Of a stretch of 42,438 bases of DNA, positions 1 to 42,438 are shown piece after piece (positions within the stretch are counted from its first letter, which is position 1; each line of letters opens with the position of its first letter). The stretch comes from a virus. The stretch spans positions 1-42,438 of IMG/VR virus record IMGVR_UViG_3300037504_000632. One strand, given 5' to 3'. The position numbers and the translations under genes were made by a program. The notes beneath the pieces are model-generated. The model saw nothing but the letters and a program-made list of their open reading frames with translations. It searched no databases and was not told where the DNA came from.

Positions 1-81
1 CCGATGATGACCTACATCGTGGCCCAGGGCTGGGCCGATTGGGGTAAAGAGAAGGAGAAGGTGGCGAATGGCGGCAGCTGA
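1..81 (+). CDS. 3' end of small membrane-associated protein (partial, continues from 42156)
   Basis: This is the C-terminal part of the 78-residue protein described at 42156-42392, seen again because the sequence closes on itself. The stop codon is TGA at 79-81. It overlaps the start of the next gene at 68. Confidence 0.8.
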   Translation, partial: PMMTYIVAQGWADWGKEKEKVANGGS

Positions 82-127
82 TTTACCCCAGGGCCAGCAA
101 TCGCTGTCGCCCGATGAGGCCCTGAGC
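1..127. repeat. Terminal direct repeat (circular overlap)
   Basis: Bases 1-127 are identical to 42312-42438. The overlap falls inside genes, not at a regulatory boundary, and its length equals a common assembly k-mer. It therefore most likely marks a circular assembly of a circularly permuted or circular genome, not a physical terminal repeat. The unit genome is then about 42,311 bp. Confidence 0.95.
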
Positions 128-259
128 GGGGCGGAGATTTCCGCCGGTGATATTGGTCGCGCCCTGGTGAAGTGGCGGCGGCGCGTGCCAAATTTTTTGG
201 AGCGATTGAGGGAGGCCGCCGGCGATGCCGATCAACGACCGCCAGATCAGCCTGCTTGA
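68..259 (+). CDS. Small hypothetical protein between portal and minor head genes
   Basis: This encodes 63 residues. The ATG at 68 follows a GGAGAAGG ribosome binding site by a few bases. It overlaps the preceding gene by 14 bp and the next gene by 35 bp, as expected in a tightly coupled late operon. The protein is rich in Ala, Arg and Gln, with one likely helix (residues 25-50, ending in RRRVPNFLERLREAAG). I recognise no family. Its position between portal and head morphogenesis genes suggests a minor head role, but nothing in the sequence proves this. Confidence 0.6.
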   Translation: MAAADLPQGQQSLSPDEALSGAEISAGDIGRALVKWRRRVPNFLERLREAAGDADQRPPDQPA

Positions 260-812
260 GGAATGGCAGCAGATCAGCCGCCGCCAGCTGAGCCGGTACG
301 CCGATCAGTGGATCGAGGGCCGGATTGATCTGGCCGAATTTCAGCGATTGGTAAAATTGGAGATCAAGGACCTGTACATCGCATCCACCTGGACGGCCAC
401 CGGCAGCCCGGACGCGACGACATTCGCCGATTATGGGCGGGCCGGGCGGCGCATCCGGGATCAGTACGCATTTTTGGCCGATTTTTTCGATGAGATCGAG
501 GCCGGTGATCTGTCGCTGGCCCAGATAAAATCGAGGGCCGGGATGTACGCCAATTCCAGCCGCCAGATTATGGAAGAGGTGGCGAATGCTCGCGACGGAC
601 TGCCCCAGCTGCCATTTTCGCCGGGCGACGGATCGACACAATGCCGATCCAACTGCAATTGCACGCTCAGAAAAGAGCAGGTGGATGGGGGCTGGGATAT
701 CTACTGGGAATTGAATCCGGGCGAATCCTGCCCGGACTGCATCCGGCGGCAGCGTAATTCTCCGCTACGGGTGCGGGGTGGCCGGATCACGAATCCGGGG
801 GTATGGGGATAG
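225..812 (+). CDS. Minor head / head morphogenesis protein (Mu gpF or SPP1 gp7-like C-terminal part)
   Basis: This encodes 195 residues. The N-terminal two thirds is helical. The C-terminal third carries a PGDGSTQCRSNCNC segment (about 134-147) followed by an aromatic stretch and a CPDC pair (about 169-172). That cysteine pattern is typical of phage minor head proteins that follow the portal gene. The position directly downstream of portal and upstream of scaffold agrees. Such proteins bind the portal and take part in head assembly or DNA injection. It is shorter than most full-length members, so it may hold only the C-terminal domain. Confidence 0.65.
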   Translation: MPINDRQISLLEEWQQISRRQLSRYADQWIEGRIDLAEFQRLVKLEIKDLYIASTWTATGSPDATTFADYGRAGRRIRDQYAFLADFFDEIEAGDLSLAQIKSRAGMYANSSRQIMEEVANARDGLPQLPFSPGDGSTQCRSNCNCTLRKEQVDGGWDIYWELNPGESCPDCIRRQRNSPLRVRGGRITNPGVWG

Positions 813-867
813 AGGAAAATTACCGCCAACCGGGGCGGGGAGAAATGCCGGGCAAGGGAGAAAGAAC

Positions 868-1503
868 ATGCTTAAATGGAGAAATTTTGTATACGACGCC
901 GACAAGGGCGGCGCGGAAGGCGGCGGCCAGGCCGATCAGGGCCAGGGCCAGCCGGATGACACCCCGACCGGCGGGGGGGAGCAGCCGGGATTTACGCAGG
1001 ATGATCTCAATCGGTACGCGGGCCGGGCCAGGGCCGAAGGTCGGGCTGCCGTGCTGAATGATCTCGGATTCGAGAGCCTGGATGATCTCCAGGCCGCAGT
1101 AGAATCCCATCGCCAGGCCCAGGAAGCGGCCCGGACCGATCTGGAGCGGGCGCAGGAGCAGGCTCAGAAATTCCAGGAGCAGGCCCAGCAGGCCCGGCAG
1201 CAGATGCGTGAAATGCTGCTACGCACCAGATTCCAGCTGGCGGCGGCGGACCAGGTGGCAGATCTCGATCTGGCATATCTGGCCGCCCAGCAGGCCGGTC
1301 TTCTGGCGGAGGATATTGAGATTGATCTTGAGGCCGGGCAGGTATCGGGCCTGGAAACGGCCATCGAGACGCTGCTCAAGCAGCGTCCCATTTTGAGAAA
1401 ACAGCAACAGCCCGCCCAGGCCGCCGGAACGGATGGCGGCCAGACCAACAATGGTCGGGCCGGGATTGATAAAGACGCGCTTGCAGCGCGATTTGGCATA
1501 TAG
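868..1503 (+). CDS. Capsid scaffolding protein
   Basis: This encodes 211 residues. The ATG at 868 was chosen because it follows AAGGGAGAAAG, and upstream in-frame starts would run into the previous gene. The N-terminal part (25-60) is Gly, Gln and Asp rich. A long charged coiled coil follows (about 75-125, heptads rich in Gln, Ala and Glu). The C-terminus is short, positively charged and then disordered. This layout, and the position just before decoration and major capsid genes, fits phage scaffolding proteins that template procapsid assembly and are then lost. I see no protease motif. Confidence 0.85.
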   Translation: MLKWRNFVYDADKGGAEGGGQADQGQGQPDDTPTGGGEQPGFTQDDLNRYAGRARAEGRAAVLNDLGFESLDDLQAAVESHRQAQEAARTDLERAQEQAQKFQEQAQQARQQMREMLLRTRFQLAAADQVADLDLAYLAAQQAGLLAEDIEIDLEAGQVSGLETAIETLLKQRPILRKQQQPAQAAGTDGGQTNNGRAGIDKDALAARFGI

Positions 1504-1512
1504 GAGAATGAA

Positions 1513-1935
1513 ATGGCTAATATCACTGTCACGGCGGCGGATGTACGACCGCTGCCGGGGGCACATGTGGAAAAGTACGACGCCGGCGGATCCGGCAACA
1601 TCGGCGATGCGGTGTACATCGCTGCCGATGGAGATGTGGAGCAGGGGGATGGGGATGCGAATACCCTGTCTCCGTACAGTATCGGTATCGCGGTTTCCGC
1701 CGTTTCCGGGGCAACGGAGGGAGCGACCTCTTTTTCGGCGGGCGACACTGTCGAGGTGGTCACATTCGGGCGCGTGACCGGATTTTCCGGGATGACACCG
1801 GGCGATGTGCTATACCAGAGCGACACCGCCGGGAAGGTGGGCGACACCGCCGGAAGCACCACTCACCGGGTGGGCAAGGCGCGGTCGGCGACGATTTTAT
1901 TCGTGAATCCGACGACCGAAGGGAGCAATAGCTAA
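1513..1935 (+). CDS. Head decoration protein (DUF2190-like)
   Basis: This encodes 140 residues with an all-beta, Gly, Thr and Val rich composition. The N-terminus ITVTAADVRPLPGA and the middle motif AGDTVEVVTFGRVTGF are characteristic of phage proteins that bind the outside of the capsid. The gene lies between scaffold and major capsid genes, and its stop overlaps the ATG of the capsid gene at 1935 (TAATG). The ribosome binding site is AGGAG at 1502. The protein probably stabilises the expanded capsid. The family assignment is from memory of the pattern. Confidence 0.7.
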   Translation: MANITVTAADVRPLPGAHVEKYDAGGSGNIGDAVYIAADGDVEQGDGDANTLSPYSIGIAVSAVSGATEGATSFSAGDTVEVVTFGRVTGFSGMTPGDVLYQSDTAGKVGDTAGSTTHRVGKARSATILFVNPTTEGSNS

Positions 1936-3029
1936 TGGCTACTCTATCGTTTGCGAGTCTTTTGGACACCGCTCTCCCATCTTTGTGGGATGGCGACGAG
2001 CTTACAAAAATCCGGCTACAGGATGGCCGTACATTCGAGCAGATGCAGGCCGAAATCCAGGCCGCTCTGATGATGCTCAATGGGCAGATGCTCAATATGG
2101 CCCACTACGGTGATCTGGTGGCCGTACAAGATGACGCCGAATATGAGTACAATATCGGCGATTCCAATGTGGTCGAGGTGATGGGCGAATACTCCGCGCC
2201 TACCCCCCGGCGCGGGGCGACAACCGGCCATATGCTACCGCTCACCCCGTACACCTACGGGCTGGGGTGGACATGGCGATACCTGGCAAAGGCCCGATCT
2301 ACCCGGCTCGATGCGGATGTGCGGAGCGCGGTAGTGGCGATCCGCGACAATTGGCAGAAGACCCTGCTGACCCGCTTCTTCAAAGTGGAGGGCGAGACGG
2401 TGGGGACGACCTCCAATGCCTCCGTGCCATTCGCCGATGGGGGCGATACCGACAGCAATTATGTGCCGCCGGATTCGCCGGAGGGCGAATCGTTCACATC
2501 CAGCCACGATCATTTTTTGCGACAGACCGCGATCAATGATACCAATTTCACCACCGCCCTGGAACACATCCAGGAACACGGCCACCAATCGCCATTCGAT
2601 GTGATTGCCAGTCGGGCCGATATTTCCAGCTGGACGGCCTTGACCGGGTGGAAGAATCCGGAATGGCCGGGCATTATGTACCACGCCAGCGGGGTGGAGC
2701 GGGCCGATGTGCAGGAGGTGTCCGCGTATTTTGGCTACATCGAGACGGATTACGGCATTGCCCGGCTGTGGGCCACCCCCCGCGTGCCGACGAATTACTA
2801 CGGCGTATTTAAATCATACGGGCCGGGTGATCCGCGTAATTCACTGCGAATCCGGATTGATATGAATACCGGATTTGGCTGGCGGCTCGTGCCAGGCCAG
2901 TGGGTGAATATGCCCACTCAAATGGCCGTAGCCTACGCCGAATACGGCGTCGGGATCGGAGATCGAACAAACGGGGTATGCGTGGAGATTGATTCCAGTG
3001 GCGATTATGCCAGCCCCACAATCAGCTAA
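1935..3029 (+). CDS. Major capsid protein
   Basis: This encodes 364 residues, a normal length for an HK97-fold capsid protein without a long delta domain. The N-terminus contains an amphipathic helix (LLDTALPSLWDGDELTKIRL). Aromatic and Gly-rich beta segments follow, and the ending is MAVAYAEYGVGIGDRTNGVCVE. The position after scaffold and decoration genes and before connector genes is canonical. No prohead protease is encoded nearby, so assembly probably relies on the separate scaffold protein. The gene is followed by a short GC-rich gap with a ribosome binding site for the next gene. Confidence 0.9.
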   Translation: MATLSFASLLDTALPSLWDGDELTKIRLQDGRTFEQMQAEIQAALMMLNGQMLNMAHYGDLVAVQDDAEYEYNIGDSNVVEVMGEYSAPTPRRGATTGHMLPLTPYTYGLGWTWRYLAKARSTRLDADVRSAVVAIRDNWQKTLLTRFFKVEGETVGTTSNASVPFADGGDTDSNYVPPDSPEGESFTSSHDHFLRQTAINDTNFTTALEHIQEHGHQSPFDVIASRADISSWTALTGWKNPEWPGIMYHASGVERADVQEVSAYFGYIETDYGIARLWATPRVPTNYYGVFKSYGPGDPRNSLRIRIDMNTGFGWRLVPGQWVNMPTQMAVAYAEYGVGIGDRTNGVCVEIDSSGDYASPTIS

Positions 3030-3075
3030 GATAGCCGGGGGCGGGGCGACTCGCCCCCGATAACGGAGGAAAAAA

Positions 3076-3759
3076 ATGAAAAATAAACGCTTTCTTTTGT
3101 TCGCCGGCCTGCTGGCCGCCGTCCTGCTGCTGGTCGCATTCGCTCCGATTTACCAGTCGATTCGATACAGTCAATTTGATTCCATTCGGGTGCAGCATTA
3201 CCTGCGCGTGGAAGATGACGCCGATCTGAATGGAGACCTGGACGTGGATGGCACGACCAACCTGGATGCGATGGATATCGACGGGGCGACGACGCTCAAT
3301 TCCACCCTGGATGTGGACGGCAATGTATCGAGCGGCACGGGCGCATTTACGATTACCGATGCGGTGATTGTCACCGGCACGCTCGATATCCAGGGCGGAG
3401 ATATCACCCTGGCGAATGATGAGACAATCGGCAATAGCAATGATGGATTTGTCGATTTTTCGGAGGGCCTGCTGTATGGCACGATCAGCATCACCGCCAC
3501 AAATGGCCAGACGATCACCCCGACATACACCATCTATCGGATCAATGCTGCCGGGGCGGTGACGATCACCCTGGCCGCCTGCTCTGCAGATAGCCAGCCG
3601 CTCCTGCTCTACGGCGAGGATGCACAGACAATCACGGTGGCCGATACCAATATTCGCACCACCGACGGCAATGCACTCGGATTCAATCAATACGATATCG
3701 TGGAGATGATCTGCATCAATTCCGAGTGGAATCTCGTGGCGGAGAGCAACAACCAATGA
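3076..3759 (+). CDS. Signal-anchored beta-repeat protein in the head cluster
   Basis: This encodes 227 residues with a strong AGGAGG ribosome binding site. The N-terminus MKNKRF is followed by a 17-residue hydrophobic segment (about 7-25), which is a signal peptide or membrane anchor. Residues 45-130 contain short Asp and Gly rich repeats (DLDVDGTTNLDAMDIDGATT and similar), suggesting a beta-solenoid or head-fibre fold. The C-terminal 100 residues are beta rich. A secretion signal on a protein encoded between capsid and connector genes is unusual. It could be a fibre, or a protein placed on the host surface. I cannot choose between these. Confidence 0.6.
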   Translation: MKNKRFLLFAGLLAAVLLLVAFAPIYQSIRYSQFDSIRVQHYLRVEDDADLNGDLDVDGTTNLDAMDIDGATTLNSTLDVDGNVSSGTGAFTITDAVIVTGTLDIQGGDITLANDETIGNSNDGFVDFSEGLLYGTISITATNGQTITPTYTIYRINAAGAVTITLAACSADSQPLLLYGEDAQTITVADTNIRTTDGNALGFNQYDIVEMICINSEWNLVAESNNQ

Positions 3760-3839
3760 GACGCCTGATAGCGACTGCTCCGACGGCGGATAATACCGAT
3801 GTCTCTGCCGGATTTGATATGGTTTTGTTGGATAAGTGA
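3756..3839 (+). CDS. Candidate micro-protein, 27 residues
   Basis: An open frame starts at an ATG that overlaps the previous stop in an ATGA junction and ends in TGA one base before the next ATG at 3841. The protein would begin MRRLIATAPTADNTDV and end in VLLDK. The frame fills the gap between the two genes exactly, which suggests translational coupling, but there is no independent evidence of expression. It could also simply carry ribosomes to the next gene. Confidence 0.3.
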   Translation: MRRLIATAPTADNTDVSAGFDMVLLDK

Positions 3840-3840
3840 G

Positions 3841-4293
3841 ATGGCATTTACATACGATCTATCGGCCAGCGGCGATGATCTGGCCGTATCAAAAATCAGG
3901 CTGGAAATCGGTGATACCGATAGCAGCACCGACGCCGGGGTAAAGCCGGATGGTACGAATTTTACCGACGCCGAGCTAAGCTATTTCTACGATGACGAAT
4001 CTGATTCCGTGCTGGCAGCATCGGCGCGGGCCTGCGAGGTGCTGGCCCGGATGTACGCCAGGCAGGCGGCCAGTACCCGCATCCGGGATTACCAGATCGA
4101 CAATCGGCAGCGGGCCGAGTATTTCCGAGAGATGGCCGCCGATCTCAGGCAGCGATCTGGCAGCAGCCAGTACGCCGGGGGCAGTGCCCCGATGACCAGA
4201 ATCGACGGCTACTCGAATGATGTCGCGTCCACAGAAACCGAGGAGGCTGACTCTGGTGATTACGACCGGCGTACAGTGGAGATCACCCTGTGA
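3841..4293 (+). CDS. Head-tail connector / adaptor protein
   Basis: This encodes 150 residues. I chose the ATG at 3841 over an in-frame ATG at 3799 because the sequence MAFTYDLSASGDDLAVSKIR is a natural connector N-terminus and the earlier start overlaps the micro-frame. The pattern 'RLEIGDTDSS...FTDAELSYFY' followed by an Ala-rich helix (ASARACEVLARMYARQ) matches the gp6/gp15-like connector proteins that ring the portal. The stop overlaps the GTG start of the next gene by 4 bp. The role is to join the head to the neck. Confidence 0.7.
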   Translation: MAFTYDLSASGDDLAVSKIRLEIGDTDSSTDAGVKPDGTNFTDAELSYFYDDESDSVLAASARACEVLARMYARQAASTRIRDYQIDNRQRAEYFREMAADLRQRSGSSQYAGGSAPMTRIDGYSNDVASTETEEADSGDYDRRTVEITL

Positions 4294-4712
4294 GCCAATC
4301 AGCCGTCTACCGCATCGGCCTGGAAAATGCCTTCGCCGATCTGCGCCGCATCACAGGCCGGCCCTCAATCCGGGTATATCCCTGGCAAGTGCCGTCTGGC
4401 TTGAGCTATTCGTCCGATCTGGATGGCTGGATCGACGGGGACGGTGATATCGTCACCCGCACCGACGATCAGCTCGATTACTACGATGTGCCCGCCCTGT
4501 GGGGAGAGGATGCCGAGAGCCTGATCCTGGGTATGGGCGGCATTTCCGCCCAGGGCGGGGTAGTGGCGGTGGCGAATGTCGATTATCTGTATTTATTCAA
4601 TGCGGCTATGATGATTGTGGCCGACGGGGAGCGATACACGGTAAATGAGGTCGGCACAGGACCGGATGGCCTGGCCGCTTTTGTGGTGGCCGAAATGAGC
4701 CGGAGGGAATAA
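4290..4712 (+). CDS. Head closure / neck protein
   Basis: This encodes 140 residues from a GTG start that overlaps the previous stop (GTGA). It is predicted to be mostly beta, with the segment FVVAEMSRRE at the end. The gene sits between the connector and an HK97 gp10-like protein, the usual place of the head-closure (stopper) protein that keeps DNA in the head. The assignment rests mainly on gene order and size, as the sequence itself is divergent. Confidence 0.55.
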   Translation: MSQSAVYRIGLENAFADLRRITGRPSIRVYPWQVPSGLSYSSDLDGWIDGDGDIVTRTDDQLDYYDVPALWGEDAESLILGMGGISAQGGVVAVANVDYLYLFNAAMMIVADGERYTVNEVGTGPDGLAAFVVAEMSRRE

Positions 4713-5170
4713 TGGCCGTACAATCGAATGCTGCCAGCGTAAAGCAGTCCGTGAAGCGGGAGCTATCCCGGCAACAGAAGCGGGCCGGACAGCTGGCCGG
4801 GACGGTGGGCCGGGCGATGCGGGATAATATCCGGGCCAATATTGCTCCCAAATCTGCCGGGGGTGTATTTCCGGGCTACGCAATGACCGGCCAATTGCGT
4901 AAATCTGTAGAAGCCACCACGCCCAAGCGGACCCGCGGCGGCTGGCTGGTGGTGGTGCGCATTGTGCCGCGTGGTCGGGTGGCCCGGTACGCTGAAATCC
5001 ACGAGACGGGCGGGATCATCCGGGCCAAGCGTGCCCCGTATTTGCATTTCAAGGTACAGGGGCAATGGGTGCGCATTGAGGAGGTGGAAATCACGCGCAA
5101 ATTGTACTTTTCGCGTGGCGTGGCTCGTACCAGGCGGCAGTATCCGGGAATCGCGCGGGGGATACGCTGA
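4712..5170 (+). CDS. Tail completion protein, HK97 gp10-like
   Basis: This encodes 152 basic residues. The motif GYAMTGQLRKSVEAT (about 52-66), then RYAEIHETGGIIRAKRAPYL (about 92-111), is the hallmark of the HK97 gp10 family, in which a 'TGxLRxS' turn is followed by an 'E.GG....' segment. It starts at an ATG overlapping the preceding stop by one base. Proteins of this family act at the head-tail junction and are needed for joining. It is followed without a gap by the tail terminator gene. Confidence 0.8.
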   Translation: MAVQSNAASVKQSVKRELSRQQKRAGQLAGTVGRAMRDNIRANIAPKSAGGVFPGYAMTGQLRKSVEATTPKRTRGGWLVVVRIVPRGRVARYAEIHETGGIIRAKRAPYLHFKVQGQWVRIEEVEITRKLYFSRGVARTRRQYPGIARGIR

Positions 5171-5589
5171 TGGCGACGATCCAGGAAATCATCGAGGCTC
5201 TCGATACCTACCTGGAAGGCGTAAATGGGCTGGGGATCACATTCGTGCGCGGCTACCCGGATTTTCGCAGGCCGGATATCAGCCCGCCGATTGGAGCGAT
5301 TTTTTACGCCGGAAGCCGGGAGATCACCACCCGGCGGGTGGGCGCGGCTCTCAAATCGCTGGCTGTCACGGTGGCCGTGTATGCCGGTGATGAATCGGCC
5401 CTTTTCGGCTACGCCGGGTCTCTGGCCGATCTGAGGAAAGAGAAAATCATCCTGAGCGCGGGCAGTGGATCGGATCAGGTGTGGCTCGAAGTCGATCAAG
5501 ATGAGCGACAGCCGCCTGAGCCGGATGACCCGAAAGAACTGAGGCATATGCTCACCTGCGAGATGATTTTGATATACGAGGAGAAATAG
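5170..5589 (+). CDS. Tail terminator protein
   Basis: This encodes 139 residues, starting in a TGATGG overlap. It has an alternating alpha and beta pattern, starting with a helix (IQEIIEALDTYLEGV), a central strand pair (LKSLAVTVAVYAG) and a C-terminal strand (LTCEMILIYEE). Size, pattern and position between the gp10-like gene and the major tail gene match tail terminators, which cap the growing tail tube and set its end. Here the major tail gene is separated from it by a glycosyltransferase gene. Confidence 0.65.
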   Translation: MATIQEIIEALDTYLEGVNGLGITFVRGYPDFRRPDISPPIGAIFYAGSREITTRRVGAALKSLAVTVAVYAGDESALFGYAGSLADLRKEKIILSAGSGSDQVWLEVDQDERQPPEPDDPKELRHMLTCEMILIYEEK

Positions 5590-6324
5590 ATGGATTTTCC
5601 AGAAATCCCGCACGTCATTACGGTCACACACTCCGACCGGCTCGATTTTTTGCGCCGGACGATCCCGGCCCTGCTGCGCACCAGGTGGCCGATGACGCTC
5701 ACCCTGGTAGCAAATCGGCCATCGGATCGGATGCGCTATTATCTGAGCCTGATCGAGTCATTTTTGTGGCGACTCATTATCAATGATGAGAATCTGGGCA
5801 AGGCCGGGGGTGGCAATATCGGCTGGCGGCTACGGGATGCCGATCATACTATTTTTATAGATGATGATATGCTGGCCCTGCGCCCCGATTGGCTGGCTCA
5901 CCTGATTGATATTGCCGATAATTGCCCATCGGTCGGGGTGGTCGGCCATTCCGTCGAGCCGAGGGAGTGGCCGATTGATCGGATTGAGGGTCGGGCTGTG
6001 CAGCGCAATCGAGGCGGGTTGGTCGGCGGGGCCTGCATGCTGATCCCGCGCCGGGCGTATGAAAAATGTGGGCGGTATGATGAGGAGCTGATCCCATATA
6101 GTGAGGATGATGCGCTCTACTGCTGGAAAGTGCGATTGGCCGGGCTGGAATGCGTGTATGCCGATCACACCGAGCGGGGGCGGGCATTCCGGCATTTGGA
6201 AAATGGGGATGATCGGGCATACCGCGCCTGGAAGGATGAGCAAAGAGCCAGAGCGATTCCGATCAGGGATCAATTATATCAGCAGTACCGGGCGGGAGAT
6301 CGCCCGCTAAATTTTAGCCAATAG
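5590..6324 (+). CDS. Glycosyltransferase, GT2-like (GT-A fold)
   Basis: This encodes 244 residues. The N-terminal Rossmann-like part (8-70) ends in NDENLGKAGGGNIGWR. The DDD metal and nucleotide-sugar site is at 91-93 (TIFIDDDML), and an EDD acid motif is at 172-174 (IPYSEDDALYCWK) where GT2 enzymes have the catalytic base. The enzyme should transfer a sugar from a nucleotide donor. It is translated directly after the tail terminator (GAGGAG binding site) and just before the major tail gene, so a virion protein is a plausible acceptor. Host surface glycan is the alternative. Confidence 0.85.
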   Translation: MDFPEIPHVITVTHSDRLDFLRRTIPALLRTRWPMTLTLVANRPSDRMRYYLSLIESFLWRLIINDENLGKAGGGNIGWRLRDADHTIFIDDDMLALRPDWLAHLIDIADNCPSVGVVGHSVEPREWPIDRIEGRAVQRNRGGLVGGACMLIPRRAYEKCGRYDEELIPYSEDDALYCWKVRLAGLECVYADHTERGRAFRHLENGDDRAYRAWKDEQRARAIPIRDQLYQQYRAGDRPLNFSQ

Positions 6325-6336
6325 GAGGCGCAAAAA

Positions 6337-6813
6337 ATGGCAAGAGACAGTTTACCGACTTTTGATGGCCCGTATTCGCAATTTTACTCGATTGTGACTA
6401 CGGAGGGGGATGTGGTTCTGGGCCAGGTACGGAATATTTCGTACCAGGATCAAATAGAGACGGCCCGTGTGGGCCGGGTGGGGGACAGCACGAAAAAGAC
6501 CTTGCTCAAGACGAAGAATCCGACATACCAGATCGACATCTGGACCGATCAGGATCTGTACGAGGTAGCTGTTGCTCTGAATGCGACAGCTACGCCGGGC
6601 AGCGGTGATACCGTCAAGCTGGATACGACGGCGGGTGAGATAACACTCAAAATAAAAACATACGATGGCACCGGGGCGAGTGCAGCACTACAGTATACTA
6701 CATACATCCAAAATGCCGTGCCCACCCAGGCCTCTCAGGCCTGGGATGAGGATGGGGAGAATGTGGTATCCGTTACCGGCGAATGCGAGGATATCTATAG
6801 CGTGCGGGCCTGA
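6337..6813 (+). CDS. Major tail (tube) protein
   Basis: This encodes 158 residues. The strong AGGAGG site is consistent with high expression. The protein is beta rich with segments such as VVLGQVRNISYQDQIETARVG and ends in VVSVTGECEDIYSVRA, fitting the small tail tube proteins of siphoviruses. It lies before the tail chaperones and tape measure, separated from them by a glycosyltransferase gene. Its stop overlaps the next ATG by one base. Confidence 0.75.
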   Translation: MARDSLPTFDGPYSQFYSIVTTEGDVVLGQVRNISYQDQIETARVGRVGDSTKKTLLKTKNPTYQIDIWTDQDLYEVAVALNATATPGSGDTVKLDTTAGEITLKIKTYDGTGASAALQYTTYIQNAVPTQASQAWDEDGENVVSVTGECEDIYSVRA

Positions 6814-7862
6814 TGAAAAAAATCCTTCTGATCTGCGATGGGGGCGGCGTATCTGAATTTTACCGATCCGCCACCCCCTACCGAATGCTGGCCCAGGCCG
6901 GCCATATCGAGATCGAATCTGATCCGGGCGATAACCCGGCCCTGATCGACCGGCTCGATCAATTCGATGCGGCCGTTTTCAGCCGATCCGATACAGATAT
7001 CCATTCGCTGATTATCCGGGAGTGCAAAATGCGCGGTATCCGGGTGATCTACGATGTGGATGATAATCTCGATCTGATTCCGCCCTCCATCGGGGTATTC
7101 CAGGCGTGGCATGTGCGCGGAAAAAATGCGATCACGCCCCGGCTATGGCATTTCAAGCGGAATGTCGCTATAGCCGATATTCTCACCGTATCCACCCCGG
7201 CCCTGGGCCGCCAATTATGCGACGGCTATCCCCGTCGCCTGCGGGAGCGGGGTGATTACCTGGTGCTGCCAAATCAGATTTTGGCCGATTCCTGGCGAAA
7301 TATCAGCCCCACCCCGGAGAAAAAGCCGGGTGAGGTGTGGGTGGGCTGGTGGGGAATATACAATCATTGGGATGATTGGCGCGATATCGCCCCATACATC
7401 GAGCCGGTAATCACCGCCCGCCCGGAGGTGCGCCTGGTGATTCTGGGCATGCCGGAGTTATCGCATCTATTCCCGGCTCTGGTAGAGAGCGGCCAGCTAT
7501 TGGCCGGGCCGTTTATCGAGCCGGCCAGCCTGGATGGGTATCGCCAATTTGTGGCCGCCTTCGACATCGCCCTCGCCCCGACATCGCCCTGTCCGTTCAA
7601 TGAGTCTAAATCCGATCTCAAATTGCTCCAATACGGCGCGGCGGGCGTGCCGGTGATTGCCAGCGAGGCGACATACGGCGATTGGGAGGACAGGCCGGGC
7701 ACAATCATTTTGTACGGCCCGGATCAATGGGGCTACATCCTGGATGAGTGGCTGGATGATCTCGATACGCTCAGGGCCGAGGCCGTCGGGCTGAGGCGGC
7801 ATATTTTGCAAAATCGGACATACGAGGCCAATTATACCAGGTGGCTGGAGGCGATAGGATGA
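6813..7862 (+). CDS. Glycosyltransferase, GT-B fold, family 4-like
   Basis: This encodes 349 residues. The N-terminal domain has MKKILLICDGGGVSEFYR and an acidic YDVDDNLDL segment at 80-88. The C-terminal donor-binding domain has ESKSDLKLLQYGAAGVPVIA at 264-283, a GT4-like motif in which the second acidic residue of E-x7-E is replaced. The gene overlaps the major tail gene by one base and the chaperone gene by four bases, so it is locked into the tail operon. This supports modification of a tail protein. It is not closely similar to the third glycosyltransferase at 14979. Confidence 0.75.
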   Translation: MKKILLICDGGGVSEFYRSATPYRMLAQAGHIEIESDPGDNPALIDRLDQFDAAVFSRSDTDIHSLIIRECKMRGIRVIYDVDDNLDLIPPSIGVFQAWHVRGKNAITPRLWHFKRNVAIADILTVSTPALGRQLCDGYPRRLRERGDYLVLPNQILADSWRNISPTPEKKPGEVWVGWWGIYNHWDDWRDIAPYIEPVITARPEVRLVILGMPELSHLFPALVESGQLLAGPFIEPASLDGYRQFVAAFDIALAPTSPCPFNESKSDLKLLQYGAAGVPVIASEATYGDWEDRPGTIILYGPDQWGYILDEWLDDLDTLRAEAVGLRRHILQNRTYEANYTRWLEAIG

Positions 7863-8338
7863 AGCATCTAGGGCAATTTATCATCGAGGGCGGGCGCGTG
7901 CCGCTGCCATTTGAGACGGAGGGTGGGCGGCAATGGTACATGCGCCAGCCATCCGCCGAAGAGGACGCGGACGGAAAATCGGCCTACCGGCTGGGCTACA
8001 ATCGGGTGAAAAGCAATGATCGGCTGGCCGATCTCGGAAATTCCGAGGACGATATCGAGCGGGAGGCCCGCATCCGAGCGGCGGCCTCCGAGCTGGCCTA
8101 TATGCTGCCGATCCTGATCGAGGACGCGACCGGGCGGCGGATTTTCGATCCATTCAACCGGGCCGATATGGAGCGATTCGAGGCTCTCGATCAGGCCGTC
8201 ATCAGCAGCCTGGCCGCGGCCTACTGGGGTCCGATCCAGCAGGCAATCAGCGAGGCAAAAAAAAAGTCGGCCCGGAATTTCTCTATCGGACGGGCCTGGC
8301 CCGACAGCGGGGCGAATGGCCCTTCCCCGGCGGAATAG
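7859..8338 (+). CDS. Tail assembly chaperone, short form (gpG-like)
   Basis: This encodes 159 residues, starting in an ATGA overlap. It is helical and acidic, with a Lys-Lys-Lys codon run at the A9 stretch (8257-8265) near its end. The position immediately before the tape measure gene, and a second frame reached by frameshift at that run, identify the lambda G/GT type of chaperone pair. The short product coats the tape measure protein during tail assembly. Confidence 0.8.
   Translation: MKHLGQFIIEGGRVPLPFETEGGRQWYMRQPSAEEDADGKSAYRLGYNRVKSNDRLADLGNSEDDIEREARIRAAASELAYMLPILIEDATGRRIFDPFNRADMERFEALDQAVISSLAAAYWGPIQQAISEAKKKSARNFSIGRAWPDSGANGPSPAE
8033..8048. repeat. CTCGGA-N3-TCCGAG palindrome, copy 1
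   Basis: CTCGGA-AAT-TCCGAGG lies inside the tail chaperone gene. It has 6-bp arms. Confidence 0.8.
8257..8265 (+). promoter_or_regulatory. A9 slippery site for programmed -1 frameshift
   Basis: Nine adenines lie in the frame GCA-AAA-AAA-AAG, so the tRNA pair can re-pair after a one-base backward slip. It is located 73 bases before the stop of the short chaperone and opens the GT frame. Confidence 0.8.
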
Positions 8339-8508
8339 CCGGGGCGACGGCGGCCCAGATGATAATGTACACGGAGGCCAGCAGGCAGCTGAATGAGATG
8401 CGCGGCCAGCCGCAGGACAAAAGCGGGCCGGTGAAGCAAAAGACGCGCCGATTGGCGAAATCGGAGCGGGAGATATTGTACAAAATGGCGGCAGGAAATG
8501 GCGATTGA
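8262..8508 (+). CDS. Tail assembly chaperone extension via -1 frameshift (gpGT-like)
   Basis: The frame at -1 relative to the chaperone gene is open from the A9 run through to TGA at 8506-8508. It gives an extension with KVGPEFLYRTGLARQRGEW, then helices with EASRQLNEMRGQPQDKSG. A slip at 8257-8265 would make a fusion of about 216 residues. The extension has no ribosome binding site of its own, and its stop overlaps the tape measure start (8498). All three facts match the conserved siphovirus arrangement. The exact slip codon is inferred. Confidence 0.8.
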
Positions 8509-11500
8509 TGATTTAGTCAGCCGGATCGTCATCGAGGATGATTTTTCGGCGACATTCGATGAGTACAACCAGCAGGTTGGCCGGGCCGAGCGGCAGACCG
8601 GTCTGTTTTCCGATTCGACGGTGCGGCTGGCCGCCGGACTGACCGCCGCAGTCGGAGCAATCGGCGGGGCAGCGATTGCGGCCAACGAGCTGATTGGCCG
8701 GTATGCCAGCCTGGAATCGGCCCAGGTCAATCTGGCGATTTCCGCCCAGGCCGCCAGCAATGAGTTCGGGGCGGGCGTGGGCACGGTGGAAACTTGGCGG
8801 GAGACGGTGGGGGAGCTTGGCGACGAACTGCGAATTTTCGGGGAGAGAGATCTCAACAATGCCACCAGCCGCCTGATCGACATGACCAAACGGCTGGGAT
8901 TGACCGAGGAGCAGATGCGGACCACGCTCAGGCGGACCGCCGATCTGTCCGCCGGGAAGGTGGATCTTGAGGGCGGGGTGGAGCGGGTCACGGCGGCCCT
9001 GCGCGGCGAGGCCGAGGCCGCCGAATTTCTGGGATTGAGCCTGAATGAGACGGCGGTGCGAGCGTATGCCGAGGCTCAGGGCCTCGTATTCAAAAATCTC
9101 ACCGATGCAGAGAAAGCACAGCTTCGGTACTCGCTTTTCCTGGAGCAGACGAACAATCTGCAGGGTCGGGCCGCCGCCTTCGCCGAGACAGCCGCCGGGA
9201 AACAACAAGAGCTAAATCGACAACTTGAGGGAGCGGCGGCGGCGATTGGGGAGCAGTTGCTACCGCTGCAGTCGGGGTATGTGGAATTTCTGCAGACGCT
9301 TTCCAGCGAGACGGAGAGCAATGTCGGGATCATTACCCAGGCGTTGGCCGGATTTTCGGCCAGCCTGATTACCCTGGGCGCGGCTCAGGAATCATTTGCC
9401 GGGGCAGCCGCGGAGACATTTAATGGCCTGCTGGCCGGATTTCGGGCACTGGCCGAGGGTGAGAATCCACTAGAGGCGATCCGGCAGCAATTGAGCGAGG
9501 ATAATGAATCGCTGGAGCGACTGGGAAATTTGACGCTCAATCTGGGGGATACATGGCGAGATGCCTACGATCAGGTCGTGGATGGGTGGACGGAATCGGA
9601 GGCGGCCCTGGATGAATTCGCCAGCCAATCGGCTCAGGCCGCCGATCAGCAGACCGGCCTCTCCATCGAGGCTCAGGCCGCCGCCCAGCAGGCCGCCGCT
9701 GCCTGGGAGGAAGCGAAAGCCCAGCAGGCCGCCGCCACAGAGCGGTACAATCAGCGTATCGCCGACCTCGAATTTACCCACGCCCAGCGGGTGGCCCGCA
9801 TCCAGGAGGATATCGCTCGCACCACAGCCGAGGCCGCCGAGGCCGCCGCCGAAGCCAGGCTTGAGGCTCAGGCCGATTTTGCCCGCCAATCCGCCGAGAT
9901 CGAGCGCGATCTGGCCGCCGACCGGGAGCAGATCCGGCGCGACCTCAACGACACCCTATCCGATCTGGCCGCTGACCGCCGGGCCGCCGAATCTGAGGCC
10001 GCCGAAAGCCTGGCCGATCTGAGAGAGCAGGCCGGGCGGGATCTGGCCGATCTTGAGCGTAGCCTGGAATCTGATCGAGAGGCGGCTATCGGGGATGCGG
10101 CCAGCCGCCGGGAAGAGGCGGAGCGGCAGGCAGCGGAGCGCATCGAGGATCTGATTAGAGATCTGGCCCAGAATCGGGCCGATATCGAGCGCGATCTGGC
10201 CGATAGCCTGGCCGATCTGGACCGGCGGCTGGGCAGGGATCGGGCCGACGTGCAGCGGGAGCTGAGTGATGATCTGGCCGATCTGGATCGTGATCTGGCC
10301 GACGAGCGGCGTAGCATCGAGCAGGATTTGGCGAATGATCTGGCCGGTTTACGCCGGGAGGCCGAAGCGGATCGGCTGGGAATCACGGAGCAATTTCAGG
10401 GCGATCTGCTCCGATTGGAGCAGCAATTTGCCAGAGACAGGCAGGCGATCAATCAGGATTTTGAGAGCCAATTCGCCGAGGCTGACCCATTCCGCCGCCA
10501 GATTCTGGAATTCAATCGCGAGGAAGCCCTGGCTCAGCTTGAGCAGCAGGAATCTGAGGAGAAATCCGCCCTGGAAACGCAGCGCGACCAGGAACTCAGC
10601 ATCCTTGAGCAGCGCATCGCCGAAAAAGAGCAGCTTCTCCGGCGAGACGCCCAGGCCGCCATCAACGAGGCCGAGAGGGAGGCCAGTACCCGCCGGGAAA
10701 TTTTGAATCGGGAAGCTCAACAGGAGCTTGATGATCTGCAGCAAAAGGCCGATGACAAGGCGGCCATCCTTGAGCGGGAGGCGAACCAGGCGATTGAAGC
10801 CGCCGAACGGGAGACCAGGGAGCGACAGGCGGCCATTGAGGAGGATCTGGCCCAGACCCGGCAGGCTCTCCAGGAGCGACTCGATGCAAAATTGGCCGAA
10901 TTGGAGCAGGAGGCCGTCGCCGACCGGCAGGCGATTGAGGAAGAGGCGGCCCGCCGCAGGCAGGCGATTGAGGATGATCTGGCCGAGAGGCAGGAGGCTC
11001 TGGCCCAGCGGGAGCAGGAGGCCCGTGAATCGGCCCGGCGGGAGATAGCCGCCGCCCAGGCCGCCGCCGCCGAAGCCCAGGCCAATCTGGATCGGAAGCA
11101 TCAGGAGGAGCTGCAGCGCATTCAGGAGCAGGAGCAACGGCGGGTGGAGCAGGCCCGGCGCACTCTGGAAAATGAGCAGCGAAATTACCAGGATCGGCGG
11201 GAGGCCCTGGCCCGCGCCCAGGGCCAGGAATTGGCCGACGTGCGGGATCATCTGGAAAATATCGCCGAAGCCAGGCGCGATAATTACGCCGATCAACTGG
11301 AGGAAGCCCGCCGATTCGTCGATAGGATCACCGACATTTTCAATAGTGCCCCCTCATTTGGCGCATCCCAGGGATTCGGGGCAAATCCGGGCACAATTGA
11401 GGGATTCGCCGAGGGCGGCGTGGTCGGAGGGCCAGAGGGCCAGCCGCGATTGGCGATTGTTCACGGCGGGGAGACGATCACCCCGCCGGACCAGCAGCCG

Positions 11501-11614
11501 CCGGGGGTGAGCATCGGCCAGATTGTGGTCCAGGTCCAGGGTGGTGGTGACGGCGGATTTGCGATGGGCCAGCAGGTGGGGCGTAGCGTGAAAGAGATCC
11601 TGGAGGGATTCTAA
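8498..11614 (+). CDS. Tape measure protein
   Basis: This encodes 1,038 residues, the largest gene here. The N-terminal 330 residues carry two hydrophobic segments (AAGLTAAVGAIGGAAIAA, and about 290-320) and helical domains. Residues 400-940 form an extremely long charged helix or coiled coil built of degenerate 11-residue-like units (RDLADSLADLDRRL, DRDLADERRSIEQDLA). The C-terminus has FAEGGVVGGPEGQPRLAIVHGGETITPPDQ, a typical tape measure tail. It sets tail length and is later ejected with the DNA. By the usual length scaling the tail should be about 150 nm. I see no peptidoglycan hydrolase motif. Confidence 0.95.
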   Translation: MAIDDLVSRIVIEDDFSATFDEYNQQVGRAERQTGLFSDSTVRLAAGLTAAVGAIGGAAIAANELIGRYASLESAQVNLAISAQAASNEFGAGVGTVETWRETVGELGDELRIFGERDLNNATSRLIDMTKRLGLTEEQMRTTLRRTADLSAGKVDLEGGVERVTAALRGEAEAAEFLGLSLNETAVRAYAEAQGLVFKNLTDAEKAQLRYSLFLEQTNNLQGRAAAFAETAAGKQQELNRQLEGAAAAIGEQLLPLQSGYVEFLQTLSSETESNVGIITQALAGFSASLITLGAAQESFAGAAAETFNGLLAGFRALAEGENPLEAIRQQLSEDNESLERLGNLTLNLGDTWRDAYDQVVDGWTESEAALDEFASQSAQAADQQTGLSIEAQAAAQQAAAAWEEAKAQQAAATERYNQRIADLEFTHAQRVARIQEDIARTTAEAAEAAAEARLEAQADFARQSAEIERDLAADREQIRRDLNDTLSDLAADRRAAESEAAESLADLREQAGRDLADLERSLESDREAAIGDAASRREEAERQAAERIEDLIRDLAQNRADIERDLADSLADLDRRLGRDRADVQRELSDDLADLDRDLADERRSIEQDLANDLAGLRREAEADRLGITEQFQGDLLRLEQQFARDRQAINQDFESQFAEADPFRRQILEFNREEALAQLEQQESEEKSALETQRDQELSILEQRIAEKEQLLRRDAQAAINEAEREASTRREILNREAQQELDDLQQKADDKAAILEREANQAIEAAERETRERQAAIEEDLAQTRQALQERLDAKLAELEQEAVADRQAIEEEAARRRQAIEDDLAERQEALAQREQEARESARREIAAAQAAAAEAQANLDRKHQEELQRIQEQEQRRVEQARRTLENEQRNYQDRREALARAQGQELADVRDHLENIAEARRDNYADQLEEARRFVDRITDIFNSAPSFGASQGFGANPGTIEGFAEGGVVGGPEGQPRLAIVHGGETITPPDQQPPGVSIGQIVVQVQGGGDGGFAMGQQVGRSVKEILEGF

Positions 11615-12492
11615 TGTATATTGTGCAATTTGGCGGCTACACGCTACCCACCGAGCAGCTGGATATGGAAGAATCTCAGGGCGCGTCCCGGCGGGGGGCG
11701 CGGGTGCTTGTGCCGGGCCGGGGCGGGGCGATTGATCTGGTCGGGCTTGGGCCGGATCCGCTGGCGGTCGATTCGATCAGCAAATCATTCATCATATCGG
11801 CAGCATCGGCCAGCGCACTGCAGACGGCGGTCGATTCATTTATCGGCGAGATGATGCTCTCCCAAAATGACGCCAATCAGGGGGAGCGGGTGCTGGTGGC
11901 CCAGCTGCCGGATGGATCGTATCGGGGCACGTGGGCCAAATGCACCGAAGCGCGGGCGCGGATGGAATATTTCCACCAGCAAAATGGCTGGCTGCCGGTG
12001 AGTGTCACCTGGGAGCGAAAATGGCCGGTGTGGTGGGATTACGAGGATATGCTATTTCTGGGGGATCATCTGGGCACATTCGCGGAGGCGGCGACGGCTG
12101 GCTGGGATTTTGGGCAAAATGTGGCGGAGCAGGCAATCAGCTCCACCACGACGGAATTTACGATCACAAATGGCGGTAATGGCCGGGTATTTGACGGGAT
12201 GATCGAATTTGACGGAGCAATCGGCAATCCGAAAGTGAAGAATCTGACGAATGAGCATCAATTCTCCTGGGCGGGCACGCTATCGAGCGGTGATAGATTC
12301 ACGCTCGATATTGCCACATACACCGCCAAAAAAAACGGCACGAGCGGCGAATGGAGCAACATCACCCTGGGCACGGCCTGGGGGCAGATTCAGCCATTCC
12401 GACTTGAGCCGGGGGCGAATGAGATCAAAATCACGAATGATAGCGGGGCCAGCTGCACATTCAGGCTCTACTATGCGGAGGCATATTTTTAA
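11614..12492 (+). CDS. Distal tail protein
   Basis: This encodes 292 residues, starting in a TAATG overlap with the tape measure stop. The N-terminal half has the pattern 'GGYTLPTEQLDMEES...RVLVPGRGG' and a WERKWPVWWDYED segment typical of phage distal tail proteins. The C-terminal half is a beta-sandwich-like domain (GNPKVKNLTNEHQFSW...). The protein forms the ring that joins the tail tube to the tip. The position directly after the tape measure is canonical. Confidence 0.75.
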   Translation: MYIVQFGGYTLPTEQLDMEESQGASRRGARVLVPGRGGAIDLVGLGPDPLAVDSISKSFIISAASASALQTAVDSFIGEMMLSQNDANQGERVLVAQLPDGSYRGTWAKCTEARARMEYFHQQNGWLPVSVTWERKWPVWWDYEDMLFLGDHLGTFAEAATAGWDFGQNVAEQAISSTTTEFTITNGGNGRVFDGMIEFDGAIGNPKVKNLTNEHQFSWAGTLSSGDRFTLDIATYTAKKNGTSGEWSNITLGTAWGQIQPFRLEPGANEIKITNDSGASCTFRLYYAEAYF

Positions 12493-12677
12493 TGGCAAAG
12501 CGGTATATCATCATCACGATTGAGAATGGCCGGGTGGAGTATGAGGTGGCAAATCTACCCCATATGGAGATACAATTGGCCCTGACCGACGTGATGCGGG
12601 ATAATCTGAGAAAATGGCAGGAAGAGCAGCAGGCCAGAAGCCGCCGATCAGAGGAGATCGCCGATGATACGGATTGA
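12492..12677 (+). CDS. Small tail-tip-associated hypothetical protein
   Basis: This encodes 61 residues, starting at the last base of the distal tail stop (TAATG) and overlapping the next gene by 14 bp. A short beta part (RYIIITIENGRVEYEVANLP) is followed by an amphipathic helix rich in Gln, Arg and Glu. I recognise no family. The coupling on both sides suggests it belongs to the tail tip, perhaps as a small assembly factor. Confidence 0.6.
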   Translation: MAKRYIIITIENGRVEYEVANLPHMEIQLALTDVMRDNLRKWQEEQQARSRRSEEIADDTD

Positions 12678-14982
12678 TCTGCTAGATCCGACCACCGGAT
12701 TTGTGGCCGGGAATCAGCCGATCAGGACAGCCAGCCGGGTGCGGCGCACGCTGGGCCTGGACCGAATCGGCAAATGGGCATTCGATGTATCGGTGGCAGA
12801 CCCGGCATTCGAGAATATCGAGGGTAGCGATTTTCGGGTGTATTGGGCCAGCGGAGGCGATACGCATCTGCTGGGCGAATGCAGCTATCTCGATCACGGC
12901 GTGCAGGCCCAGGCCGGAGGCGCGGCGGTCTCGGTGCAGGCCAGCGGGCGACTGCGAGATCTGGCCCGCCAGACCGTGCTGCAGCGATCTTTTGATGGAG
13001 CGACCGATACCGTGAATGATGTACTGAGCGAGATCGTGCCGCTCAGATCGGGCTGGTCTCTGGGGGATGTGGACACAATCACCACGCCCGCCCCGATGGA
13101 TTTCTGGTACGAGACGGTGTATGACGGGGTGCGGCTGCTGGCAGAGACATTTGATTACCATTTCCGGGAGGGAGCGACCAGCAAGACGCTCGATTTTGGC
13201 GCATTCGGGGATGATAGCGGTCTGCTGCTGGTCGGCGGCTCTCAATTCGCCTCCGTTTCGGGGATGCGGCGCACCCGCAGCGTGGCCCGGATCGAGCAGA
13301 TCGGGGTATCGTATCGGGGCGGAGATGTGGTCAATCGGTTGATCCCGTTTGGCGGAGCGGTCGGGGTGGCGACGATTGATCTGAGCGAGACGACATCCAC
13401 CCAGGCCGGATACCCGGTGCAATCGGCGGCCCTGCCCGGCGGGGGGAGCTACTATTATCTCGAAGATTCCGGCAGCATCAGCACGTATGGCCTCACCGAG
13501 CGGAGATTTTTGCGCAAAGATCTGCGGCCCATCTCCAACAGCCCGGCGGCGCGGGAGTATGCGGCCAATATCCTGTACGAGGCGACCCTTGCCAGCCTGC
13601 TCAGGCTGAAGGACCGGCAGATCACATACGATGTATCGGTGGCCGACTGGCAGCCGGGCCTGGTCCAGCCGGGCGACAAAGTGAGGCTGATGTTCCGGGG
13701 CTTCGCCCAGGCGCGTGACAGCAATGGCGGATTGACCTGGCTGGATATAGATGATGAGAGCCAGCCGGGGCAGGGCAAGGAATTTTATATCCTCGAAATT
13801 TCCGAGGAGTTCGGGGACGGGGTGCGGGCCAGCCTGAAGCTGAACGAAAACGGGGTCAGCGAAAAAACGACCGAGAATCTCTTGGCCGAAACGATCCGGG
13901 CCTTTGAAACGGCCCAGATCCACGTGCAACCGACGATCAGCCGGTACACGCAAGGGCCGTATGTGAAGCGGGTCTCCCAGGCCGATAGCGTGAGCGCCGA
14001 TTTTACAATTACGCTCGGACCGGAGACGCTCGATATCTGGTACGTGAAAATCCAGGTCGTCGGCGAGCCGCTCAAAAGCTCCGTGAAATCGGTGGTCGAT
14101 GACGGTGGCACGACGGAGACCAGCACCGATGATGGTAGCGTGGAACAGACCACCGCCGGCGGCGGGGGGATCAATCAGACGACGCTGGGGGGCGGGGGGA
14201 TTAATAAGACGACGCTCGACGGCGGGGGGATCAATAAGACGACGCTCGGCGGCGGCTCGATCAACAAGACGACCCAGGGCGGACAGGCCCACAGCCATTC
14301 ATTGACGCTAGTGGATCACGTTCACGCCGTGAATACATCGGATCATACTCACAATGTCACGATCAAGAATTCATTAAATACATCATTACCGACATTGCGC
14401 TACGATTCATCTGATAGCTCATTTCCGATCAAAAAAATCGGCACGGCCGGCGCGCCGGACGATGCGCAAACAAGTTCCAGTGACGGCGGGGAAAATCTTA
14501 CATCCGAAGACGGCGGAGGCACGACGGAAACATCATCGGATGAATCGACGCATACCCACAGCGTATCGGTAGCCGATCATACCCACAGCGTATCGGTGGC
14601 CGATCACACCCACAGCGTATCGGTGGCCGATCACACCCACAGCGTATCGGTGGCCGATCATACTCATAGCGTATCAATCGAGGCCCACTCCCACAGCGTC
14701 ACCATCCCGGATCATACCCACGCCACCCAGTATGGCATTTTCGAGGATACCCAGCGACCCGATTCGCTCACAATCCGGGTCAACGGCTCGATTGTTGCCA
14801 GCGGGGTCACGCTGGATGCCGGGAATGATTACACATACGAGCTGGATATTACCAGCGATATCCTGGCGGCGGCCACGCTGCAGCAGGATCACACAATCAG
14901 GATCGAGCCGGGCAGCGGGCGGGGAGATGTGATTTTTCAGGCCCAGATTCTGGCCGTCATCCAGGGGATTACGGTATCATGA
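12664..14982 (+). CDS. Tail-tip protein (Tal / baseplate hub-like) with His-x-His repeat fibre
   Basis: This encodes 772 residues. The N-terminal 400 resemble the tail-tip hub proteins that follow the distal tail gene (RVRRTLGLDRIGKWAFDV..., VSYRGGDVVNRLIPFGGAVG..., ITYDVSVADWQPGLVQPGDKVRL). Residues about 495-540 are a 10-residue repeat (GGGGINKTT type). Ten HxH motifs then follow in two groups, including seven in tandem units of HTHSVSVAD. The C-terminal 95 residues are beta rich. HxH pairs bind iron in trimeric fibre tips such as T4 gp37. The protein probably contacts the host. No peptidase motif was found. Confidence 0.75.
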   Translation: MIRIDLLDPTTGFVAGNQPIRTASRVRRTLGLDRIGKWAFDVSVADPAFENIEGSDFRVYWASGGDTHLLGECSYLDHGVQAQAGGAAVSVQASGRLRDLARQTVLQRSFDGATDTVNDVLSEIVPLRSGWSLGDVDTITTPAPMDFWYETVYDGVRLLAETFDYHFREGATSKTLDFGAFGDDSGLLLVGGSQFASVSGMRRTRSVARIEQIGVSYRGGDVVNRLIPFGGAVGVATIDLSETTSTQAGYPVQSAALPGGGSYYYLEDSGSISTYGLTERRFLRKDLRPISNSPAAREYAANILYEATLASLLRLKDRQITYDVSVADWQPGLVQPGDKVRLMFRGFAQARDSNGGLTWLDIDDESQPGQGKEFYILEISEEFGDGVRASLKLNENGVSEKTTENLLAETIRAFETAQIHVQPTISRYTQGPYVKRVSQADSVSADFTITLGPETLDIWYVKIQVVGEPLKSSVKSVVDDGGTTETSTDDGSVEQTTAGGGGINQTTLGGGGINKTTLDGGGINKTTLGGGSINKTTQGGQAHSHSLTLVDHVHAVNTSDHTHNVTIKNSLNTSLPTLRYDSSDSSFPIKKIGTAGAPDDAQTSSSDGGENLTSEDGGGTTETSSDESTHTHSVSVADHTHSVSVADHTHSVSVADHTHSVSVADHTHSVSIEAHSHSVTIPDHTHATQYGIFEDTQRPDSLTIRVNGSIVASGVTLDAGNDYTYELDITSDILAAATLQQDHTIRIEPGSGRGDVIFQAQILAVIQGITVS
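14146..14283 (+). repeat. 30-bp tandem repeat coding GGGGIN(K/Q)TT
   Basis: Four 30-bp units and a partial fifth code for QTT-AGGGGIN, QTT-LGGGGIN, KTT-LDGGGIN and KTT-LGGGSIN. The units differ by a few substitutions. The repeat probably makes a flexible or collagen-like stalk before the HxH region. Confidence 0.9.
14551..14727 (+). repeat. 27-bp tandem repeat coding HTHSVSVAD
   Basis: Six 27-bp units and a partial seventh each begin with the codons for His-Thr-His or His-Ser-His. Units 2-4 are nearly identical at the DNA level, which indicates recent slippage or duplication. Confidence 0.95.
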
Positions 14983-16067
14983 GAATTTTATGGCATAGCT
15001 ACAATCCGCAATCGACATTTTCCTACGGCGTCCTGTCCCGGCGCATTTTGCCGCACCTGGTTGACGCCGGACACGAGGTGATTGTGGCCGCGATGCTATC
15101 GGGGGTGGGATTCCGGCCATTCGATCTTGATCTTGATGGCCGCCGGATCAAGATCATATCATTTAATAGCTCCGGCCTGATCGGAGAATTGGCCGGGGCT
15201 GTCGAGGCGGATCGCACCGCCCTTTGCTGTGATGTGCATCGTATCCCGCCGGATGTGATGGAGCGAATCGGGGTGCATGCCTGGTCGCCGGTGCATCACG
15301 ATTTTGAGACAGATAGCGTGCTGGCCGGTTTCCGGGCCGCCGGTGGGGTGGCGATCTACTCCGATTGGGGGACGCGATCTCTGGCCCAATTCGGGATCGA
15401 GGCCGATCATATCCCCTGCCCGGTCGATCTGGACGTGTATGCCCCGGCTGATAAAATGGAAGCCCGGCGGCGGCGATTTCGGGAATTTGGTGATTATTTC
15501 CTGATCTCGATGATCGGAATCAATCGCGATTTTGATAGCAAAGGCTACTCGGAGGCATTACAGGCATTCGCCATTTTCGCGGGCAAGCACCCGGAGGCCC
15601 GGCTCTATCTGCACACAAATCGAGGGGGTGGTATGGCTCTGGATCGGATGATCGAGCGGCTGGGCATTGCCGGGCGGGTGTGGTTTCCGCCCGAAATGGA
15701 ATCGAGCGCATTTTTATTGGGGGATGATTACATGGCCGATCTATTCAATGCCAGCGATGCATTCCTGAATACATCGCGCTGGGAGGGATTCGGTCTGCCG
15801 GTGCTGGAGGCCCAGGCCTGCGGCGTGCCGGTGATAGCTCCGGCGGCCCACGCCACCGAGGAGATCATTTTCAATGGCTGGCCGGTATCGGGGCAATGGA
15901 TGTTTGCCAGAGATTCGCACAAGATTTTTGTGTGCGATGTCGACAGCATCGTAGACGCGCTAGAGGAATCGTTCACCGGACGGAGGGCACGGCTCAGGCC
16001 GGCGGAGGTGATGGGATTCGATAGCAAAATTATCGCCGGGCAGATAGAGGCCTGGCTGGGAGGCTAA
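14979..16067 (+). CDS. Glycosyltransferase, GT4 family (GT-B fold)
   Basis: This encodes 362 residues, starting in an ATGA overlap with the tail-tip gene. The N-terminal domain begins MRILWHSYNPQSTFSYGVLS. The donor domain begins near 172 (YFLISMIGINRDFDSKGY) and has the classic E-x7-E motif at 269-277 (WEGFGLPVLEAQACGVPVIA). This is the best-preserved of the three glycosyltransferases. Its lock to the tail-tip gene, and position before two likely fibre genes, suggests it decorates a tail-tip or fibre protein. Modification of host glycan is the alternative. Confidence 0.88.
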   Translation: MRILWHSYNPQSTFSYGVLSRRILPHLVDAGHEVIVAAMLSGVGFRPFDLDLDGRRIKIISFNSSGLIGELAGAVEADRTALCCDVHRIPPDVMERIGVHAWSPVHHDFETDSVLAGFRAAGGVAIYSDWGTRSLAQFGIEADHIPCPVDLDVYAPADKMEARRRRFREFGDYFLISMIGINRDFDSKGYSEALQAFAIFAGKHPEARLYLHTNRGGGMALDRMIERLGIAGRVWFPPEMESSAFLLGDDYMADLFNASDAFLNTSRWEGFGLPVLEAQACGVPVIAPAAHATEEIIFNGWPVSGQWMFARDSHKIFVCDVDSIVDALEESFTGRRARLRPAEVMGFDSKIIAGQIEAWLGG

Positions 16068-16445
16068 ATGGGCACAAATTTCACAGATTTGGCGACAACG
16101 GATGCAATCACGGCGGCCAACCTGAATGATAGATTCGACGAATTGGACGCCTACATCGGCGGCTCTACCGCCGATGACCAGCTACTAAAAGAGTGGGCGG
16201 GAGGCGGCGATTATGAGGCGACCTCGATCACGTGGGACTCCGACAGAGTGGTGACGACGGCTACCGTAAAATGGCCGGATGGATCGGCGGGCACATTCAC
16301 CACCACCACGAAAAATAGCACCTTCTTTTGCGTCGATGCGTACACCATTACGCATTCCGATAGTGGGAAAACGGTGACGCAATCGGCGGTGACAAGAAAT
16401 TCAGTCGGTGATATAACGACAAAACCGTCCTTGACTGTAGCATAG
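16068..16445 (+). CDS. Small tail fibre-like protein
   Basis: This encodes 125 residues, starting directly after the previous stop. The N-terminus GTNFTDLATTDAITAANLNDRFDELDAYI is a short helix of a kind found at the start of phage fibre and structural proteins. The remainder is beta rich and Thr, Ser and Asp rich. I recognise no domain beyond this. It may form a short fibre or adaptor with the next gene. Confidence 0.55.
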   Translation: MGTNFTDLATTDAITAANLNDRFDELDAYIGGSTADDQLLKEWAGGGDYEATSITWDSDRVVTTATVKWPDGSAGTFTTTTKNSTFFCVDAYTITHSDSGKTVTQSAVTRNSVGDITTKPSLTVA

Positions 16446-16453
16446 GAGGAAAT

Positions 16454-17131
16454 ATGAGCGATGTACTGAGATCAAATAGACTTGCCACCGGCGCGACGGA
16501 TGATACGGCGGCGACGGGTGAGATTTTCCCGGCGGGAGGGGTGTACCAGGGCACGGTATCCGAGGTGGATAGCGGCGATATCGGCAGGATGCGGATGTCG
16601 GCGCGACGGGCTGCCCTCCATGCTATGGATGGCGGGATCACAAATGCCCTTTTCTCGGATATTGATAGCAGTGAGAAATATATTGATGATATTCTTTTTT
16701 ACAATTTACACACCGGGCTATTAGGCTCTACGGATGGATCCACTCCCGGCACGACTTCGGTCATTGTGATCCCACTGGCGGTAAATTATTGGCGGGATAT
16801 CTTTATCCATATCCGAACTGGAGCTAATTTTTTCGATCAGGCCACTACCCTGGGCCTATATTCGGCCTGGAACAATACGGTGGTATCAAATTCCCGCTCC
16901 TCAAAGCTCATGGAGATCACGCTTTCCGCCTCTACGGATGTGAGAATCTCAATGGGAAATGGAAAGGAAGGGCAGGGCGGAAGTGCCGGGGGGGCAACAG
17001 CCTCAGATAGAGACCACTACGAGGTGTCGGTGCCGGAGGCGGCGCCGTACATCCAGCTGCTGCTCACTGCCAGCACTGCGCCAACGACCGGGCAGGAGCT
17101 ATATCGAGTCGTGATCGGGAGGGTAGCATGA
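16454..17131 (+). CDS. Putative tail fibre / receptor-binding protein
   Basis: This encodes 225 residues behind an AGGAGG site. It is beta rich with many Gly, Ser and Thr residues and no membrane segment. The C-terminal segment VSVPEAAPYIQLLLTASTAPTTGQELYRVVIGRVA is typical of compact trimeric fibre heads. The position at the end of the tail module supports a receptor-binding role. There is no recognisable enzymatic motif. Confidence 0.5.
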   Translation: MSDVLRSNRLATGATDDTAATGEIFPAGGVYQGTVSEVDSGDIGRMRMSARRAALHAMDGGITNALFSDIDSSEKYIDDILFYNLHTGLLGSTDGSTPGTTSVIVIPLAVNYWRDIFIHIRTGANFFDQATTLGLYSAWNNTVVSNSRSSKLMEITLSASTDVRISMGNGKEGQGGSAGGATASDRDHYEVSVPEAAPYIQLLLTASTAPTTGQELYRVVIGRVA

Positions 17132-17544
17132 TAATCAAAATCGCATGTCATCGCTCCGGCCCCAATTGGCCGGAGACGAGTAGCACGGATCTCGCGACAG
17201 CGATCACCGAGGCATACCGCCTCAATCCGTTGTCGATTCTCGAATTTTTCCAGGCGATCATTGCCGCCGGTGGGGCGCAGGCGGAGCTAGCCCCCCTGTA
17301 TGGATATCAGAAATTGATCGAGCATTTGGAGCGAGCATTGGCTAATGGCGATCTGGCCGCCGTGCAGGTGTGCGTCGGCCTGGCTGCCGATCTGGAGAGC
17401 CTGAGCCAGGAGACCACCGATGCAATCGAGGCCGTGATTGCGGCCAATTCGCTGCGGCTGGTGGATATCGTAGCCGCCGAGATCGGTGAGGATGCGCCGG
17501 AGACGGTGACGACTGCCGATGTGGATGCGGCGTTGGGGAGATAA
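17128..17544 (+). CDS. Hypothetical helical protein at the end of the tail operon
   Basis: This encodes 138 residues, starting in an ATGA overlap. It is almost entirely helical, with Ala-rich segments (LSILEFFQAIIAAGGAQAELAPLYGYQKLIEHLERALANG) and acidic helices after residue 85. It has no transmembrane segment. It could be a fibre-associated chaperone or minor tail protein, but I recognise no family. It is the last plus-strand gene before the convergent terminator region. Confidence 0.6.
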   Translation: MIIKIACHRSGPNWPETSSTDLATAITEAYRLNPLSILEFFQAIIAAGGAQAELAPLYGYQKLIEHLERALANGDLAAVQVCVGLAADLESLSQETTDAIEAVIAANSLRLVDIVAAEIGEDAPETVTTADVDAALGR

Positions 17545-17576
17545 AAAAAAAAGCCCCGACCATCAGGTCGGGGCTT
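17543..17576 (-). terminator. Intrinsic terminator of the minus-strand early unit
   Basis: The stem AAGCCCCGACC (17551-17561) pairs with GGTCGGGGCTT (17566-17576), with loop ATCA. Read on the minus strand it is followed by a run of ten T. On the plus strand only GGGG follows, so it is weak for the tail operon. Confidence 0.85.
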
Positions 17577-17591
17577 GGGGTAGCCTTTCAT

Positions 17592-17885
17592 TCAACGAGG
17601 GATTAGACGAACACGGAGGGTGTCAAACGAGAGACGCTCCATATCGTCCACGATGTACCCTCCGCAATCCGTAGAGGTCGACACTCGGTGCGTCCCCTGC
17701 CACGATTCAGTGGGCTCCTTCTCCTCAGAGATGGAGATACCAAAACTCGTTTCGGTATCTCCGATTTTCACATCGTACCCATAGGGTACGCTCGTGTACA
17801 TCGAGTTCACCTCTATCAGGCGGACTCGATCTCCAATATTGAGATCAATATTGGCGGAAATATCCACGACTTTAATGTCTTCCAT
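17592..17885 (-). CDS. Hypothetical small beta-rich protein
   Basis: This encodes 97 residues. I chose the ATG at 17885 because it follows GAGGAGAAATAAA, and an in-frame ATG 42 bases upstream lies inside the hairpin element. It is acidic and beta rich (DIKVVDISANIDLNIGDRVRLIEV), with the segment LNIGDRVRL resembling a small barrel. I recognise no family. It is the last gene of the minus-strand unit that starts at the 18785 promoter. Confidence 0.65.
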   Translation of the reverse strand: MEDIKVVDISANIDLNIGDRVRLIEVNSMYTSVPYGYDVKIGDTETSFGISISEEKEPTESWQGTHRVSTSTDCGGYIVDDMERLSFDTLRVRLIPR

Positions 17886-17908
17886 TTTATTTCTCCTCTT
17901 CTTCGGTA

Positions 17909-17933
17909 GGGGCGCGACTCTCGCCACACCCCC
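17909..17933 (-). promoter_or_regulatory. Intercistronic hairpin before the ribosome binding site
   Basis: On the plus strand GGGG (17909) pairs with CCCC (17929-17933), with an inner GCGA / TCGC stem. It lies between the stop at 17987 and the AGGAG site of the 17885 gene. It belongs to the hairpin family that precedes most early genes here. Confidence 0.55.
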
Positions 17934-17986
17934 GACAAGATTTATTCTTTATCCGCCCCGGCCTCGCAGCCGGGGGCTTTTCGAGA

Positions 17987-18247
17987 TTACATCCGAGCCT
18001 TTCGATGCAAGGCTCTCATTTGGAGAATCTCATTCTCCAAATGCTCAATCCGCCCAGCAGCCTCCATCTGCCGGAGGGATGGTTCATCATCTTCTTCATT
18101 ATTTTCATCTATGAGATATATGCTGTACCTGTGGACCGATCCGTGCCCTCGGCCCATATTCCAGGACAAGCCTGGAAATTCCTCTAGCAAACTATCTATC
18201 AGGCTCGTGCTGATTTTCCTCGAGAACATCATATGAAGCTTATACAT
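17987..18247 (-). CDS. Hypothetical protein with helical C-terminus
   Basis: This encodes 86 residues with a clear AAAAAGGAGACC site before the ATG. The N-terminal half reads MYKLHMMFSRKISTSLIDSL, a central part has GRGHGSVHRYSIYLIDENN, and the C-terminal third is an amphipathic helix. I recognise no family. The 3' part of the gene holds two perfect inverted repeats: GAGCCTT / AAGGCTC at 17995-18015 and a 12-bp arm pair at 18017-18043. Confidence 0.65.
   Translation of the reverse strand: MYKLHMMFSRKISTSLIDSLLEEFPGLSWNMGRGHGSVHRYSIYLIDENNEEDDEPSLRQMEAAGRIEHLENEILQMRALHRKARM
18017..18043. repeat. Perfect 12-bp inverted repeat inside a coding sequence
   Basis: CATTTGGAGAAT (18017-18028) and ATTCTCCAAATG (18032-18043) are exact reverse complements around CTC. 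The repeat lies within the coding sequence of the 17987-18247 gene, next to a 7-bp one. Confidence 0.9.
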
Positions 18248-18267
18248 TTTTGGTCTCCTTTTTATAG

Positions 18268-18282
18268 GGGGCTAATCGCCCC
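18268..18282 (-). promoter_or_regulatory. GGGGC hairpin joined to a ribosome binding site (minus copy)
   Basis: GGGGC / GCCCC with a 5-base loop stands just upstream of AAAAAGGAGA. The surrounding 30 or so bases are almost identical to 23074-23111 on the plus strand, so this is a duplicated translation leader. Confidence 0.8.
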
Positions 18283-18302
18283 GGATTTTTTTTGCGGCTT
18301 GC

Positions 18303-18348
18303 GCCACAGTCCCGGCCCGCCACCTGAATGATGGGCCGGAAGCGTGGT
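18303..18348 (-). ncRNA. 46-bp conserved structured element, copy 1
   Basis: This is 45 of 46 bases identical to 22827-22872. It folds into a two-tier stem: CCGGCCC with GGGCCGG inside, and CCAC with GTGG outside. In this copy the outer stem is extended by a C-G pair where the other copy has T-A. It lies between the ADP-ribosyltransferase-like gene and the next gene of the operon. Confidence 0.7.
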
Positions 18349-18353
18349 GCAAA

Positions 18354-18785
18354 TTACCTCACTTCTTCGATCTCCCACACGTGGATCCACTCCTCTTCTC
18401 CATCTTCCGTGTCCACGTAATCCACCCTGTCCGAGGCCAGGGTGTACTTCCGGTCGTCAAATTCTTGCCGGGGGATCCAGGTCCGCCCGTTGTCCTTCCA
18501 GGCGGTGCGGATAAATTCCGCCGGGACATCCTGGTCGTTGACCAGGATTTCGTCAAACATCGGGATCTCGGTCGTGTCGAAATCATCGAGGTCGAGATTG
18601 ACCTCGATGACGATATCGCCGTATTGAAACGCCGCGCCCATTCTCGGAGTGAGCGAAACGCCGGGGTGGTCGCCTGCCCGCTCTTCAAATATTTCGTAAT
18701 TCACATCGGTGGGACGGCTTGCTAGGAGGCCGCGATCAAGAATTGATTGAATGTTTGAGCTGGAAGTTCCGTGATAAAGTTTCAT
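18354..18785 (-). CDS. Putative ADP-ribosyltransferase-fold protein (KptA/ART-like)
   Basis: This encodes 143 residues. MKLYHGTSSSNIQSILDRGL places His5-Gly-Thr followed by the helix 'SILDRGL', the first motif of the ART/Tpt1 fold. GVSLTPRMGAAFQYGDIVIEV (42-62) matches the second strand-turn-helix motif, and DEILVNDQDVPAEFI (78-92) the third. These enzymes bind NAD+ and usually modify proteins or nucleic acids. It is first behind its own strong promoter, so it would be made early. The fold is inferred from motifs only and activity is unproven. Confidence 0.5.
   Translation of the reverse strand: MKLYHGTSSSNIQSILDRGLLASRPTDVNYEIFEERAGDHPGVSLTPRMGAAFQYGDIVIEVNLDLDDFDTTEIPMFDEILVNDQDVPAEFIRTAWKDNGRTWIPRQEFDDRKYTLASDRVDYVDTEDGEEEWIHVWEIEEVR
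18529..18610. repeat. Two perfect inverted repeats inside the ART-like gene
   Basis: TCCTGGTC / GACCAGGA (18529-18547, 3-base loop) and TCATCGAGGTC / GACCTCGATGA (18583-18610, 6-base loop) are both exact. They lie in coding sequence and are not needed for a common amino-acid repeat. Confidence 0.85.
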
Positions 18786-18833
18786 TTCTTCTCCCTTTTC
18801 TTACCGGAGGGCCATCCCCTCTGAACTATCTAT

Positions 18834-18862
18834 ATTATACCGCACTTCCGATAGATTGTCAA
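18834..18862 (-). promoter_or_regulatory. Promoter P1 (minus), sigma70-type
   Basis: On the minus strand TTGACA (18862-18857) and TATAAT (18839-18834) are 17 bases apart, a perfect consensus. The spacer holds the shared element TCTATCGGAAGTGCGG. The transcript would begin with a CAGAGGG/CCCTCCG hairpin and then a ribosome binding site for the ART-like gene. Confidence 0.9.
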
Positions 18863-18919
18863 GCGCATTTACACGACTTTTGTTATACTTTCGGAAATAC
18901 GGTAAATTGGTAAATTCAT

Positions 18920-19201
18920 TTACCTCGGAGATTCCGAGGTATCCGATCCGTCCAGTCGGAATCGGACATAGGCCAGCAGCGGACTCCGTCCGGCGGCCTC
19001 CGCCCGCCGCGCGATATGCTCGGCCTCGCAGGCCAGGCAGATCGTCTCACCCCCGGCGACATCAGCCGCCGTCAGCGGATCGCCGCATTGGTCGCACAGC
19101 TGGCCGTCCGGTGCAATGACCTGGTTGGCGCATTTGGCGCATAGCCGCAGGTCGTCCAGATTGGTTTGGGCCGGGGCGGGGCATAGATCACATTTTGTCA
19201 T
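18920..19201 (-). CDS. Small double zinc-ribbon protein
   Basis: This encodes 93 residues. Four CxxC pairs occur in order: CDLC (4-7), CAKC (21-24), CDQC (36-39) and CLAC (55-58), enough for two zinc ribbons. The rest is basic and helical. It is the last gene of the RAD52-like operon. Small zinc ribbons in phage early regions often contact nucleic acid or host polymerase, but no target is evident. Its last codons overlap one copy of the CCTCGGA palindrome. Confidence 0.7.
   Translation of the reverse strand: MTKCDLCPAPAQTNLDDLRLCAKCANQVIAPDGQLCDQCGDPLTAADVAGGETICLACEAEHIARRAEAAGRSPLLAYVRFRLDGSDTSESPR
18922..18940. repeat. CTCGGA-N3-TCCGAG palindrome, copy 2
   Basis: ACCTCGGA and TCCGAGGT form 8-bp arms around GAT, the longest of the five copies. 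It lies at the end of the 18920-19201 gene, upstream of promoter P1 (minus). Confidence 0.85.
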
Positions 19202-19215
19202 CTTTTTTTCCTATC

Positions 19216-19245
19216 GGCCCGGCCAGGGCGCACCCCGACCGGGCC
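19216..19245 (-). promoter_or_regulatory. Intercistronic hairpin
   Basis: GGCCCGG / CCGGGCC, 7 bp, lies between the stop of the RAD52-like gene and the start of the zinc-ribbon gene. It is another member of the hairpin family between early genes. Confidence 0.7.
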
Positions 19246-19251
19246 ACAAAA

Positions 19252-19923
19252 TTACTCCTCTATCGGCAGGGCCTTCTCTTCGGCAAATTGCTGAAGCAAG
19301 GCCCACATTTCATCCTCTTTGGCCTCATCGTACTGATCGAAGCCATTTTCTCGCATTATTTTGACGGCCCGCATGACCGCCAGGCCCAAGTCGGTCTGCA
19401 CCCGGCGGAAAAATCTGGCCTTCGGCCCGTCCCCCTGAATGACCCTGCCGTTGGTGGGGGCGGGGGCGGGCTGGCCGCCGCCGTATACATCCGGGCTATC
19501 GCCGTACAGATCGAGGGCGACGCCCAGCAGCGAGGCGCATTTTTTGAGCGCATCGCTGGCCGCGGCCTTGAAATCATCGGCCAGGGAGATGATATCGCCC
19601 TGTCTGGTGCGCTTGACGGACGCACCACCAAATTGTTCTTTGGTGATGTCGCCGCCAGGCGCGTGAACCACCAGGCGGCCCTTGACGATGATTTCCTCCG
19701 GCGCATCGAGGGCCGGAAAGATTTTTTCTTCAATTACCTCGAACGACCAGGCCCAATTGAAGGCCTGATTGAGCGTTCGAGTGACGTAATCGTGTGACAC
19801 GTAGCTGAGTTTCGTCCCCCCGCGCCCCCGGCGGCTCTTCACGACATCCGCCGGGGTTCTCTGGCTCAGGACGGCCCTTTGCGCTTCATTCAGGCCATCC
19901 TGGGCGATGATATTATCCGACAT
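19252..19923 (-). CDS. RAD52-like single-strand annealing protein (Sak/RAD52 family)
   Basis: This encodes 223 residues. The block KLSYVSHDYVTRTLNQAFNW (38-57), a long strand-strand-helix stretch, then KEQFGGASVKR (95-105) and DDFKAAASDALKKCASLLGV (116-135) together match the RAD52 DNA-binding core. The C-terminal 75 residues are a flexible linker and a helix. Phage RAD52-like proteins anneal complementary single strands in recombination-dependent replication. I see no partner exonuclease next to it, but a RecB-type nuclease is encoded at 28841. Confidence 0.85.
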   Translation of the reverse strand: MSDNIIAQDGLNEAQRAVLSQRTPADVVKSRRGRGGTKLSYVSHDYVTRTLNQAFNWAWSFEVIEEKIFPALDAPEEIIVKGRLVVHAPGGDITKEQFGGASVKRTRQGDIISLADDFKAAASDALKKCASLLGVALDLYGDSPDVYGGGQPAPAPTNGRVIQGDGPKARFFRRVQTDLGLAVMRAVKIMRENGFDQYDEAKEDEMWALLQQFAEEKALPIEE

Positions 19924-20149
19924 TTTCGCACTCCTCTAGCCAGCCGATGACGCGGCCAAGTGCCAAAATGCCGCCTTCATCCTCGCATATCTCGCAAAAA
20001 ATTTCTGAGCCGCGTGACGCGAATTGTATCGCGCCGGGATCACCGGCCTCGATCCGTTCGGCGCAAGAGTGACAAAGGCACACAAGGTTGCCTTCATCAT
20101 CCTCGGAGTATCTACCTGAAAAATCGTAGTAGAAATTTGCTTTATTCAT
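19913..20149 (-). CDS. Small cysteine-rich (zinc ribbon) protein
   Basis: This encodes 78 residues. I chose the ATG at 20149 over an upstream TTG because GGAG lies about ten bases before it. CLCHSC (about 25-30) and CEIC (about 52-55) make one zinc site. It overlaps the RAD52-like gene start by 11 bp, so the two are translationally coupled. It may assist DNA binding, but I recognise no family. Confidence 0.65.
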   Translation of the reverse strand: MNKANFYYDFSGRYSEDDEGNLVCLCHSCAERIEAGDPGAIQFASRGSEIFCEICEDEGGILALGRVIGWLEECENVG

Positions 20150-20174
20150 TATCAATCATCTCCTCTTGGGTAAA

Positions 20175-20199
20175 GAGGGGACGGGGCTACCGCCCCCTC
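20175..20199 (-). promoter_or_regulatory. Intercistronic hairpin
   Basis: GAGGGG / CCCCTC and a competing inner GGGGC / GCCCC stem lie between the SWIM protein stop and the AGAGGAGAT site of the next gene. It has the same placement as the other early hairpins. Confidence 0.6.
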
Positions 20200-20208
20200 G
20201 ACGAAAAA

Positions 20209-20853
20209 TTAAAATGGGATGTCTTCATCGGCCAGATGAAAATGGCCGATCTCGGTGTCCCTCCGGATGGTATCGTACCCCGTCCGACAGGTGCATTCCC
20301 CCTCAATGCCGGGAATGCCGGGGAAATGGCCCAGGCCGTCGCAGTCGCCGCAGCGGACCGGGAACTCTCCGTAGTAGGCGAGCAACACGGCGGCGACGTG
20401 CTTGCACATCCGGCCACCGTACACGGTGACCGGGGCGCGGTGGGCGTAGTCCGGGCAGTCGCAATGCCATTCTTTCGGCATTCCGATCTCGCTGACCCGG
20501 TACATCCGGCCTTCCTCCGTCTGCGATTCCACGCGGGAATCGCTTAAAATGTGGCCGCCGATGAGGAGCTGGGCGGCCTTGAGGAAGCGGATCAGGGTGG
20601 CGGCCCGGACCTGCTCCTGGATATCGGCGGGGAGCGTCGGGGGGACGCTCAGTTCGGCCAGGCTCTCGACCTGGGCGGCCACGTCCGGGTAGTCGGTCCG
20701 GAGCGCCGAGAGCATTGCCTCCTGATGGCTGCCATGCTCCTGGACCTGGCCGTTGACAGAGAGCCAGACGCCCCGTTCGGCATCGTGGCGGACGGCGGTA
20801 GTGCTCTCTCGCTCAATAAGGGGGTTGACGTGATCGTTATTTTGTGCTATCAT
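20209..20853 (-). CDS. SWIM zinc-finger protein
   Basis: This encodes 214 residues. I chose the ATG at 20853 because it follows AAAGGAGATTAGTACA. Residues 131-152 carry C-x-C-x16-C-x-H (CDCPDYAHR...CKHVAA), the SWIM zinc-binding motif. A second cysteine cluster at 168-190 (CGDCDGLGH...CTC) resembles a DnaJ-type knuckle. SWIM domains bind DNA or proteins. In several organisms SWIM proteins act with recombinases. It is the first gene of the unit that also encodes the RAD52-like protein, which fits a role in recombination. Confidence 0.75.
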   Translation of the reverse strand: MIAQNNDHVNPLIERESTTAVRHDAERGVWLSVNGQVQEHGSHQEAMLSALRTDYPDVAAQVESLAELSVPPTLPADIQEQVRAATLIRFLKAAQLLIGGHILSDSRVESQTEEGRMYRVSEIGMPKEWHCDCPDYAHRAPVTVYGGRMCKHVAAVLLAYYGEFPVRCGDCDGLGHFPGIPGIEGECTCRTGYDTIRRDTEIGHFHLADEDIPF

Positions 20854-20881
20854 TGTACTAATCTCCTTTATGGGTTTGCCT

Positions 20882-20917
20882 CCGTCGGACGTACCAGGTC
20901 CGACGGGGGTTTTTTTT
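20882..20917 (+). terminator. Hairpin with T-run: plus-strand terminator, minus-strand leader hairpin
   Basis: CCGTCGGAC (20882-20890) pairs with GTCCGACGG (20898-20906). On the plus strand it is followed by GGG and a run of T, giving an intrinsic terminator shape. For the minus-strand gene it lies in the leader, ahead of the ribosome binding site. Confidence 0.6.
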
Positions 20918-20935
20918 ATTTCCAACTTCCCTCTT

Positions 20936-20964
20936 ATTATACCGCACTTCCGATAGATTGTCAA
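20936..20964 (-). promoter_or_regulatory. Promoter P2 (minus), sigma70-type
   Basis: On the minus strand TTGACA (20964-20959) and TATAAT (20941-20936) are 17 bases apart, identical to P1 over the spacer and the 30 bases upstream. It drives the SWIM, zinc-ribbon and RAD52-like genes. Confidence 0.9.
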
Positions 20965-20987
20965 GCGCATTTACACGACTTTTGTTA

Positions 20988-21005
20988 TACTTTCGGAAAT
21001 ACGGT
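20988..21005. promoter_or_regulatory. Operator-like site between divergent promoters
   Basis: TTTCGGAAATACGGTAA resembles, in inverted orientation, the ATACCGCACTTCCGATA sequence inside promoter P2. Together they frame the divergent region. A second copy stands at 18890-18907. The small regulator at 21065 is the obvious candidate to bind, by inference. Confidence 0.5.
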
Positions 21006-21015
21006 AAATTGCCTA

Positions 21016-21045
21016 TTGACATTCCGATACAATCTATGGTACGAT
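21016..21045 (+). promoter_or_regulatory. Promoter P3 (plus) for the small regulator
   Basis: TTGACA (21016-21021) and TACGAT (21040-21045) are 18 bases apart. The spacer begins TTCCGATACAATC, which resembles the operator sequence of the strong promoters. The -10 is weaker than P1 and P2. Confidence 0.7.
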
Positions 21046-21064
21046 AAAAGCGGAGGTGAAAATT

Positions 21065-21286
21065 ATGCCAATTCGATTTAAATTAGATGAGATTATGGAA
21101 GAGCGCGGCCTTACCTATGCCCAGGTCTCCGCGATGGCCGGCGATATGAGCACAGATACATTGTGGAAGATCGTCAAAAATCGCGGCAAAATGATCGGCG
21201 TCGATGTCCTGGGCCGCTTGCTTGAGGCCCTGGAGATCGAGCCGAATGATCTGATCGAGGTCATTCCTGGGGGTGGGGAGAAATGA
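21065..21286 (+). CDS. Cro/CI-type HTH transcriptional regulator
   Basis: This encodes 73 residues, almost only a helix-turn-helix domain (LDEIMEERGLTYAQVSAMAGDMSTDTLWKIVKNRGKMIGVDVLGRLLEALEI). The ATG at 21065 follows GGAGGTG by a good distance, so I prefer it to an in-frame GTG at 21056. The gene is divergent from the SWIM/RAD52 unit, with operator-like repeats between, the classic arrangement of a lambda-like switch. Without an integrase it may time early expression rather than keep lysogeny. Its stop overlaps the next ATG. Confidence 0.8.
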   Translation: MPIRFKLDEIMEERGLTYAQVSAMAGDMSTDTLWKIVKNRGKMIGVDVLGRLLEALEIEPNDLIEVIPGGGEK

Positions 21287-21930
21287 GGATCGTCCATTGC
21301 GTCGCAGACTGGGACAGGATGGCCCGCATTACGGAATTGAATGATTTATTCTACCCTCATTTATTCCTGGTCCGGGAAAACCAAATATCGTGGGGTGATG
21401 ATTCCGCCGCTTACACGCCGGACGGCCTGCGAGCCATCTGTCCTGAGTGCGATGATTTCGAGCAGGCTCTCAGGCTATTGCCCTCCTGGGGGCGGAAAAT
21501 TAGTTTCCGCATCGGGAATTTTGATTGGGCCGATCATCCCGGCTACAAAGAAATATTTCGGGATGAGATTATATCGCATCTTGATATACCGGATAATGCT
21601 AATCTATCCGGTGCTTGGATGGATGGAGCATCTGCTATATCTCCGAATGGCCCGGTCCTATATGGCGAGTGGGAGGTGTGGCTCAATCTGGATAGCATAT
21701 TCTCCATTCTATTTTCGGCCCGATTCTGGCCGTGGGATCATTCTCTCAGAATTACGAGCGAATTCCACATAATGGAGTGGAATGAATTCCGAGGGAGCAC
21801 TCGGTTGACTGGCTTCTACTGCTTGCCGGACGCCCTGGATCATCTCAAGCGGATGGAAAAAAGCCGGTCAGACTTTGATCTGATAATCCCGGATTGGGCC
21901 AATCATCGCAATTCCGAAATTGGCCCTTGA
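21283..21930 (+). CDS. Hypothetical protein, unknown function
   Basis: This encodes 215 residues, starting in an ATGA overlap with the regulator. It is rich in aromatic residues, especially Trp, and mixes helices and strands. Segments such as YPHLFLVRENQISWGDDSAAYTPDGLRAICPECDDFEQAL do not match a family I know. The coding sequence contains perfect inverted repeats at 21492-21510 (GCGGAAA / TTTCCGC) and 21588-21612 (ACCGGATA / TATCCGGT). Its stop codon lies inside the -35 box of the next promoter. Confidence 0.7.
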   Translation: MRIVHCVADWDRMARITELNDLFYPHLFLVRENQISWGDDSAAYTPDGLRAICPECDDFEQALRLLPSWGRKISFRIGNFDWADHPGYKEIFRDEIISHLDIPDNANLSGAWMDGASAISPNGPVLYGEWEVWLNLDSIFSILFSARFWPWDHSLRITSEFHIMEWNEFRGSTRLTGFYCLPDALDHLKRMEKSRSDFDLIIPDWANHRNSEIGP

Positions 21931-21955
21931 CAATCTATCGGAAGTGCGGTATAAT
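21927..21955 (+). promoter_or_regulatory. Promoter P4 (plus), sigma70-type
   Basis: TTGACA (21927-21932) and TATAAT (21950-21955) are 17 bases apart with the same spacer as P1 and P2. The sequence upstream of -35 is coding, so the upstream block shared by P1, P2 and P5 is absent here. It drives 22007-24565. Confidence 0.9.
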
Positions 21956-21969
21956 ATAGATAGTTCGGA

Positions 21970-21988
21970 GGGATTGGCCCTCCGGTAA
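21970..21988 (+). promoter_or_regulatory. 5' leader hairpin after P4
   Basis: CGGAGGG and CCCTCCG pair around ATTGG, within about 15 bases of the likely transcription start. The same hairpin follows P1 and P5. It may protect the mRNA 5' end. Confidence 0.8.
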
Positions 21989-22006
21989 GAAAAGGGAGAT
22001 AAAGAA

Positions 22007-22321
22007 ATGCAAGTTTTTGAAAAATGGATGATCGCCAGATACGGCGGAGATGAAGAAATTGAGGTTGAGGGGAAGGCCTGGGAAACACTCTTTCCCGAGA
22101 ATAAAAATCGTATGTCCCACCTTTTGCCCCTTGTCTCGTTCATCGGCGGAGAGTTGCCGCCGGTTCTTAAAGAACTCGGCATTACCCGCCGAGATCTCGA
22201 AAGTCTCTCTATTAGAGAGACTTTCGAAGTGCTAGACTCGATTTCATCTTTCTTGGCGGCCAAGAAAGATGAAATCAATCAGGCGGGCCATCTGGCCCGC
22301 CTGATTGAGGCCAGCAGATAA
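22007..22321 (+). CDS. Hypothetical protein with palindrome-dense coding sequence (paralogue of 35996-36304)
   Basis: This encodes 104 residues: MQVFEKWMIARYGG, then helical segments (LLPLVSFIGGELPPVLKELG, DLESLSIRETFEVLDSISSF). I recognise no family. It is closely related to the minus-strand gene 35996-36304, including promoter, leader hairpin and 3' hairpin. From 22146 to 22308 the coding sequence is a chain of inverted repeats, some with 14-18 bp perfect arms, so the transcript must be highly structured. The locus may act as RNA as well as protein. Confidence 0.7.
   Translation: MQVFEKWMIARYGGDEEIEVEGKAWETLFPENKNRMSHLLPLVSFIGGELPPVLKELGITRRDLESLSIRETFEVLDSISSFLAAKKDEINQAGHLARLIEASR
22197..22308. 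repeat. Three long perfect inverted repeats in a coding sequence
   Basis: Arms are 22197-22210 with 22214-22227 (TCGAAAGTCTCTCT), 22240-22257 with 22259-22276 (GATTTCATCTTTCTTGGC), and a 14-bp pair (AATCAGGCGGGCCA) around TC just after. All arms match exactly. Shorter stems lie upstream (GGCGG/CCGCC, GTTCTT/AAGAAC, CTCGGC/GCCGAG). Confidence 0.9.
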
Positions 22322-22327
22322 TTCATC

Positions 22328-22358
22328 GGGGGCGTGGCGGCCCGGCTGTCGCGCCCCC
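22328..22358 (+). promoter_or_regulatory. Intercistronic hairpin joined to a ribosome binding site
   Basis: GGGGGCG (22328-22334) pairs with CGCCCCC (22352-22358), followed by AAAAGGAG. Nearly the same sequence occurs at 35955-35990 (minus) and 23510-23540 (plus), so it is a repeated module. Confidence 0.75.
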
Positions 22359-22376
22359 CCCAAAAGGAGAAACGAA

Positions 22377-22817
22377 ATGGGTAAGGGATTGGGAGCAATC
22401 TTAGCAGCAAACGAGATGAGCCGAAAGGCGAGTCTCGTATCAGAAAGGCAAGCTCCGGCGTGCCCGCTGTGTGGGCAGCCGATGGAACACGAGCTGGGCG
22501 GCTGGTTTTGCCGCTCAGAGGATGACGATTACGGGGGGCAACGACCCTGCGTATTTCGGGCCAAGAAGGGCGTAGAGAAAGAGTTTTACGCCCAGGGCTT
22601 GGGTCATCTCTCCCGTGATGACTTTCAAGGCCAAACGCTGGCCGCCATCATCAAGGATGGCGAGCCTTTGGTAGAGTTGGTCACAATTCGGGGTAGAGGC
22701 GGACGAACGAACCTCCGCTTGTGGTCCGACATTTCAGATCACGACCTGCCCGAATTGTGCGCGGACGGGGAGTGGACCTGGATGGATTGGGCGTATCCAT
22801 TCAGGCATCAAGGGTAG
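22377..22817 (+). CDS. Hypothetical zinc-finger protein
   Basis: This encodes 146 residues with the AAAAGGAGAAACGAA site before the ATG. Residues 29-58 have CPLCGQPMEHELGGWFC and a later C, giving a topoisomerase-like zinc ribbon. The C-terminal part (LVTIRGRGGRTNLRLWSDISDHDLPELCADGEW) is unassigned. It lies in the P4 unit of unknown early genes. Confidence 0.6.
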   Translation: MGKGLGAILAANEMSRKASLVSERQAPACPLCGQPMEHELGGWFCRSEDDDYGGQRPCVFRAKKGVEKEFYAQGLGHLSRDDFQGQTLAAIIKDGEPLVELVTIRGRGGRTNLRLWSDISDHDLPELCADGEWTWMDWAYPFRHQG

Positions 22818-22826
22818 GCGGCTCGT

Positions 22827-22872
22827 ACCACGCTTCCGGCCCATCATTCAGGTGGTGGGCCGGGACTGTGGC
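22827..22872 (+). ncRNA. 46-bp conserved structured element, copy 2
   Basis: This is 45 of 46 bases identical to 18303-18348 on the opposite strand, in the same sense relative to transcription. CCGGCCCA / TGGGCCGG and CCAC / GTGG can pair around a symmetric GCTT/GACT internal loop. Outside CCAC it has GTA with CAC on the other side, where copy 1 has GCA and CGC. Confidence 0.7.
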
Positions 22873-22933
22873 ACAAGCTGGGTCGCATTGTCGCCGGGAG
22901 GCGTACCTGGGATCGTTCCCCAGGCGGCGATAA

Positions 22934-22998
22934 GCCACCTAAGGCGAGTGCGTGGGAGCCATCTGCGGCACCAACAGGTTCGATTCCTGTTGGTGGCA
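22934..22998 (+). other. tRNA-like fold lacking an anticodon arm
   Basis: GCCACC at 22934 can pair with GGTGGC, and the T-arm motif AGG-TTCGATT-CCT is intact with a stem of 10 bp. A D-arm-like GGC...GCC follows the acceptor strand. Only about 13 bases remain where the anticodon arm should be, so it cannot be a normal tRNA. It may be a relic, a tRNA-like structure, or chance. Confidence 0.3.
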
Positions 22999-23083
22999 AG
23001 CACAGTAAGGCTGATGGTGGCGGCGAAAAATCCGGCAGGGTGCAGTAGGCCGGTCAGGTGGGCGACGCCGCAAAATAAAATCC

Positions 23084-23098
23084 GGGGCGATTAGCCCC
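23084..23098 (+). promoter_or_regulatory. GGGGC hairpin joined to a ribosome binding site (plus copy)
   Basis: GGGGC / GCCCC with loop GATTA, then CCTATAAAAAGGAGA, is nearly identical to 18255-18290 on the minus strand. It precedes the ATG at 23119. Confidence 0.8.
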
Positions 23099-23118
23099 CT
23101 ATAAAAAGGAGAATAAAG

Positions 23119-23502
23119 ATGTACCATCCAAATTTTAGAAGTCTAACTGAGCACGGGGCTGAGCTACGAAATTTCACCCCTCATCCCCTGGTCGTGGTGG
23201 ATGAGGGGGGCAACGAGATCATGAATCTTCCTTCCGAGGGCAGCATTCGCCTTCGGGAGAAGATCGATGGCTGCCCCCAAGTAGTAGACGGAATCACCTT
23301 CGTCGAGAAAGAATACCAGGCATCCGACGATCTGCCTTCTCCCGAAGAAGGCGTCCTGATCGTAGTGTCAAAAATGGTCATGGATGCGATCTCGAATCGT
23401 CTTGATCTTGTCTGCCCGGATACCGGGCCGGACAGCGCGGTTCGGGATGCTGATGGTCGTATTGTGGCCGTGAAGCGGCTGCAGTACCGGGAGATTGAGT
23501 AA
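23119..23502 (+). CDS. Hypothetical beta-rich protein of the 'LTPH' type
   Basis: This encodes 127 residues. The pattern GAELRNFTPHPLVVVDEGGNEIMNLPSEGSIRLRE, followed by VLIVVSKMVMDAI and DLVCPDTGPDSAVRDADGRIVAVKRL, resembles a small bacterial family I know only by this pattern and cannot name. It looks like a compact beta domain. The gene contains a perfect 10-bp inverted repeat (CCCCTCATCC / GGATGAGGGG, 23177-23208) and a 7-bp one. Function is unknown. Confidence 0.6.
   Translation: MYHPNFRSLTEHGAELRNFTPHPLVVVDEGGNEIMNLPSEGSIRLREKIDGCPQVVDGITFVEKEYQASDDLPSPEEGVLIVVSKMVMDAISNRLDLVCPDTGPDSAVRDADGRIVAVKRLQYREIE
23177..23208. repeat. Perfect 10-bp inverted repeat in coding sequence
   Basis: CCCCTCATCC (23177-23186) and GGATGAGGGG (23199-23208) match exactly around a 12-base loop. 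Confidence 0.85.
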
Positions 23503-23509
23503 AATTATC

Positions 23510-23539
23510 GGGGGCGTGGCGGCCAGGCTGTCGCGTCCC
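23510..23539 (+). promoter_or_regulatory. Intercistronic hairpin before a ribosome binding site
   Basis: GGGGCG pairs with CGTCCC (one G-T pair), then AGAGGAG. It is the third close copy of the GGGGGCGTGGCGGCC module. Confidence 0.65.
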
Positions 23540-23554
23540 GCAGAGGAGAAAAAA

Positions 23555-23794
23555 ATGGATAATGGGGTCAAAATAGGAAAAAGTCTGTCGTCGATAATAA
23601 GTGTCAATGCACGCTTAGCCAGGCGCATCGTCCGTCAGTACCCAGACCTGGATCTGGATACGGATGATGGGTCGACGGTAGAAGACTGCCTGCAGGCCAT
23701 AGAGACTGCTGGGCATGCAGTGCCAGATCTCATTGAAATAATTATGAGCAAAGGGCGCGGCAAGAGTCGCGCCCCGAAAGAAGAAGCAACATGA
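23555..23794 (+). CDS. Hypothetical small helical protein
   Basis: This encodes 79 residues. I chose the ATG at 23555 for its GAGGAGAAA site. A predicted helix (SLSSIISVNARLARRIVRQYP) and an acidic helix (DDGSTVEDCLQAIETAGHAV) precede a basic tail. I recognise no family. The 3' end carries the hairpin GGGCGCG / CGCGCCC, which replaces an intergenic hairpin before the next gene, overlapping by 4 bp. Confidence 0.6.
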   Translation: MDNGVKIGKSLSSIISVNARLARRIVRQYPDLDLDTDDGSTVEDCLQAIETAGHAVPDLIEIIMSKGRGKSRAPKEEAT

Positions 23795-24219
23795 ACATAA
23801 GTCCACAGGAAATAAGCCCGGAAGCAAAGGCTCTTAATGATCGTGTGGCCCAATTGCACGACCGCCTCTTGGTCCGCGACCCAGACGGGCACAATCAGGT
23901 GGGCTGCCAGATACAAAAGATCCTCTATCTGGCGGACAAACTCCCAACCGGCCTGCCGGATTGGGATGCGGTCAGAAAAATCGAACAGGAGCGCGAAGAG
24001 TACTTATTTACAATTGATTGCGACGACCGGCTCACCGAATCGGTGGATATGGCCTACTACGCCATAAAGGCCCTCCATCTGTTTGCTTCGGAGGCTGGTT
24101 TGTCGATCCCTCAATTGTTGGCCGGGGTAATCGCGAAGTACGAGCTTCGCGCCGCCCCTGGCAATCCCAAAAATCACGAGGAAGAGAGGAAGGCTGTCCT
24201 TAGAGTTGTTAGGAAATGA
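23791..24219 (+). CDS. MazG-like all-alpha NTP pyrophosphatase fold (putative)
   Basis: This encodes 142 residues. The acidic helix DDRLTESVDMAYYAIKALHLFASEAGLSIPQLLAGVIAKYEL (about 75-115) resembles the metal-binding E-x-x-D helix of MazG-type proteins. The N-terminal part has an additional helix (SPEAKALNDRVAQLHDRLL). Those enzymes remove non-canonical or alarmone nucleotides. Similarity is weaker than for the gene at 29577. Perfect stems GCCAGATA / TATCTGGC (23906-23933) and CGCGAAG / CTTCGCG lie in the coding sequence. Confidence 0.45.
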   Translation: MNISPQEISPEAKALNDRVAQLHDRLLVRDPDGHNQVGCQIQKILYLADKLPTGLPDWDAVRKIEQEREEYLFTIDCDDRLTESVDMAYYAIKALHLFASEAGLSIPQLLAGVIAKYELRAAPGNPKNHEEERKAVLRVVRK

Positions 24220-24228
24220 ATCTTATCA

Positions 24229-24257
24229 GGGGCGCGATGGTCCATCCATCGCGCCCC
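24229..24257 (+). promoter_or_regulatory. Strong 12-bp intercistronic hairpin
   Basis: GGGGCGCGATGG (24229-24240) pairs exactly with CCATCGCGCCCC (24246-24257), followed by AAAAAAGGAG. It is the most stable of the early hairpins. It has no T-run, so it is not a standard terminator. Confidence 0.8.
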
Positions 24258-24278
24258 GCCAAAAAAGGAGATTAATTG

Positions 24279-24335
24279 GTGTTTACCGATGGCATAAGCT
24301 CTTGGAAGAGAGCAGAGAAGGAGATTGAAATATGA
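24279..24335 (+). CDS. Candidate leader micro-protein, 18 residues
   Basis: The GTG at 24279 follows AAGGAG, and the frame VFTDGISSWKRAEKEIEI ends in TGA overlapping the ATG of the next gene (ATGA). It may be a coupling or leader peptide. No other evidence supports expression. Confidence 0.3.
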   Translation: MFTDGISSWKRAEKEIEI

Positions 24336-24565
24336 TAAAGGATTACAGGGGAATGCTGTCTTGTGAGGTCATATTTAGCGTTGGATCATTCAAAATTGCC
24401 GCCTCGGAAGTGGGGCTTCGAGCCGGATTCGATAGAGTAGGCGTTTCATTCTATTTTCCGGCTCATTGGGATACTTTTTTCTATTTCGGTATAATGCCGG
24501 TCTACGATATTTGTTGGGCCATTCAAGTAGGCCCGATTAGTATCGACATCCCCAGATCATATTGA
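24332..24565 (+). CDS. Hypothetical aromatic-rich small protein
   Basis: This encodes 77 residues with the ribosome site AGAAGGAGATTGAAAT. It contains stretches rich in Phe, Tyr and Trp (VGVSFYFPAHWDTFFYFGIMPVYD), perhaps beta strands of a compact domain or a membrane-associated protein. I recognise no family. It is the last gene of the P4 unit, directly before a terminator. Confidence 0.6.
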   Translation: MIKDYRGMLSCEVIFSVGSFKIAASEVGLRAGFDRVGVSFYFPAHWDTFFYFGIMPVYDICWAIQVGPISIDIPRSY

Positions 24566-24569
24566 AAAA

Positions 24570-24596
24570 AGCCCCGGCCAGGCCGGGGCTTTTTTG
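24570..24596. terminator. Bidirectional intrinsic terminator
   Basis: AGCCCCGG / CCGGGGCT with loop CCAGG, flanked by AAAAAA on the left and TTTTTT on the right, ends the P4 unit and can act in both directions. Confidence 0.9.
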
Positions 24597-24636
24597 CTTC
24601 AATCCGGCCAATTTCGGCCAATTTTCTCATTCCCCC

Positions 24637-24665
24637 TTGACAATCCGCTATTTTTGTGATACGCT
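24637..24665 (+). promoter_or_regulatory. Promoter P6 (plus) of the replication unit
   Basis: TTGACA (24637-24642) and TACGCT (24660-24665) are 17 bases apart. The spacer CTATTTTTGTGA differs from the shared operator sequence, so this unit is probably controlled separately, perhaps by its own first gene. Confidence 0.75.
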
Positions 24666-24689
24666 TTAATTCACAAAGGAGAAAAAACT

Positions 24690-24917
24690 ATGGTATCATA
24701 CCAGGATAGATTGAAAGTGCTGCGTCGGCTTCGCGGCTGGACGCAACACGATCTTTCAATGAAATCAGGTGTCGGTCGCTCTCTGATCGGCACGGTCGAG
24801 GCCGGGTATACCCCGGCCACCGATGAGTTCAAGCAGAAAATAAATGCCGCTTTTGGCCTTGATCCCCTGGGGGAGGAGGCTGAGGCGGCATTTCGCGTAT
24901 TGAATGGCGGCGAGTGA
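24690..24917 (+). CDS. XRE-type HTH regulator
   Basis: This encodes 75 residues. The helix-turn-helix spans about 8-60 (LKVLRRLRGWTQHDLSMKSGVGRSLIGTVEAGYTPATDEFKQKI), of the Cro/CI family. It is the first gene behind P6 and may repress the replication unit. Overlap with the next gene is 1 bp. Confidence 0.8.
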   Translation: MVSYQDRLKVLRRLRGWTQHDLSMKSGVGRSLIGTVEAGYTPATDEFKQKINAAFGLDPLGEEAEAAFRVLNGGE

Positions 24918-25216
24918 TGATGTGGCAAATCGCTATCGCCGGCCTCATTTTCGGCACGGCCTACGCCCTGTTCCTCGAATTTCATCCGTTCGGCGATTTT
25001 CTCGCCAAGCAGCGGACCTGGCTATCGGTCGTGGTCGGGGTGGGCGGCTGCCTGCTGATTGCCCGCTGGCGCATCCCGGCGGAAAATTGGAATGTGATTT
25101 TCATCTCATTCCTGACCGCCGGCCTGCCGATCATCATCCGGTCATTGCGCCACGAGCAGCGTGATTGGCGCGATACGGTGCGGGAAATCAGAGAGGTATT
25201 CGAGATTGATGAATAG
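24917..25216 (+). CDS. Small three-helix membrane protein
   Basis: This encodes 99 residues. The first ATG shares one base with the previous TGA. Three hydrophobic segments (WQIAIAGLIFGTAYALFL, WLSVVVGVGGCLLIARW, VIFISFLTAGLPIIIR) are followed by a charged tail. It could be a holin, a superinfection factor or a replication anchor. Position in the replication unit argues weakly for the last two. Confidence 0.6.
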   Translation: MMWQIAIAGLIFGTAYALFLEFHPFGDFLAKQRTWLSVVVGVGGCLLIARWRIPAENWNVIFISFLTAGLPIIIRSLRHEQRDWRDTVREIREVFEIDE

Positions 25217-25430
25217 ATCGGCCCGCGATGATATCCTGGACGCCTCCCTTGAGGCCCAGCAGATCATCGCCAATATCTCGGAGATTCACGCCAATGATCT
25301 GCCCGGCCCGGCGGTGGTCCAGCTGGCCCAGATTTTTACGTTGCTGGGCAGGATCAGGTTCAGGGCCAGAGATATCCGCTGCAGTCACCCAGCCGGCGGC
25401 CAGGCCGATCATCCAGGCCAGAGGGATTAG
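25209..25430 (+). CDS. Hypothetical small protein
   Basis: This encodes 73 residues. The ATG at 25209 overlaps the previous gene by 8 bp. The first 50 residues are helical (DDILDASLEAQQIIANISEIHANDL). I recognise no family. It is probably translated with its neighbours, between a membrane protein and the initiator-like gene. Confidence 0.5.
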   Translation: MNRSARDDILDASLEAQQIIANISEIHANDLPGPAVVQLAQIFTLLGRIRFRARDIRCSHPAGGQADHPGQRD

Positions 25431-25472
25431 CCGGGCGGGCTTTTCCAGAATAGTAAAGGAACTTTTTAGACA

Positions 25473-26516
25473 ATGCAATCATCATTTTGGCAGCAGGTGC
25501 AGCAGATCGCGTCATTCCAGATCGACACGCCGGCCTACCGGCAGTTCGTGCGCGATACTTCCGGTCGTCGTTTGGGTGACAGGGTGATCGTCTCCTGCCA
25601 GGCCGAATGGCAGCGGGATTGGCTCGATGTCCGCCTGCGCCCCCGCATCGAGGAGGCGGTCCGGGCGGTGGCCGGTGAGCCGCTGGCCGTCGATTTTGTG
25701 GTCAATGGCAGCGAGCCGCCCGATCGGGCCGATGATGATCCCCCTCCCGTCCAGGCCGCCGAAGCCGATCCCCCGGCCCTGGATCAAATCCAGGCCGAAC
25801 AGCTGGCCGGGCTGGATCACATGGCGGCGGGCTGGGCCAAGCACAGCCATTATCTGGCCCAATTTTGGCGATCCTACCTGGGCAGCACTCCATTTGATGT
25901 GTGGGATTTCCTCCGCTCGATGGGCCGCGATTCCCGGCTGCAATGGGCCGAGCCGGTGGAGATCAGGGCGGTGGAGCTGGCCCGTCGGGTGGGAGCGCAC
26001 AGCCAGCAGATCACCGGCGTATGGCGCACCTGCCACCGATTCGATCAGGCCCTCCGGGATGACGGCCTGATCTGGGAGCAATGCTGTGGCCTGCATCCCG
26101 GCAGCCTCACCCGCCTGCGCCCTTCTGCCGATTGGCCGCAGGGCCGCCCGGCCTGCCGTTTCTGGCGGCACGGCGCGCTGGAAATCCTGGAAGCGGAGGG
26201 ACTGGCCGTCTACCAGAAACATGGCGACCAGCCACGAAGCACGTACTACTCGGTACAGATCTACCAGCATCCGCCTCTCCTCACCCCCCGCCAGGCCGAC
26301 AGACTGGGCCGGGTGCGAGTCGATCACCGGCGATGGCTACGCCGGTTTTTGCGGGAGCAAAAAATTGAGCTATCGGCCTGGGAGCAGGTGCGGGCCTATT
26401 CATTTCTGGCCCTGCGTGATCGGCGGCGGCTTCTGGCCGGCCTTGATCTGCCCGCCCCCGACAACGGCGTTTTAAGTGCAATTGCACGTAATAATATTTT
26501 TTTTGCTTCCAATTGA
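25473..26516 (+). CDS. Replication initiator-like protein with DnaA domain-I-like N-terminus
   Basis: This encodes 347 residues. The N-terminal 75 (FWQQVQQIASFQIDTPAYRQFVRDT...VIVSCQAEWQRDWLDVRLRPRIEEAVRAVAGEPLAVDFVV) match the pattern of DnaA domain I. After an acidic linker (80-110), a helical and winged-helix-like region follows (150-260: EIRAVELARRVGAHSQQITGVWRTC, then FWRHGALEILEAEGLAVYQK). There is no AAA+ ATPase. This is the likely DNA-binding initiator of replication. It sits just before palindromes that look like an origin, and its last bases contain the first of them. Confidence 0.6.
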   Translation: MQSSFWQQVQQIASFQIDTPAYRQFVRDTSGRRLGDRVIVSCQAEWQRDWLDVRLRPRIEEAVRAVAGEPLAVDFVVNGSEPPDRADDDPPPVQAAEADPPALDQIQAEQLAGLDHMAAGWAKHSHYLAQFWRSYLGSTPFDVWDFLRSMGRDSRLQWAEPVEIRAVELARRVGAHSQQITGVWRTCHRFDQALRDDGLIWEQCCGLHPGSLTRLRPSADWPQGRPACRFWRHGALEILEAEGLAVYQKHGDQPRSTYYSVQIYQHPPLLTPRQADRLGRVRVDHRRWLRRFLREQKIELSAWEQVRAYSFLALRDRRRLLAGLDLPAPDNGVLSAIARNNIFFASN

Positions 26517-26689
26517 ATGCAGATGAGTACAATCCGCTCATTTTACGTGCAATTGCATTCAATCAGCCCCGGCCTTCGGGTGCATTCACAGATAATTTGC
26601 GTGCAATTGCACCCGATGCGGGCACATAAGAAGAAGAATTTAAAAGCTCTTTAAAGAGAAAAGAATCTATTAAAAAGAAAGGGAGAACG
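26470..26689. other. Candidate replication origin or partition site
   Basis: Three copies of TGCAATTGCA occur (26477-26486, 26548-26557, 26602-26611), two of them extended to GTGCAATTGCAC. TGAATGCA or TGCATTCA half-sites stand near 26513, 26554 and 26581. A/T-rich and purine-rich tracts (26490-26510, 26630-26680) follow. The region lies between an initiator-like gene and a ParB-like gene. This arrangement fits an origin or a centromere-like site. It could also be only an operator. Confidence 0.55.
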
Positions 26690-27568
26690 ATGACAAGAGA
26701 GATGAATCTAGAACAAGTAGAAGTCGACAATTCATTCAATCCCCGCATCGGCGCACTCGATCAGGATGCGGTGAATGAATACGCCCAGCACATTGAGGCC
26801 CTGCCGCCGATGGTCGCCTTCGAGCTGGAAGGCCAGAATCGGACGGTGTTGGTGTGTGGATTCCATCGCTACGCCGCCCACCAGCTGGCCGGAGCGGAGA
26901 CGGCCAGCTTCGATATCCGGCAGGGCACGGAGGATGAAGCCAGAGAGTACGCCGATCTGGACAATCTCCGGCACGGCATCCGGCTCACCCGCTCCGAGAA
27001 AAGGCTCGTAATCCGCCGTTATCTGGCTCGCAATAGCCGGATGTCTGATTCGGTGGTGGCGCGGGCCTGCCACACCACCGACAAAACGGTGCGCTCCGTG
27101 CGCCGGGAGATGGAGGCGACCTCGGAAATTCCGAGGCACGAGAGTCTGGTCGGGGCGGATGGTGTGGAGCGACCTCGCTCGATCAGCCGCCCCCCGCCCG
27201 AACCGGACGGGCCGCCTGCCGGCAATATCTCATCCACTATCACCGGCGGGCCTGATCCGGATCACCGGTCCGATGATCGGGCGGCGGATATCGCGCCCCC
27301 GCCTGCCCCGACCGCTGCCCAGGTCGCTCCGCCGCCCCCGCCTCCCCCGTCGCCGGCGGTCAGCCGTCCGGCCCTGGTCATCACGGCCAGCGTGCCGGAT
27401 GATGGACCGGTGGTGGTATCGGCCAAGCGGGGGGATGTGATGCTTGGCCTGGAGAGCGGTAGCAAATATGACCTGGGTCGCCTGGCCCAGGATATGATGG
27501 AAGAATACATAAATCAGCCGCCGGATAAAGAGTGGCTGGAGGAGAGTGAAAATGGCAACGCTGTATAA
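26690..27568 (+). CDS. ParB-like nuclease/partition protein
   Basis: This encodes 292 residues with the site GGGAGAACG before the ATG. N-terminal motifs NSFNPR (14-19), and CGFHRYAAHQLAGA (about 61-74), match the ParB/sulfiredoxin superfamily, the second being the DGxHR-like segment. A helix-turn-helix follows (RMSDSVVARACHTTDKTVRSVRRE), then a proline-rich linker. Such proteins bind centromere-like DNA and, with CTP in some members, slide along it. In PRTRC gene sets a ParB-like gene stands at this place. TGCAATTGCA palindromes just upstream are possible binding sites. Confidence 0.75.
   Translation: MTREMNLEQVEVDNSFNPRIGALDQDAVNEYAQHIEALPPMVAFELEGQNRTVLVCGFHRYAAHQLAGAETASFDIRQGTEDEAREYADLDNLRHGIRLTRSEKRLVIRRYLARNSRMSDSVVARACHTTDKTVRSVRREMEATSEIPRHESLVGADGVERPRSISRPPPEPDGPPAGNISSTITGGPDPDHRSDDRAADIAPPPAPTAAQVAPPPPPPPSPAVSRPALVITASVPDDGPVVVSAKRGDVMLGLESGSKYDLGRLAQDMMEEYINQPPDKEWLEESENGNAV
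27120..27136. repeat. CTCGGA-N3-TCCGAG palindrome, copy 3
   Basis: CCTCGGA-AAT-TCCGAGG has 7-bp arms. It lies inside the ParB-like gene, at the codons after its helix-turn-helix. Confidence 0.85.
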
Positions 27569-27782
27569 ATATCAGGCTGGCGATGTGCTGGTCCAGTTCG
27601 TGGATGAAGAGGATCAGTACCAGCCGGATCAAATCAAAAATCACTGGCGAGAGACCTACCCGGCCCTCGCCAACTGCACCACCGATATCAGCGATACGCC
27701 GGTAGAGACGGAGGTGGACGGCCAGAAATATGAGATCGACCGGACGGTGGAGTTTGTCAAGCGGGTGGGCACGAAGGGATGA
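27552..27782 (+). CDS. Ubiquitin-like protein, PRTRC system C / Prok_Ub family
   Basis: This encodes 76 residues. I chose the ATG at 27552 because GGAGG lies eleven bases before it. It has a beta-rich start (LYKYQAGDVLVQFVDEE), a central helix segment (PDQIKNHWRETYPALANCTTD) and a final strand EFVKRVGTKG. The ending GTKG with no residues beyond glycine is characteristic of PRTRC C proteins, which Pfam places in a prokaryotic ubiquitin family (from memory). A free C-terminal glycine can be adenylated by the E1-like protein without processing. It overlaps ParB by 17 bp and the next gene by 4 bp. Confidence 0.75.
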   Translation: MATLYKYQAGDVLVQFVDEEDQYQPDQIKNHWRETYPALANCTTDISDTPVETEVDGQKYEIDRTVEFVKRVGTKG

Positions 27783-28006
27783 TTGATATCCTGATTGCCG
27801 CCCTTCATCCCGCCCCCCAGCCCGGCCTTGATCTGATCGAGATCGTGATCGGCCTGGACGATGCGGCGGAGGCAATGGCCATTGCCTCACAGATTGAGGC
27901 GGCCCAGGAGGATCTGGCCGACCTCTCCAAGCGATCCAGGGAGGCGGTGCGCAGATGCACGGAATTGAGGCCCTCGCCGGCCAATTTCGTTCCTCTCGGA
28001 TTTTGA
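27779..28006 (+). CDS. Small helical protein in the Ubl cassette
   Basis: This encodes 75 residues, starting in an ATGA overlap with the Ubl gene. A hydrophobic start (MIDILIAALHPAPQPGLDLIEIVIGL) is followed by an Ala, Glu and Asp rich helix. I recognise no family. It stands where some PRTRC sets carry an additional component. The last 52 bp overlap the next gene, and its end could be an extension without function. Confidence 0.4.
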   Translation: MIDILIAALHPAPQPGLDLIEIVIGLDDAAEAMAIASQIEAAQEDLADLSKRSREAVRRCTELRPSPANFVPLGF

Positions 28007-28848
28007 GGCCGTACTCCCTGCTGGCCCGCTATCGCCCGGTCCGCCTGGGTGTGGTGGCCCGCCAGCTGCGTAATGCGGGCCGCTCGATGCGGGTGATGCG
28101 ATTGATCGAGCGGCATTTTCCCCAGGCCGTCCGGCCCGCCTTCAGTGAGGCGGCCAGCATCGAGGGCTGGCTCTACCTGATGCGGGAATTTCTGGATATG
28201 GTAGATGAGCAGTGGTTCGAGATCGACTGGGAGCTACTCGATGGGCTGTATGAGGCCGCCCAATCTGTGGGCTGGGATGATGATGATAATGAGCCGGAGG
28301 GGATCAGGATGATGGCCGATTTGCTGGTCAGGATTCCGCACCGGTCCGTCCGGCCCGGCCGGGAGGATCTGGAGAATGACGAGTCTCTGTCCGCCGTCCA
28401 GATGGTCGCCGCTGTCCAGGATGAGATCGTCACGAGCTATGATATGATGGAGATCATCTGGGAGGTTGGCGAAATGCCGGGGGAAGAGCCGGATGATCTG
28501 TACGAGGCCAGAGACCGGCTCTGGTATGGCGATTGGAGCGATTTTGAGCCGCCCCTTTGCCATATCCCGGTCGTGGCCGAGATTGTAGCCGGGGAGACCG
28601 GCAATCCATTTTTGGATGCGGAGGCCGGATGGCGCAGGATATATGATGAATGGGATATGATGTACGAGTGGGACTGTCCCGACGATGTCGAGAAATTGCG
28701 CCGGGCCTGGCCGGAAGCGCAGGGGCGTATCGAGGCATATGAAGAATTTGTCAGGTGGGCCGCCGATTACGAGCATTTTGATGATCGACTGCGGGCGGTG
28801 TCCCGCGCACTATTTTATGGAGAAAGGAAGTGGAGGAGTAATGATTGA
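27955..28848 (+). CDS. Acidic helical protein, candidate PRTRC system F
   Basis: This encodes 297 residues, starting inside the previous gene. It is mostly helical, acidic and rich in Trp and Tyr (VDEQWFEIDWELLDGLYEAAQSVGWDDDD; WDMMYEWDCPDDVEKLRRAW). Length and position after the Ubl gene agree with PRTRC protein F, but I cannot confirm this from sequence. It could be an unrelated phage protein. Its stop overlaps the start of the nuclease gene (28841). Confidence 0.4.
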   Translation: MHGIEALAGQFRSSRILRPYSLLARYRPVRLGVVARQLRNAGRSMRVMRLIERHFPQAVRPAFSEAASIEGWLYLMREFLDMVDEQWFEIDWELLDGLYEAAQSVGWDDDDNEPEGIRMMADLLVRIPHRSVRPGREDLENDESLSAVQMVAAVQDEIVTSYDMMEIIWEVGEMPGEEPDDLYEARDRLWYGDWSDFEPPLCHIPVVAEIVAGETGNPFLDAEAGWRRIYDEWDMMYEWDCPDDVEKLRRAWPEAQGRIEAYEEFVRWAADYEHFDDRLRAVSRALFYGERKWRSND

Positions 28849-29566
28849 TCTATCAGTATTCGATAATATTCAGTTCGATGGCATTCGCCATCGCTATTTT
28901 TGCAACGGGGGGCTGGAGCTGAAAAGCGTCACCAGGCGGTTATCTGCCCTCAAGCCCAGATTCGACGCCGATTTTTGGGCCAATCGCAAGGCCAGGGAGC
29001 GCGGTGTCGAGCCGTCGGTCATCCTGGCCGAGTGGGAACAGAAGCGGCGGGATGGCCTGGAGCGGGGCAGCCGAGTGCACGAGGCGATACAGGCCGTGCT
29101 TGATCCCGAAAGCGGGGCGGTCAACCGGGCCGCCGATCTGCCGGAATTTCGGGCATTCCAGAAATTCTGGCTGGATGCGGGCCAGATTCTGCTCGGCCCG
29201 CTTGGGGTGGAGCAGATTGTCGGTTCGGTCGGCTGGAGAATCGCCGGCACGGTCGATCTGGTGTACACCGACGGCCAGAATCTTGGCCTGATCGACTGGA
29301 AGTCCGGCCTCAAATTCCGTACCGAAAATGATTACGGACGGCTGCTCCCGCCGTTTGACGACCTCGACAATTCCGAGCTGGCGAACTACTCGCTGCAGAT
29401 CAATCTGTATCGCCTGCTGATCGAGCGGGCGACAGGCCGGGATGTGGACGAGGCCTATCTCGTGCATCTGAAGCGGGATGGCGACTACGAATTATACGAG
29501 GCCCTTGATCTGGCCGATCGACTGCACGCCTGGATCACCGAAGAGCCGGAAGAGATTCCATTTTAG
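28841..29566 (+). CDS. PD-(D/E)xK nuclease, RecB/Cas4-like
   Basis: This encodes 241 residues. I chose the ATG at 28841 because it follows GGAGG. The order GSRVHEAIQ (77-85), E124, GTVDLV (136-141, D139), IDWKSG (151-156, D152 and K154) and YSLQINLYRLLIE (183-195, Q186) fits the RecB-type exonuclease core. Such nucleases process DNA ends and commonly work with annealing proteins such as the RAD52-like one encoded at 19252. The gene lies inside the ubiquitin-like cassette, between the F-like and E2-like genes. Confidence 0.8.
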   Translation: MIDLSVFDNIQFDGIRHRYFCNGGLELKSVTRRLSALKPRFDADFWANRKARERGVEPSVILAEWEQKRRDGLERGSRVHEAIQAVLDPESGAVNRAADLPEFRAFQKFWLDAGQILLGPLGVEQIVGSVGWRIAGTVDLVYTDGQNLGLIDWKSGLKFRTENDYGRLLPPFDDLDNSELANYSLQINLYRLLIERATGRDVDEAYLVHLKRDGDYELYEALDLADRLHAWITEEPEEIPF

Positions 29567-29576
29567 GAGGAGGATT

Positions 29577-30110
29577 ATGAATTTCAATGAGTACACCAGG
29601 TTGGCCGCGAAAACGGCCAACGAGGATTTATCATACGAGATCAAGCTGGCCTCTGCCGCTTTAGGGCTATCGGGCGAGATGGCAGAATTGGGCCGGGAAC
29701 TTGAGATCGGTGATAGAGAGGTACAGCTGGAAGAGATCGGGGACGTTTTCTGGTACGTGGCTCGGCTGACCGATTTGCTTGATATCGAGGCTAGCCTATC
29801 GTTTATCTCGATAATATCGACGAAATTGACTGTTGATTGGGCCATGAGCCGTAATCTGATGGGTGGACTTCTGCTGCATAGCCAGGGCCATATCGCCGAT
29901 GCTATCAAGAAGTACCTCGCGCACGGCCACGAGCTGGATCGGGATAATATCGCATCCGCCCTCTCATTTATCTTCGTCGCGCTGGCTCGCATAGCCGAGA
30001 ATCTCGACTCTTCAATTGAGCAAGTGGCCGCTGCCAATATCGCGAAGCTACAGGCCCGCTACCCGGACGGCTTCAGCGAGGAGCGCAGCCGGAACAGGGA
30101 GGACGGATGA
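29577..30110 (+). CDS. MazG-like nucleoside triphosphate pyrophosphohydrolase
   Basis: This encodes 177 residues with an AGGAGGAGG site before the ATG. ALGLSGEMAELGRE (about 22-35) and LEEIGDVFWYVARL (about 46-59) provide the metal-binding E-x-x-E and E-x-x-D pairs. The end IAKLQARYPDGFSEERSRNR is typical of phage MazG-like enzymes. These hydrolyse dNTPs or (p)ppGpp. It has a few regions poorer in GC than its neighbours. It sits with the nuclease as an insertion in the Ubl cassette. Confidence 0.85.
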   Translation: MNFNEYTRLAAKTANEDLSYEIKLASAALGLSGEMAELGRELEIGDREVQLEEIGDVFWYVARLTDLLDIEASLSFISIISTKLTVDWAMSRNLMGGLLLHSQGHIADAIKKYLAHGHELDRDNIASALSFIFVALARIAENLDSSIEQVAAANIAKLQARYPDGFSEERSRNREDG

Positions 30111-30799
30111 CAACATTTCCGATCTTCCCGGCCATTGAATTTTACACCGGCGATTACGCCAGAATCAGAATGGAGCTGTGGCTCTACGATGATTTTATCG
30201 TAGCCTGCCCCTACCGGGATGGCGAGCCGGGTGATGCCTACCTGGTCGATCCCCAGGATGTGGGGGCGGCCCTGGCCGGTAGTTTGCATCTGGGCACGGG
30301 TCTGTTGCCGCAAAATACGCTCTTCTGGCAGCAGCACGGCAGTGAGCAGCGTATCGCGATATGGATACCGCCGAAGCGGTGGCGATTGCGGGTTGCTCCC
30401 GCAGACCGGCCCAATCGGGATATCTTTTTGCCCGCCTTTGCTTTTGTGGGGGAGGGCCGGGCCTACGGCCTGTGGGCCTTGCGGGATGGGCATACATTCC
30501 CGGATGATCTATCGGCCCGGCTCTACCGCGCCCCCGTGCCGAATATGGGCCGGGGCGTGTGCCGGGGGAGTGTGGATTTCCCGGAAGCCGGACCGGATAC
30601 GATAGGCCTGGCCGCCGATCTTTTTTTCGGCAGCAATTTCAATGAGCATCTATCCGACGGCAAGAGCATCAAATACCCAAATTCGATCCTGGGTATGTGG
30701 GATGAGCTGCACGAATCCGGGGAGGAGTACCCCCAGCTTGATCTGATCGACGCCGGATTATCGCTGCGGGATCTGATCGTTGATGGGGGGGAGCTATGA
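30107..30799 (+). CDS. E2-like conjugating protein, PRTRC system B / Prok-E2_D-like
   Basis: This encodes 230 residues, starting in an ATGA overlap. The segment LYRAPVPNMGRGVCRGSVDF (139-158) places Cys152 shortly after a PN motif, as in the HPN...C active site of ubiquitin E2 enzymes. The C-terminal part LFFGSNFNEHLSDGKSIKYPNSILGMWDEL and LSLRDLIV matches the PRTRC B pattern I remember. The expected role is to accept the Ubl from the E1 and pass it to a target. The assignment to the E2 family is inference from these motifs and the gene context. Confidence 0.65.
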   Translation: MTTFPIFPAIEFYTGDYARIRMELWLYDDFIVACPYRDGEPGDAYLVDPQDVGAALAGSLHLGTGLLPQNTLFWQQHGSEQRIAIWIPPKRWRLRVAPADRPNRDIFLPAFAFVGEGRAYGLWALRDGHTFPDDLSARLYRAPVPNMGRGVCRGSVDFPEAGPDTIGLAADLFFGSNFNEHLSDGKSIKYPNSILGMWDELHESGEEYPQLDLIDAGLSLRDLIVDGGEL

Positions 30800-31395
30800 T
30801 TCCGAATGGCGTATCGTATCACATTCACCGGCGGCCTGATGATCTGCTCCCGATTCGGTACGGCTTCGTGATGCACCGGGGCGGCGTGGCGAAAGTGGTC
30901 CGCAGCCGATTTTTCCGGGCGGTGACGACGGCGGCGACCGGGCACATCCCCGGCCTGCCGCCGCTGCAGATGGGATTCGAGTGGCTGGCCCCGCCCATTC
31001 CCGTCCGCCTGCTGGCCGTCGTGCTGGAAGATGCGCGGCAATTCGGGCCGGGCGGGACGATGATAGAGCAGATGTACCAATTCCATCTCACCCCCGATGG
31101 CTGGCAGGTGGCCCGGCCCAGGCAGCAGGCTACCGCCGGGCGCATCATCTACCGACCCGGCGATGATCGGGCCGTCGGCCTGGAGCTACACAGCCATCAC
31201 GGGATGAATGCCTATTTCTCGGCTACCGATAATCGGGATGAGGTGGATGGCGGGCGGCTGTACGGCGTGATCGGGCGGATCTACTCCGCTCCGGAGATCA
31301 GGCTCAGGGCCGGGCTGTATGGCGATTGGATACCGGTCCGGGCCAGTCAAATTTTCAATGGGTTGATTCAATTTAAGGAGAGATACGATGAGTAA
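30796..31395 (+). CDS. JAB/JAMM metalloprotease, PRTRC system A-like
   Basis: This encodes 199 residues, starting in an ATGA overlap with the E2-like gene. The JAMM motif is exact: His132-x-His134-x7-Ser142-x2-Asp145 (LHSHHGMNAYFSATD). A glutamate upstream (E79) can act as the general acid-base, as in the family. The enzyme should cut isopeptide bonds or process Ubl termini, with zinc. Fixed gene order E2-like, JAB, E1-like in this genome is the strongest evidence for a Ubl pathway. Confidence 0.85.
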   Translation: MIPNGVSYHIHRRPDDLLPIRYGFVMHRGGVAKVVRSRFFRAVTTAATGHIPGLPPLQMGFEWLAPPIPVRLLAVVLEDARQFGPGGTMIEQMYQFHLTPDGWQVARPRQQATAGRIIYRPGDDRAVGLELHSHHGMNAYFSATDNRDEVDGGRLYGVIGRIYSAPEIRLRAGLYGDWIPVRASQIFNGLIQFKERYDE

Positions 31396-31645
31396 ATTAT
31401 CAAGAATGTCGGATGAAGAGCTGGCCGATTTGATTCGCCGGCATATGAATGAGGGTGATACACTGAATGAGGGTGATACACTGGCCGAGATTGGGCCGGG
31501 TGGATTTGGGATTGATATTCGCTTGCTCTTTTTTATTCTGCTCTTGATCGGGCTGGCTTGCGGGGCAGGCGGGCATTTCAATGAGCGATACACGCACGGC
31601 TATCGTTGCCACGAAAATATCATCGGGCAGACGATATGCGAATGA
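31388..31645 (+). CDS. Small single-pass membrane protein
   Basis: This encodes 85 residues with an AAGGAG site. An acidic cytoplasmic part includes a duplicated NEGDTL. One transmembrane helix (LLFFILLLIGLACGAGG) and a 25-residue tail follow. It lies between the JAB and E1-like genes. I recognise no family. It could anchor the cassette at the membrane or be unrelated. Confidence 0.6.
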   Translation: MSKLSRMSDEELADLIRRHMNEGDTLNEGDTLAEIGPGGFGIDIRLLFFILLLIGLACGAGGHFNERYTHGYRCHENIIGQTICE

Positions 31646-32577
31646 TGCCATACCGGATCGAGCCGGGAGAATTTAGCAGGCTCAATATCTATCTGATCGG
31701 ATGCGGCGGCACAGGCTCATTCCTGGCCCTGCATGTGGCCCGGCTGGCCTGGGCAATGCGGGATCGGGATACAGGTATCGCGATCACATTTGTCGATGGG
31801 GATGATATCGAGGCCAAAAATGTCGGTCGGCAAAATTTCTGCCCGGCGGAAATCGGCTACAGCAAATCCCTGGCCCTGGCCGCCCGCTACAATGCCGCTT
31901 TTGGCCTGCGCATCAGGCCGGTAGTCGGATTTTTCCGGGCCGATGATTTTGAGCGGGAGCTGCATCATCTCAGTATCGGGCTGGATAATCTGGTAGTGAT
32001 CCTGGGAGCAGTCGATGGGCCGTCCGGTCGGCGGGAGATCGCCCGCGTGATGGATACACCCACTCGCCGGAAATGGTGGATAGACGGCGGCAATGACCAC
32101 GAGAGCGGGCAAATTCTGATCGGGAACGGCCATCAGGTGGTGATCTCGGAGACGGGATTTTGCAGCGAATTGCCCCGGCCCGATATCCAAGAGCCGGGCC
32201 TGCTCACCCAGGGCGGCGGCGATGGGTCGGATGATCTCAGTTGTGCTGATCTACTGGTGCGGGATGCTCAGAATCTGATGATAAATCAGGTGATGGCCGG
32301 CTGGATGGCGAATTATCTCTATCGCCTGGTGCTGGCCCGTGATCTCGATCTGATGCGGACCGAGATTGACTTGGGCGGCACGGCTCGCAGCGACAGGATT
32401 CGCGGCGGCCAGATCAGCCGGATAGATGGAGATCGAGCCGGTCCGCCGCTTCTGGATATGGAAATATGCCCCCGATGCGGGGCGGGCCTGGCCGATGGCC
32501 GGGATACTGTTGATGGATTCGAGGTGGATATTATTTTTTGCCCGGCCTGCGACTGGAGGCCGGAGGAGGGTGAGTGA
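31642..32577 (+). CDS. ThiF/E1-like adenylyltransferase of the PRTRC type
   Basis: This encodes 311 residues. I chose the ATG at 31642 for its ATGA overlap; ATGs at 31636 and 31645 are also possible. IYLIGCGGTGSFL (16-28) is the ATP-binding loop. FVDGDDIEAKNVGRQNF (50-66) gives the Asp and Arg residues of the adenylation site, and IGYSKSLALAARYN follows as in E1 proteins. A C-terminal zinc ribbon has CPRCGAG and CPACDW. The protein should adenylate the Ubl glycine and transfer it to a cysteine, perhaps the one in SETGFCSEL. Confidence 0.85.
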   Translation: MMPYRIEPGEFSRLNIYLIGCGGTGSFLALHVARLAWAMRDRDTGIAITFVDGDDIEAKNVGRQNFCPAEIGYSKSLALAARYNAAFGLRIRPVVGFFRADDFERELHHLSIGLDNLVVILGAVDGPSGRREIARVMDTPTRRKWWIDGGNDHESGQILIGNGHQVVISETGFCSELPRPDIQEPGLLTQGGGDGSDDLSCADLLVRDAQNLMINQVMAGWMANYLYRLVLARDLDLMRTEIDLGGTARSDRIRGGQISRIDGDRAGPPLLDMEICPRCGAGLADGRDTVDGFEVDIIFCPACDWRPEEGE

Positions 32578-32933
32578 TGGGCATAGCAGTAGGCAGAATC
32601 TCCTGGCCGGAGGATACATGCCGCCGGTGCGGGTGTGATCTAAATGGCAATGAGAGGAGAATACGGAAAGAAAGGCGACCGACCGGCTATTGTAAAGAGT
32701 GCTGGCAGTTTCGATCTCGTGAAAATGCCAGCTACGAGAGCCGGAAAACGACCGGCTCGACACCGGAAATCAGATGGCCGGTGTCGGACCGGCAGATCAG
32801 GAAGTTATCACCGGGGGACAGACCGCTCTTTTCGGCGGAATGGATTCGGGAGAGGCATAATGAATGGCTGGCCGATATGTGGCGGGCCGTAGAGGAGGCG
32901 ACAAATGGCACGAGCGTACTGCAATCTGAATGA
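32577..32933 (+). CDS. Small zinc-finger protein
   Basis: This encodes 118 residues, starting at the last base of the E1-like stop. CRRCGC (about 15-20) and CKEC (about 39-42) make one zinc site. The remainder is basic and helical. It lies at the end of the Ubl cassette and may belong to it, for example as a target adaptor, but there is no direct evidence. Confidence 0.6.
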   Translation: MGIAVGRISWPEDTCRRCGCDLNGNERRIRKERRPTGYCKECWQFRSRENASYESRKTTGSTPEIRWPVSDRQIRKLSPGDRPLFSAEWIRERHNEWLADMWRAVEEATNGTSVLQSE

Positions 32934-33165
32934 TCTCAATCCCCAGGCCGATGCGTTGGTCTGGGCGGCGATGGAGAAGAATCGGGCCGGCGGCTACGCG
33001 CCTCCCAACCGGGTGGTGGTCAATCCGGCTCTGGTCGGGGCGGTGGATGGTCTGCTTGGCCCGCACGGGATCGAGGTAGCTGGATGCGCCGGTTGCTTGG
33101 CCTGGGAGATATGGTTTCTGGAGCGCGGCGAGGCCGGATGGCCCGCCGGGGGAGGAGAGGCATAA
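32905..33165 (+). CDS. Hypothetical small protein
   Basis: This encodes 86 residues, overlapping the preceding gene by 29 bp. The ATG follows GTAGAGGAGGCGAC. It has a CAGC pair near residue 62 and a Trp-rich segment (CLAWEIWFLERGEAGW). I recognise no family. Confidence 0.5.
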   Translation: MARAYCNLNDLNPQADALVWAAMEKNRAGGYAPPNRVVVNPALVGAVDGLLGPHGIEVAGCAGCLAWEIWFLERGEAGWPAGGGEA

Positions 33166-33638
33166 TGAGCTGGTCGTTTTTTCAGGTAAGCGGTGAGGTC
33201 GAGGTGATTTTTGAGTGTGGCGCTGGTAATGCTCAGGCGGTATCGCATACGGCCCGCGTCAACGCGCGGGATGAAAAAGAGGCGATTGGCCTGTGGCTGG
33301 ATGATGTGCCATACGATCAAGGTATGGTGATCGAGCAGTGGATTATCTCGGTGCGCGTTTCTCAGATCTCCGAGGCGGCCATTTTGCGCCAGAGGGGGGA
33401 GCGTGAGCTGCCCGGCCTGGGAGAAGGCCCGTCGTCCCTACCGATGACCTGCCATGCCTGCGGCATTCAATCGTTTTACGAGCTGTTTGTCGCCCAACGA
33501 TTTGCCGGTGGCCGGGTGAGGCTGGCTTGCCCCAAGTGCGGGGCGCGGTATCAGCCGCCTGATCCGGGCGAGATGTACGACAGGCAGATTAAGAATAGGG
33601 AGTCCAAAGATAAAGGAGAAAATGAAAATGTTCGATAA
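33165..33638 (+). CDS. Hypothetical zinc-ribbon protein
   Basis: This encodes 157 residues. I chose the ATG at 33165 (TAATG overlap with the previous stop, GGAGGAG upstream). The N-terminal half is a beta-rich domain. CHAC (about 94-97) and CPKC (about 123-126) form a zinc ribbon, and the tail is basic. It may bind nucleic acid, but no specific function is evident. Confidence 0.6.
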   Translation: MSWSFFQVSGEVEVIFECGAGNAQAVSHTARVNARDEKEAIGLWLDDVPYDQGMVIEQWIISVRVSQISEAAILRQRGERELPGLGEGPSSLPMTCHACGIQSFYELFVAQRFAGGRVRLACPKCGARYQPPDPGEMYDRQIKNRESKDKGENENVR

Positions 33639-33749
33639 GCTTTTTGAGGCATTGATATGAAGCATTTCTGAGATCCTGCCAAAACATAATGAGATTCTGG
33701 AAATTACATTTTGAGGTAGATGGATAGAAGATATTGGAGAAAGTGAGAA
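33639..33749 (+). other. Short gap with remnant micro-frames
   Basis: This stretch of about 110 bases is poorer in GC. Three very short frames with start codons occur (MKMFDKLFEALI from 33622, then MKHF, then MRFWKLHFEVDG), each in a different frame. They look like debris of a deleted gene. I see no promoter or hairpin here. Confidence 0.35.
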
Positions 33750-33905
33750 ATGTTTGAGCTGTTTTTTCCGTACCCCGTGCCCGGACGCTGCTATTTTTTT
33801 GGTGGCGGAGGGATTCCCCCGGCTATCGGTATTTACAATGTGGTGCGCATTCTGCCGGATGGCCGAATGCAGTATGAGGAGAAGGCGAGATTTTGGCTCA
33901 ATTGA
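33750..33905 (+). CDS. Small hypothetical protein, 51 residues
   Basis: The ATG at 33750 follows GGAGAAAGTGAGAA. The product MFELFFPYPVPGRCYFFGGG continues to ...VVRILPDGRMQYEEKARFWLN. It is aromatic rich and probably beta. It overlaps nothing and is followed by a gene at 33924. The ribosome site and codon use support it as a real gene. Confidence 0.55.
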   Translation: MFELFFPYPVPGRCYFFGGGGIPPAIGIYNVVRILPDGRMQYEEKARFWLN

Positions 33906-33923
33906 GCCGGCAAGGTGAGATTT

Positions 33924-34634
33924 ATGATGGGGCGGTGGTTGAGATTGATCGGGCAGAATGCGAGAACGGCGGGCCTGGCCGCGACGCTGGCGATACTGGT
34001 CGGCGGCCTGAGCGGGCTGGCCTACCTGAGCTTGTGCCTGTACGATTCGGCTCTGGGTGTGTGCCGTCATCCGGCCGGATTCTGGCTGGCGGTGCTGGCC
34101 GGGATCGGCCTGGTCGGGCTGGCGGTGGCGACCGATCTGTGGGATCGGCTCAGGCGGCGGCTTCGGCGGGGGATGTATGCCCGCCCGGTTTCCGGCCTGG
34201 GCGGGGTGGGGCTTGGCCGTAGCCTGGAGCGGGCCGCCCGGCTCGTGATCGAGGGGGAATGGGAGCAGTCCGGCGAGCCATCCCACCCAATCGAGATGGA
34301 TGACAATCTCGGCTGGCGTGTGCCGCTGGATGATGGCACGGTGGTGATCGTTTTTTGGGATGATATGTGGCAATGGATCAATGATTGCTACATCCGGCAG
34401 AATGATCCAGAGTATGCCGGATGGGGAGCGACATCACAGCGGATGTGGGACGGGGTGATCGGGCGGCCCCAGGTGGTGGCCCGCAATTGGCTGCTGGAGC
34501 AGGCCGGGGCGGTGCGCCGGAATAAGGCCAGCCCCAACAGCACCCGCCGGCTGGTCGGCACGCCCTGGGCCATTATGGAGCGGATCAGGGCGCATGTGCC
34601 GCCGGGTGAGATTTGGCGGGAGCGGGTGCGTTGA
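33924..34634 (+). CDS. Membrane protein with soluble C-terminal domain
   Basis: This encodes 236 residues. I chose the ATG at 33924, with AAGGTGAG before it. Two transmembrane helices (about 17-40 and 55-72, LAATLAILVGGLSGLAYLSL and FWLAVLAGIGLVGLAVATDL) are followed by an Arg-rich stretch and a soluble domain of about 155 residues. I recognise no family. A lysis or exclusion role is possible, since no lysis genes are otherwise evident. Confidence 0.6.
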   Translation: MMGRWLRLIGQNARTAGLAATLAILVGGLSGLAYLSLCLYDSALGVCRHPAGFWLAVLAGIGLVGLAVATDLWDRLRRRLRRGMYARPVSGLGGVGLGRSLERAARLVIEGEWEQSGEPSHPIEMDDNLGWRVPLDDGTVVIVFWDDMWQWINDCYIRQNDPEYAGWGATSQRMWDGVIGRPQVVARNWLLEQAGAVRRNKASPNSTRRLVGTPWAIMERIRAHVPPGEIWRERVR

Positions 34635-34770
34635 GGTGGGTGGGGGTGGGAGGAAGTGAGTTGGCATGTGGGGCGGGGATCGGCTTATTTTTTTGGTCGT
34701 CCTTTGGGTGACTGGGGATTTTTTAAAATCATCTCGGAAATTCCGAGGTATATCAGAAAGGAGAATTTTT
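34635..34770 (+). other. Spacer with CTCGGA palindrome, copy 4
   Basis: CTCGGA-AAT-TCCGAGG at 34733-34748 lies 30 bases before the ATG of the next gene. The stretch before it has T-rich and A-rich patches but no -10 and -35 pair I can defend. The palindrome could be an operator for the downstream gene. Confidence 0.5.
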
Positions 34771-34980
34771 ATGAGTAGCGACAACGACAGTGGGATTGCC
34801 ACAAAACGGCAGGCGATTGAGGTGCTGATCGCCCTGGCAAGGGAAGAGATCAGCGAGCTTGAGTTGCCCGCCAAAATTGTAGAGCGGAATCCAAGCCAGG
34901 CCCCGGCGGCGGTGCGGAAGCGGGCCGACAAGCGAAAGAAACTTCTTGAAGCAATCAAAATCTTGAGAGGAGGCGAATGA
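34771..34980 (+). CDS. Hypothetical small helical protein
   Basis: This encodes 69 residues. I chose the ATG at 34771 for its AAAGGAG site. It contains two helices (AIEVLIALAREEISELELPA and APAAVRKRADKRKKLLEAIKIL). I recognise no family. It overlaps the next gene by 4 bp. Confidence 0.6.
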   Translation: MSSDNDSGIATKRQAIEVLIALAREEISELELPAKIVERNPSQAPAAVRKRADKRKKLLEAIKILRGGE

Positions 34981-35174
34981 TGGACAGCCAACCGATCTGC
35001 CCGCATTGCGGGCACGAGGCAAGCGATTTTACCTCAACTTGCGGCGGCTATGCCGTATGCAAGGGCTGCGGGGAGATTTACATGGTAGAGGTGTCGTTTG
35101 AATGGCACGAGAATGAGAGAGATTATACCGTGATCTATACCACAAGCGCGGTGGATATTGAGAGATTGGAGTAG
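34977..35174 (+). CDS. Small zinc-ribbon protein
   Basis: This encodes 65 residues, starting in an ATGA overlap. CPHCGH (8-13) and CKGCGE (28-33) form a zinc ribbon. The remainder is beta rich and acidic. It is one of six small zinc-ribbon proteins in this genome. Confidence 0.65.
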   Translation: MMDSQPICPHCGHEASDFTSTCGGYAVCKGCGEIYMVEVSFEWHENERDYTVIYTTSAVDIERLE

Positions 35175-35178
35175 TCAG

Positions 35179-35886
35179 ATGAAAAAATTGATTGGATATT
35201 TTGCCGATCAGGGCCGGGCCACAAAACTGATGATTTTTGCTACGATTGTGGCGGCTCTCAGATTTATGCTGCTGCACGCGGTGGCGATTGATTTCAATCT
35301 GTGGCCGCTTTTCGGGGCGATGGAGGTGATGAGCGGTATCGCCTTCGCCGCCCTGGAGGGCGTGGCTCTGGCCTACGTCTCTCGCCGGTGGCGCAGACTG
35401 CGGCCATCCGGCCCGGCGGAATGGCTCTACTGGTCGATTCTGGCCGCCGGGCAATTCGTGCTATTGGCGGCGATTACCTGGACCACCGGAATGGCGTTTA
35501 TGGCCGTCCGGCAGGGGGTGGTGATTGACGCGGTGCTGCCTCCGGCCTGGGCCGGGTTGTGGAGTATGGCGGTGGCCGGGATCAATCCGCTGATCGTGCT
35601 ATTGATCGGGATTGTCGAGGATGATGATCAGATCGAGGCTGATCGGGATGGGGGCGGCCTGGTCATCCCGGTCGAGGTGCAGGCCGGCGTTTTCCTGGAT
35701 CAATGGGAGCGGTCGGAGGGCCGCGAACCGGCTGTCCCGGAGATGATTCATTATTTCCGGGAATCGACCGGGATCGAGCTGTCAATCGAGGATGCAGATC
35801 GGATGATCCTCGATTGGCGCAGTCGGACCGGGAAAGTGGGCGGGCGGCCCAAAAATTGGGCCAAGCCGCTGAATGGGAGGAAATAA
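35179..35886 (+). CDS. Polytopic membrane protein with C-terminal cytoplasmic domain
   Basis: This encodes 235 residues. I chose the ATG at 35179. About four hydrophobic helices lie in 17-150 (MIFATIVAALRFMLLHAVAI, SIAFAALEGVALAY-like, LYWSILAAGQFVLLAAITW, WSMAVAGINPLIVLLIGIV). An acidic and basic domain follows, ending in WRSRTGKVGGRPKN, a DNA-binding-like tail. I recognise no family. It is the last gene before a strong terminator. Confidence 0.6.
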   Translation: MKKLIGYFADQGRATKLMIFATIVAALRFMLLHAVAIDFNLWPLFGAMEVMSGIAFAALEGVALAYVSRRWRRLRPSGPAEWLYWSILAAGQFVLLAAITWTTGMAFMAVRQGVVIDAVLPPAWAGLWSMAVAGINPLIVLLIGIVEDDDQIEADRDGGGLVIPVEVQAGVFLDQWERSEGREPAVPEMIHYFRESTGIELSIEDADRMILDWRSRTGKVGGRPKNWAKPLNGRK

Positions 35887-35892
35887 AAAAAA

Positions 35893-35926
35893 AGCCCCCG
35901 GCCGCGAGGCCGGGGGCTTTTTTTTA
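35893..35926. terminator. Bidirectional intrinsic terminator
   Basis: AGCCCCCGGCC (35893-35903) and GGCCGGGGGCT (35908-35918), loop GCGA, have a run of A before and a run of T after. It separates the plus-strand unit from the convergent minus-strand gene. Confidence 0.95.
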
Positions 35927-35995
35927 TTTAAGCTCCGCTTTTCTTTCTCCTTTTGGTGGGGGGCGCGATAGCCGGGCCGCCACGCCCCCGATGAA

Positions 35996-36304
35996 TTATC
36001 TGCTGGTCTCAATCAGGCGGGCCAGATGGTCCGCTTCTTCTAGAACATCTTTCTTGGCGGCCAAGAAAGATGAAATCGAGTCTAGCACCTCGAAAGTCTC
36101 TCTATTAGAGAGACTTTCGAGGTCTCGGCGGGTAATGCCGAGTTCTTTCATCACCGGCGGCAACTCTCCGCCGATGAACGAGACAAGGGGCAAAAGGTGG
36201 GACATACGATTTTTATTCTTGGGAAAGAGTGTTTCCCAGGCCTTCCCCTCAATTTTTTCCTCTCCGCCGTATCTGGCGATCATCCATTTTTCAAAAACTT
36301 GCAT
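35996..36304 (-). CDS. Paralogue of the 22007-22321 protein
   Basis: This encodes 102 residues, closely similar to 22007-22321 (MQVFEKWMIARYGG, LLPLVSFIGGELPPVMKELG, FEVLDSISSFLAAKKD). Differences concentrate around residues 14-30 and near the C-terminus. The same inverted repeats are present in the DNA, one with 16-bp arms (CCTCGAAAGTCTCTCT around AAT). It has its own promoter P5. Function is unknown. Confidence 0.75.
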   Translation of the reverse strand: MQVFEKWMIARYGGEEKIEGKAWETLFPKNKNRMSHLLPLVSFIGGELPPVMKELGITRRDLESLSNRETFEVLDSISSFLAAKKDVLEEADHLARLIETSR

Positions 36305-36355
36305 TTCTTTATCTCCCTTTTCTTACCGGAGGGCCATCCCCTCCGAACTATCTAT

Positions 36356-36384
36356 ATTATACCGCATATCCGATAGATTGTCAA
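36356..36384 (-). promoter_or_regulatory. Promoter P5 (minus), sigma70-type
   Basis: On the minus strand TTGACA (36384-36379) and TATAAT (36361-36356) are 17 bases apart. The spacer reads TCTATCGGATATGCGG, a three-base variant of P1, P2 and P4. Upstream it shares the block AAGTCGTGTAAATACGC with P1 and P2. Confidence 0.9.
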
Positions 36385-36437
36385 GCGTATTTACACGACT
36401 TTTGTTATACTTTTGAGATTCATTAAATTAAAATCGC

Positions 36438-36466
36438 TTGACAGCGGTCATCACCTGTGGTATCAT
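36438..36466 (+). promoter_or_regulatory. Promoter P7 (plus) of the packaging unit
   Basis: TTGACA (36438-36443) and TATCAT (36461-36466) are 17 bases apart. The spacer GCGGTCATCACCTGTGG lacks the shared operator sequence. It is divergent from P5 and probably starts late transcription from the terminase genes onward. Confidence 0.85.
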
Positions 36467-36624
36467 AGAATCAACCCGCGAGGCGATCCCCCAATTGCCT
36501 CGCCCGTCCCACTACGGGCGGCGGCGCATTTTGTCCGCCGCCCCGATGGGATGGATCGAATGGGGAAAAATGAATATCGGGAAGGGCAATGCGGGCGTAA
36601 TGCCCGCTTTTTGATTCTATTTCT
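36467..36624 (+). promoter_or_regulatory. Structured leader with internal terminator before the terminase genes
   Basis: The leader can form GAGGCGA...GCCTC, GCCCG/CGGGC and GGCGGC/GCCGCC hairpins, and then GCGGGC-GTAAT-GCCCGC followed by TTTTTG at 36588-36610. The last is an intrinsic terminator shape inside the leader. A 25-residue frame (36551-36628) crosses it. The layout is that of an attenuator or antitermination site. Confidence 0.55.
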
Positions 36625-36628
36625 ATGA
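36551..36628 (+). CDS. Candidate leader peptide, 25 residues
   Basis: The frame MDRMGKNEYREGQCGRNARF continues to LILFL and ends in TGA overlapping the ATG of the small terminase (ATGA at 36625). It covers the terminator hairpin at 36588-36610. The ribosome site is weak. It may couple leader translation to read-through, which is inference. Confidence 0.35.
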   Translation: MDRMGKNEYREGQCGRNARFLILFL

Positions 36629-37209
36629 GCCAGCAGCTTGCCTTTGGCTTCGATCTGGAGCCGGAAGATCCAAAAAGAAAACGGCAGAAGGCCCGGCGGA
36701 AACGCCTGATAGACCTGGGTGTGACCGGATTTCAGGATGTGTACACTGTCCTGCTGGAAAATCCGCCCGCCTGGGAGAGCCGATTTTGGCCCGATCATCC
36801 GGCCCGGCGGCGCAATTGGTGGCGAAAGGCCGCTTTTATCGCCTGGTCAGCCGCTCCGCGCGATAGCCGCAGGCCGACCACACTGGGCGATCTGGCCGAT
36901 CTGCTGGGGGTGAGCCGGAAGACGATTTGGGGCTGGCGACAGGCCAACCCGGAGATTGACCAGGCGATTAGCCGGGCCAGGATAGATGCGCTACTGGCCC
37001 ATCTGTCCGATGTGGATATGGTCACGATTTTTCAGGCCACCGATCCAGAGGGCACGGTGGCGGCCCGGCGGCTCTACTATGATCGGGTGGCCGAAGCCCA
37101 GGAGCAGGCCGGGGGCGCGGGCGGGGCGGATGATCCTGATGGGCTGGCCCATCTCACCGATGATGAATTGATAGAGAGAATAGAGGATCTGGAAATGGCG
37201 GCTGCATAG
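36625..37209 (+). CDS. terS: Terminase small subunit
   Basis: This encodes 194 residues. The basic N-terminus (KRKRQKARRKR) is followed by a helix-turn-helix (TTLGDLADLLGVSRKTIWGWRQANPEIDQAISRARI, about 90-125) that should bind the packaging site, and a C-terminal helix (LTDDELIERIEDLEMAAA). Length and fold fit small terminases that recruit the large subunit. The large subunit gene lies three genes downstream instead of next to it, separated by a membrane protein, a small protein and a methyltransferase. Confidence 0.75.
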   Translation: MSQQLAFGFDLEPEDPKRKRQKARRKRLIDLGVTGFQDVYTVLLENPPAWESRFWPDHPARRRNWWRKAAFIAWSAAPRDSRRPTTLGDLADLLGVSRKTIWGWRQANPEIDQAISRARIDALLAHLSDVDMVTIFQATDPEGTVAARRLYYDRVAEAQEQAGGAGGADDPDGLAHLTDDELIERIEDLEMAAA

Positions 37210-37222
37210 TGGCAGCCGTCTT
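37192..37222 (+). terminator. Possible weak terminator after the small terminase gene
   Basis: CGGCTGC and GCAGCCG pair around ATAGTG, including the stop codon, followed by TCTTTT. The stem is 7 bp. It might lower expression of the genes downstream. Confidence 0.4.
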
Positions 37223-37234
37223 TTGTGTGCGTGC

Positions 37235-37831
37235 ATGGATCTATTGATTTTGGCGGCCATCATTATGCCCTGGGGAGTGATTATTCTGGTCCTGGTCGTC
37301 CTCTTCCGCGGAATCCGGGCAATCGAGGAGATGACCAGGGAGATGGGCCGGCTGGGGGAGCGGCTCGATGTGAGCGACAAGCTGAGGGATCATTTCGCCG
37401 GATTTCAGGACGGGATCGACAATGCCAAATTACTGGAATCAATGAATCGGAGAATGGGCTATTTTGAGGATGCGATGCTCGGCATTTTGGAGGCCGGGCC
37501 GGGCAGACAGACGATTCAGATTGTCGGTCACGAGATGCGCCTGGCCGTCAAGCGCAGTCGCCTGGCCGATCTTGAGGCCAATCTTTCCTCGAGGCGGCGA
37601 CAGCTGACGATGTGGGAGCAGAATCTCAATCGTCTTCAGGAACGCAAGGCCGCCCAGGGAATCGACGCCGATATCAGGCTGGTCAATCAGATCGAGGCGA
37701 CAAGCCAGGCCGTCCGCCAGGCCAGGGATGATATCAGAGAGATTGAGAATGAGATGGATCAGATAAGAGCGGATATTGCCAGAGAGGAGGTAGCGGATGG
37801 CCCAAAAGCGAACGCCGGTAGTGGGCCGTGA
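37235..37831 (+). CDS. Membrane-anchored coiled-coil protein
   Basis: This encodes 198 residues. I chose the ATG at 37235; the ribosome site is poor and a GTG at 37223 is the alternative. One N-terminal transmembrane helix (LLILAAIIMPWGVIILVLVVLF) is followed by a long charged coiled coil (about 95-185, KRSRLADLEANLSSRRRQL). An anchored coiled coil resembles an inner-membrane spanin or a holin-associated protein, so a lysis role is possible, but no partner is visible. It lies in the packaging unit. Confidence 0.5.
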   Translation: MDLLILAAIIMPWGVIILVLVVLFRGIRAIEEMTREMGRLGERLDVSDKLRDHFAGFQDGIDNAKLLESMNRRMGYFEDAMLGILEAGPGRQTIQIVGHEMRLAVKRSRLADLEANLSSRRRQLTMWEQNLNRLQERKAAQGIDADIRLVNQIEATSQAVRQARDDIREIENEMDQIRADIAREEVADGPKANAGSGP

Positions 37832-38159
37832 TGGGTGCATCAGGCGGGGGGATGAGATTCAGGGTCGGGTTGGGAATCGCACCGGCTGGCACAGCTGGCT
37901 GAATGCCCGCTACGAGATGCCGGGCCGGACGGCAACCTGGCGATTCGAGGGGGAGAATGGCTCATTCACTGCCGTGCCGAAGGGCAAGAGCGGGCGGAGC
38001 TATTATTGGAATGCCCAGCGGCGGATGGGTGGGCGGCTGAAATCTATTTACCTCGGAAAATCCGAGGACCTGAGCCTGGCCCGCCTGGAGCAGATTGCCG
38101 GGCGGCTGGCCCAGATGGAGATGAAAATCGAGGGAGCGGAGCGGCAGCTAAGCAAATGA
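37797..38159 (+). CDS. Hypothetical protein with YLGKS-type motif
   Basis: This encodes 120 basic residues, overlapping the previous gene by 35 bp. The segment GSFTAVPKGKSGRSYYWNAQ, then GGRLKSIYLGKSEDLSLARLEQIA, resembles a short domain found in several bacterial regulators and mobile-element proteins, which I associate with Chloroflexota. Its last base pairs overlap the methyltransferase start (ATGA). Function is unknown. The CCTCGGA palindrome copy 5 lies in it (38051-38067). Confidence 0.55.
   Translation: MAQKRTPVVGRDGCIRRGDEIQGRVGNRTGWHSWLNARYEMPGRTATWRFEGENGSFTAVPKGKSGRSYYWNAQRRMGGRLKSIYLGKSEDLSLARLEQIAGRLAQMEMKIEGAERQLSK
38051..38067. repeat. CTCGGA-N3-TCCGAG palindrome, copy 5
   Basis: CCTCGGA-AAA-TCCGAGG, 7-bp arms, lies inside the gene 37797-38159. 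A degenerate sixth copy with one mismatch stands at 13791-13807 in the tail-tip gene. Confidence 0.8.
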
Positions 38160-38938
38160 AATATTTAGGTGGAAAAAGCAGAACCGCAAACCAAATAGCC
38201 GCATACCTCAATACTATCCGCCAGCCGGGGCAACCGTATTGGGAGCCGTTTGTAGGGGCTGGCTGGGTACTGGAACGAATTAATGGTCAGCCAATCTATG
38301 CCAGCGATGCAAACCCAGCCTTGATTGAAATGTGGCGGGCATTACAAAACGGATGGACTCCGCCTGAAAAAGTGACAAGAAGTGAATACAAATTAGCCGC
38401 TAACGGGGAAACAACATTGCACGAGGCCGCTTTTATCGGTTTTGGCTGTAGTTTTGGGGGCAAGTGGTTTGGCGGGTTTGCGATGGATTATAACAAAGAT
38501 ACTCATTATCGTGATTACGTTAGAGCGGCCCGCGAGTCAGTCATCAAAAAAGCACACTCTTTTTCTGACGTACACTTCTTTACCTCAGATTTTATGTTTG
38601 GTTTTTCTCCCGCTTACGGCTGCCTGATTTACTGTGACCCACCCTATCAAGGCGTAAGTGGTTACGATGCTGTTGGAGCGTTCGACTTTGAGGCGTTTTG
38701 GGTGCGGGTGCGTTCGCTGGAAGCGCACGGCCACACGGTTGTCGTCAGTGAATACGCCGCGCCGGATGATTTTAGTTGCGTTTTGGAGATGCCCACCAAA
38801 ACGAATATGAATACAAGGAACGGCAAGGACACCAGGATTGAAAAGCTATTTCGGCTCGGTGGGCATCCCAAATTACAGTTGACTTTATTTGAGGTGGATG
38901 ATGAGCGCGACCACAATTACGCGCCAGAATACGCATAG
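38156..38938 (+). CDS. D12-class N6-adenine DNA methyltransferase (Dam-like)
   Basis: This encodes 260 residues. YLGGKSR (3-9) is motif X, EPFVGAGWV (30-38) is motif I for S-adenosylmethionine binding, and CDPPYQGV (160-167) is motif IV, the catalytic DPPY. It belongs to the Dam/DpnM class, most of which methylate GATC adenine. Base use differs from the neighbours: more A and T, and codons such as TTA, ACA and AAA, suggesting recent acquisition. It overlaps both adjacent genes by a few bases, so it is integrated into the operon. It may protect GATC sites from host restriction. Confidence 0.88.
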   Translation: MKYLGGKSRTANQIAAYLNTIRQPGQPYWEPFVGAGWVLERINGQPIYASDANPALIEMWRALQNGWTPPEKVTRSEYKLAANGETTLHEAAFIGFGCSFGGKWFGGFAMDYNKDTHYRDYVRAARESVIKKAHSFSDVHFFTSDFMFGFSPAYGCLIYCDPPYQGVSGYDAVGAFDFEAFWVRVRSLEAHGHTVVVSEYAAPDDFSCVLEMPTKTNMNTRNGKDTRIEKLFRLGGHPKLQLTLFEVDDERDHNYAPEYA

Positions 38939-40607
38939 CCGGAATCAGCTGATCCGGCTCTATCGCCTGCGATTGGAGCAGGCCCGGCGGCTGGCCCGCA
39001 AAAATAGCGCGGCATTCGCTAAATTGTATCTCGGTCTATCGCCCGGGGCGCATCAGTACGAGATGGCTCGCCGGGCGGACAATCCCCAGATGCAGCACCA
39101 GCTGGATATCTGGGCGCGGGATCACGGAAAAACGACGATCTACGCCAATGCCCTGATTTTGCGACGCATTTGCGAAAATCCAAATATCCGCATCCTGATG
39201 GTGCAAAAATCCGGCCACGAGGCCAGAAAAGTGGTGTCTGCCATAAAGACGCACCTGGAAGAAAACGAGCCGCTTCGCCAGAATTACGCCGCTCACTGGC
39301 AGGCGAAGGCCGGATATAGCGATATCAGCAATCGGGCCGGTCGGATCGACAACAAGACAGGCGCGTGGCAATCGCAGCGAATTTATGTGCGCCGGACGCG
39401 CATCGGCAAAGATCCGACACTCGAAAGTGTCGGGGTGGGCGGGGCAATCACCGGCGGCCATTTCGATTTGATTATCTGCGATGACATCCTCGATGATGAA
39501 AACACGCGCAATCCGGATCGTAGCCAGAAAATCATCGAGTGGTTTTTCGGCACGGTATACCAGCTCAAAGAATCCTGGAGCAAGATTATCGTGGTCGGCA
39601 CGCCGAAAACGAATCAGGAGAATCTCTATTCCGTGCTTGAGGCCAATCCGATCTGGAATACGGCCATCAGACCGGCCATTATCAGCCATCATCCCGACGA
39701 GATTGATTTTTCCCCGATCTACGAGCGGATCGAGGGCCGGGATCAGATCGTGGATGTCGAGGTGGGCACGCCCGATGTGCAGGTCCTCTGGCCGCAGCGG
39801 TGGGGGATTGAAGATCTGCTCCTAGATTACCTGGGGTCTCCCCGGCGGATCTGGCTCAGGGAAAAAATGTGTGATCTGGCGGCAATGGCCGAGCAGATTT
39901 TTCGCCGGCGGTATTTCCGCTATTACGAGCCGGATAATCCGCCGCCGTATCGCTCGATCATTCAATCCTGGGATACCGCATTCCAGGAGACACCGGGCGC
40001 GGCATATTCGGCGATGAGCGAATGGGGCGAGGCGGCCAGCGGTCTGTTTCTCAGAAACGCCTGGCGGGAAAAATTGGAATGGCCTGAGCTGGCTCTGGCC
40101 CTGCCGCTATTTTTCCTGTGCGCCCCCATCCGCCCCGACCGGGTGCTGATCGAGCAAAAAGCCAGCGGCCAGAGCGCGATTCAGGAATGGGCGCGGGGCA
40201 AGGATCGGGAAGCGTGGCTGATCGAGTTGCGCCGCTACATCGAGCGGCCCGGCGCGAAGATCGGCCTGGTGCGGATGGCCGAAGAGATTTTGAGCAGGCC
40301 GGGCCTGCCGGCCACGATCCGCCTGCCGGTAATCGGTGTCCAGGGCGGCGGCAGATCGGCCAATGACAAGGTGGCGCGGGCAGAAGACGCCAGCGTGTGG
40401 TACGCCAACGGGCAAATCTGGCATCCGGCCATCGAGCGTGGTAGCGGGGTCGGGCCGACCGGGATGAGCCGGGGGCGGCTGGATGTATTCGAGGCCGAGA
40501 TGACCCAATTCCCCGATGGGCGGTATGCCGATCAGGTGGATAGCGCATCCCAGGCGATTTTGTACACATTTGGAGCTGAGGGCAGATACACGAGCGGGAA
40601 GGTTTGA
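38901..40607 (+). CDS. terL: Terminase large subunit
   Basis: This encodes 568 residues. I chose the ATG at 38901, preceded by GAGGTGG and overlapping the methyltransferase end; an ATG at 38898 also fits. The ATPase Walker A-like motif is WARDHGKTT (71-79). Walker B is LIICDD (190-195), and the coupling motif is IVVGTPKTNQENLY. The C-terminal nuclease has IIQSWDTAF, VLIEQKASGQSAI and DQVDSASQAILY with acidic residues for metal. It powers DNA packaging and cuts the concatemer. Confidence 0.93.
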   Translation: MSATTITRQNTHSRNQLIRLYRLRLEQARRLARKNSAAFAKLYLGLSPGAHQYEMARRADNPQMQHQLDIWARDHGKTTIYANALILRRICENPNIRILMVQKSGHEARKVVSAIKTHLEENEPLRQNYAAHWQAKAGYSDISNRAGRIDNKTGAWQSQRIYVRRTRIGKDPTLESVGVGGAITGGHFDLIICDDILDDENTRNPDRSQKIIEWFFGTVYQLKESWSKIIVVGTPKTNQENLYSVLEANPIWNTAIRPAIISHHPDEIDFSPIYERIEGRDQIVDVEVGTPDVQVLWPQRWGIEDLLLDYLGSPRRIWLREKMCDLAAMAEQIFRRRYFRYYEPDNPPPYRSIIQSWDTAFQETPGAAYSAMSEWGEAASGLFLRNAWREKLEWPELALALPLFFLCAPIRPDRVLIEQKASGQSAIQEWARGKDREAWLIELRRYIERPGAKIGLVRMAEEILSRPGLPATIRLPVIGVQGGGRSANDKVARAEDASVWYANGQIWHPAIERGSGVGPTGMSRGRLDVFEAEMTQFPDGRYADQVDSASQAILYTFGAEGRYTSGKV

Positions 40608-42163
40608 TGATGCTGGGAAATTTTTTTGCACCGACCGATGACGCCCGGATCGCCTGGCTGACCGGCCTGGCCGCTGGGGAGCGAGATGAGCAGCGCAGGC
40701 TCACCGAGTACCGTGAATATTACGACGGCCAGCATCGGACCGAGATATCGGATCGGCTCAAGGAATTTTTGATCGACACCAACGCCGACCGGATTTTTCG
40801 CCTCAATCAATGCCCGGTGGTGATCGAATCTGTCGTCGAGCGGCTCAATCTGAGCGGATTCGAGGAGGTCGGAGTTTCCGAGGTCCTCGATTCTTCGCCT
40901 ATCATCGACTTTGCCGGGCGATTGTGGGAGAGCCAGCGACTCGACGCCGGGCAAAATGAGATATACCGACAGGCGGCGATTGACGGGGAGACGTATCTGG
41001 TGGCCGATGTGGATGAGGCCGGGGAGATTGTTTTTCACCAGAATGACCGGTTCACCGACGCGACCGCCGGCGGCGACGATCAGGGTATCAAGCTCCATTA
41101 CAGCAGCGAGAAGCGGCGCGGCCAACCGATGTGGGCCACAAAGCGGTGGATCACGCGCGATAGCCGGGGGATGCAGACCCGGCATTTGACGGTGTACCAC
41201 CCGGACCGGATCGAGCGATATATCCAGGGCGGCAAGGGCGCGAATGGACGCTACCGGGAAGCCACCTGGCAGCCGGATATTCCAACGGACGGGCCGATGG
41301 CCGGAATATGGCCGCAGCCCTGGGTAGATGGGGCGGGCCAGCCGCTCGGTATTCCGATTGTGCCATTTCGCAGCGGGCGACATAGCGATCTGCACGAGGT
41401 GCTACCGATCCAGCGGGCACTCAATAAATCATTCATTGATCTGATCGCTGCTGCCGATATGGCCGGGCTGGGGATTTTATTTGCCGCCGGATGGACGCCG
41501 ACCAGCGACGGGAAGCCGATCGCGCTCAATTCAGATGGCGAAGTGACCAGCAGCAACGCCCCGCTTGGCCTTGAGCCGGGCGCGATTTTCTACACCACCA
41601 ACCCGGATGGGAAGCTGGCCCGGATCCCGGGCGATGATCTATCCCGCCTGATCCAGGTGGTGGATAGCCTGATTTTGCGAATAGCCCAGGTATCCGGCAC
41701 GCCGTTGACCAATTTCCAGCTATTCGGCCAGATTCCGAGCGCGGAAACGCAGCAGTCGCTCGACAACCGGCTGATCGCCAAAGTGGAATCGCTGCAAATC
41801 GTGTACGGCAATGCCTGGGAGGATGCGATTTATCTGGCCCGGCGGCTGGCCCTGGGCGTGCCCCTTTTTGAGGGCGGGCGAATCGTGGGGCACGGCCTGG
41901 ATGCGTACCGCGACGTGCCGCTCACCGGCCAGTCGCGCCTGGGCGCACTCTGGGCGGAGGCGGTAATCAGGAATGAGCGGGAGCATTTAGAAGCGCTGCA
42001 GATGAAGCGTAATTTGGGTGTGCCCGAAGAGCAAATTTTTATTGAGATGGGCTACACCCAGGATCAGGCCCGCCGATTCGCCGCCGAGTGGGAGGCCCGG
42101 CGGCTGGCCGAGCGGGCGATGGGGCTGGATGTGGCCGGAAATATGGAGGTGGAGAATGGATAA
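40607..42163 (+). CDS. Portal protein (SPP1 gp6-like)
   Basis: This encodes 518 residues, starting in a TGATG overlap with the terminase stop. The pattern EYREYYDGQHRTEISDRLKE, AGQNEIYRQAAIDGETYLVAD and LRIAQVSGTPLTNFQLFGQIPSAETQQSLDNRL matches SPP1-type portals. The C-terminus is a Glu, Arg and Ala rich helix. The dodecameric ring is the entry point for DNA and the docking site of terminase and connector. The position directly after the large terminase is canonical. Confidence 0.92.
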   Translation: MMLGNFFAPTDDARIAWLTGLAAGERDEQRRLTEYREYYDGQHRTEISDRLKEFLIDTNADRIFRLNQCPVVIESVVERLNLSGFEEVGVSEVLDSSPIIDFAGRLWESQRLDAGQNEIYRQAAIDGETYLVADVDEAGEIVFHQNDRFTDATAGGDDQGIKLHYSSEKRRGQPMWATKRWITRDSRGMQTRHLTVYHPDRIERYIQGGKGANGRYREATWQPDIPTDGPMAGIWPQPWVDGAGQPLGIPIVPFRSGRHSDLHEVLPIQRALNKSFIDLIAAADMAGLGILFAAGWTPTSDGKPIALNSDGEVTSSNAPLGLEPGAIFYTTNPDGKLARIPGDDLSRLIQVVDSLILRIAQVSGTPLTNFQLFGQIPSAETQQSLDNRLIAKVESLQIVYGNAWEDAIYLARRLALGVPLFEGGRIVGHGLDAYRDVPLTGQSRLGALWAEAVIRNEREHLEALQMKRNLGVPEEQIFIEMGYTQDQARRFAAEWEARRLAERAMGLDVAGNMEVENG

Positions 42164-42392
42164 GAATGAGGCGAAGGCGGAGCTACAGAGGCGACTACTG
42201 GGATTGCTATTTTTGATCCTCGATCTGCTCAGCTCCAAAAAATTTGTAGCGGCCCTGGGGACGAGCATTGCCGCCTATCGGGAATCGGGTGATGTGTGGA
42301 TGGCGATTGCCCCGATGATGACCTACATCGTGGCCCAGGGCTGGGCCGATTGGGGTAAAGAGAAGGAGAAGGTGGCGAATGGCGGCAGCTGA
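42156..42392 (+). CDS. Small protein with one or two hydrophobic helices
   Basis: This encodes 78 residues. I chose the ATG at 42156, preceded by GGAGGTGGAGA and overlapping the portal stop by 8 bp. A hydrophobic stretch (LLGLLFLILDLLSS) and a second (MAIAPMMTYIVAQGWA) suggest membrane association. A holin-like role is possible. A minor head-associated role fits position equally well. It continues past the end as positions 1-81. Confidence 0.6.
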   Translation: MDKNEAKAELQRRLLGLLFLILDLLSSKKFVAALGTSIAAYRESGDVWMAIAPMMTYIVAQGWADWGKEKEKVANGGS

Positions 42393-42438
42393 TTTACCCC
42401 AGGGCCAGCAATCGCTGTCGCCCGATGAGGCCCTGAGC
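42312..42438. repeat. Terminal direct repeat, second copy
   Basis: This is identical to 1-127. See that entry for interpretation. Confidence 0.95.
42379..42438 (+). CDS. 5' part of the gene at 68-259 (partial)
   Basis: The first 20 codons of the 63-residue protein at 68-259 are seen again because of the circular overlap. The gene is cut by the window end, not by mutation. Confidence 0.7.
   Translation, partial: MAAADLPQGQQSLSPDEALS

Follow-up and report, generated by a model that had tools for sequence, protein, structure and literature searches.

RNA viruses carry ordered RNA structure on the scale of the whole genome, pervasive through their coding RNA. The locus described here resembles them in its pervasive coding structure, with the difference that the structured molecule is genomic RNA in those viruses and, in our case, a subset of the transcripts made from a DNA phage genome. 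Throughout the tree of life, coding sequences are under selection for strong local mRNA folding (PMC7063772), and in dsDNA viruses folding is weak at start codons (PMC3072339). Template switching is known to homogenise the arms of inverted repeats and to invert their spacers, both in yeast coding DNA (PMC8604942) and in RNA stems (PMC8794818), and the mitochondrial genes of Nematomorpha contain coding palindromes of up to 284 bp (PMC6649704). In Cluster K mycobacteriophages, start-associated (SAS) and extended start-associated (ESAS) sequences occur at translation starts; these consist of a conserved 13-bp sequence with a 17-bp imperfect inverted repeat upstream (PMC3203893).

The window, that is, the whole stretch of DNA that was analysed, is a virus record of 42,438 bases, which is probably a complete genome because its first 127 bases are identical to its last 127. 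Capsid and tail genes occupy the left 17.5 kb, and the terminase and portal genes lie at the right end. The region under study comprises minus-strand genes at 17592-20853, with a Rad52-like annealing protein and a SWIM zinc finger among their products, and, from 21065 on, plus-strand genes; we call these genes early, in the sense of non-virion, on the basis of the gene layout. They are mostly orphans without a known family, and protein 23119 has distant relatives only (at most 39% identical). Fourteen of the genes form a hairpin-dense module at 17592-24219 (minus strand 17592-20853, then plus strand 21065-24219), to which all 34 sense helices of 8 or more pairs and, with few exceptions, the early coding stems are confined; no such helix was found in the four genes 3' of the module (24332-25430), and no tRNA gene was found in the window.

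The original prediction held that perfect inverted repeats are spread through the early coding sequences at a density not matched in the capsid and tail genes. All eight of the stems that it listed outside gene 22007 are present in the sequence and lie within open reading frames, one of them with its ends displaced by one base. With a stem defined as an arm of at least 7 and a loop of at most 12, and with synonymous codons shuffled within each gene (500 shuffles per gene), the early genes contain 31 stems in 6.44 kb (4.8 per kb) against 7.5 expected, a number reached in none of the 500 shuffles. For longer arms, the counts are 10 against 0.6 (arm of at least 9) and 7 against 0.23 (arm of at least 10), and exclusion of gene 22007 still leaves 28 stems against 7.1. 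In the virion genes there are 32 stems in 17.05 kb (1.9 per kb; 19.4 expected) and in the remaining right-hand genes 38 in 16.2 kb (17.1 expected), so both the excess over shuffled genes and the lower density in the virion genes were borne out. The mild virion excess is not specific to hairpins, because mirror and direct repeats are raised there as much as inverted repeats; in the right-hand genes, an excess specific to inverted repeats is present but weaker. In the early genes, mirror repeats (0-12) number 2 against 4.2 expected and direct repeats are not clearly raised, while inverted repeats with loops of 3-12 number 27 against 4.6; only short-loop inverted repeats are strongly raised. A local second-order Markov null applied to the whole region, intergenic DNA included, gave 41 stems against 7.3, and the codon phase of the stems matches that of the shuffles. 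The stem excess of the early genes is real and unusual.

The view that this excess is an artefact of the statistics, produced by composition, codon context or mistaken gene calls, seems to us hardly tenable. The mild rise of every kind of repeat in the virion genes implies that the codon shuffles are slightly too lenient, and the predominance of orphans among the early genes leaves some room for wrong gene calls; however, early mirror and direct repeats show no such clear excess, the two nulls agree, Shine-Dalgarno sites precede most of the frames, and a 6-nt indel between the copies of gene 22007 leaves the reading frame intact. The artefact is also refuted by matched controls, namely 83 viral contigs picked through an arbitrary 15-mer and handled alike, with the same automatic gene caller as for the module, which centre on 1.0. 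Their observed-to-expected stem ratio has a median of 1.01 and a maximum of 2.06, compared with 3.5 for the early module, and the 833 kb of survey coding DNA contain 25 stems with arms of at least 10, compared with 7 in 6.9 kb here.

The minus-strand coding stems include those at 17733-17762 (arm 9, loop 12; 13 pairs including one G-U in the sense RNA), 17833-17854 (arm 10, loop 2), 17995-18015 (arm 7, loop 7), 18017-18043 (arm 12, loop 3), 18528-18548 (arm 9, loop 3; given earlier as 18529-18547) and 18583-18610 (arm 11, loop 6), together with five stems with arms of 7-8 in the SWIM zinc-finger gene (20209-20853, minus strand). On the plus strand, stems lie at 21492-21510 (arm 7, loop 5), 21588-21612 (arm 8, loop 9), 23177-23208 (arm 10, loop 12) and 23906-23933 (arm 8, loop 12). 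It is conceivable that such stems are mostly discrete signals, such as leader hairpins, terminators, operators or binding sites, that overlap genes by chance, and it is true that leader hairpins and promoters recur through the module and that the stem at 18921-18941 is one copy of a dispersed 15-bp palindrome. Yet no sequence common to the coding stems was seen, which largely refutes this explanation for them; a T-run, as found in intrinsic terminators, follows 0 of the 31 coding stems on the sense strand, and the Rfam search returned no family at the gathering score and chance matches only at lax thresholds. We therefore consider discrete signals a very improbable source of the coding stems.

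The leaders themselves are structured as well. Directly 5' of the Shine-Dalgarno site, most early genes have a G+C-rich hairpin; several of these hairpins are copies of one another and use G-U pairs. The intergenic hairpin at 22328-22358 (plus strand), which has several G-U pairs and lies just 5' of the Shine-Dalgarno site of gene 22377, belongs to the repeated set, the other members of which are found before 17592, 23555 and 23791 and after 24219. A cassette of promoter (TTGACA-17-TATAAT) and leader hairpin occupies 21923-21999 (plus strand), 5' of gene 22007, and the promoter is repeated on the minus strand at 18790-18866, 20935-20968 and 36312-36385; a search for the promoter pattern in viral contigs gave no match. 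In their position just 5' of the translation starts of non-virion genes, the leader inverted repeats are like the ESAS of Cluster K. Unlike SAS and ESAS, the leaders here differ in sequence, the 13-bp SAS was not seen in the leader alignment or upstream list, where G+C-rich hairpins appeared, and the hairpins inside coding sequence form a topic of their own.

Gene 22007 (22007-22321, plus strand), an orphan of 104 aa without a family in PHROGs or Pfam, carries in its second half a row of three perfect hairpins, and its fold z is -11.1. Hairpin 1 (22197-22227, plus strand) has an arm of 15 and a single-base loop centred on 22212, hairpin 2 (22240-22276, plus strand) has an arm of 18 and a single-base loop centred on 22258, and hairpin 3 (22275-22308, plus strand; arm 16, loop 2) is perfect in this copy only. 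A second copy of the gene on the minus strand (35996-36304; 89% protein identity) has hairpins 1 (arm 18) and 2 (arm 13) and lacks a perfect hairpin 3; it lies in an inverted duplicate unit, with promoter and leader, at 35940-36385 that is 93% identical. The copies differ by 11 scattered substitutions, the 6-nt in-frame indel and one block, in which 9 substitutions fall within 16 nt (22272-22287, part of an 18-nt block). In copy 1, this block perfects hairpin 3 and lengthens hairpin 2 together, and the amino acids altered by the changes read EINQAG in copy 1 and VLEEAD in copy 2. Two of the 11 scattered changes hit the single-base hairpin centres exactly and are complementary between the copies (T/A at 22212 and G/C at 22258), for which simple arithmetic over about 291 sites (11/291 x 10/290 x 1/9) gives a chance of about 1.5 in 10,000. 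Two rungs of hairpin 1 have decayed in copy 1, one to T-G and the other to C-A.

Homogenisation of arms and inversion of spacers are the two outcomes of template switching described in yeast coding DNA (PMC8604942), and the gene 22007 copies display a counterpart of each, in the form of clustered arm-perfecting substitutions and of spacer inversion at single bases only. As in PMC8604942 and PMC8794818, both outcomes are seen, here between two copies in one phage genome; unlike in those studies, the spacer inversions are single bases, each of them weak evidence. We infer from the sequence of the two copies that template switching made their differences, the direction of change being part of that inference. 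The idea that template switching perfects palindromes is supported for one gene of the module, gene 22007, by the comparison of its copies. The copy pair would illustrate, within one genome, the origin of perfect coding hairpins through a single event.

A DNA-level process should produce stems equally on both strands, whereas under selection on mRNA, G-U pairs should be tolerated in the sense strand alone; viewed from the antisense strand, such a pair is A-C. We therefore counted helices of 8 or more pairs that include 1-3 G-U, or the equivalent A-C, against 400 shuffles, a strand test that was picked after other tests had already been inspected. In the early genes, sense G-U helices number 21 against 9.5 expected (a count reached in 0 of 400 shuffles) and A-C helices 8 against 10.3. 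The excess is found separately in minus-strand genes (G-U, 9 against 3.6; A-C, 3 against 5.7) and plus-strand genes (G-U, 12 against 5.9; A-C, 5 against 4.6), so that the polarity tracks gene direction. It persists without helices that hold a perfect core of at least 7 (G-U, 17 against 7.7; A-C, 7 against 9.2) and survives leaving out gene 22007; neither the virion nor the right-hand genes show it. The polarity score of the module is 3.57, compared with a maximum of 2.07 among the 83 survey contigs; in an earlier count of G-U and A-C with one mismatch, the numbers were too small. In 40-nt windows, local folding exceeds that of the shuffles by 1.54 kcal/mol, and among 50 survey contigs the median is -0.22 and the minimum -0.85 kcal/mol per 40 nt. 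This folding excess is nearly equal on the two strands (z of -12.1 for sense and -12.4 for antisense; the difference alone, with z of -1.3, is not significant) because perfect stems are strand-symmetric. None of the 34 helices starts within the first 30 nt of a gene, and helices are frequent near gene ends. Taken as evidence on transcripts, the G-U polarity suggests selection on the folding of early mRNA. The original prediction of selection for structured early mRNA is accordingly favoured across the module by a sense-only G-U excess in both gene directions, and its interpretation as a whole is partly supported.

The results on polarity bear directly on whether mutation alone could suffice, in that the region may often switch template in quasi-palindromes and so perfect their arms, without selection for hairpins; the region is perhaps highly transcribed or near an origin, and early orphan proteins may tolerate the changes. 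Several observations agree with such a process: the stem excess is present on both strands, the perfect arms stop abruptly with pairing beyond their ends at chance (27% Watson-Crick), the gene 22007 copies show the arm-perfecting block and complemented loop centres that correspond to the outcomes in PMC8604942, and in a comparison with one related virus, the stems in other parts of the genome showed no conservation. Sense-only G-U helices that reverse with gene direction are not predicted by it, and neither, as a weaker point, is the lack of helices that begin in the opening 30 nt of genes. The strand-symmetric outcome of template switching is not seen in the module as a whole, and given this sense polarity, template switching alone does not account for the module; we regard mutation without selection as possible but unlikely.

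A false polarity might also arise if stems made by template switching were subject to transcription-linked C-to-T damage on the coding strand, which would convert G-C into G-U pairs. By reasoning only, such damage yields G-U without A-C, formation and decay are expected together, and T-G is indeed found at one of the two rungs that have decayed in hairpin 1 of copy 1. The second of these rungs, however, is C-A; the A-C helices are without excess (8 against 10.3), which would require nearly all decay to be C-to-T on one strand, and silent third positions account for a minority (11 of 30) of the T bases in the G-U pairs. We rate this explanation as quite improbable.

We give slightly more than an even chance to the explanation that early mRNA is selected for local folding and that template switching is the source of some perfect stems. 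Early mRNAs would be selected to form numerous short local hairpins in coding sequence, at a distance from the start codons, and the same selection would act on the leaders between early genes. A change that closes a stem, whether synonymous or an amino-acid replacement that the protein tolerates, would be retained when the pairing is in the transcribed strand. Template switching during replication may, in one event, rewrite an arm from its partner and so yield some of the perfect stems, an event that would be the one visible in gene 22007 and its second copy. We guess that the likeliest benefit is a longer life of early mRNA or its lower accessibility to ribonucleases, Rho loading or RNA-targeting defence. 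More boldly, and in our view rather doubtfully, the whole early transcript block might consist of chains of short hairpins, with template switching as their source and selection on the sense RNA, that resist a host barrier (ribonuclease, Rho or RNA-targeting defence).

As in PMC7063772 and PMC3072339, within-gene folding exceeds that of codon-randomised controls and helices are missing at the very start of genes, and the G-U versus A-C counts point to action on the sense strand. Unlike in PMC7063772, the effect is found in one module, is large (the above -1.54 kcal/mol per 40 nt) and takes the form of discrete hairpins, which are frequent near gene ends, where PMC7063772 reports weakening. The stems share with the palindromes of Nematomorpha (PMC6649704) the presence of perfect inverted repeats inside protein-coding genes, with protein function presumably kept, and differ in having arms of 7-18 bp and a sense-strand G-U signature. 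If the effect is real, the coding part of one gene block in a DNA virus is shaped by RNA structure beyond anything in 83 random viral contigs, with the adjoining virion genes unaffected, and the role of early-mRNA structure in phages would be testable by synonymous recoding.

Searches of viral contigs for relatives of gene 22007, exonuclease 28841 and the Rad52-like 19252 gave none, as did a search of named phages for gene 22007, and the viral contigs and named phages searched contained no early-gene relative whose DNA could be aligned. The capsid and terminase searches gave a sole relative, IMGVR_UViG_3300005512_000112 (terminase 60% and capsid 70% identical), and a terminase search of genome contigs had no match. 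This relative has 1.0 stem per kb, near its own expectation. Window stems in the genes common to both, which lie outside the early module, are not conserved, and double changes are paired in 19 of 55 stem cases compared with 88 of 221 in a long-spaced control, giving no excess of compensation. The stretch of the relative at 33.9-37.8 kb (7 stems against 2.6) was rejected as a replicate, since most of its stems lie in one 570-codon frame without a counterpart here. In Streptomyces phage FlowerPower, a test of one-arm versus two-arm changes among relatives was dropped for want of a fair control. FlowerPower has a 3.3-fold excess of coding stems, spread along the genome with arms of at most 10, without sense polarity and with little conservation among its relatives, and this excess looks like a different, DNA-level phenomenon.

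In phage T7 (L020) and the viral contigs L098 and L131, coding hairpins are strongly depleted, the reverse of the excess in the early genes here; T7 carries 5 against 22 expected, and L098 and L131 carry 1 against approximately 8, although mirror repeats are approximately normal in all three. Streptomyces phage FlowerPower (L019) and its relatives L143-L148 show a 3.3-fold, genome-wide excess of short coding stems, which lacks the sense polarity (enrichment of G-U-containing helices on sense RNA only); stem density is still high in L143-L148, yet individual stems are mostly not conserved.

Four near-identical promoters, all with a perfect TTGACA-17-TATAAT, lie in the window at 18790-18866(-), 20935-20968(-), 21923-21999(+) and 36312-36385(-), and most are followed downstream by a leader hairpin. 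A 52-nt structured intergenic element occurs twice, at 22827-22878 and 18297-18348, in opposite orientations and with copies 96% alike. The non-coding stretch 22820-23118 includes a tRNA T-arm-like hairpin (22969-22995), despite which no tRNA was predicted there.

A 15-bp palindrome, CTCGGAAATTCCGAG, is scattered across the genome (8033-8047, 13792-13806, 18924-18938, 27121-27135, 29363-29377, 34733-34747, 38052-38066 and 40868-40882), with 18 strand matches against 2.1 expected when up to three mismatches are allowed. One exact copy lies inside the ParB-like gene at 26690-27568; the palindrome may serve as a binding site for a repressor or a ParB-type protein.

Positions 1-127 and 42312-42438 are identical over 127 bases, and the record is therefore probably a complete genome, circular or permuted. 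Separately, the gene at 12664-14982 contains tandem repeats with units of 27 nt (14524-14739) and 30 nt (14117-14296).

Follow-up and report, generated by a model that had tools for sequence, protein, structure and literature searches.

Palindromes in a duplicated small phage gene as probable scars of template-switch mutation

In the yeast Saccharomyces cerevisiae, template switching gave rise to clustered mutations in 39 genes, in which the arms of inverted repeats were homogenised and the spacer between them was inverted, and the mechanism is credited in that study to the work of Ripley in 1982 on phages (PMC8604942). Template switching also creates RNA hairpins in RNA genes (PMC8794818), and templated mutations are known in phage T4 (PMC3016281). 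What is described here appears to be a compact natural phage record of this mutation mechanism, the idea of which first came from phage genetics. One small gene is present twice in a single genome, and several palindromes, two of them with flipped spacers, are found there in both of their states. The palindromes and the differences between the copies are best explained, with a probability of about three in four, as the outcome of template switching in a small phage gene that has been duplicated, so that they would be scars and not a working RNA.

The small gene, its second copy and their palindromes

The window, i.e., the whole stretch of DNA that was analysed, is a virus record of 42,438 bases (IMGVR_UViG_3300037504_000632). 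It looks complete because it carries a 127-base terminal repeat, and the 42 kb genome looks siphovirus-like. It encodes a terminase large subunit, a portal, a major head protein, a distal tail protein, an exonuclease and a MazG-like protein, and it also codes for a Rad52-family annealing protein and a ParB-like protein. In a tail-fibre-like gene (12664–14982), in-frame tandem repeats of 30 nt (14117–14296) and 27 nt (14524–14739) are present. The only related phage found was G001 (IMGVR_UViG_3300005512_000112), recognised through its terminase (60% identity) and capsid (70%); its structural genes are syntenic, nothing in it matches the accessory region of the window, and it contains neither the small gene nor any comparable palindrome. 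Alignment of the terminase against genome contigs gave no match.

The first copy of the gene (22007–22321, plus strand) is recognised by an open frame with a Shine-Dalgarno sequence and by its codon score, and its 104 codons encode an orphan protein of 104 amino acids. No relatives of the protein or of its DNA were found in phage, viral-contig and genome-contig collections, and the protein has no Pfam or PHROG match at E ≤ 1. Upstream, on the same strand, are a consensus sigma-70-type promoter (TTGACA-17-TATAAT, 21927–21955) and a 5′ leader hairpin, CGGAGGG/CCCTCCG (21966–21984), which is common to both copies; downstream, an imperfect intergenic hairpin (22328–22358, plus strand), belonging to a repeated leader-hairpin family, lies directly 5′ of the ribosome-binding site of the next gene. 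The strong promoter cassette occurs four times in the genome (21926–21999, 36312–36413, 18790–18891 and 20892–20993), where it precedes different genes in both orientations.

The second copy (35996–36304, minus strand) is inverted relative to the first and encodes 102 amino acids with 89% identity to the first protein, a 6-nt in-frame deletion accounting for the difference in length. The promoter, the leader and the downstream hairpin are all present there, and the cassette is closed by an 18-bp bidirectional terminator-like hairpin (35886–35925). Since the homology takes in the ribosome-binding site belonging to the gene next after the first copy, and no gene is present at that place in the second, the latter looks like a copy of a locus resembling the first. 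Taken together, the gene resembles a moron, being a small accessory phage gene that is duplicated and served by a strong promoter of its own.

The chain of inverted repeats which the initial annotation had seen in the 3′ half of the first copy is real: P1, P2 and P3 and two small palindromes stand there in succession, all given here on the plus strand. A GGCGG/CCGCC pair of 5 bp (22145–22161) is near chance. P0 (GTTCTT-A-AAGAAC, 22163–22175) is perfect in the first copy only, with three clustered changes in the left arm, and the stem CTCGGC/GCCGAG (22175–22193) does not differ between the copies. P1 (22197–22227) is perfect, with arms of 15 bp and a 1-nt loop whose centre is T (A in the second copy); P2 (22240–22276) is perfect, with arms of 18 bp and a 1-nt loop whose centre is G (C in the second copy); P3 (22275–22308) is perfect, with arms of 16 bp and a 2-nt loop. 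Of the lengths given earlier, that of P2 was right, and the 14 bp given for P1 and for P3 have to be raised to 15 and 16 bp.

Both arms of P1–P3 are coding, and the arms pair in phase 3 in P2 and in phase 2 in P1 and P3. The codon score is positive in the annotated frame only, in the 5′ half as well as the 3′ half of the first copy; codon usage thus favours this frame in the palindromic half too, and the palindromes therefore lie in a true coding gene, so that an RNA gene misread as coding can be set aside. Protein coding alone, as had been supposed, does not yield such repeats: the summed palindrome arms (overlap-filtered) amount to 33 against a mean of 0.6 in synonymous shuffles, and none of 60 shuffles came near this value. 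Seven perfect palindromes with arms of at least 12 bp were found in lambda, WRightOn, HTVC023P, DSL-LC04 and G001, the five sequences used for comparison (about 231 kb together); six of them lie in annotated records, all six between annotated genes. Intrinsic termination was considered for P1–P3 and rejected, no T run following them on the 3′ side.

It is very unlikely that the palindromes are DNA-level sites placed in the gene, such as protein-binding, partition, recombination or replication signals. Perfect dyads of 31–37 bp would suit such sites, as would the ParB-like and Rad52-family proteins of this phage, but P1, P2 and P3 are unrelated to one another and recur in the window only in the second copy, the dyads are not the same in the two copies, and the related phage does without them. 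Protelomerase sites were likewise considered and rejected, no telomere resolvase being seen among the genes scanned. The palindrome cores and the promoter, searched as DNA patterns, had no match in viral contigs. An insertion of the Rickettsia type was also rejected, as the palindromes occur in the two copies only and in none of the viral contigs, and the copies are of equal length there.

Differences between the two copies

The copies differ at 20 coding sites and by the 6-base in-frame indel. The second copy had been said to keep the main repeats, which is right for P1 and only partly so for the others. P1 is extended there to 18 bp (not to 16 bp, as first reported) and has a flipped centre (36087–36123, minus strand, as for the following); P2 retains a core of 13 contiguous bp (14 of 18 pairs), also with a flipped centre (36046–36072); P3 and P0 are quasi-palindromes with 10 of 16 pairs (36009–36042) and 3 of 6 pairs (36142–36154), respectively.

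The hairpins, i.e., the stems in the 3′ half together with the intergenic hairpin, could have been selected as mRNA structure, serving transcript protection, translation pacing or a block on RNA-targeting defence. The strong transcript fold that had been expected is indeed predicted: z is −10.5 for 22146–22362 (dinucleotide shuffles) and −7.0 for the whole first gene (synonymous shuffles), and −7.8 for the second-copy region and −4.5 for the second copy against synonymous shuffles. Moreover, P1 and the inner part of P2 are paired in both copies, the two synonymous changes in P1 leave 16–18 pairs, and the accessory region as a whole is more structured than synonymous shuffles, the mean folding z being about −3.0 there and −1.4 in the rest of the genome (p = 7e-5). 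On the other side, all 15 stem pairs that vary are changed on one side and none is compensated, in a comparison of only two sequences; 13 of them are perfect in the first copy and broken in the second, and two the opposite way. In the second copy the pairing of P0, of P3 and of the outer portion of P2 is disrupted, Rfam gave no match at gathering score (those below it were taken as chance), and the differences are accounted for by templated copying from the opposite arm. The proposal that the structure is kept as a working RNA or for resistance to RNases is accordingly not borne out. The arms have diverged without compensation, essentially the pattern that the initial annotation had named as counting against its own reading, except that the encoded peptide differs at the disrupted stems too. 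Selection for mRNA structure is therefore unlikely as the main cause; an RNA role may nevertheless exist, since P1 and inner P2 are paired in both copies, though nothing beyond foldability supports it.

A four-point template-switch scan was run in both directions. From the second copy to the first, three events are found: 22276–22287 (left arm of P3) is the reverse complement of 22296–22307, with six substitutions; 22258–22274 (right arm of P2) is the reverse complement of 22242–22258, with four substitutions, the centre flip and the arm extension coming together; and 22163–22168 (P0) is the reverse complement of 22170–22175, with three substitutions. From the first copy to the second, 22212–22228 is the reverse complement of 22196–22212, with two substitutions, i.e., the centre and one outer pair of P1. 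The three events on the first-copy side account for 13 of the 18 aligned substitutions, and with the event on the second-copy side 15 of the 18 are explained, leaving only 22097, 22195 and 22310, all transitions. A second match in the direction from first to second copy reads the P0 difference in another way and was left out of this count.

In a null with random bases at the same sites, 13 explained substitutions were reached in none of 1500 simulations. Because a decayed perfect first copy would partly resemble a template-switch pattern, decay from an ancestral first copy by random substitutions was simulated as well, and 13 was reached in none of 2000 simulations. In the direction from first to second copy, five substitutions are explained if the alternative P0 reading is included (P = 0.06 under random bases), and a weak point is that the P1 event rests on two substitutions. 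The new tract of the first copy has a 16-nt template adjacent to it, and the alternative tract of the second copy has no other perfect match of more than 10 bases in the genome.

The substituted clusters thus match the reverse complement of the neighbouring, opposing arm exactly, with coupled centre flips, and the spacer is inverted at both odd centres: 22212 is T in the first copy and A in the second, and 22258 is G in the first and C in the second. At the divergence of about 2% outside the palindromes, two such flips by coincidence are estimated to be very unlikely. Transversions make up 11 of the 14 palindromic changes; of the six other changes in the gene, only one is a transversion (Fisher p = 0.018).

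A tract swapped into the second copy by gene conversion with an unsampled diverged homologue, the perfect palindromes of the first copy then being ancestral, could produce clustered one-arm differences, and relatives of this phage are all but absent from the record set. It would not predict that both 1-nt centres flip to their complements, it needs a separate event for P0, and no such homologue was found, so that this origin is highly improbable. An assembly or amplification artefact is the least credible of the explanations considered. The record is a single metagenome-derived one, palindromes are difficult for short k-mers, and the centre orientation could be mis-called if the assembler k-mers did not exceed the arm length; against this, P1 and the P2 core are common to two separately placed copies, the reading frame is intact, and no long inverted chimera runs past any palindrome.

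Under template switching, imperfect palindromes in the 3′ half of the gene would have been repeatedly "corrected" by the replication machinery. The growing strand would exit its template within one arm, take the complementary arm, or else the other strand, as its template for 6–17 nt and then return, so that a single event would perfect the arms and a switch across the centre would also invert the spacer. The comparison comprises two copies and no outgroup, for which reason we infer the polarity: the second copy probably retains the older state of P0, P2 and P3, and the shared older stems (P1 and inner P2) presumably arose by earlier rounds of the same process. The P3 peptide gives a suggestive hint in this direction, being a more regular amphipathic helix in the second copy, KKDVLEEADHLARLIE, and containing a glycine in the first, KKDEINQAGHLARLIE. 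All four substitutions outside the palindromes are nonsynonymous, so the protein seems loosely constrained or fast-changing; its C-terminal part is probably tolerant or fast-evolving, and for this reason the hairpins are likely to be tolerated by-products.

The neighbouring accessory region

Template switching alone does not account for the origin of the inner stems, nor for the palindrome-rich and unusually structured neighbouring genes. In the accessory genes at 17.5–24.6 kb, both copies of the small gene set aside, the palindrome arms add up to 67, where synonymous shuffles would lead one to expect 11.4; in the rest of the genome the total of 85 is close to the expected value of about 67 (totals of per-gene values). 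Either frequent local switching or selected structure would fit this region, and the excess makes local switching rates a testable question. It is also conceivable, though very improbable, that high regional switching, with strong promoters and Rad52-type annealing, is a standing diversification device, in which palindromes would be flipped and homogenised and short C-terminal peptides thereby repeatedly rewritten; it would persist through the benefit that small host-facing proteins draw from change.

Several further features were observed. Perfect coding palindromes of 10–12 bp occur in the accessory genes at 17592–20853 (minus strand), for example at 17833–17854, 18017–18043 and 18583–18610. 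G+C-rich hairpins, many of the form GGGGCG...CGCCCC, precede the ribosome-binding sites of numerous small genes by a few bases, with gene starts at 17885, 18247, 19201, 20149 and 20853 on the minus strand and at 22377, 23555, 23791 and 3076 on the plus strand; those at 22320, 23502 and 24220 have a common sequence, and the recurrent hairpins are possibly a common leader element. Blocks of 52 and 51 nt recur inverted (22827–23123 and 18243–18348), and between them a tRNA-like sequence with the T-arm motif GGTTCGATTCC lies at about 22933–22998, for which ARAGORN made no call and Rfam gave a tRNA-Sec match below threshold only. The small protein encoded at 18354–18785 (minus strand) weakly matches part of the PARP catalytic domain, and similar N-termini are found in six other viral contigs.

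Comparison with known systems

The locus is a warning that neither selection on RNA structure nor adaptation need lie behind strong hairpins in coding regions, amino-acid changes that come in clusters or a poor synonymous ratio. The Rickettsia palindromic elements also lie within reading frames, but they are a mobile repeat found in many genes (described in PMC6649704), whereas the palindromes here do not resemble one another and show no sign of insertion. In the mitochondrial genes of Nematomorpha, perfect palindromes with both arms coding are dynamically gained and lost and template switching has been proposed, as here; they reach 284 bp, however, and occur throughout the mitochondrial genes (PMC6649704), and the pattern of arms of tens to hundreds of bp with a depleted position-3-to-3 phase is not found in this gene, where the arms are 15–18 bp, P2 has phase 3, and the palindromes are mainly confined to one gene family and its region.

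The template-switch hairpins of RNA genes resemble those described here in that one event gives a perfect stem and the loop may be inverted, the difference being that they are kept by selection in RNA genes (PMC8794818) and the present gene is coding. In the templated or quasi-palindrome mutations of T4, phage replication likewise copies an imperfect repeat and returns, but those cases are scored mutants (PMC3016281) and this is a natural gene. The closest likeness is with the coding genes of yeast (PMC8604942), which likewise have short perfect inverted repeats, an inverted spacer, tracts templated by the opposing arm and several adjacent amino-acid changes, with five replacements in the 16-bp arm of REG2 and E89V, I90L, N91E, Q92E and G94D here. 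Unlike the yeast evidence, which comes from a strain tree, the comparison here sets two copies from the same phage genome side by side, and three to five palindromes with spacers of 1–2 nt are found per short gene. The locus is therefore best read as a new example of a known mechanism, namely arm homogenisation with spacer inversion.

Follow-up and report, generated by a model that had tools for sequence, protein, structure and literature searches.

RNase P recognizes the stack of the acceptor stem and the T-arm; a T-loop-like structure is needed, while the D-loop appears dispensable (PMC4919913). The enzyme also cuts mRNAs, for example polycistronic mRNAs and that of T4 gene 32, and it cuts the C4 antisense RNA of phages P1 and P7 (PMC11143913). 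The locus described here lies in a phage genome that is 42,438 bp long, has a direct terminal repeat of 127 bp and makes up the whole stretch of DNA that was analysed (hereafter the window). Like the P1/P7 C4 and T4 gene 32 substrates, it places a tRNA-like acceptor/T-arm stack between genes, in this case in a predicted phage transcript. It differs from these substrates in that its T-loop is canonical, and in that its cleavage is a prediction.

Three other described systems resemble parts of the locus. The bacterial Y RNA YrlA (RF02553) is no tRNA, but imitates the acceptor, D and T arms of one (PMC8394870). Our insert is likewise a tRNA mimic without an anticodon arm, within a larger RNA that is closed by pairing of its ends. 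However, its T-arm aligns at positions 31–47 of 114 of the Rfam model, in the 5' part, and the insert is longer than YrlA, lies inside a predicted mRNA and is not accompanied by a Ro60 gene in the window. With phage tRNA genes and their remnants, of which tRNA-Thr is nearest, the insert shares the T-arm, the 3' acceptor strand and a similar 5' GCCACCT. In contrast to these genes it has no anticodon arm and no CCA, its D-arm is doubtful, the 5' partner of its stem adjoins the T-arm, and it went undetected by ARAGORN and RF00005. The flanks of the insert, rather than the insert itself, resemble the start-associated and extended start-associated sequences of cluster K mycobacteriophages (PMC3203893), which likewise recur between cistrons, immediately before start codons. 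Yet, the flanking modules of this phage are strong RNA hairpins with an RBS, and their sequence is unrelated.

The locus fits best into a kind that is already known, as an insert in a phage mRNA leader that mimics a tRNA or is derived from one. The insert with its exact ends, the empty copy of the module, the operon context and the minihelix were all established by computation (Table 1). Our preferred explanation, which we hold with a little less than even confidence and which draws on sequence comparison and folding models, is that a degenerate tRNA-Thr-like insert sits in the leader hairpin of an early mRNA, perhaps as an RNase P site. According to this explanation, an early polycistronic mRNA of the phage would carry a long hairpin between two cistrons, and 190 nt would have been inserted into the 3' strand of this hairpin. 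The core would be a degenerate sequence, probably derived from a tRNA-Thr, that lost its anticodon arm and may now form a minihelix of acceptor stem and T-arm capped by the T-loop. The rest of the insert would fold around the minihelix, closed by GTCGC/GCGAC, and would form an extra branch on the basal stem GCGGC/GCCGC.

Table 1. Positions of the features in the window
Feature	Positions	Strand	Details
Promoter of the insert-bearing operon	21927–21955	+	Consensus sigma-70, TTGACA-17-TATAAT; consensus scan
Operon gene 1	22007–22321	+	104 aa, hypothetical; paralogue at 35996–36304, minus strand
Hairpin-plus-RBS leader module	22320–22372	+	Separate intercistronic hairpin family
Operon gene 2	22377–22817	+	Hypothetical; 3' end just upstream of the interrupted module
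Interrupted module, left part	22818–22878	+	5' strand of basal stem, GCGGCT, at 22818–22823
Insert	22879–23068	+	190 nt; one clean gap in the alignment of the two copies
Arm 1	22889–22932	+	Hairpin TGTCGCC...GGCGATA, inner CCTGGG/CCCAGG; z −1.9
Possible 5' acceptor strand	22934–22939	+	GCCACC, pairs with GGTGGC at 22992–22997; energetically disfavoured
Possible D-like arm	22943–22960	+	GGC-GAGTGCGTGGGA-GCC; weak
tRNA acceptor/T-arm mimic (minihelix)	22967–22997	+	GGCACCA-ACAGG-TTCGATT-CCTGT-TGGTGGC, then A
Arm 3	23011–23056	+	Hairpin closed by CTGA/TCAG; no more stable than shuffles, z −0.2
Interrupted module, right part	23069–23118	+	CGC closing the basal stem, GGGGC-GATTA-GCCCC hairpin, RBS
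Operon gene 3	23119–23502	+	127 aa, PHROG 30542 and 21731, hypothetical; directly downstream of the interrupted module
Uninterrupted module copy (empty site)	18243–18348	−	18348–18297 plus 18296–18243
ParB-like protein	26690–27568		PRTRC-like cassette, below NCBIfam cut-off
PRTRC protein C-like	27546–27782		PRTRC-like cassette, below NCBIfam cut-off
PRTRC protein B / prokaryotic E2 family D	30107–30799		Below NCBIfam cut-off
PRTRC protein A / JAB	30796–31395		Below NCBIfam cut-off
ThiF/E1-like	31606–32577		Below NCBIfam cut-off

The larger module consists of a long hairpin, followed by GGGGC-GATTA-GCCCC and then by an RBS, and it occurs in two copies, at 18348–18243 on the minus strand and at 22827–23118. 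The left flank of the insert (22827–22878) is 96% identical over 52 nt to 18348–18297, while the right flank (23067–23123) is ~93% identical over 57 nt to 18298–18243. In line with the initial annotation, which had placed an insert between two duplicated elements, the aligned copies differ by a single clean gap. Its junctions are ambiguous by 2 nt, with GC at both ends.

The insert interrupts the 3' strand of the basal stem, between AGC and CGC. With the insert taken out, the two flanks in the filled copy form one symmetric hairpin with the basal stem GCGGCT/AGCCGC (−48.1 vs −42.2 kcal/mol). This stem came out equally well in 1.6% of the trials with a random hexamer at the junction, and in 0.5% with a random left flank. 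Completion of the basal stem by the joined flanks is moderate evidence that the insert-free form is probably older, and we infer that an insertion rather than a loss took place, with the uninterrupted form very probably ancestral. Conversely, the filled form might be ancestral, and a deletion between the GC repeats might have removed the insert from the copy at 18348–18243. The 2-bp microhomology at the insert ends would suit such a deletion, and there is no outgroup to polarize the change. Yet the basal stem of the joined flanks would then be a coincidence (P ~0.016), which makes a deletion improbable. Returning to the insertion, GCCGC is still present after the insert owing to the GC repeat, and hence GCGGC/GCCGC can still pair and the basal stem can still close around the insert. 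Indeed, the predicted fold has this stem closed, with the insert as an added branch. The same leader module without the insert, in the same genome, provides a built-in and unusually clear control.

The early region, at ~17–36 kb, is made up of repeated modules: promoters recur, and strong hairpins, each directly followed by an RBS, stand between the genes that they precede. The sigma-70 promoter of the insert-bearing operon has near-identical copies at 18862 (−), 20964 (−) and ~36383 (−). A separate family of intercistronic hairpins, GGGGGCGTGGCGGCC...CGCGCCCCCC, is found at 22320–22372, 23502–23554 and 24220–24272 on the plus strand and at 35997–35940 on the minus strand. A consensus scan of the plus strand found neither a terminator nor a second promoter between the promoter at 21927–21955 and the gene at 23119. 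These predictions indicate that the insert most probably sits within a polycistronic mRNA, after gene 2 and before the RBS of gene 3.

Judged from their sequences, the early operons are modular, with different genes behind near-identical promoters. A block of promoter, gene and hairpin is duplicated with 93% identity over 453 bp, and near-identical early promoter regions with different genes attached occur at 21923–22377, 35940–36385 (−), 18776–18909 (−) and 20935–21011. These duplicated modular leaders with their differing genes offer a useful view of early-gene shuffling in this phage group.

As a whole, the insert is only mildly more structured than its shuffled versions (z −2.1; 6 of 200 shuffles were as good). 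Its one significant structure is the minihelix, for which none of 200 shuffles was as good when 22964–23000 was folded (z −4.66). The stem measures 12 bp (7 + 5 bp) with one G.G mismatch, which is the length of the acceptor-plus-T-arm stack of a tRNA, and the loop, TTCGATT enclosed by G and C, has the T54 T55 C56 R57 A58 signature of tRNAs. The T-arm pairs had a probability of 0.97–1.0 in three contexts, and the G-C end pair of 0.53–0.77. This T-arm had already been noticed as AGG-TTCGATT-CCT, and it turned out to be the sole T-loop hairpin of its kind on both strands of the window. Dinucleotide shuffles of the window gave 0.18 T-loop hairpins per window with a stem of at least 5 bp, and none with a stem of at least 8 bp in 60 shuffles. 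The large hairpin that had been described at 22890–22931 is likewise present, near 22889–22932; folded over 22888–22933 it reaches −21.6 kcal/mol, and 9 of 200 shuffles were as good. The suggested closure of the whole insert by GTCGCC and GGCGAC reappeared as GTCGC/GCGAC in the predicted fold. For arm 3, the z value was computed over 23009–23058.

The acceptor and T-arm fold that had been proposed for 22934–22998 held up in part. The T-arm is present and an anticodon arm is indeed absent, but the acceptor pairing GCCACC/GGTGGC loses to a competing partner, GGCACCA, which immediately precedes the T-arm (pair probability ~0 vs ~1 in context). Hence, according to the folding models, the 12-bp T-loop minihelix is the dominant form. 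In isolation, the full tRNA-like fold reached −20.7 kcal/mol and the minihelix −27.4 kcal/mol; the full fold thus costs ~7 kcal/mol isolated and ~16 kcal/mol within the insert context, although it may be undervalued because folding programs ignore the contact between D-loop and T-loop. Given the 3' half, a 5' acceptor strand with a D-like arm had a P of 0.014 in shuffles, by a criterion chosen after the sequence had been seen, and these elements weakly support descent from a tRNA. No convincing open reading frame with an RBS runs across the insert, the length of which is not a multiple of three.

Gene-finding programs and family models did not recognize a tRNA. ARAGORN reported 0 tRNA genes in the window, and RF00005 gave no match on the genome at E up to 10. 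Rfam at gathering thresholds, tmRNA included, gave no match in the whole window, and a search at E up to 10 assigned no family. The initial annotation had proposed Infernal with Rfam as a check on the insert, and here too no family reached its gathering threshold. The best match on the plus strand was tRNA-Sec (22.1 bits, E 0.059, against a gathering score of 47), and another weak match was Plastid-ycf2 (24.9 bits). The insert does not form a tRNA cloverleaf, as only ~13 nt lie between the D-like arm and the T-arm and there is no anticodon arm. It does have a canonical T-arm on an acceptor/T stack, formed by ACAGG-TTCGATT-CCTGT and a 7-bp extension with one mismatch.

A BLAST search of 22934–23000 against phage records matched the T-arm and 3' acceptor strand of tRNA-Thr from Streptomyces phages (91% over 23 nt). 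The 5' end of this tRNA, GCCTCCGTAACTCAGTCGGT, resembles GCCACCTAAGGCGAGTGCGT of the insert. The match is short (E ~6) and similar T-arms are found in tRNA-Arg of other records, so the assignment to Thr leans also on the 5' end GCCACCT. From these likenesses, tRNA-Thr is tentatively the nearest tRNA, and a tRNA origin of the insert core seems probable. Unannotated sequences resembling the 3' half of a tRNA, on which ARAGORN was silent, were also seen in two other phages: in Lactococcus phage WRP3 shortly before a gene (~200–225 of stretch L015), and in Pseudomonas phage M5.1 between two tRNA genes (~170–225 of stretch L013).

If the insert has a function, it would most likely serve as a target for host enzymes that recognize acceptor/T-arm stacks, with RNase P as the first candidate. 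The minihelix at 22967–22997 has the acceptor/T-arm stack, the T-loop and the G1-C72 pair of an RNase P substrate. The stem has the right length, is capped by a T-loop, ends in a G-C pair and is located between cistrons, which makes it a plausible processing site. A cut at or near 22966/22967 would leave the upstream cistrons and the downstream one on separate RNAs, and might thereby set their relative stability and expression. RNase P prefers CCA after the acceptor stem. In contrast, the minihelix is followed by A and then AGC, without CCA, and one pair of its stem is G.G, both of which argue against an RNase P site. The lack of homologues in the collections searched and the only mild structure of the insert as a whole also count against the preferred explanation. 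Taken by itself, the proposal of an RNase P site is doubtful on these models. A broader proposal, which we consider rather improbable, is a compact RNA domain that mimics the tRNA elbow and is transferable between early hairpin modules. It would either recruit an enzyme of the host that reads tRNAs, be it RNase P or another one, and so set differential expression of the phage cistrons, or titrate this enzyme. Should RNase P indeed cut at the minihelix, we would have a naturally occurring case in which a phage has put a worn-out tRNA to new use, as a signal for mRNA processing.

The main rival to a processing site is debris. A phage tRNA gene, or part of it, might have decayed in place or might have been brought along with neighbouring DNA by illegitimate recombination, leaving a functionless remnant that is tolerated in the spacer. 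We consider this possible, though unlikely. The loss of the anticodon arm, the single copy, the lack of homologues and the weak structure outside the minihelix are all in agreement with a remnant, as are the unannotated partial tRNA-like pieces in phages WRP3 and M5.1. However, the 12-bp stem is near-perfect and the T-loop intact, the 5' partner GGCACCA is found directly before the T-arm, a place where no tRNA has it, and the hairpin that received the insert keeps its basal stem thanks to the insert ends. With its 12-bp stem and the placement of GGCACCA, the best structure of the insert is more than decay by itself would leave. Even as debris only, the insert would show how tRNA pieces reach phage leaders. 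Alternatively, and in keeping with the tRNA-like decoy that had been suggested at first, the insert might work like YrlA, as a decoy or effector RNA that resembles the tRNA elbow and titrates host factors that bind tRNAs (RNase P, TruB/TrmA, EF-Tu, PNPase or a defence nuclease). It has the intact T-loop on a stem of acceptor length without an anticodon arm that such a mimic would have. Yet it most probably lies inside a polycistronic mRNA, without a predicted promoter of its own, the YrlA model scored 8.8 bits against a cut-off of 69 with the T-arm as the only matching part, and no match to Ro60/TROVE (PF05731) was found in the window, although the host may have a Ro60. Because of the lack of a promoter, of a Ro60 gene and of a YrlA match beyond the T-arm, a free YrlA-like decoy is less likely, and we regard a decoy as quite improbable.

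Mobility had been suggested as well, in the form of a mobile structured RNA, but the searches argue against it. The insert is single-copy in the phage genome, no homologue was found in the viral, plasmid, phage or bacterial collections searched, the 27-mer of the minihelix had no match in a scan of bacterial genomes, and no gene is associated with the insert. A small mobile element, MITE-like or other, that carries a structured RNA could explain the clean insertion into a hairpin, the 2-bp end repeats and the short inverted ends GGTCGC/GCGAC. However, inverted ends of 5–6 bp are expected by chance in GC-rich DNA, and the 2-bp GC is also plain microhomology, which leaves such an element very improbable. 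Least probable is an attP made of the 3' end of a tRNA, serving integration. The tRNA 3'-half-like sequence within a phage genome is what one would expect of such a site, but neither the tyrosine integrase model PF00589 nor the recombinase model PF07508 gave a match in the window, and for lack of an integrase this reading was rejected. Moreover, upstream of the tRNA-like 3' half one finds the complement of this half where a tRNA would have its anticodon arm, and the site lies inside an early operon.

An 18-mer match in an unrelated viral contig (L009) was dismissed as chance. The matching sequence there belongs to a separate gene at 4243–4318, which resembles tRNA-Cys(GCA), has an odd D-arm and an encoded TCCA end, and was passed over by ARAGORN.

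Judged from its sequence, the phage is nearly an orphan and represents a little-known phage group. Genes for terminase, portal, major head and tail proteins occupy one end of the genome. The terminase is less than 30% identical to those of annotated phages. We searched 2.9 million viral contigs with the terminase, the portal and major head proteins (single and aligned), the gene downstream of the insert and an alignment of the paralogues of the first gene, and also ran DNA patterns of the insert and the module against these contigs. This yielded a single relative, IMGVR_UViG_3300005512_000112, with 60% identity in the terminase and 70% in the head protein. Relatives of the head protein were absent from 84,980 bacterial and archaeal genomes. 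Neither a DNA match to the insert nor a homologue of the downstream gene was found in the relative phage. One of its genes (~16640–18200 of stretch L006, −) reads like a large serine recombinase, which the PF07508 model alone missed; blastp found no similar open reading frame in the window.

The window also contains a PRTRC-like cassette at 26690–32577, all members of which score below the NCBIfam cut-offs (Table 1). Several members have homologues in the relative phage. Finally, the early gene at 18354–18785 (−) has an N-terminus, KLYHGTSSSNIQSILDRGL, that resembles ADP-ribosyltransferases, with a weak PARP match (E 0.002).

Follow-up and report, generated by a model that had tools for sequence, protein, structure and literature searches.

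A ubiquitin-like protein-tagging cassette encoded by a bacterial virus

A bacterial virus carries a full set of genes for a ubiquitin-like protein-tagging pathway, comprising the tag (Ubl), the enzymes that attach it (E1 and E2) and the enzyme that removes it (JAMM), and more than a hundred other virus sequences carry the same set in the same order, which suggests that protein tagging is a widespread and so far overlooked tool of phages. The window analyzed here is the entire 42,438-nucleotide IMG/VR record IMGVR_UViG_3300037504_000632, in which PHROG searches identified TerL, portal, major capsid and tail (Dit) genes (phrog_38, 5e-70; phrog_104, 2e-39; phrog_3990, 5e-27; phrog_33, 2e-15), as is required of a tailed phage (Caudoviricetes). 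The original prediction, made from the sequence alone, was that four genes of this phage form a complete Ubl conjugation cassette of the PRTRC type. The motifs on which it rested are all present where they were described, and its interpretation is supported, although several of its details require correction.

Organization of the cassette

The cassette occupies positions 26690-32577 and is a co-directional unit of ten genes on the plus strand. The first, 26690-27568, encodes a ParB-like protein of 292 aa (phrog_1033, 2.6e-10; ParB_N, 0.0019, below its cut-off), and a ParB-family gene lies within about 250 nt upstream of the Ubl in 36 of the loci listed. The Ubl gene, 27552-27782, starts inside the ParB gene and encodes 76 aa ending in RVGTKG (PRTRC_C, 3.1e-4; Prok_Ub, 5.4e-4). 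The E2 gene, 30107-30799, carries PNMGRGVC with Cys152 as the active residue (Prok-E2_D, 4.1e-12; PRTRC_B, 2.4e-9), and the JAMM isopeptidase gene (PRTRC_A / Prok-JAB), 30796-31395, carries H132-x-H134-x7-S142-x2-D145 (PRTRC_A, 1.7e-11), to which we add the upstream Glu91. The E1-like ThiF-family adenylyltransferase, 31606-32577, carries GCGGTG (residues 32-37), Asp64/Asp66, Arg75 and a C-terminal CPxC..CPxC ribbon (PRTRC_ThiF, 8.9e-35; ThiF, 5.2e-9). The Prok-E2_D and ThiF matches pass the gathering scores of Pfam, and these similarities are not due to chance. The E1 start is more likely the ATG at 31642, which overlaps the stop of the preceding gene (ATGA), than the TTG at 31606.

The four core genes were originally described as one unit; they share a strand but are not contiguous. 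A PD-(D/E)XK exonuclease gene, 28841-29566 (phrog_298, 5.2e-28; PDDEXK_1, 5.2e-7), and a MazG-like pyrophosphohydrolase gene, 29577-30110 (phrog_229, 4.2e-30; MazG, 2.2e-8), are inserted between the gene for protein F (described below) and E2. No relative of the exonuclease was found in the other cassette loci, and one relative of MazG was found among them (L105; L numbers denote the cassette loci compared here). A small protein of 85 aa with one hydrophobic segment, 31388-31645, lies between JAMM and E1 and is specific to the window, without relatives in the loci. Moreover, two cassette genes had been missed. Protein X, 27779-28006, has 75 aa and ends in GF, and its ATG overlaps the Ubl stop (ATGA). 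It is homologous to the domain fused after the Lys-Gly of the Ubl in L087 (2.6e-7) and L088 (2.6e-5), and its family has 44 members, fused or separate. Protein F, 27955-28848, has 297 aa, overlaps X by 52 nt and occupies the PRTRC_F position; its family was found in 56 loci between Ubl and E2, and the same 52-nt overlap occurs in 12 other loci. F is predicted to be all-helical (pLDDT 79.5), and a structure search with this model gave no significant match.

Conservation, predicted fold and precursor forms

A search of viral contigs with the single E1 protein found nothing, and alignments were needed to recover relatives. The alignments yielded 114 distinct viral cassettes, all of which have the order Ubl-E2-JAMM-E1 on one strand. 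Five named phages carry the cassette, one of them truncated. Therefore, the view that a phage carrying it is exceptional is too strong. Active-site residues are near-invariant across 107-129 distinct homologues at 20-50% identity, which argues for kept catalysis. In the JAMM protein, Glu91 is conserved in 98% and His132, His134, Ser142 and Asp145 in 100% of about 125 relatives; the Ubl ends in Lys-Gly in 107 of 107; and GxGGxG, Asp64, Asp66, Arg75, Lys87, Asp137 and Cys213 of E1 are 98-100% conserved.

Two conditions had been named in advance as capable of overturning the proposal, a Ubl without a beta-grasp fold and an E2 with neither an E2 fold nor a conserved Cys152 in its relatives; the proposal withstood both as far as they were tested. 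The Ubl is predicted with high confidence as beta-beta-alpha-beta-beta-beta-beta (pLDDT 92.6) with a loose C-terminal tail, and its best structural matches are Ubl, PB1, NEDD8 and SUMO folds, that is, beta-grasp proteins, although the E-values of these matches are weak (best 0.047, TM about 0.4-0.5). Cys152 of E2 is kept in 125 of 125 relatives and Asn146 in 99%; the fold of E2 was not modelled, nor were E1-Ubl, E1-E2 and F-E2 complexes. Sequence searches of the Ubl, E2 and JAMM against the PDB gave no meaningful match, including no match of E2 to a solved E2, and the myoglobin hits that appeared are chance. The best solved relative of E1 is UBA5 (1e-9), ahead of ThiF (1e-5).

What is new here is the form in which the Ubl is made. 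Tandem arrays of 2-6 Ubl copies occur in 16 cassettes and long fusions in 75, all with a JAMM gene, whereas the four JAMM-less cassettes with a detected Ubl all end at Gly (P=0.007, not corrected for kinship). In relatives the Ubl may be fused to X right after Lys-Gly, whereas the window phage splits Ubl and X exactly there, marking the likely JAMM cut site. Fused and separate Ubl-X both occur, with at least four switches on the E1 tree. The possibility that the split is a sequencing error was rejected because separate X genes recur in other loci with different spacing. A captured plasmid cassette that is decaying or non-functional in this phage would be consistent with the divergence from PRTRC models and with the separation of genes that are fused in close relatives. 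However, all catalytic residues and the Lys-Gly end are intact, the genes are overlapping and coupled, and the same split occurs in at least five other loci (L008, L010, L013, L090 and L101), so it is not a lone frameshift; we consider decay very unlikely.

A proposed conjugation pathway and its possible purposes

We consider, with fairly high confidence, that the cassette is a working phage-encoded Ubl conjugation pathway with JAMM maturation and removal. In this view, E1 adenylates the C-terminal Gly76 of the Ubl and probably takes it as a thioester, for which the conserved Cys213 is the candidate; the Ubl passes to Cys152 of E2, which transfers it to amino groups of target proteins, perhaps guided by F or X. 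The JAMM enzyme would remove the tag and, in relatives, would cut the Ubl out of tandem arrays and fusions directly after Lys-Gly. In this phage that first cut would not be needed, because a stop codon ends the Ubl exactly at Gly76 and X is translated separately from the overlapping ATG. Our analysis itself demonstrates the presence, homology and order of the genes, their intact active sites, the beta-grasp prediction of the Ubl and the split at Lys-Gly, whereas enzymatic activity, the targets and the roles of X, F and ParB are inferences. Covalent transfer of the Ubl was not assayed here, and no biochemical test of any member was found in the literature searched. Mass spectrometry by others lists Gp246 (E1), Gp247 (JAMM) and Gp248 (E2) of Salmonella phage Arash with 5, 3 and 2 unique peptides in particle preparations (PMC10585845); however, the particles contained 116 proteins, and the enzymes there may be carry-over.

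A different chemistry is conceivable. Beta-grasp Ubls and ThiF proteins also serve sulfur transfer, as in ThiS/ThiF and MoaD/MoeB, and E1 matches ThiF-type models, so the Ubl could be a thiocarboxylate donor that E1 only adenylates and sulfurates for a metabolite or a tRNA. This is unlikely. An E2 with an invariant Cys is always present in complete cassettes, no rhodanese, thiazole or molybdopterin gene was identified among the window proteins scanned, and tandem precursors that need a JAMM are typical of modifiers.

The targets and the benefit to the phage are unknown. The most likely purpose, in which our confidence is low, is the tagging of phage or host proteins during infection so as to control the phage's own genome handling or host takeover. 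A second possibility, compatible with the same chemistry and held only tentatively, is that conjugation regulates the ParB-like protein or the replication initiator, so that the phage genome is kept or replicated as an episome, as plasmid PRTRC is often assumed to do. ParB lies directly upstream in the 36 loci mentioned above and in plasmid PRTRC, and a DnaA_N-like gene (25473-26516) lies nearby and is conserved in L008 and L087. Moreover, no tyrosine or serine integrase was found, but an XRE-type regulator is present, and the original description of the genome as lytic-type is neither upheld nor excluded. However, no ParA was found with PF13614, which weakens the idea that ParB implies a ParABS partition system, and large phages such as Arash and Bacillus phage KLEB27-3 carry the cassette with no ParB annotated beside it.

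A third purpose, which we regard as doubtful, is superinfection exclusion or anti-phage defence, in which the Ubl would be attached to structural proteins of competing phages, as bacterial BIL systems do. Bacterial Ubl systems that block phages are known (Hor 2024; Chambers 2024), and E1 has weak similarity to PADLOC E1-E2 defence models (2.8e-7) and to 6A-MBL cap2_3 (2.1e-7). However, no other cassette gene matches a defence model apart from a Cas4-like hit of the exonuclease, and the cassette is conserved also in large phages, where Arash has no apparent lysogeny genes.

Ubl conjugation in bacteria is known as a defence against phages. The complete pathway in over a hundred phage sequences, with catalytic residues kept and with tandem-precursor genes like polyubiquitin, turns the question round, in that phages may tag proteins too, and cultured phages (Arash, KLEB27-3, BgVeeders33 and D69) make this question testable now. 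A bolder reading, which is possible but which we consider less likely than not, is that diverse tailed phages, temperate and lytic, run their own complete tagging pathway during infection, several of them with polyubiquitin-like precursor arrays, to modify host or phage proteins as a takeover or counter-defence strategy; viruses would thus hold the whole E1-E2-Ubl-isopeptidase set instead of borrowing the host's. Among papers on PRTRC together with phage or ubiquitin, none describes a phage-borne cassette, but the search covered no preprints and few subscription papers and is not proof that such a cassette is unreported. Relatives of the window phage point to Chloroflexota as hosts.

Relationship to known systems

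The closest known system is the PRTRC cassette of plasmids and islands (NCBIfam TIGR03735-TIGR03738, TIGR03742), the operon type 6d of Iyer 2006 (PMC1779556). The link to PRTRC is right in homology and in gene order, ParB - (E) - Ubl - F - E2 - JAMM - E1 on one strand, with two insertions in the window. However, the four core proteins score below the curated cut-offs of TIGR03735/36/37/38 (44/101.8, 120.2/144.75, 36.9/131.45 and 20.8/45.95 bits), so this is a divergent lineage. No PRTRC_E or PRTRC_D was found among the ten proteins of the unit; genes outside the unit were not scanned with NCBIfam. Protein X is extra, as are the inserted exonuclease and MazG, and the location is a phage. Of the features ascribed to 6d operons, the standalone Ubl with a C-terminal Gly and the alpha-helical accessory protein (F, as predicted) are present. 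The E2 should have a conserved Cys and an absolutely conserved downstream His; the window has His one position off (FNEHL against FTHPN) and other phages have Asp or His there, so this residue is only partly kept and the comparison decides nothing either way. A JAB N-terminal domain bearing conserved Arg and Trp is not recognized, because the N-terminal region is present but has no Arg or Trp that is shared by the window and conserved in the family.

The cassette of Burkholderia gladioli phage BgVeeders33 (OK665841) is likewise phage-borne, with Ubl-F-E2-JAMM-E1 and a C-terminal extension of the Ubl after VGTKG. Its proteins C, F, B, A and E pass the NCBI cut-offs, so it belongs to the plasmid PRTRC clade, far from the window on the E1 tree. 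The cassettes of Arash, Vibrio phage D69 and KLEB27-3 have Ubl, E2, JAMM and E1 in the same order with the same active sites, but these are large phages with no recognisable F family, and the Ubl is tandem in D69 (3) and KLEB27-3 (4).

The bacterial BIL/Bub and CBASS Cap2-Cap3 defence systems share E1-E2-JAMM chemistry, with weak E1 matches (Citrobacter BubCD, 1e-4, and the cap2_3 match given above), whereas the present cassette has separate E1 and E2 genes, a ParB-linked operon and its own Ubl with a GTKG end, and is phage-encoded. The eukaryotic UBA5-UFC1-UFM1 pathway, to which the E1 match points, also trims a modifier precursor to expose a single terminal Gly; the cassette has a bacterial-type E2 without HPN and a JAMM instead of the cysteine protease UFSP, and no membership is implied. 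Finally, the lambda-type tail proteins TAPI (Ubl) and TAPK (JAB) also bring a Ubl and a JAB together in phage (PMC1779556), but they are part of tail assembly and have no E1 or E2.

Homology and conservation of the cassette

The window is a whole virus record of 42,438 bases. Profile searches against PHROGs identified terminase, portal, major capsid, Dit and minor head proteins; therefore, this virus is a tailed phage. The unit at 26690-32577 lies on the + strand, and its genes overlap or touch one another. The observation underlying the original prediction is correct, because the motifs that it described in four genes, those of a Ubl, an E2, a JAMM protease and an E1, are all present where it placed them. 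HMM scans yielded matches to PRTRC_ThiF (8.9e-35), Prok-E2_D (4.1e-12), PRTRC_A (1.7e-11), PRTRC_B (2.4e-9), PRTRC_C (3.1e-4) and Prok_Ub (5.4e-4). Although Prok-E2_D and ThiF pass the gathering scores of Pfam, none of the four PRTRC models reaches the cut-off of NCBI. Therefore, the cassette is homologous to PRTRC but divergent from it. PD-(D/E)XK exonuclease and MazG genes (28841-30110) are inserted between F and E2, almost exclusively in this phage.

A tblastn search of 50,697 phage records with E1 identified seven relatives: Burkholderia BgVeeders33, a faecal phage contig, three Vibrio phages, Salmonella Arash and Bacillus KLEB27-3. In four of the five that were examined, E1 is surrounded by JAMM, E2 and Ubl genes, which are mostly annotated as hypothetical, and the fifth, the faecal contig, ends in the JAMM gene. 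Scans of IMG/VR with the E1 and JAMM alignments identified 143 and 89 encoding contigs, respectively. Profile searches of the 165 sequences collected found all four genes in 146, which reduce to 114 distinct cassettes, and all 114 have the order Ubl-E2-JAMM-E1 on one strand. Of 77 representative records, 44 match one of two terminase profiles (31 of 77 with phrog_2 and 13 of 45 further tested with phrog_38; other terminase families were not tried). In addition, 368 plasmids carry an E1 relative, with the order ParB-E-C-F-B-A-ThiF in those that were read.

The absence of an E2 fold and of a conserved Cys at position 152 in relatives had been named in advance as evidence against the prediction. 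The E2 fold itself was not modelled, but over approximately 125 distinct homologues, Cys152 of E2 is conserved in 100% and Asn146 in 99%. In JAMM, Glu91 is conserved in 98% and His132, His134, Ser142 and Asp145 in 100%; in E1, GxGGxG, Asp64, Asp66, Arg75, Lys87, Asp137 and Cys213 are conserved in 98-100%; and the Lys-Gly of the Ubl is conserved in 107/107. This conservation is much stronger than the overall identity of 20-50%. A C-terminal CPxC..CPxC zinc-ribbon-like extension of the window E1 (31606-32577, residues about 287-315) is absent from the phage E1s with which it was aligned.

The ubiquitin-like protein, its precursor forms and the adjacent genes

A predicted fold other than beta-grasp had likewise been specified beforehand as counterevidence. 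The structure predicted for the Ubl from a 56-row alignment (pLDDT 92.6, pTM 0.80) has its strands and helix in beta-grasp order and a flexible tail carrying GTKG. Although the Foldseek E-values are weak (best 0.047), the top of the list consists of Ubl, PB1, NEDD8, SUMO, FERM and other beta-grasp domains.

In 139 distinct cassettes of all sources, the Ubl ends at Gly (or one residue after it) in 41, has a short tail in 7, has a long extension in 75, and is a tandem array of 2 to 6 copies in 16. In Bacillus phage KLEB27-3 (locus L006, 736-1485), four head-to-tail Ubl copies, each ending in GVKG and followed directly by Met, form a polyubiquitin-like gene, and two further loci, L069 and L137, have six and five copies, respectively. 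Every form that would need trimming occurs with a JAMM gene, whereas the four JAMM-less cassettes with a detected Ubl all end at Gly (P=0.007, without correction for kinship). A fifth, L214, has an annotated small protein ending in Gly that the profile did not detect. A detectable JAMM gene is lacking from the PRTRC cassettes L203, L204, L214 and L217, which are located on Vibrio, Thalassotalea and Pseudomonas replicons.

In relatives such as loci L087 and L088, the Ubl continues directly after Lys-Gly into a domain of about 80 residues that ends in GF. In the window, the same domain is a separate gene, X (27779-28006), whose ATG overlaps the TGA of the Ubl. The X family has 44 members, fused or separate, and this state changes at least four times on the E1 tree. 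The split thus falls at the predicted JAMM site and represents a natural experiment showing that Ubl and X need not be linked. Gene F (27955-28848) begins inside X, with the same 52-nt overlap in 12 other loci, and belongs to a family found in 56 loci in the PRTRC_F position between Ubl and E2. The predicted model of F is all-helical (pLDDT 79.5), and no structural matches were found for it.

Phylogeny, expression and inferred mechanism

On a 125-row E1 tree, the window groups with three viral contigs and an Anaerolineae MAG contig (support 98). Plasmid PRTRC and BgVeeders33 form a separate set with other rows (support 99), and large phages such as Arash form another (support 99). Virus, plasmid and genome rows are intermixed, which implies several transfers. 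Many of the nearest genome contigs are Chloroflexota; therefore, a Chloroflexota host is likely, although it has not been shown.

The published proteome of purified Arash particles lists Gp246 (E1), Gp247 (JAMM) and Gp248 (E2) with 5, 3 and 2 unique peptides, respectively (PMC10585845). Because 116 proteins were listed, this result demonstrates production during infection better than it demonstrates packaging. The annotated Gp251 of Arash (locus L005, 102-320) is in a different frame from the Ubl open reading frame at 107-307, and its reported peptides therefore deserve re-checking.

The interpretation in the original prediction, that these genes constitute a Ubl conjugation cassette, is supported, and the parts match a Ubl relay consisting of adenylation by E1, a thioester on Cys152 of E2, transfer to targets, and removal or maturation by JAMM. 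Our analysis demonstrates the homology, order and conservation of these parts, whereas we infer catalysis, the targets, and the roles of X, F and ParB. No ParA was found with PF13614 and no tyrosine or serine integrase was found, so ParB may regulate rather than partition. Operon type 6d / PRTRC has been described in bacteria and plasmids (PMC1779556), and no paper in the literature searched describes it in phages. The window cassette is a divergent form of this operon type, and we consider its breadth among phages and the processing forms of the Ubl to be the notable part. With respect to other genes of the window, the 347-aa protein encoded at 25473-26516 has a DnaA N-terminal-domain-like start (0.0021, below the cut-off), is conserved in L008 (2e-97), a further relative locus, and in L087, and is a possible replication initiator. 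Furthermore, three glycosyltransferase genes (5590-6324, 6813-7862 and 14979-16067) are located in or near the structural region.
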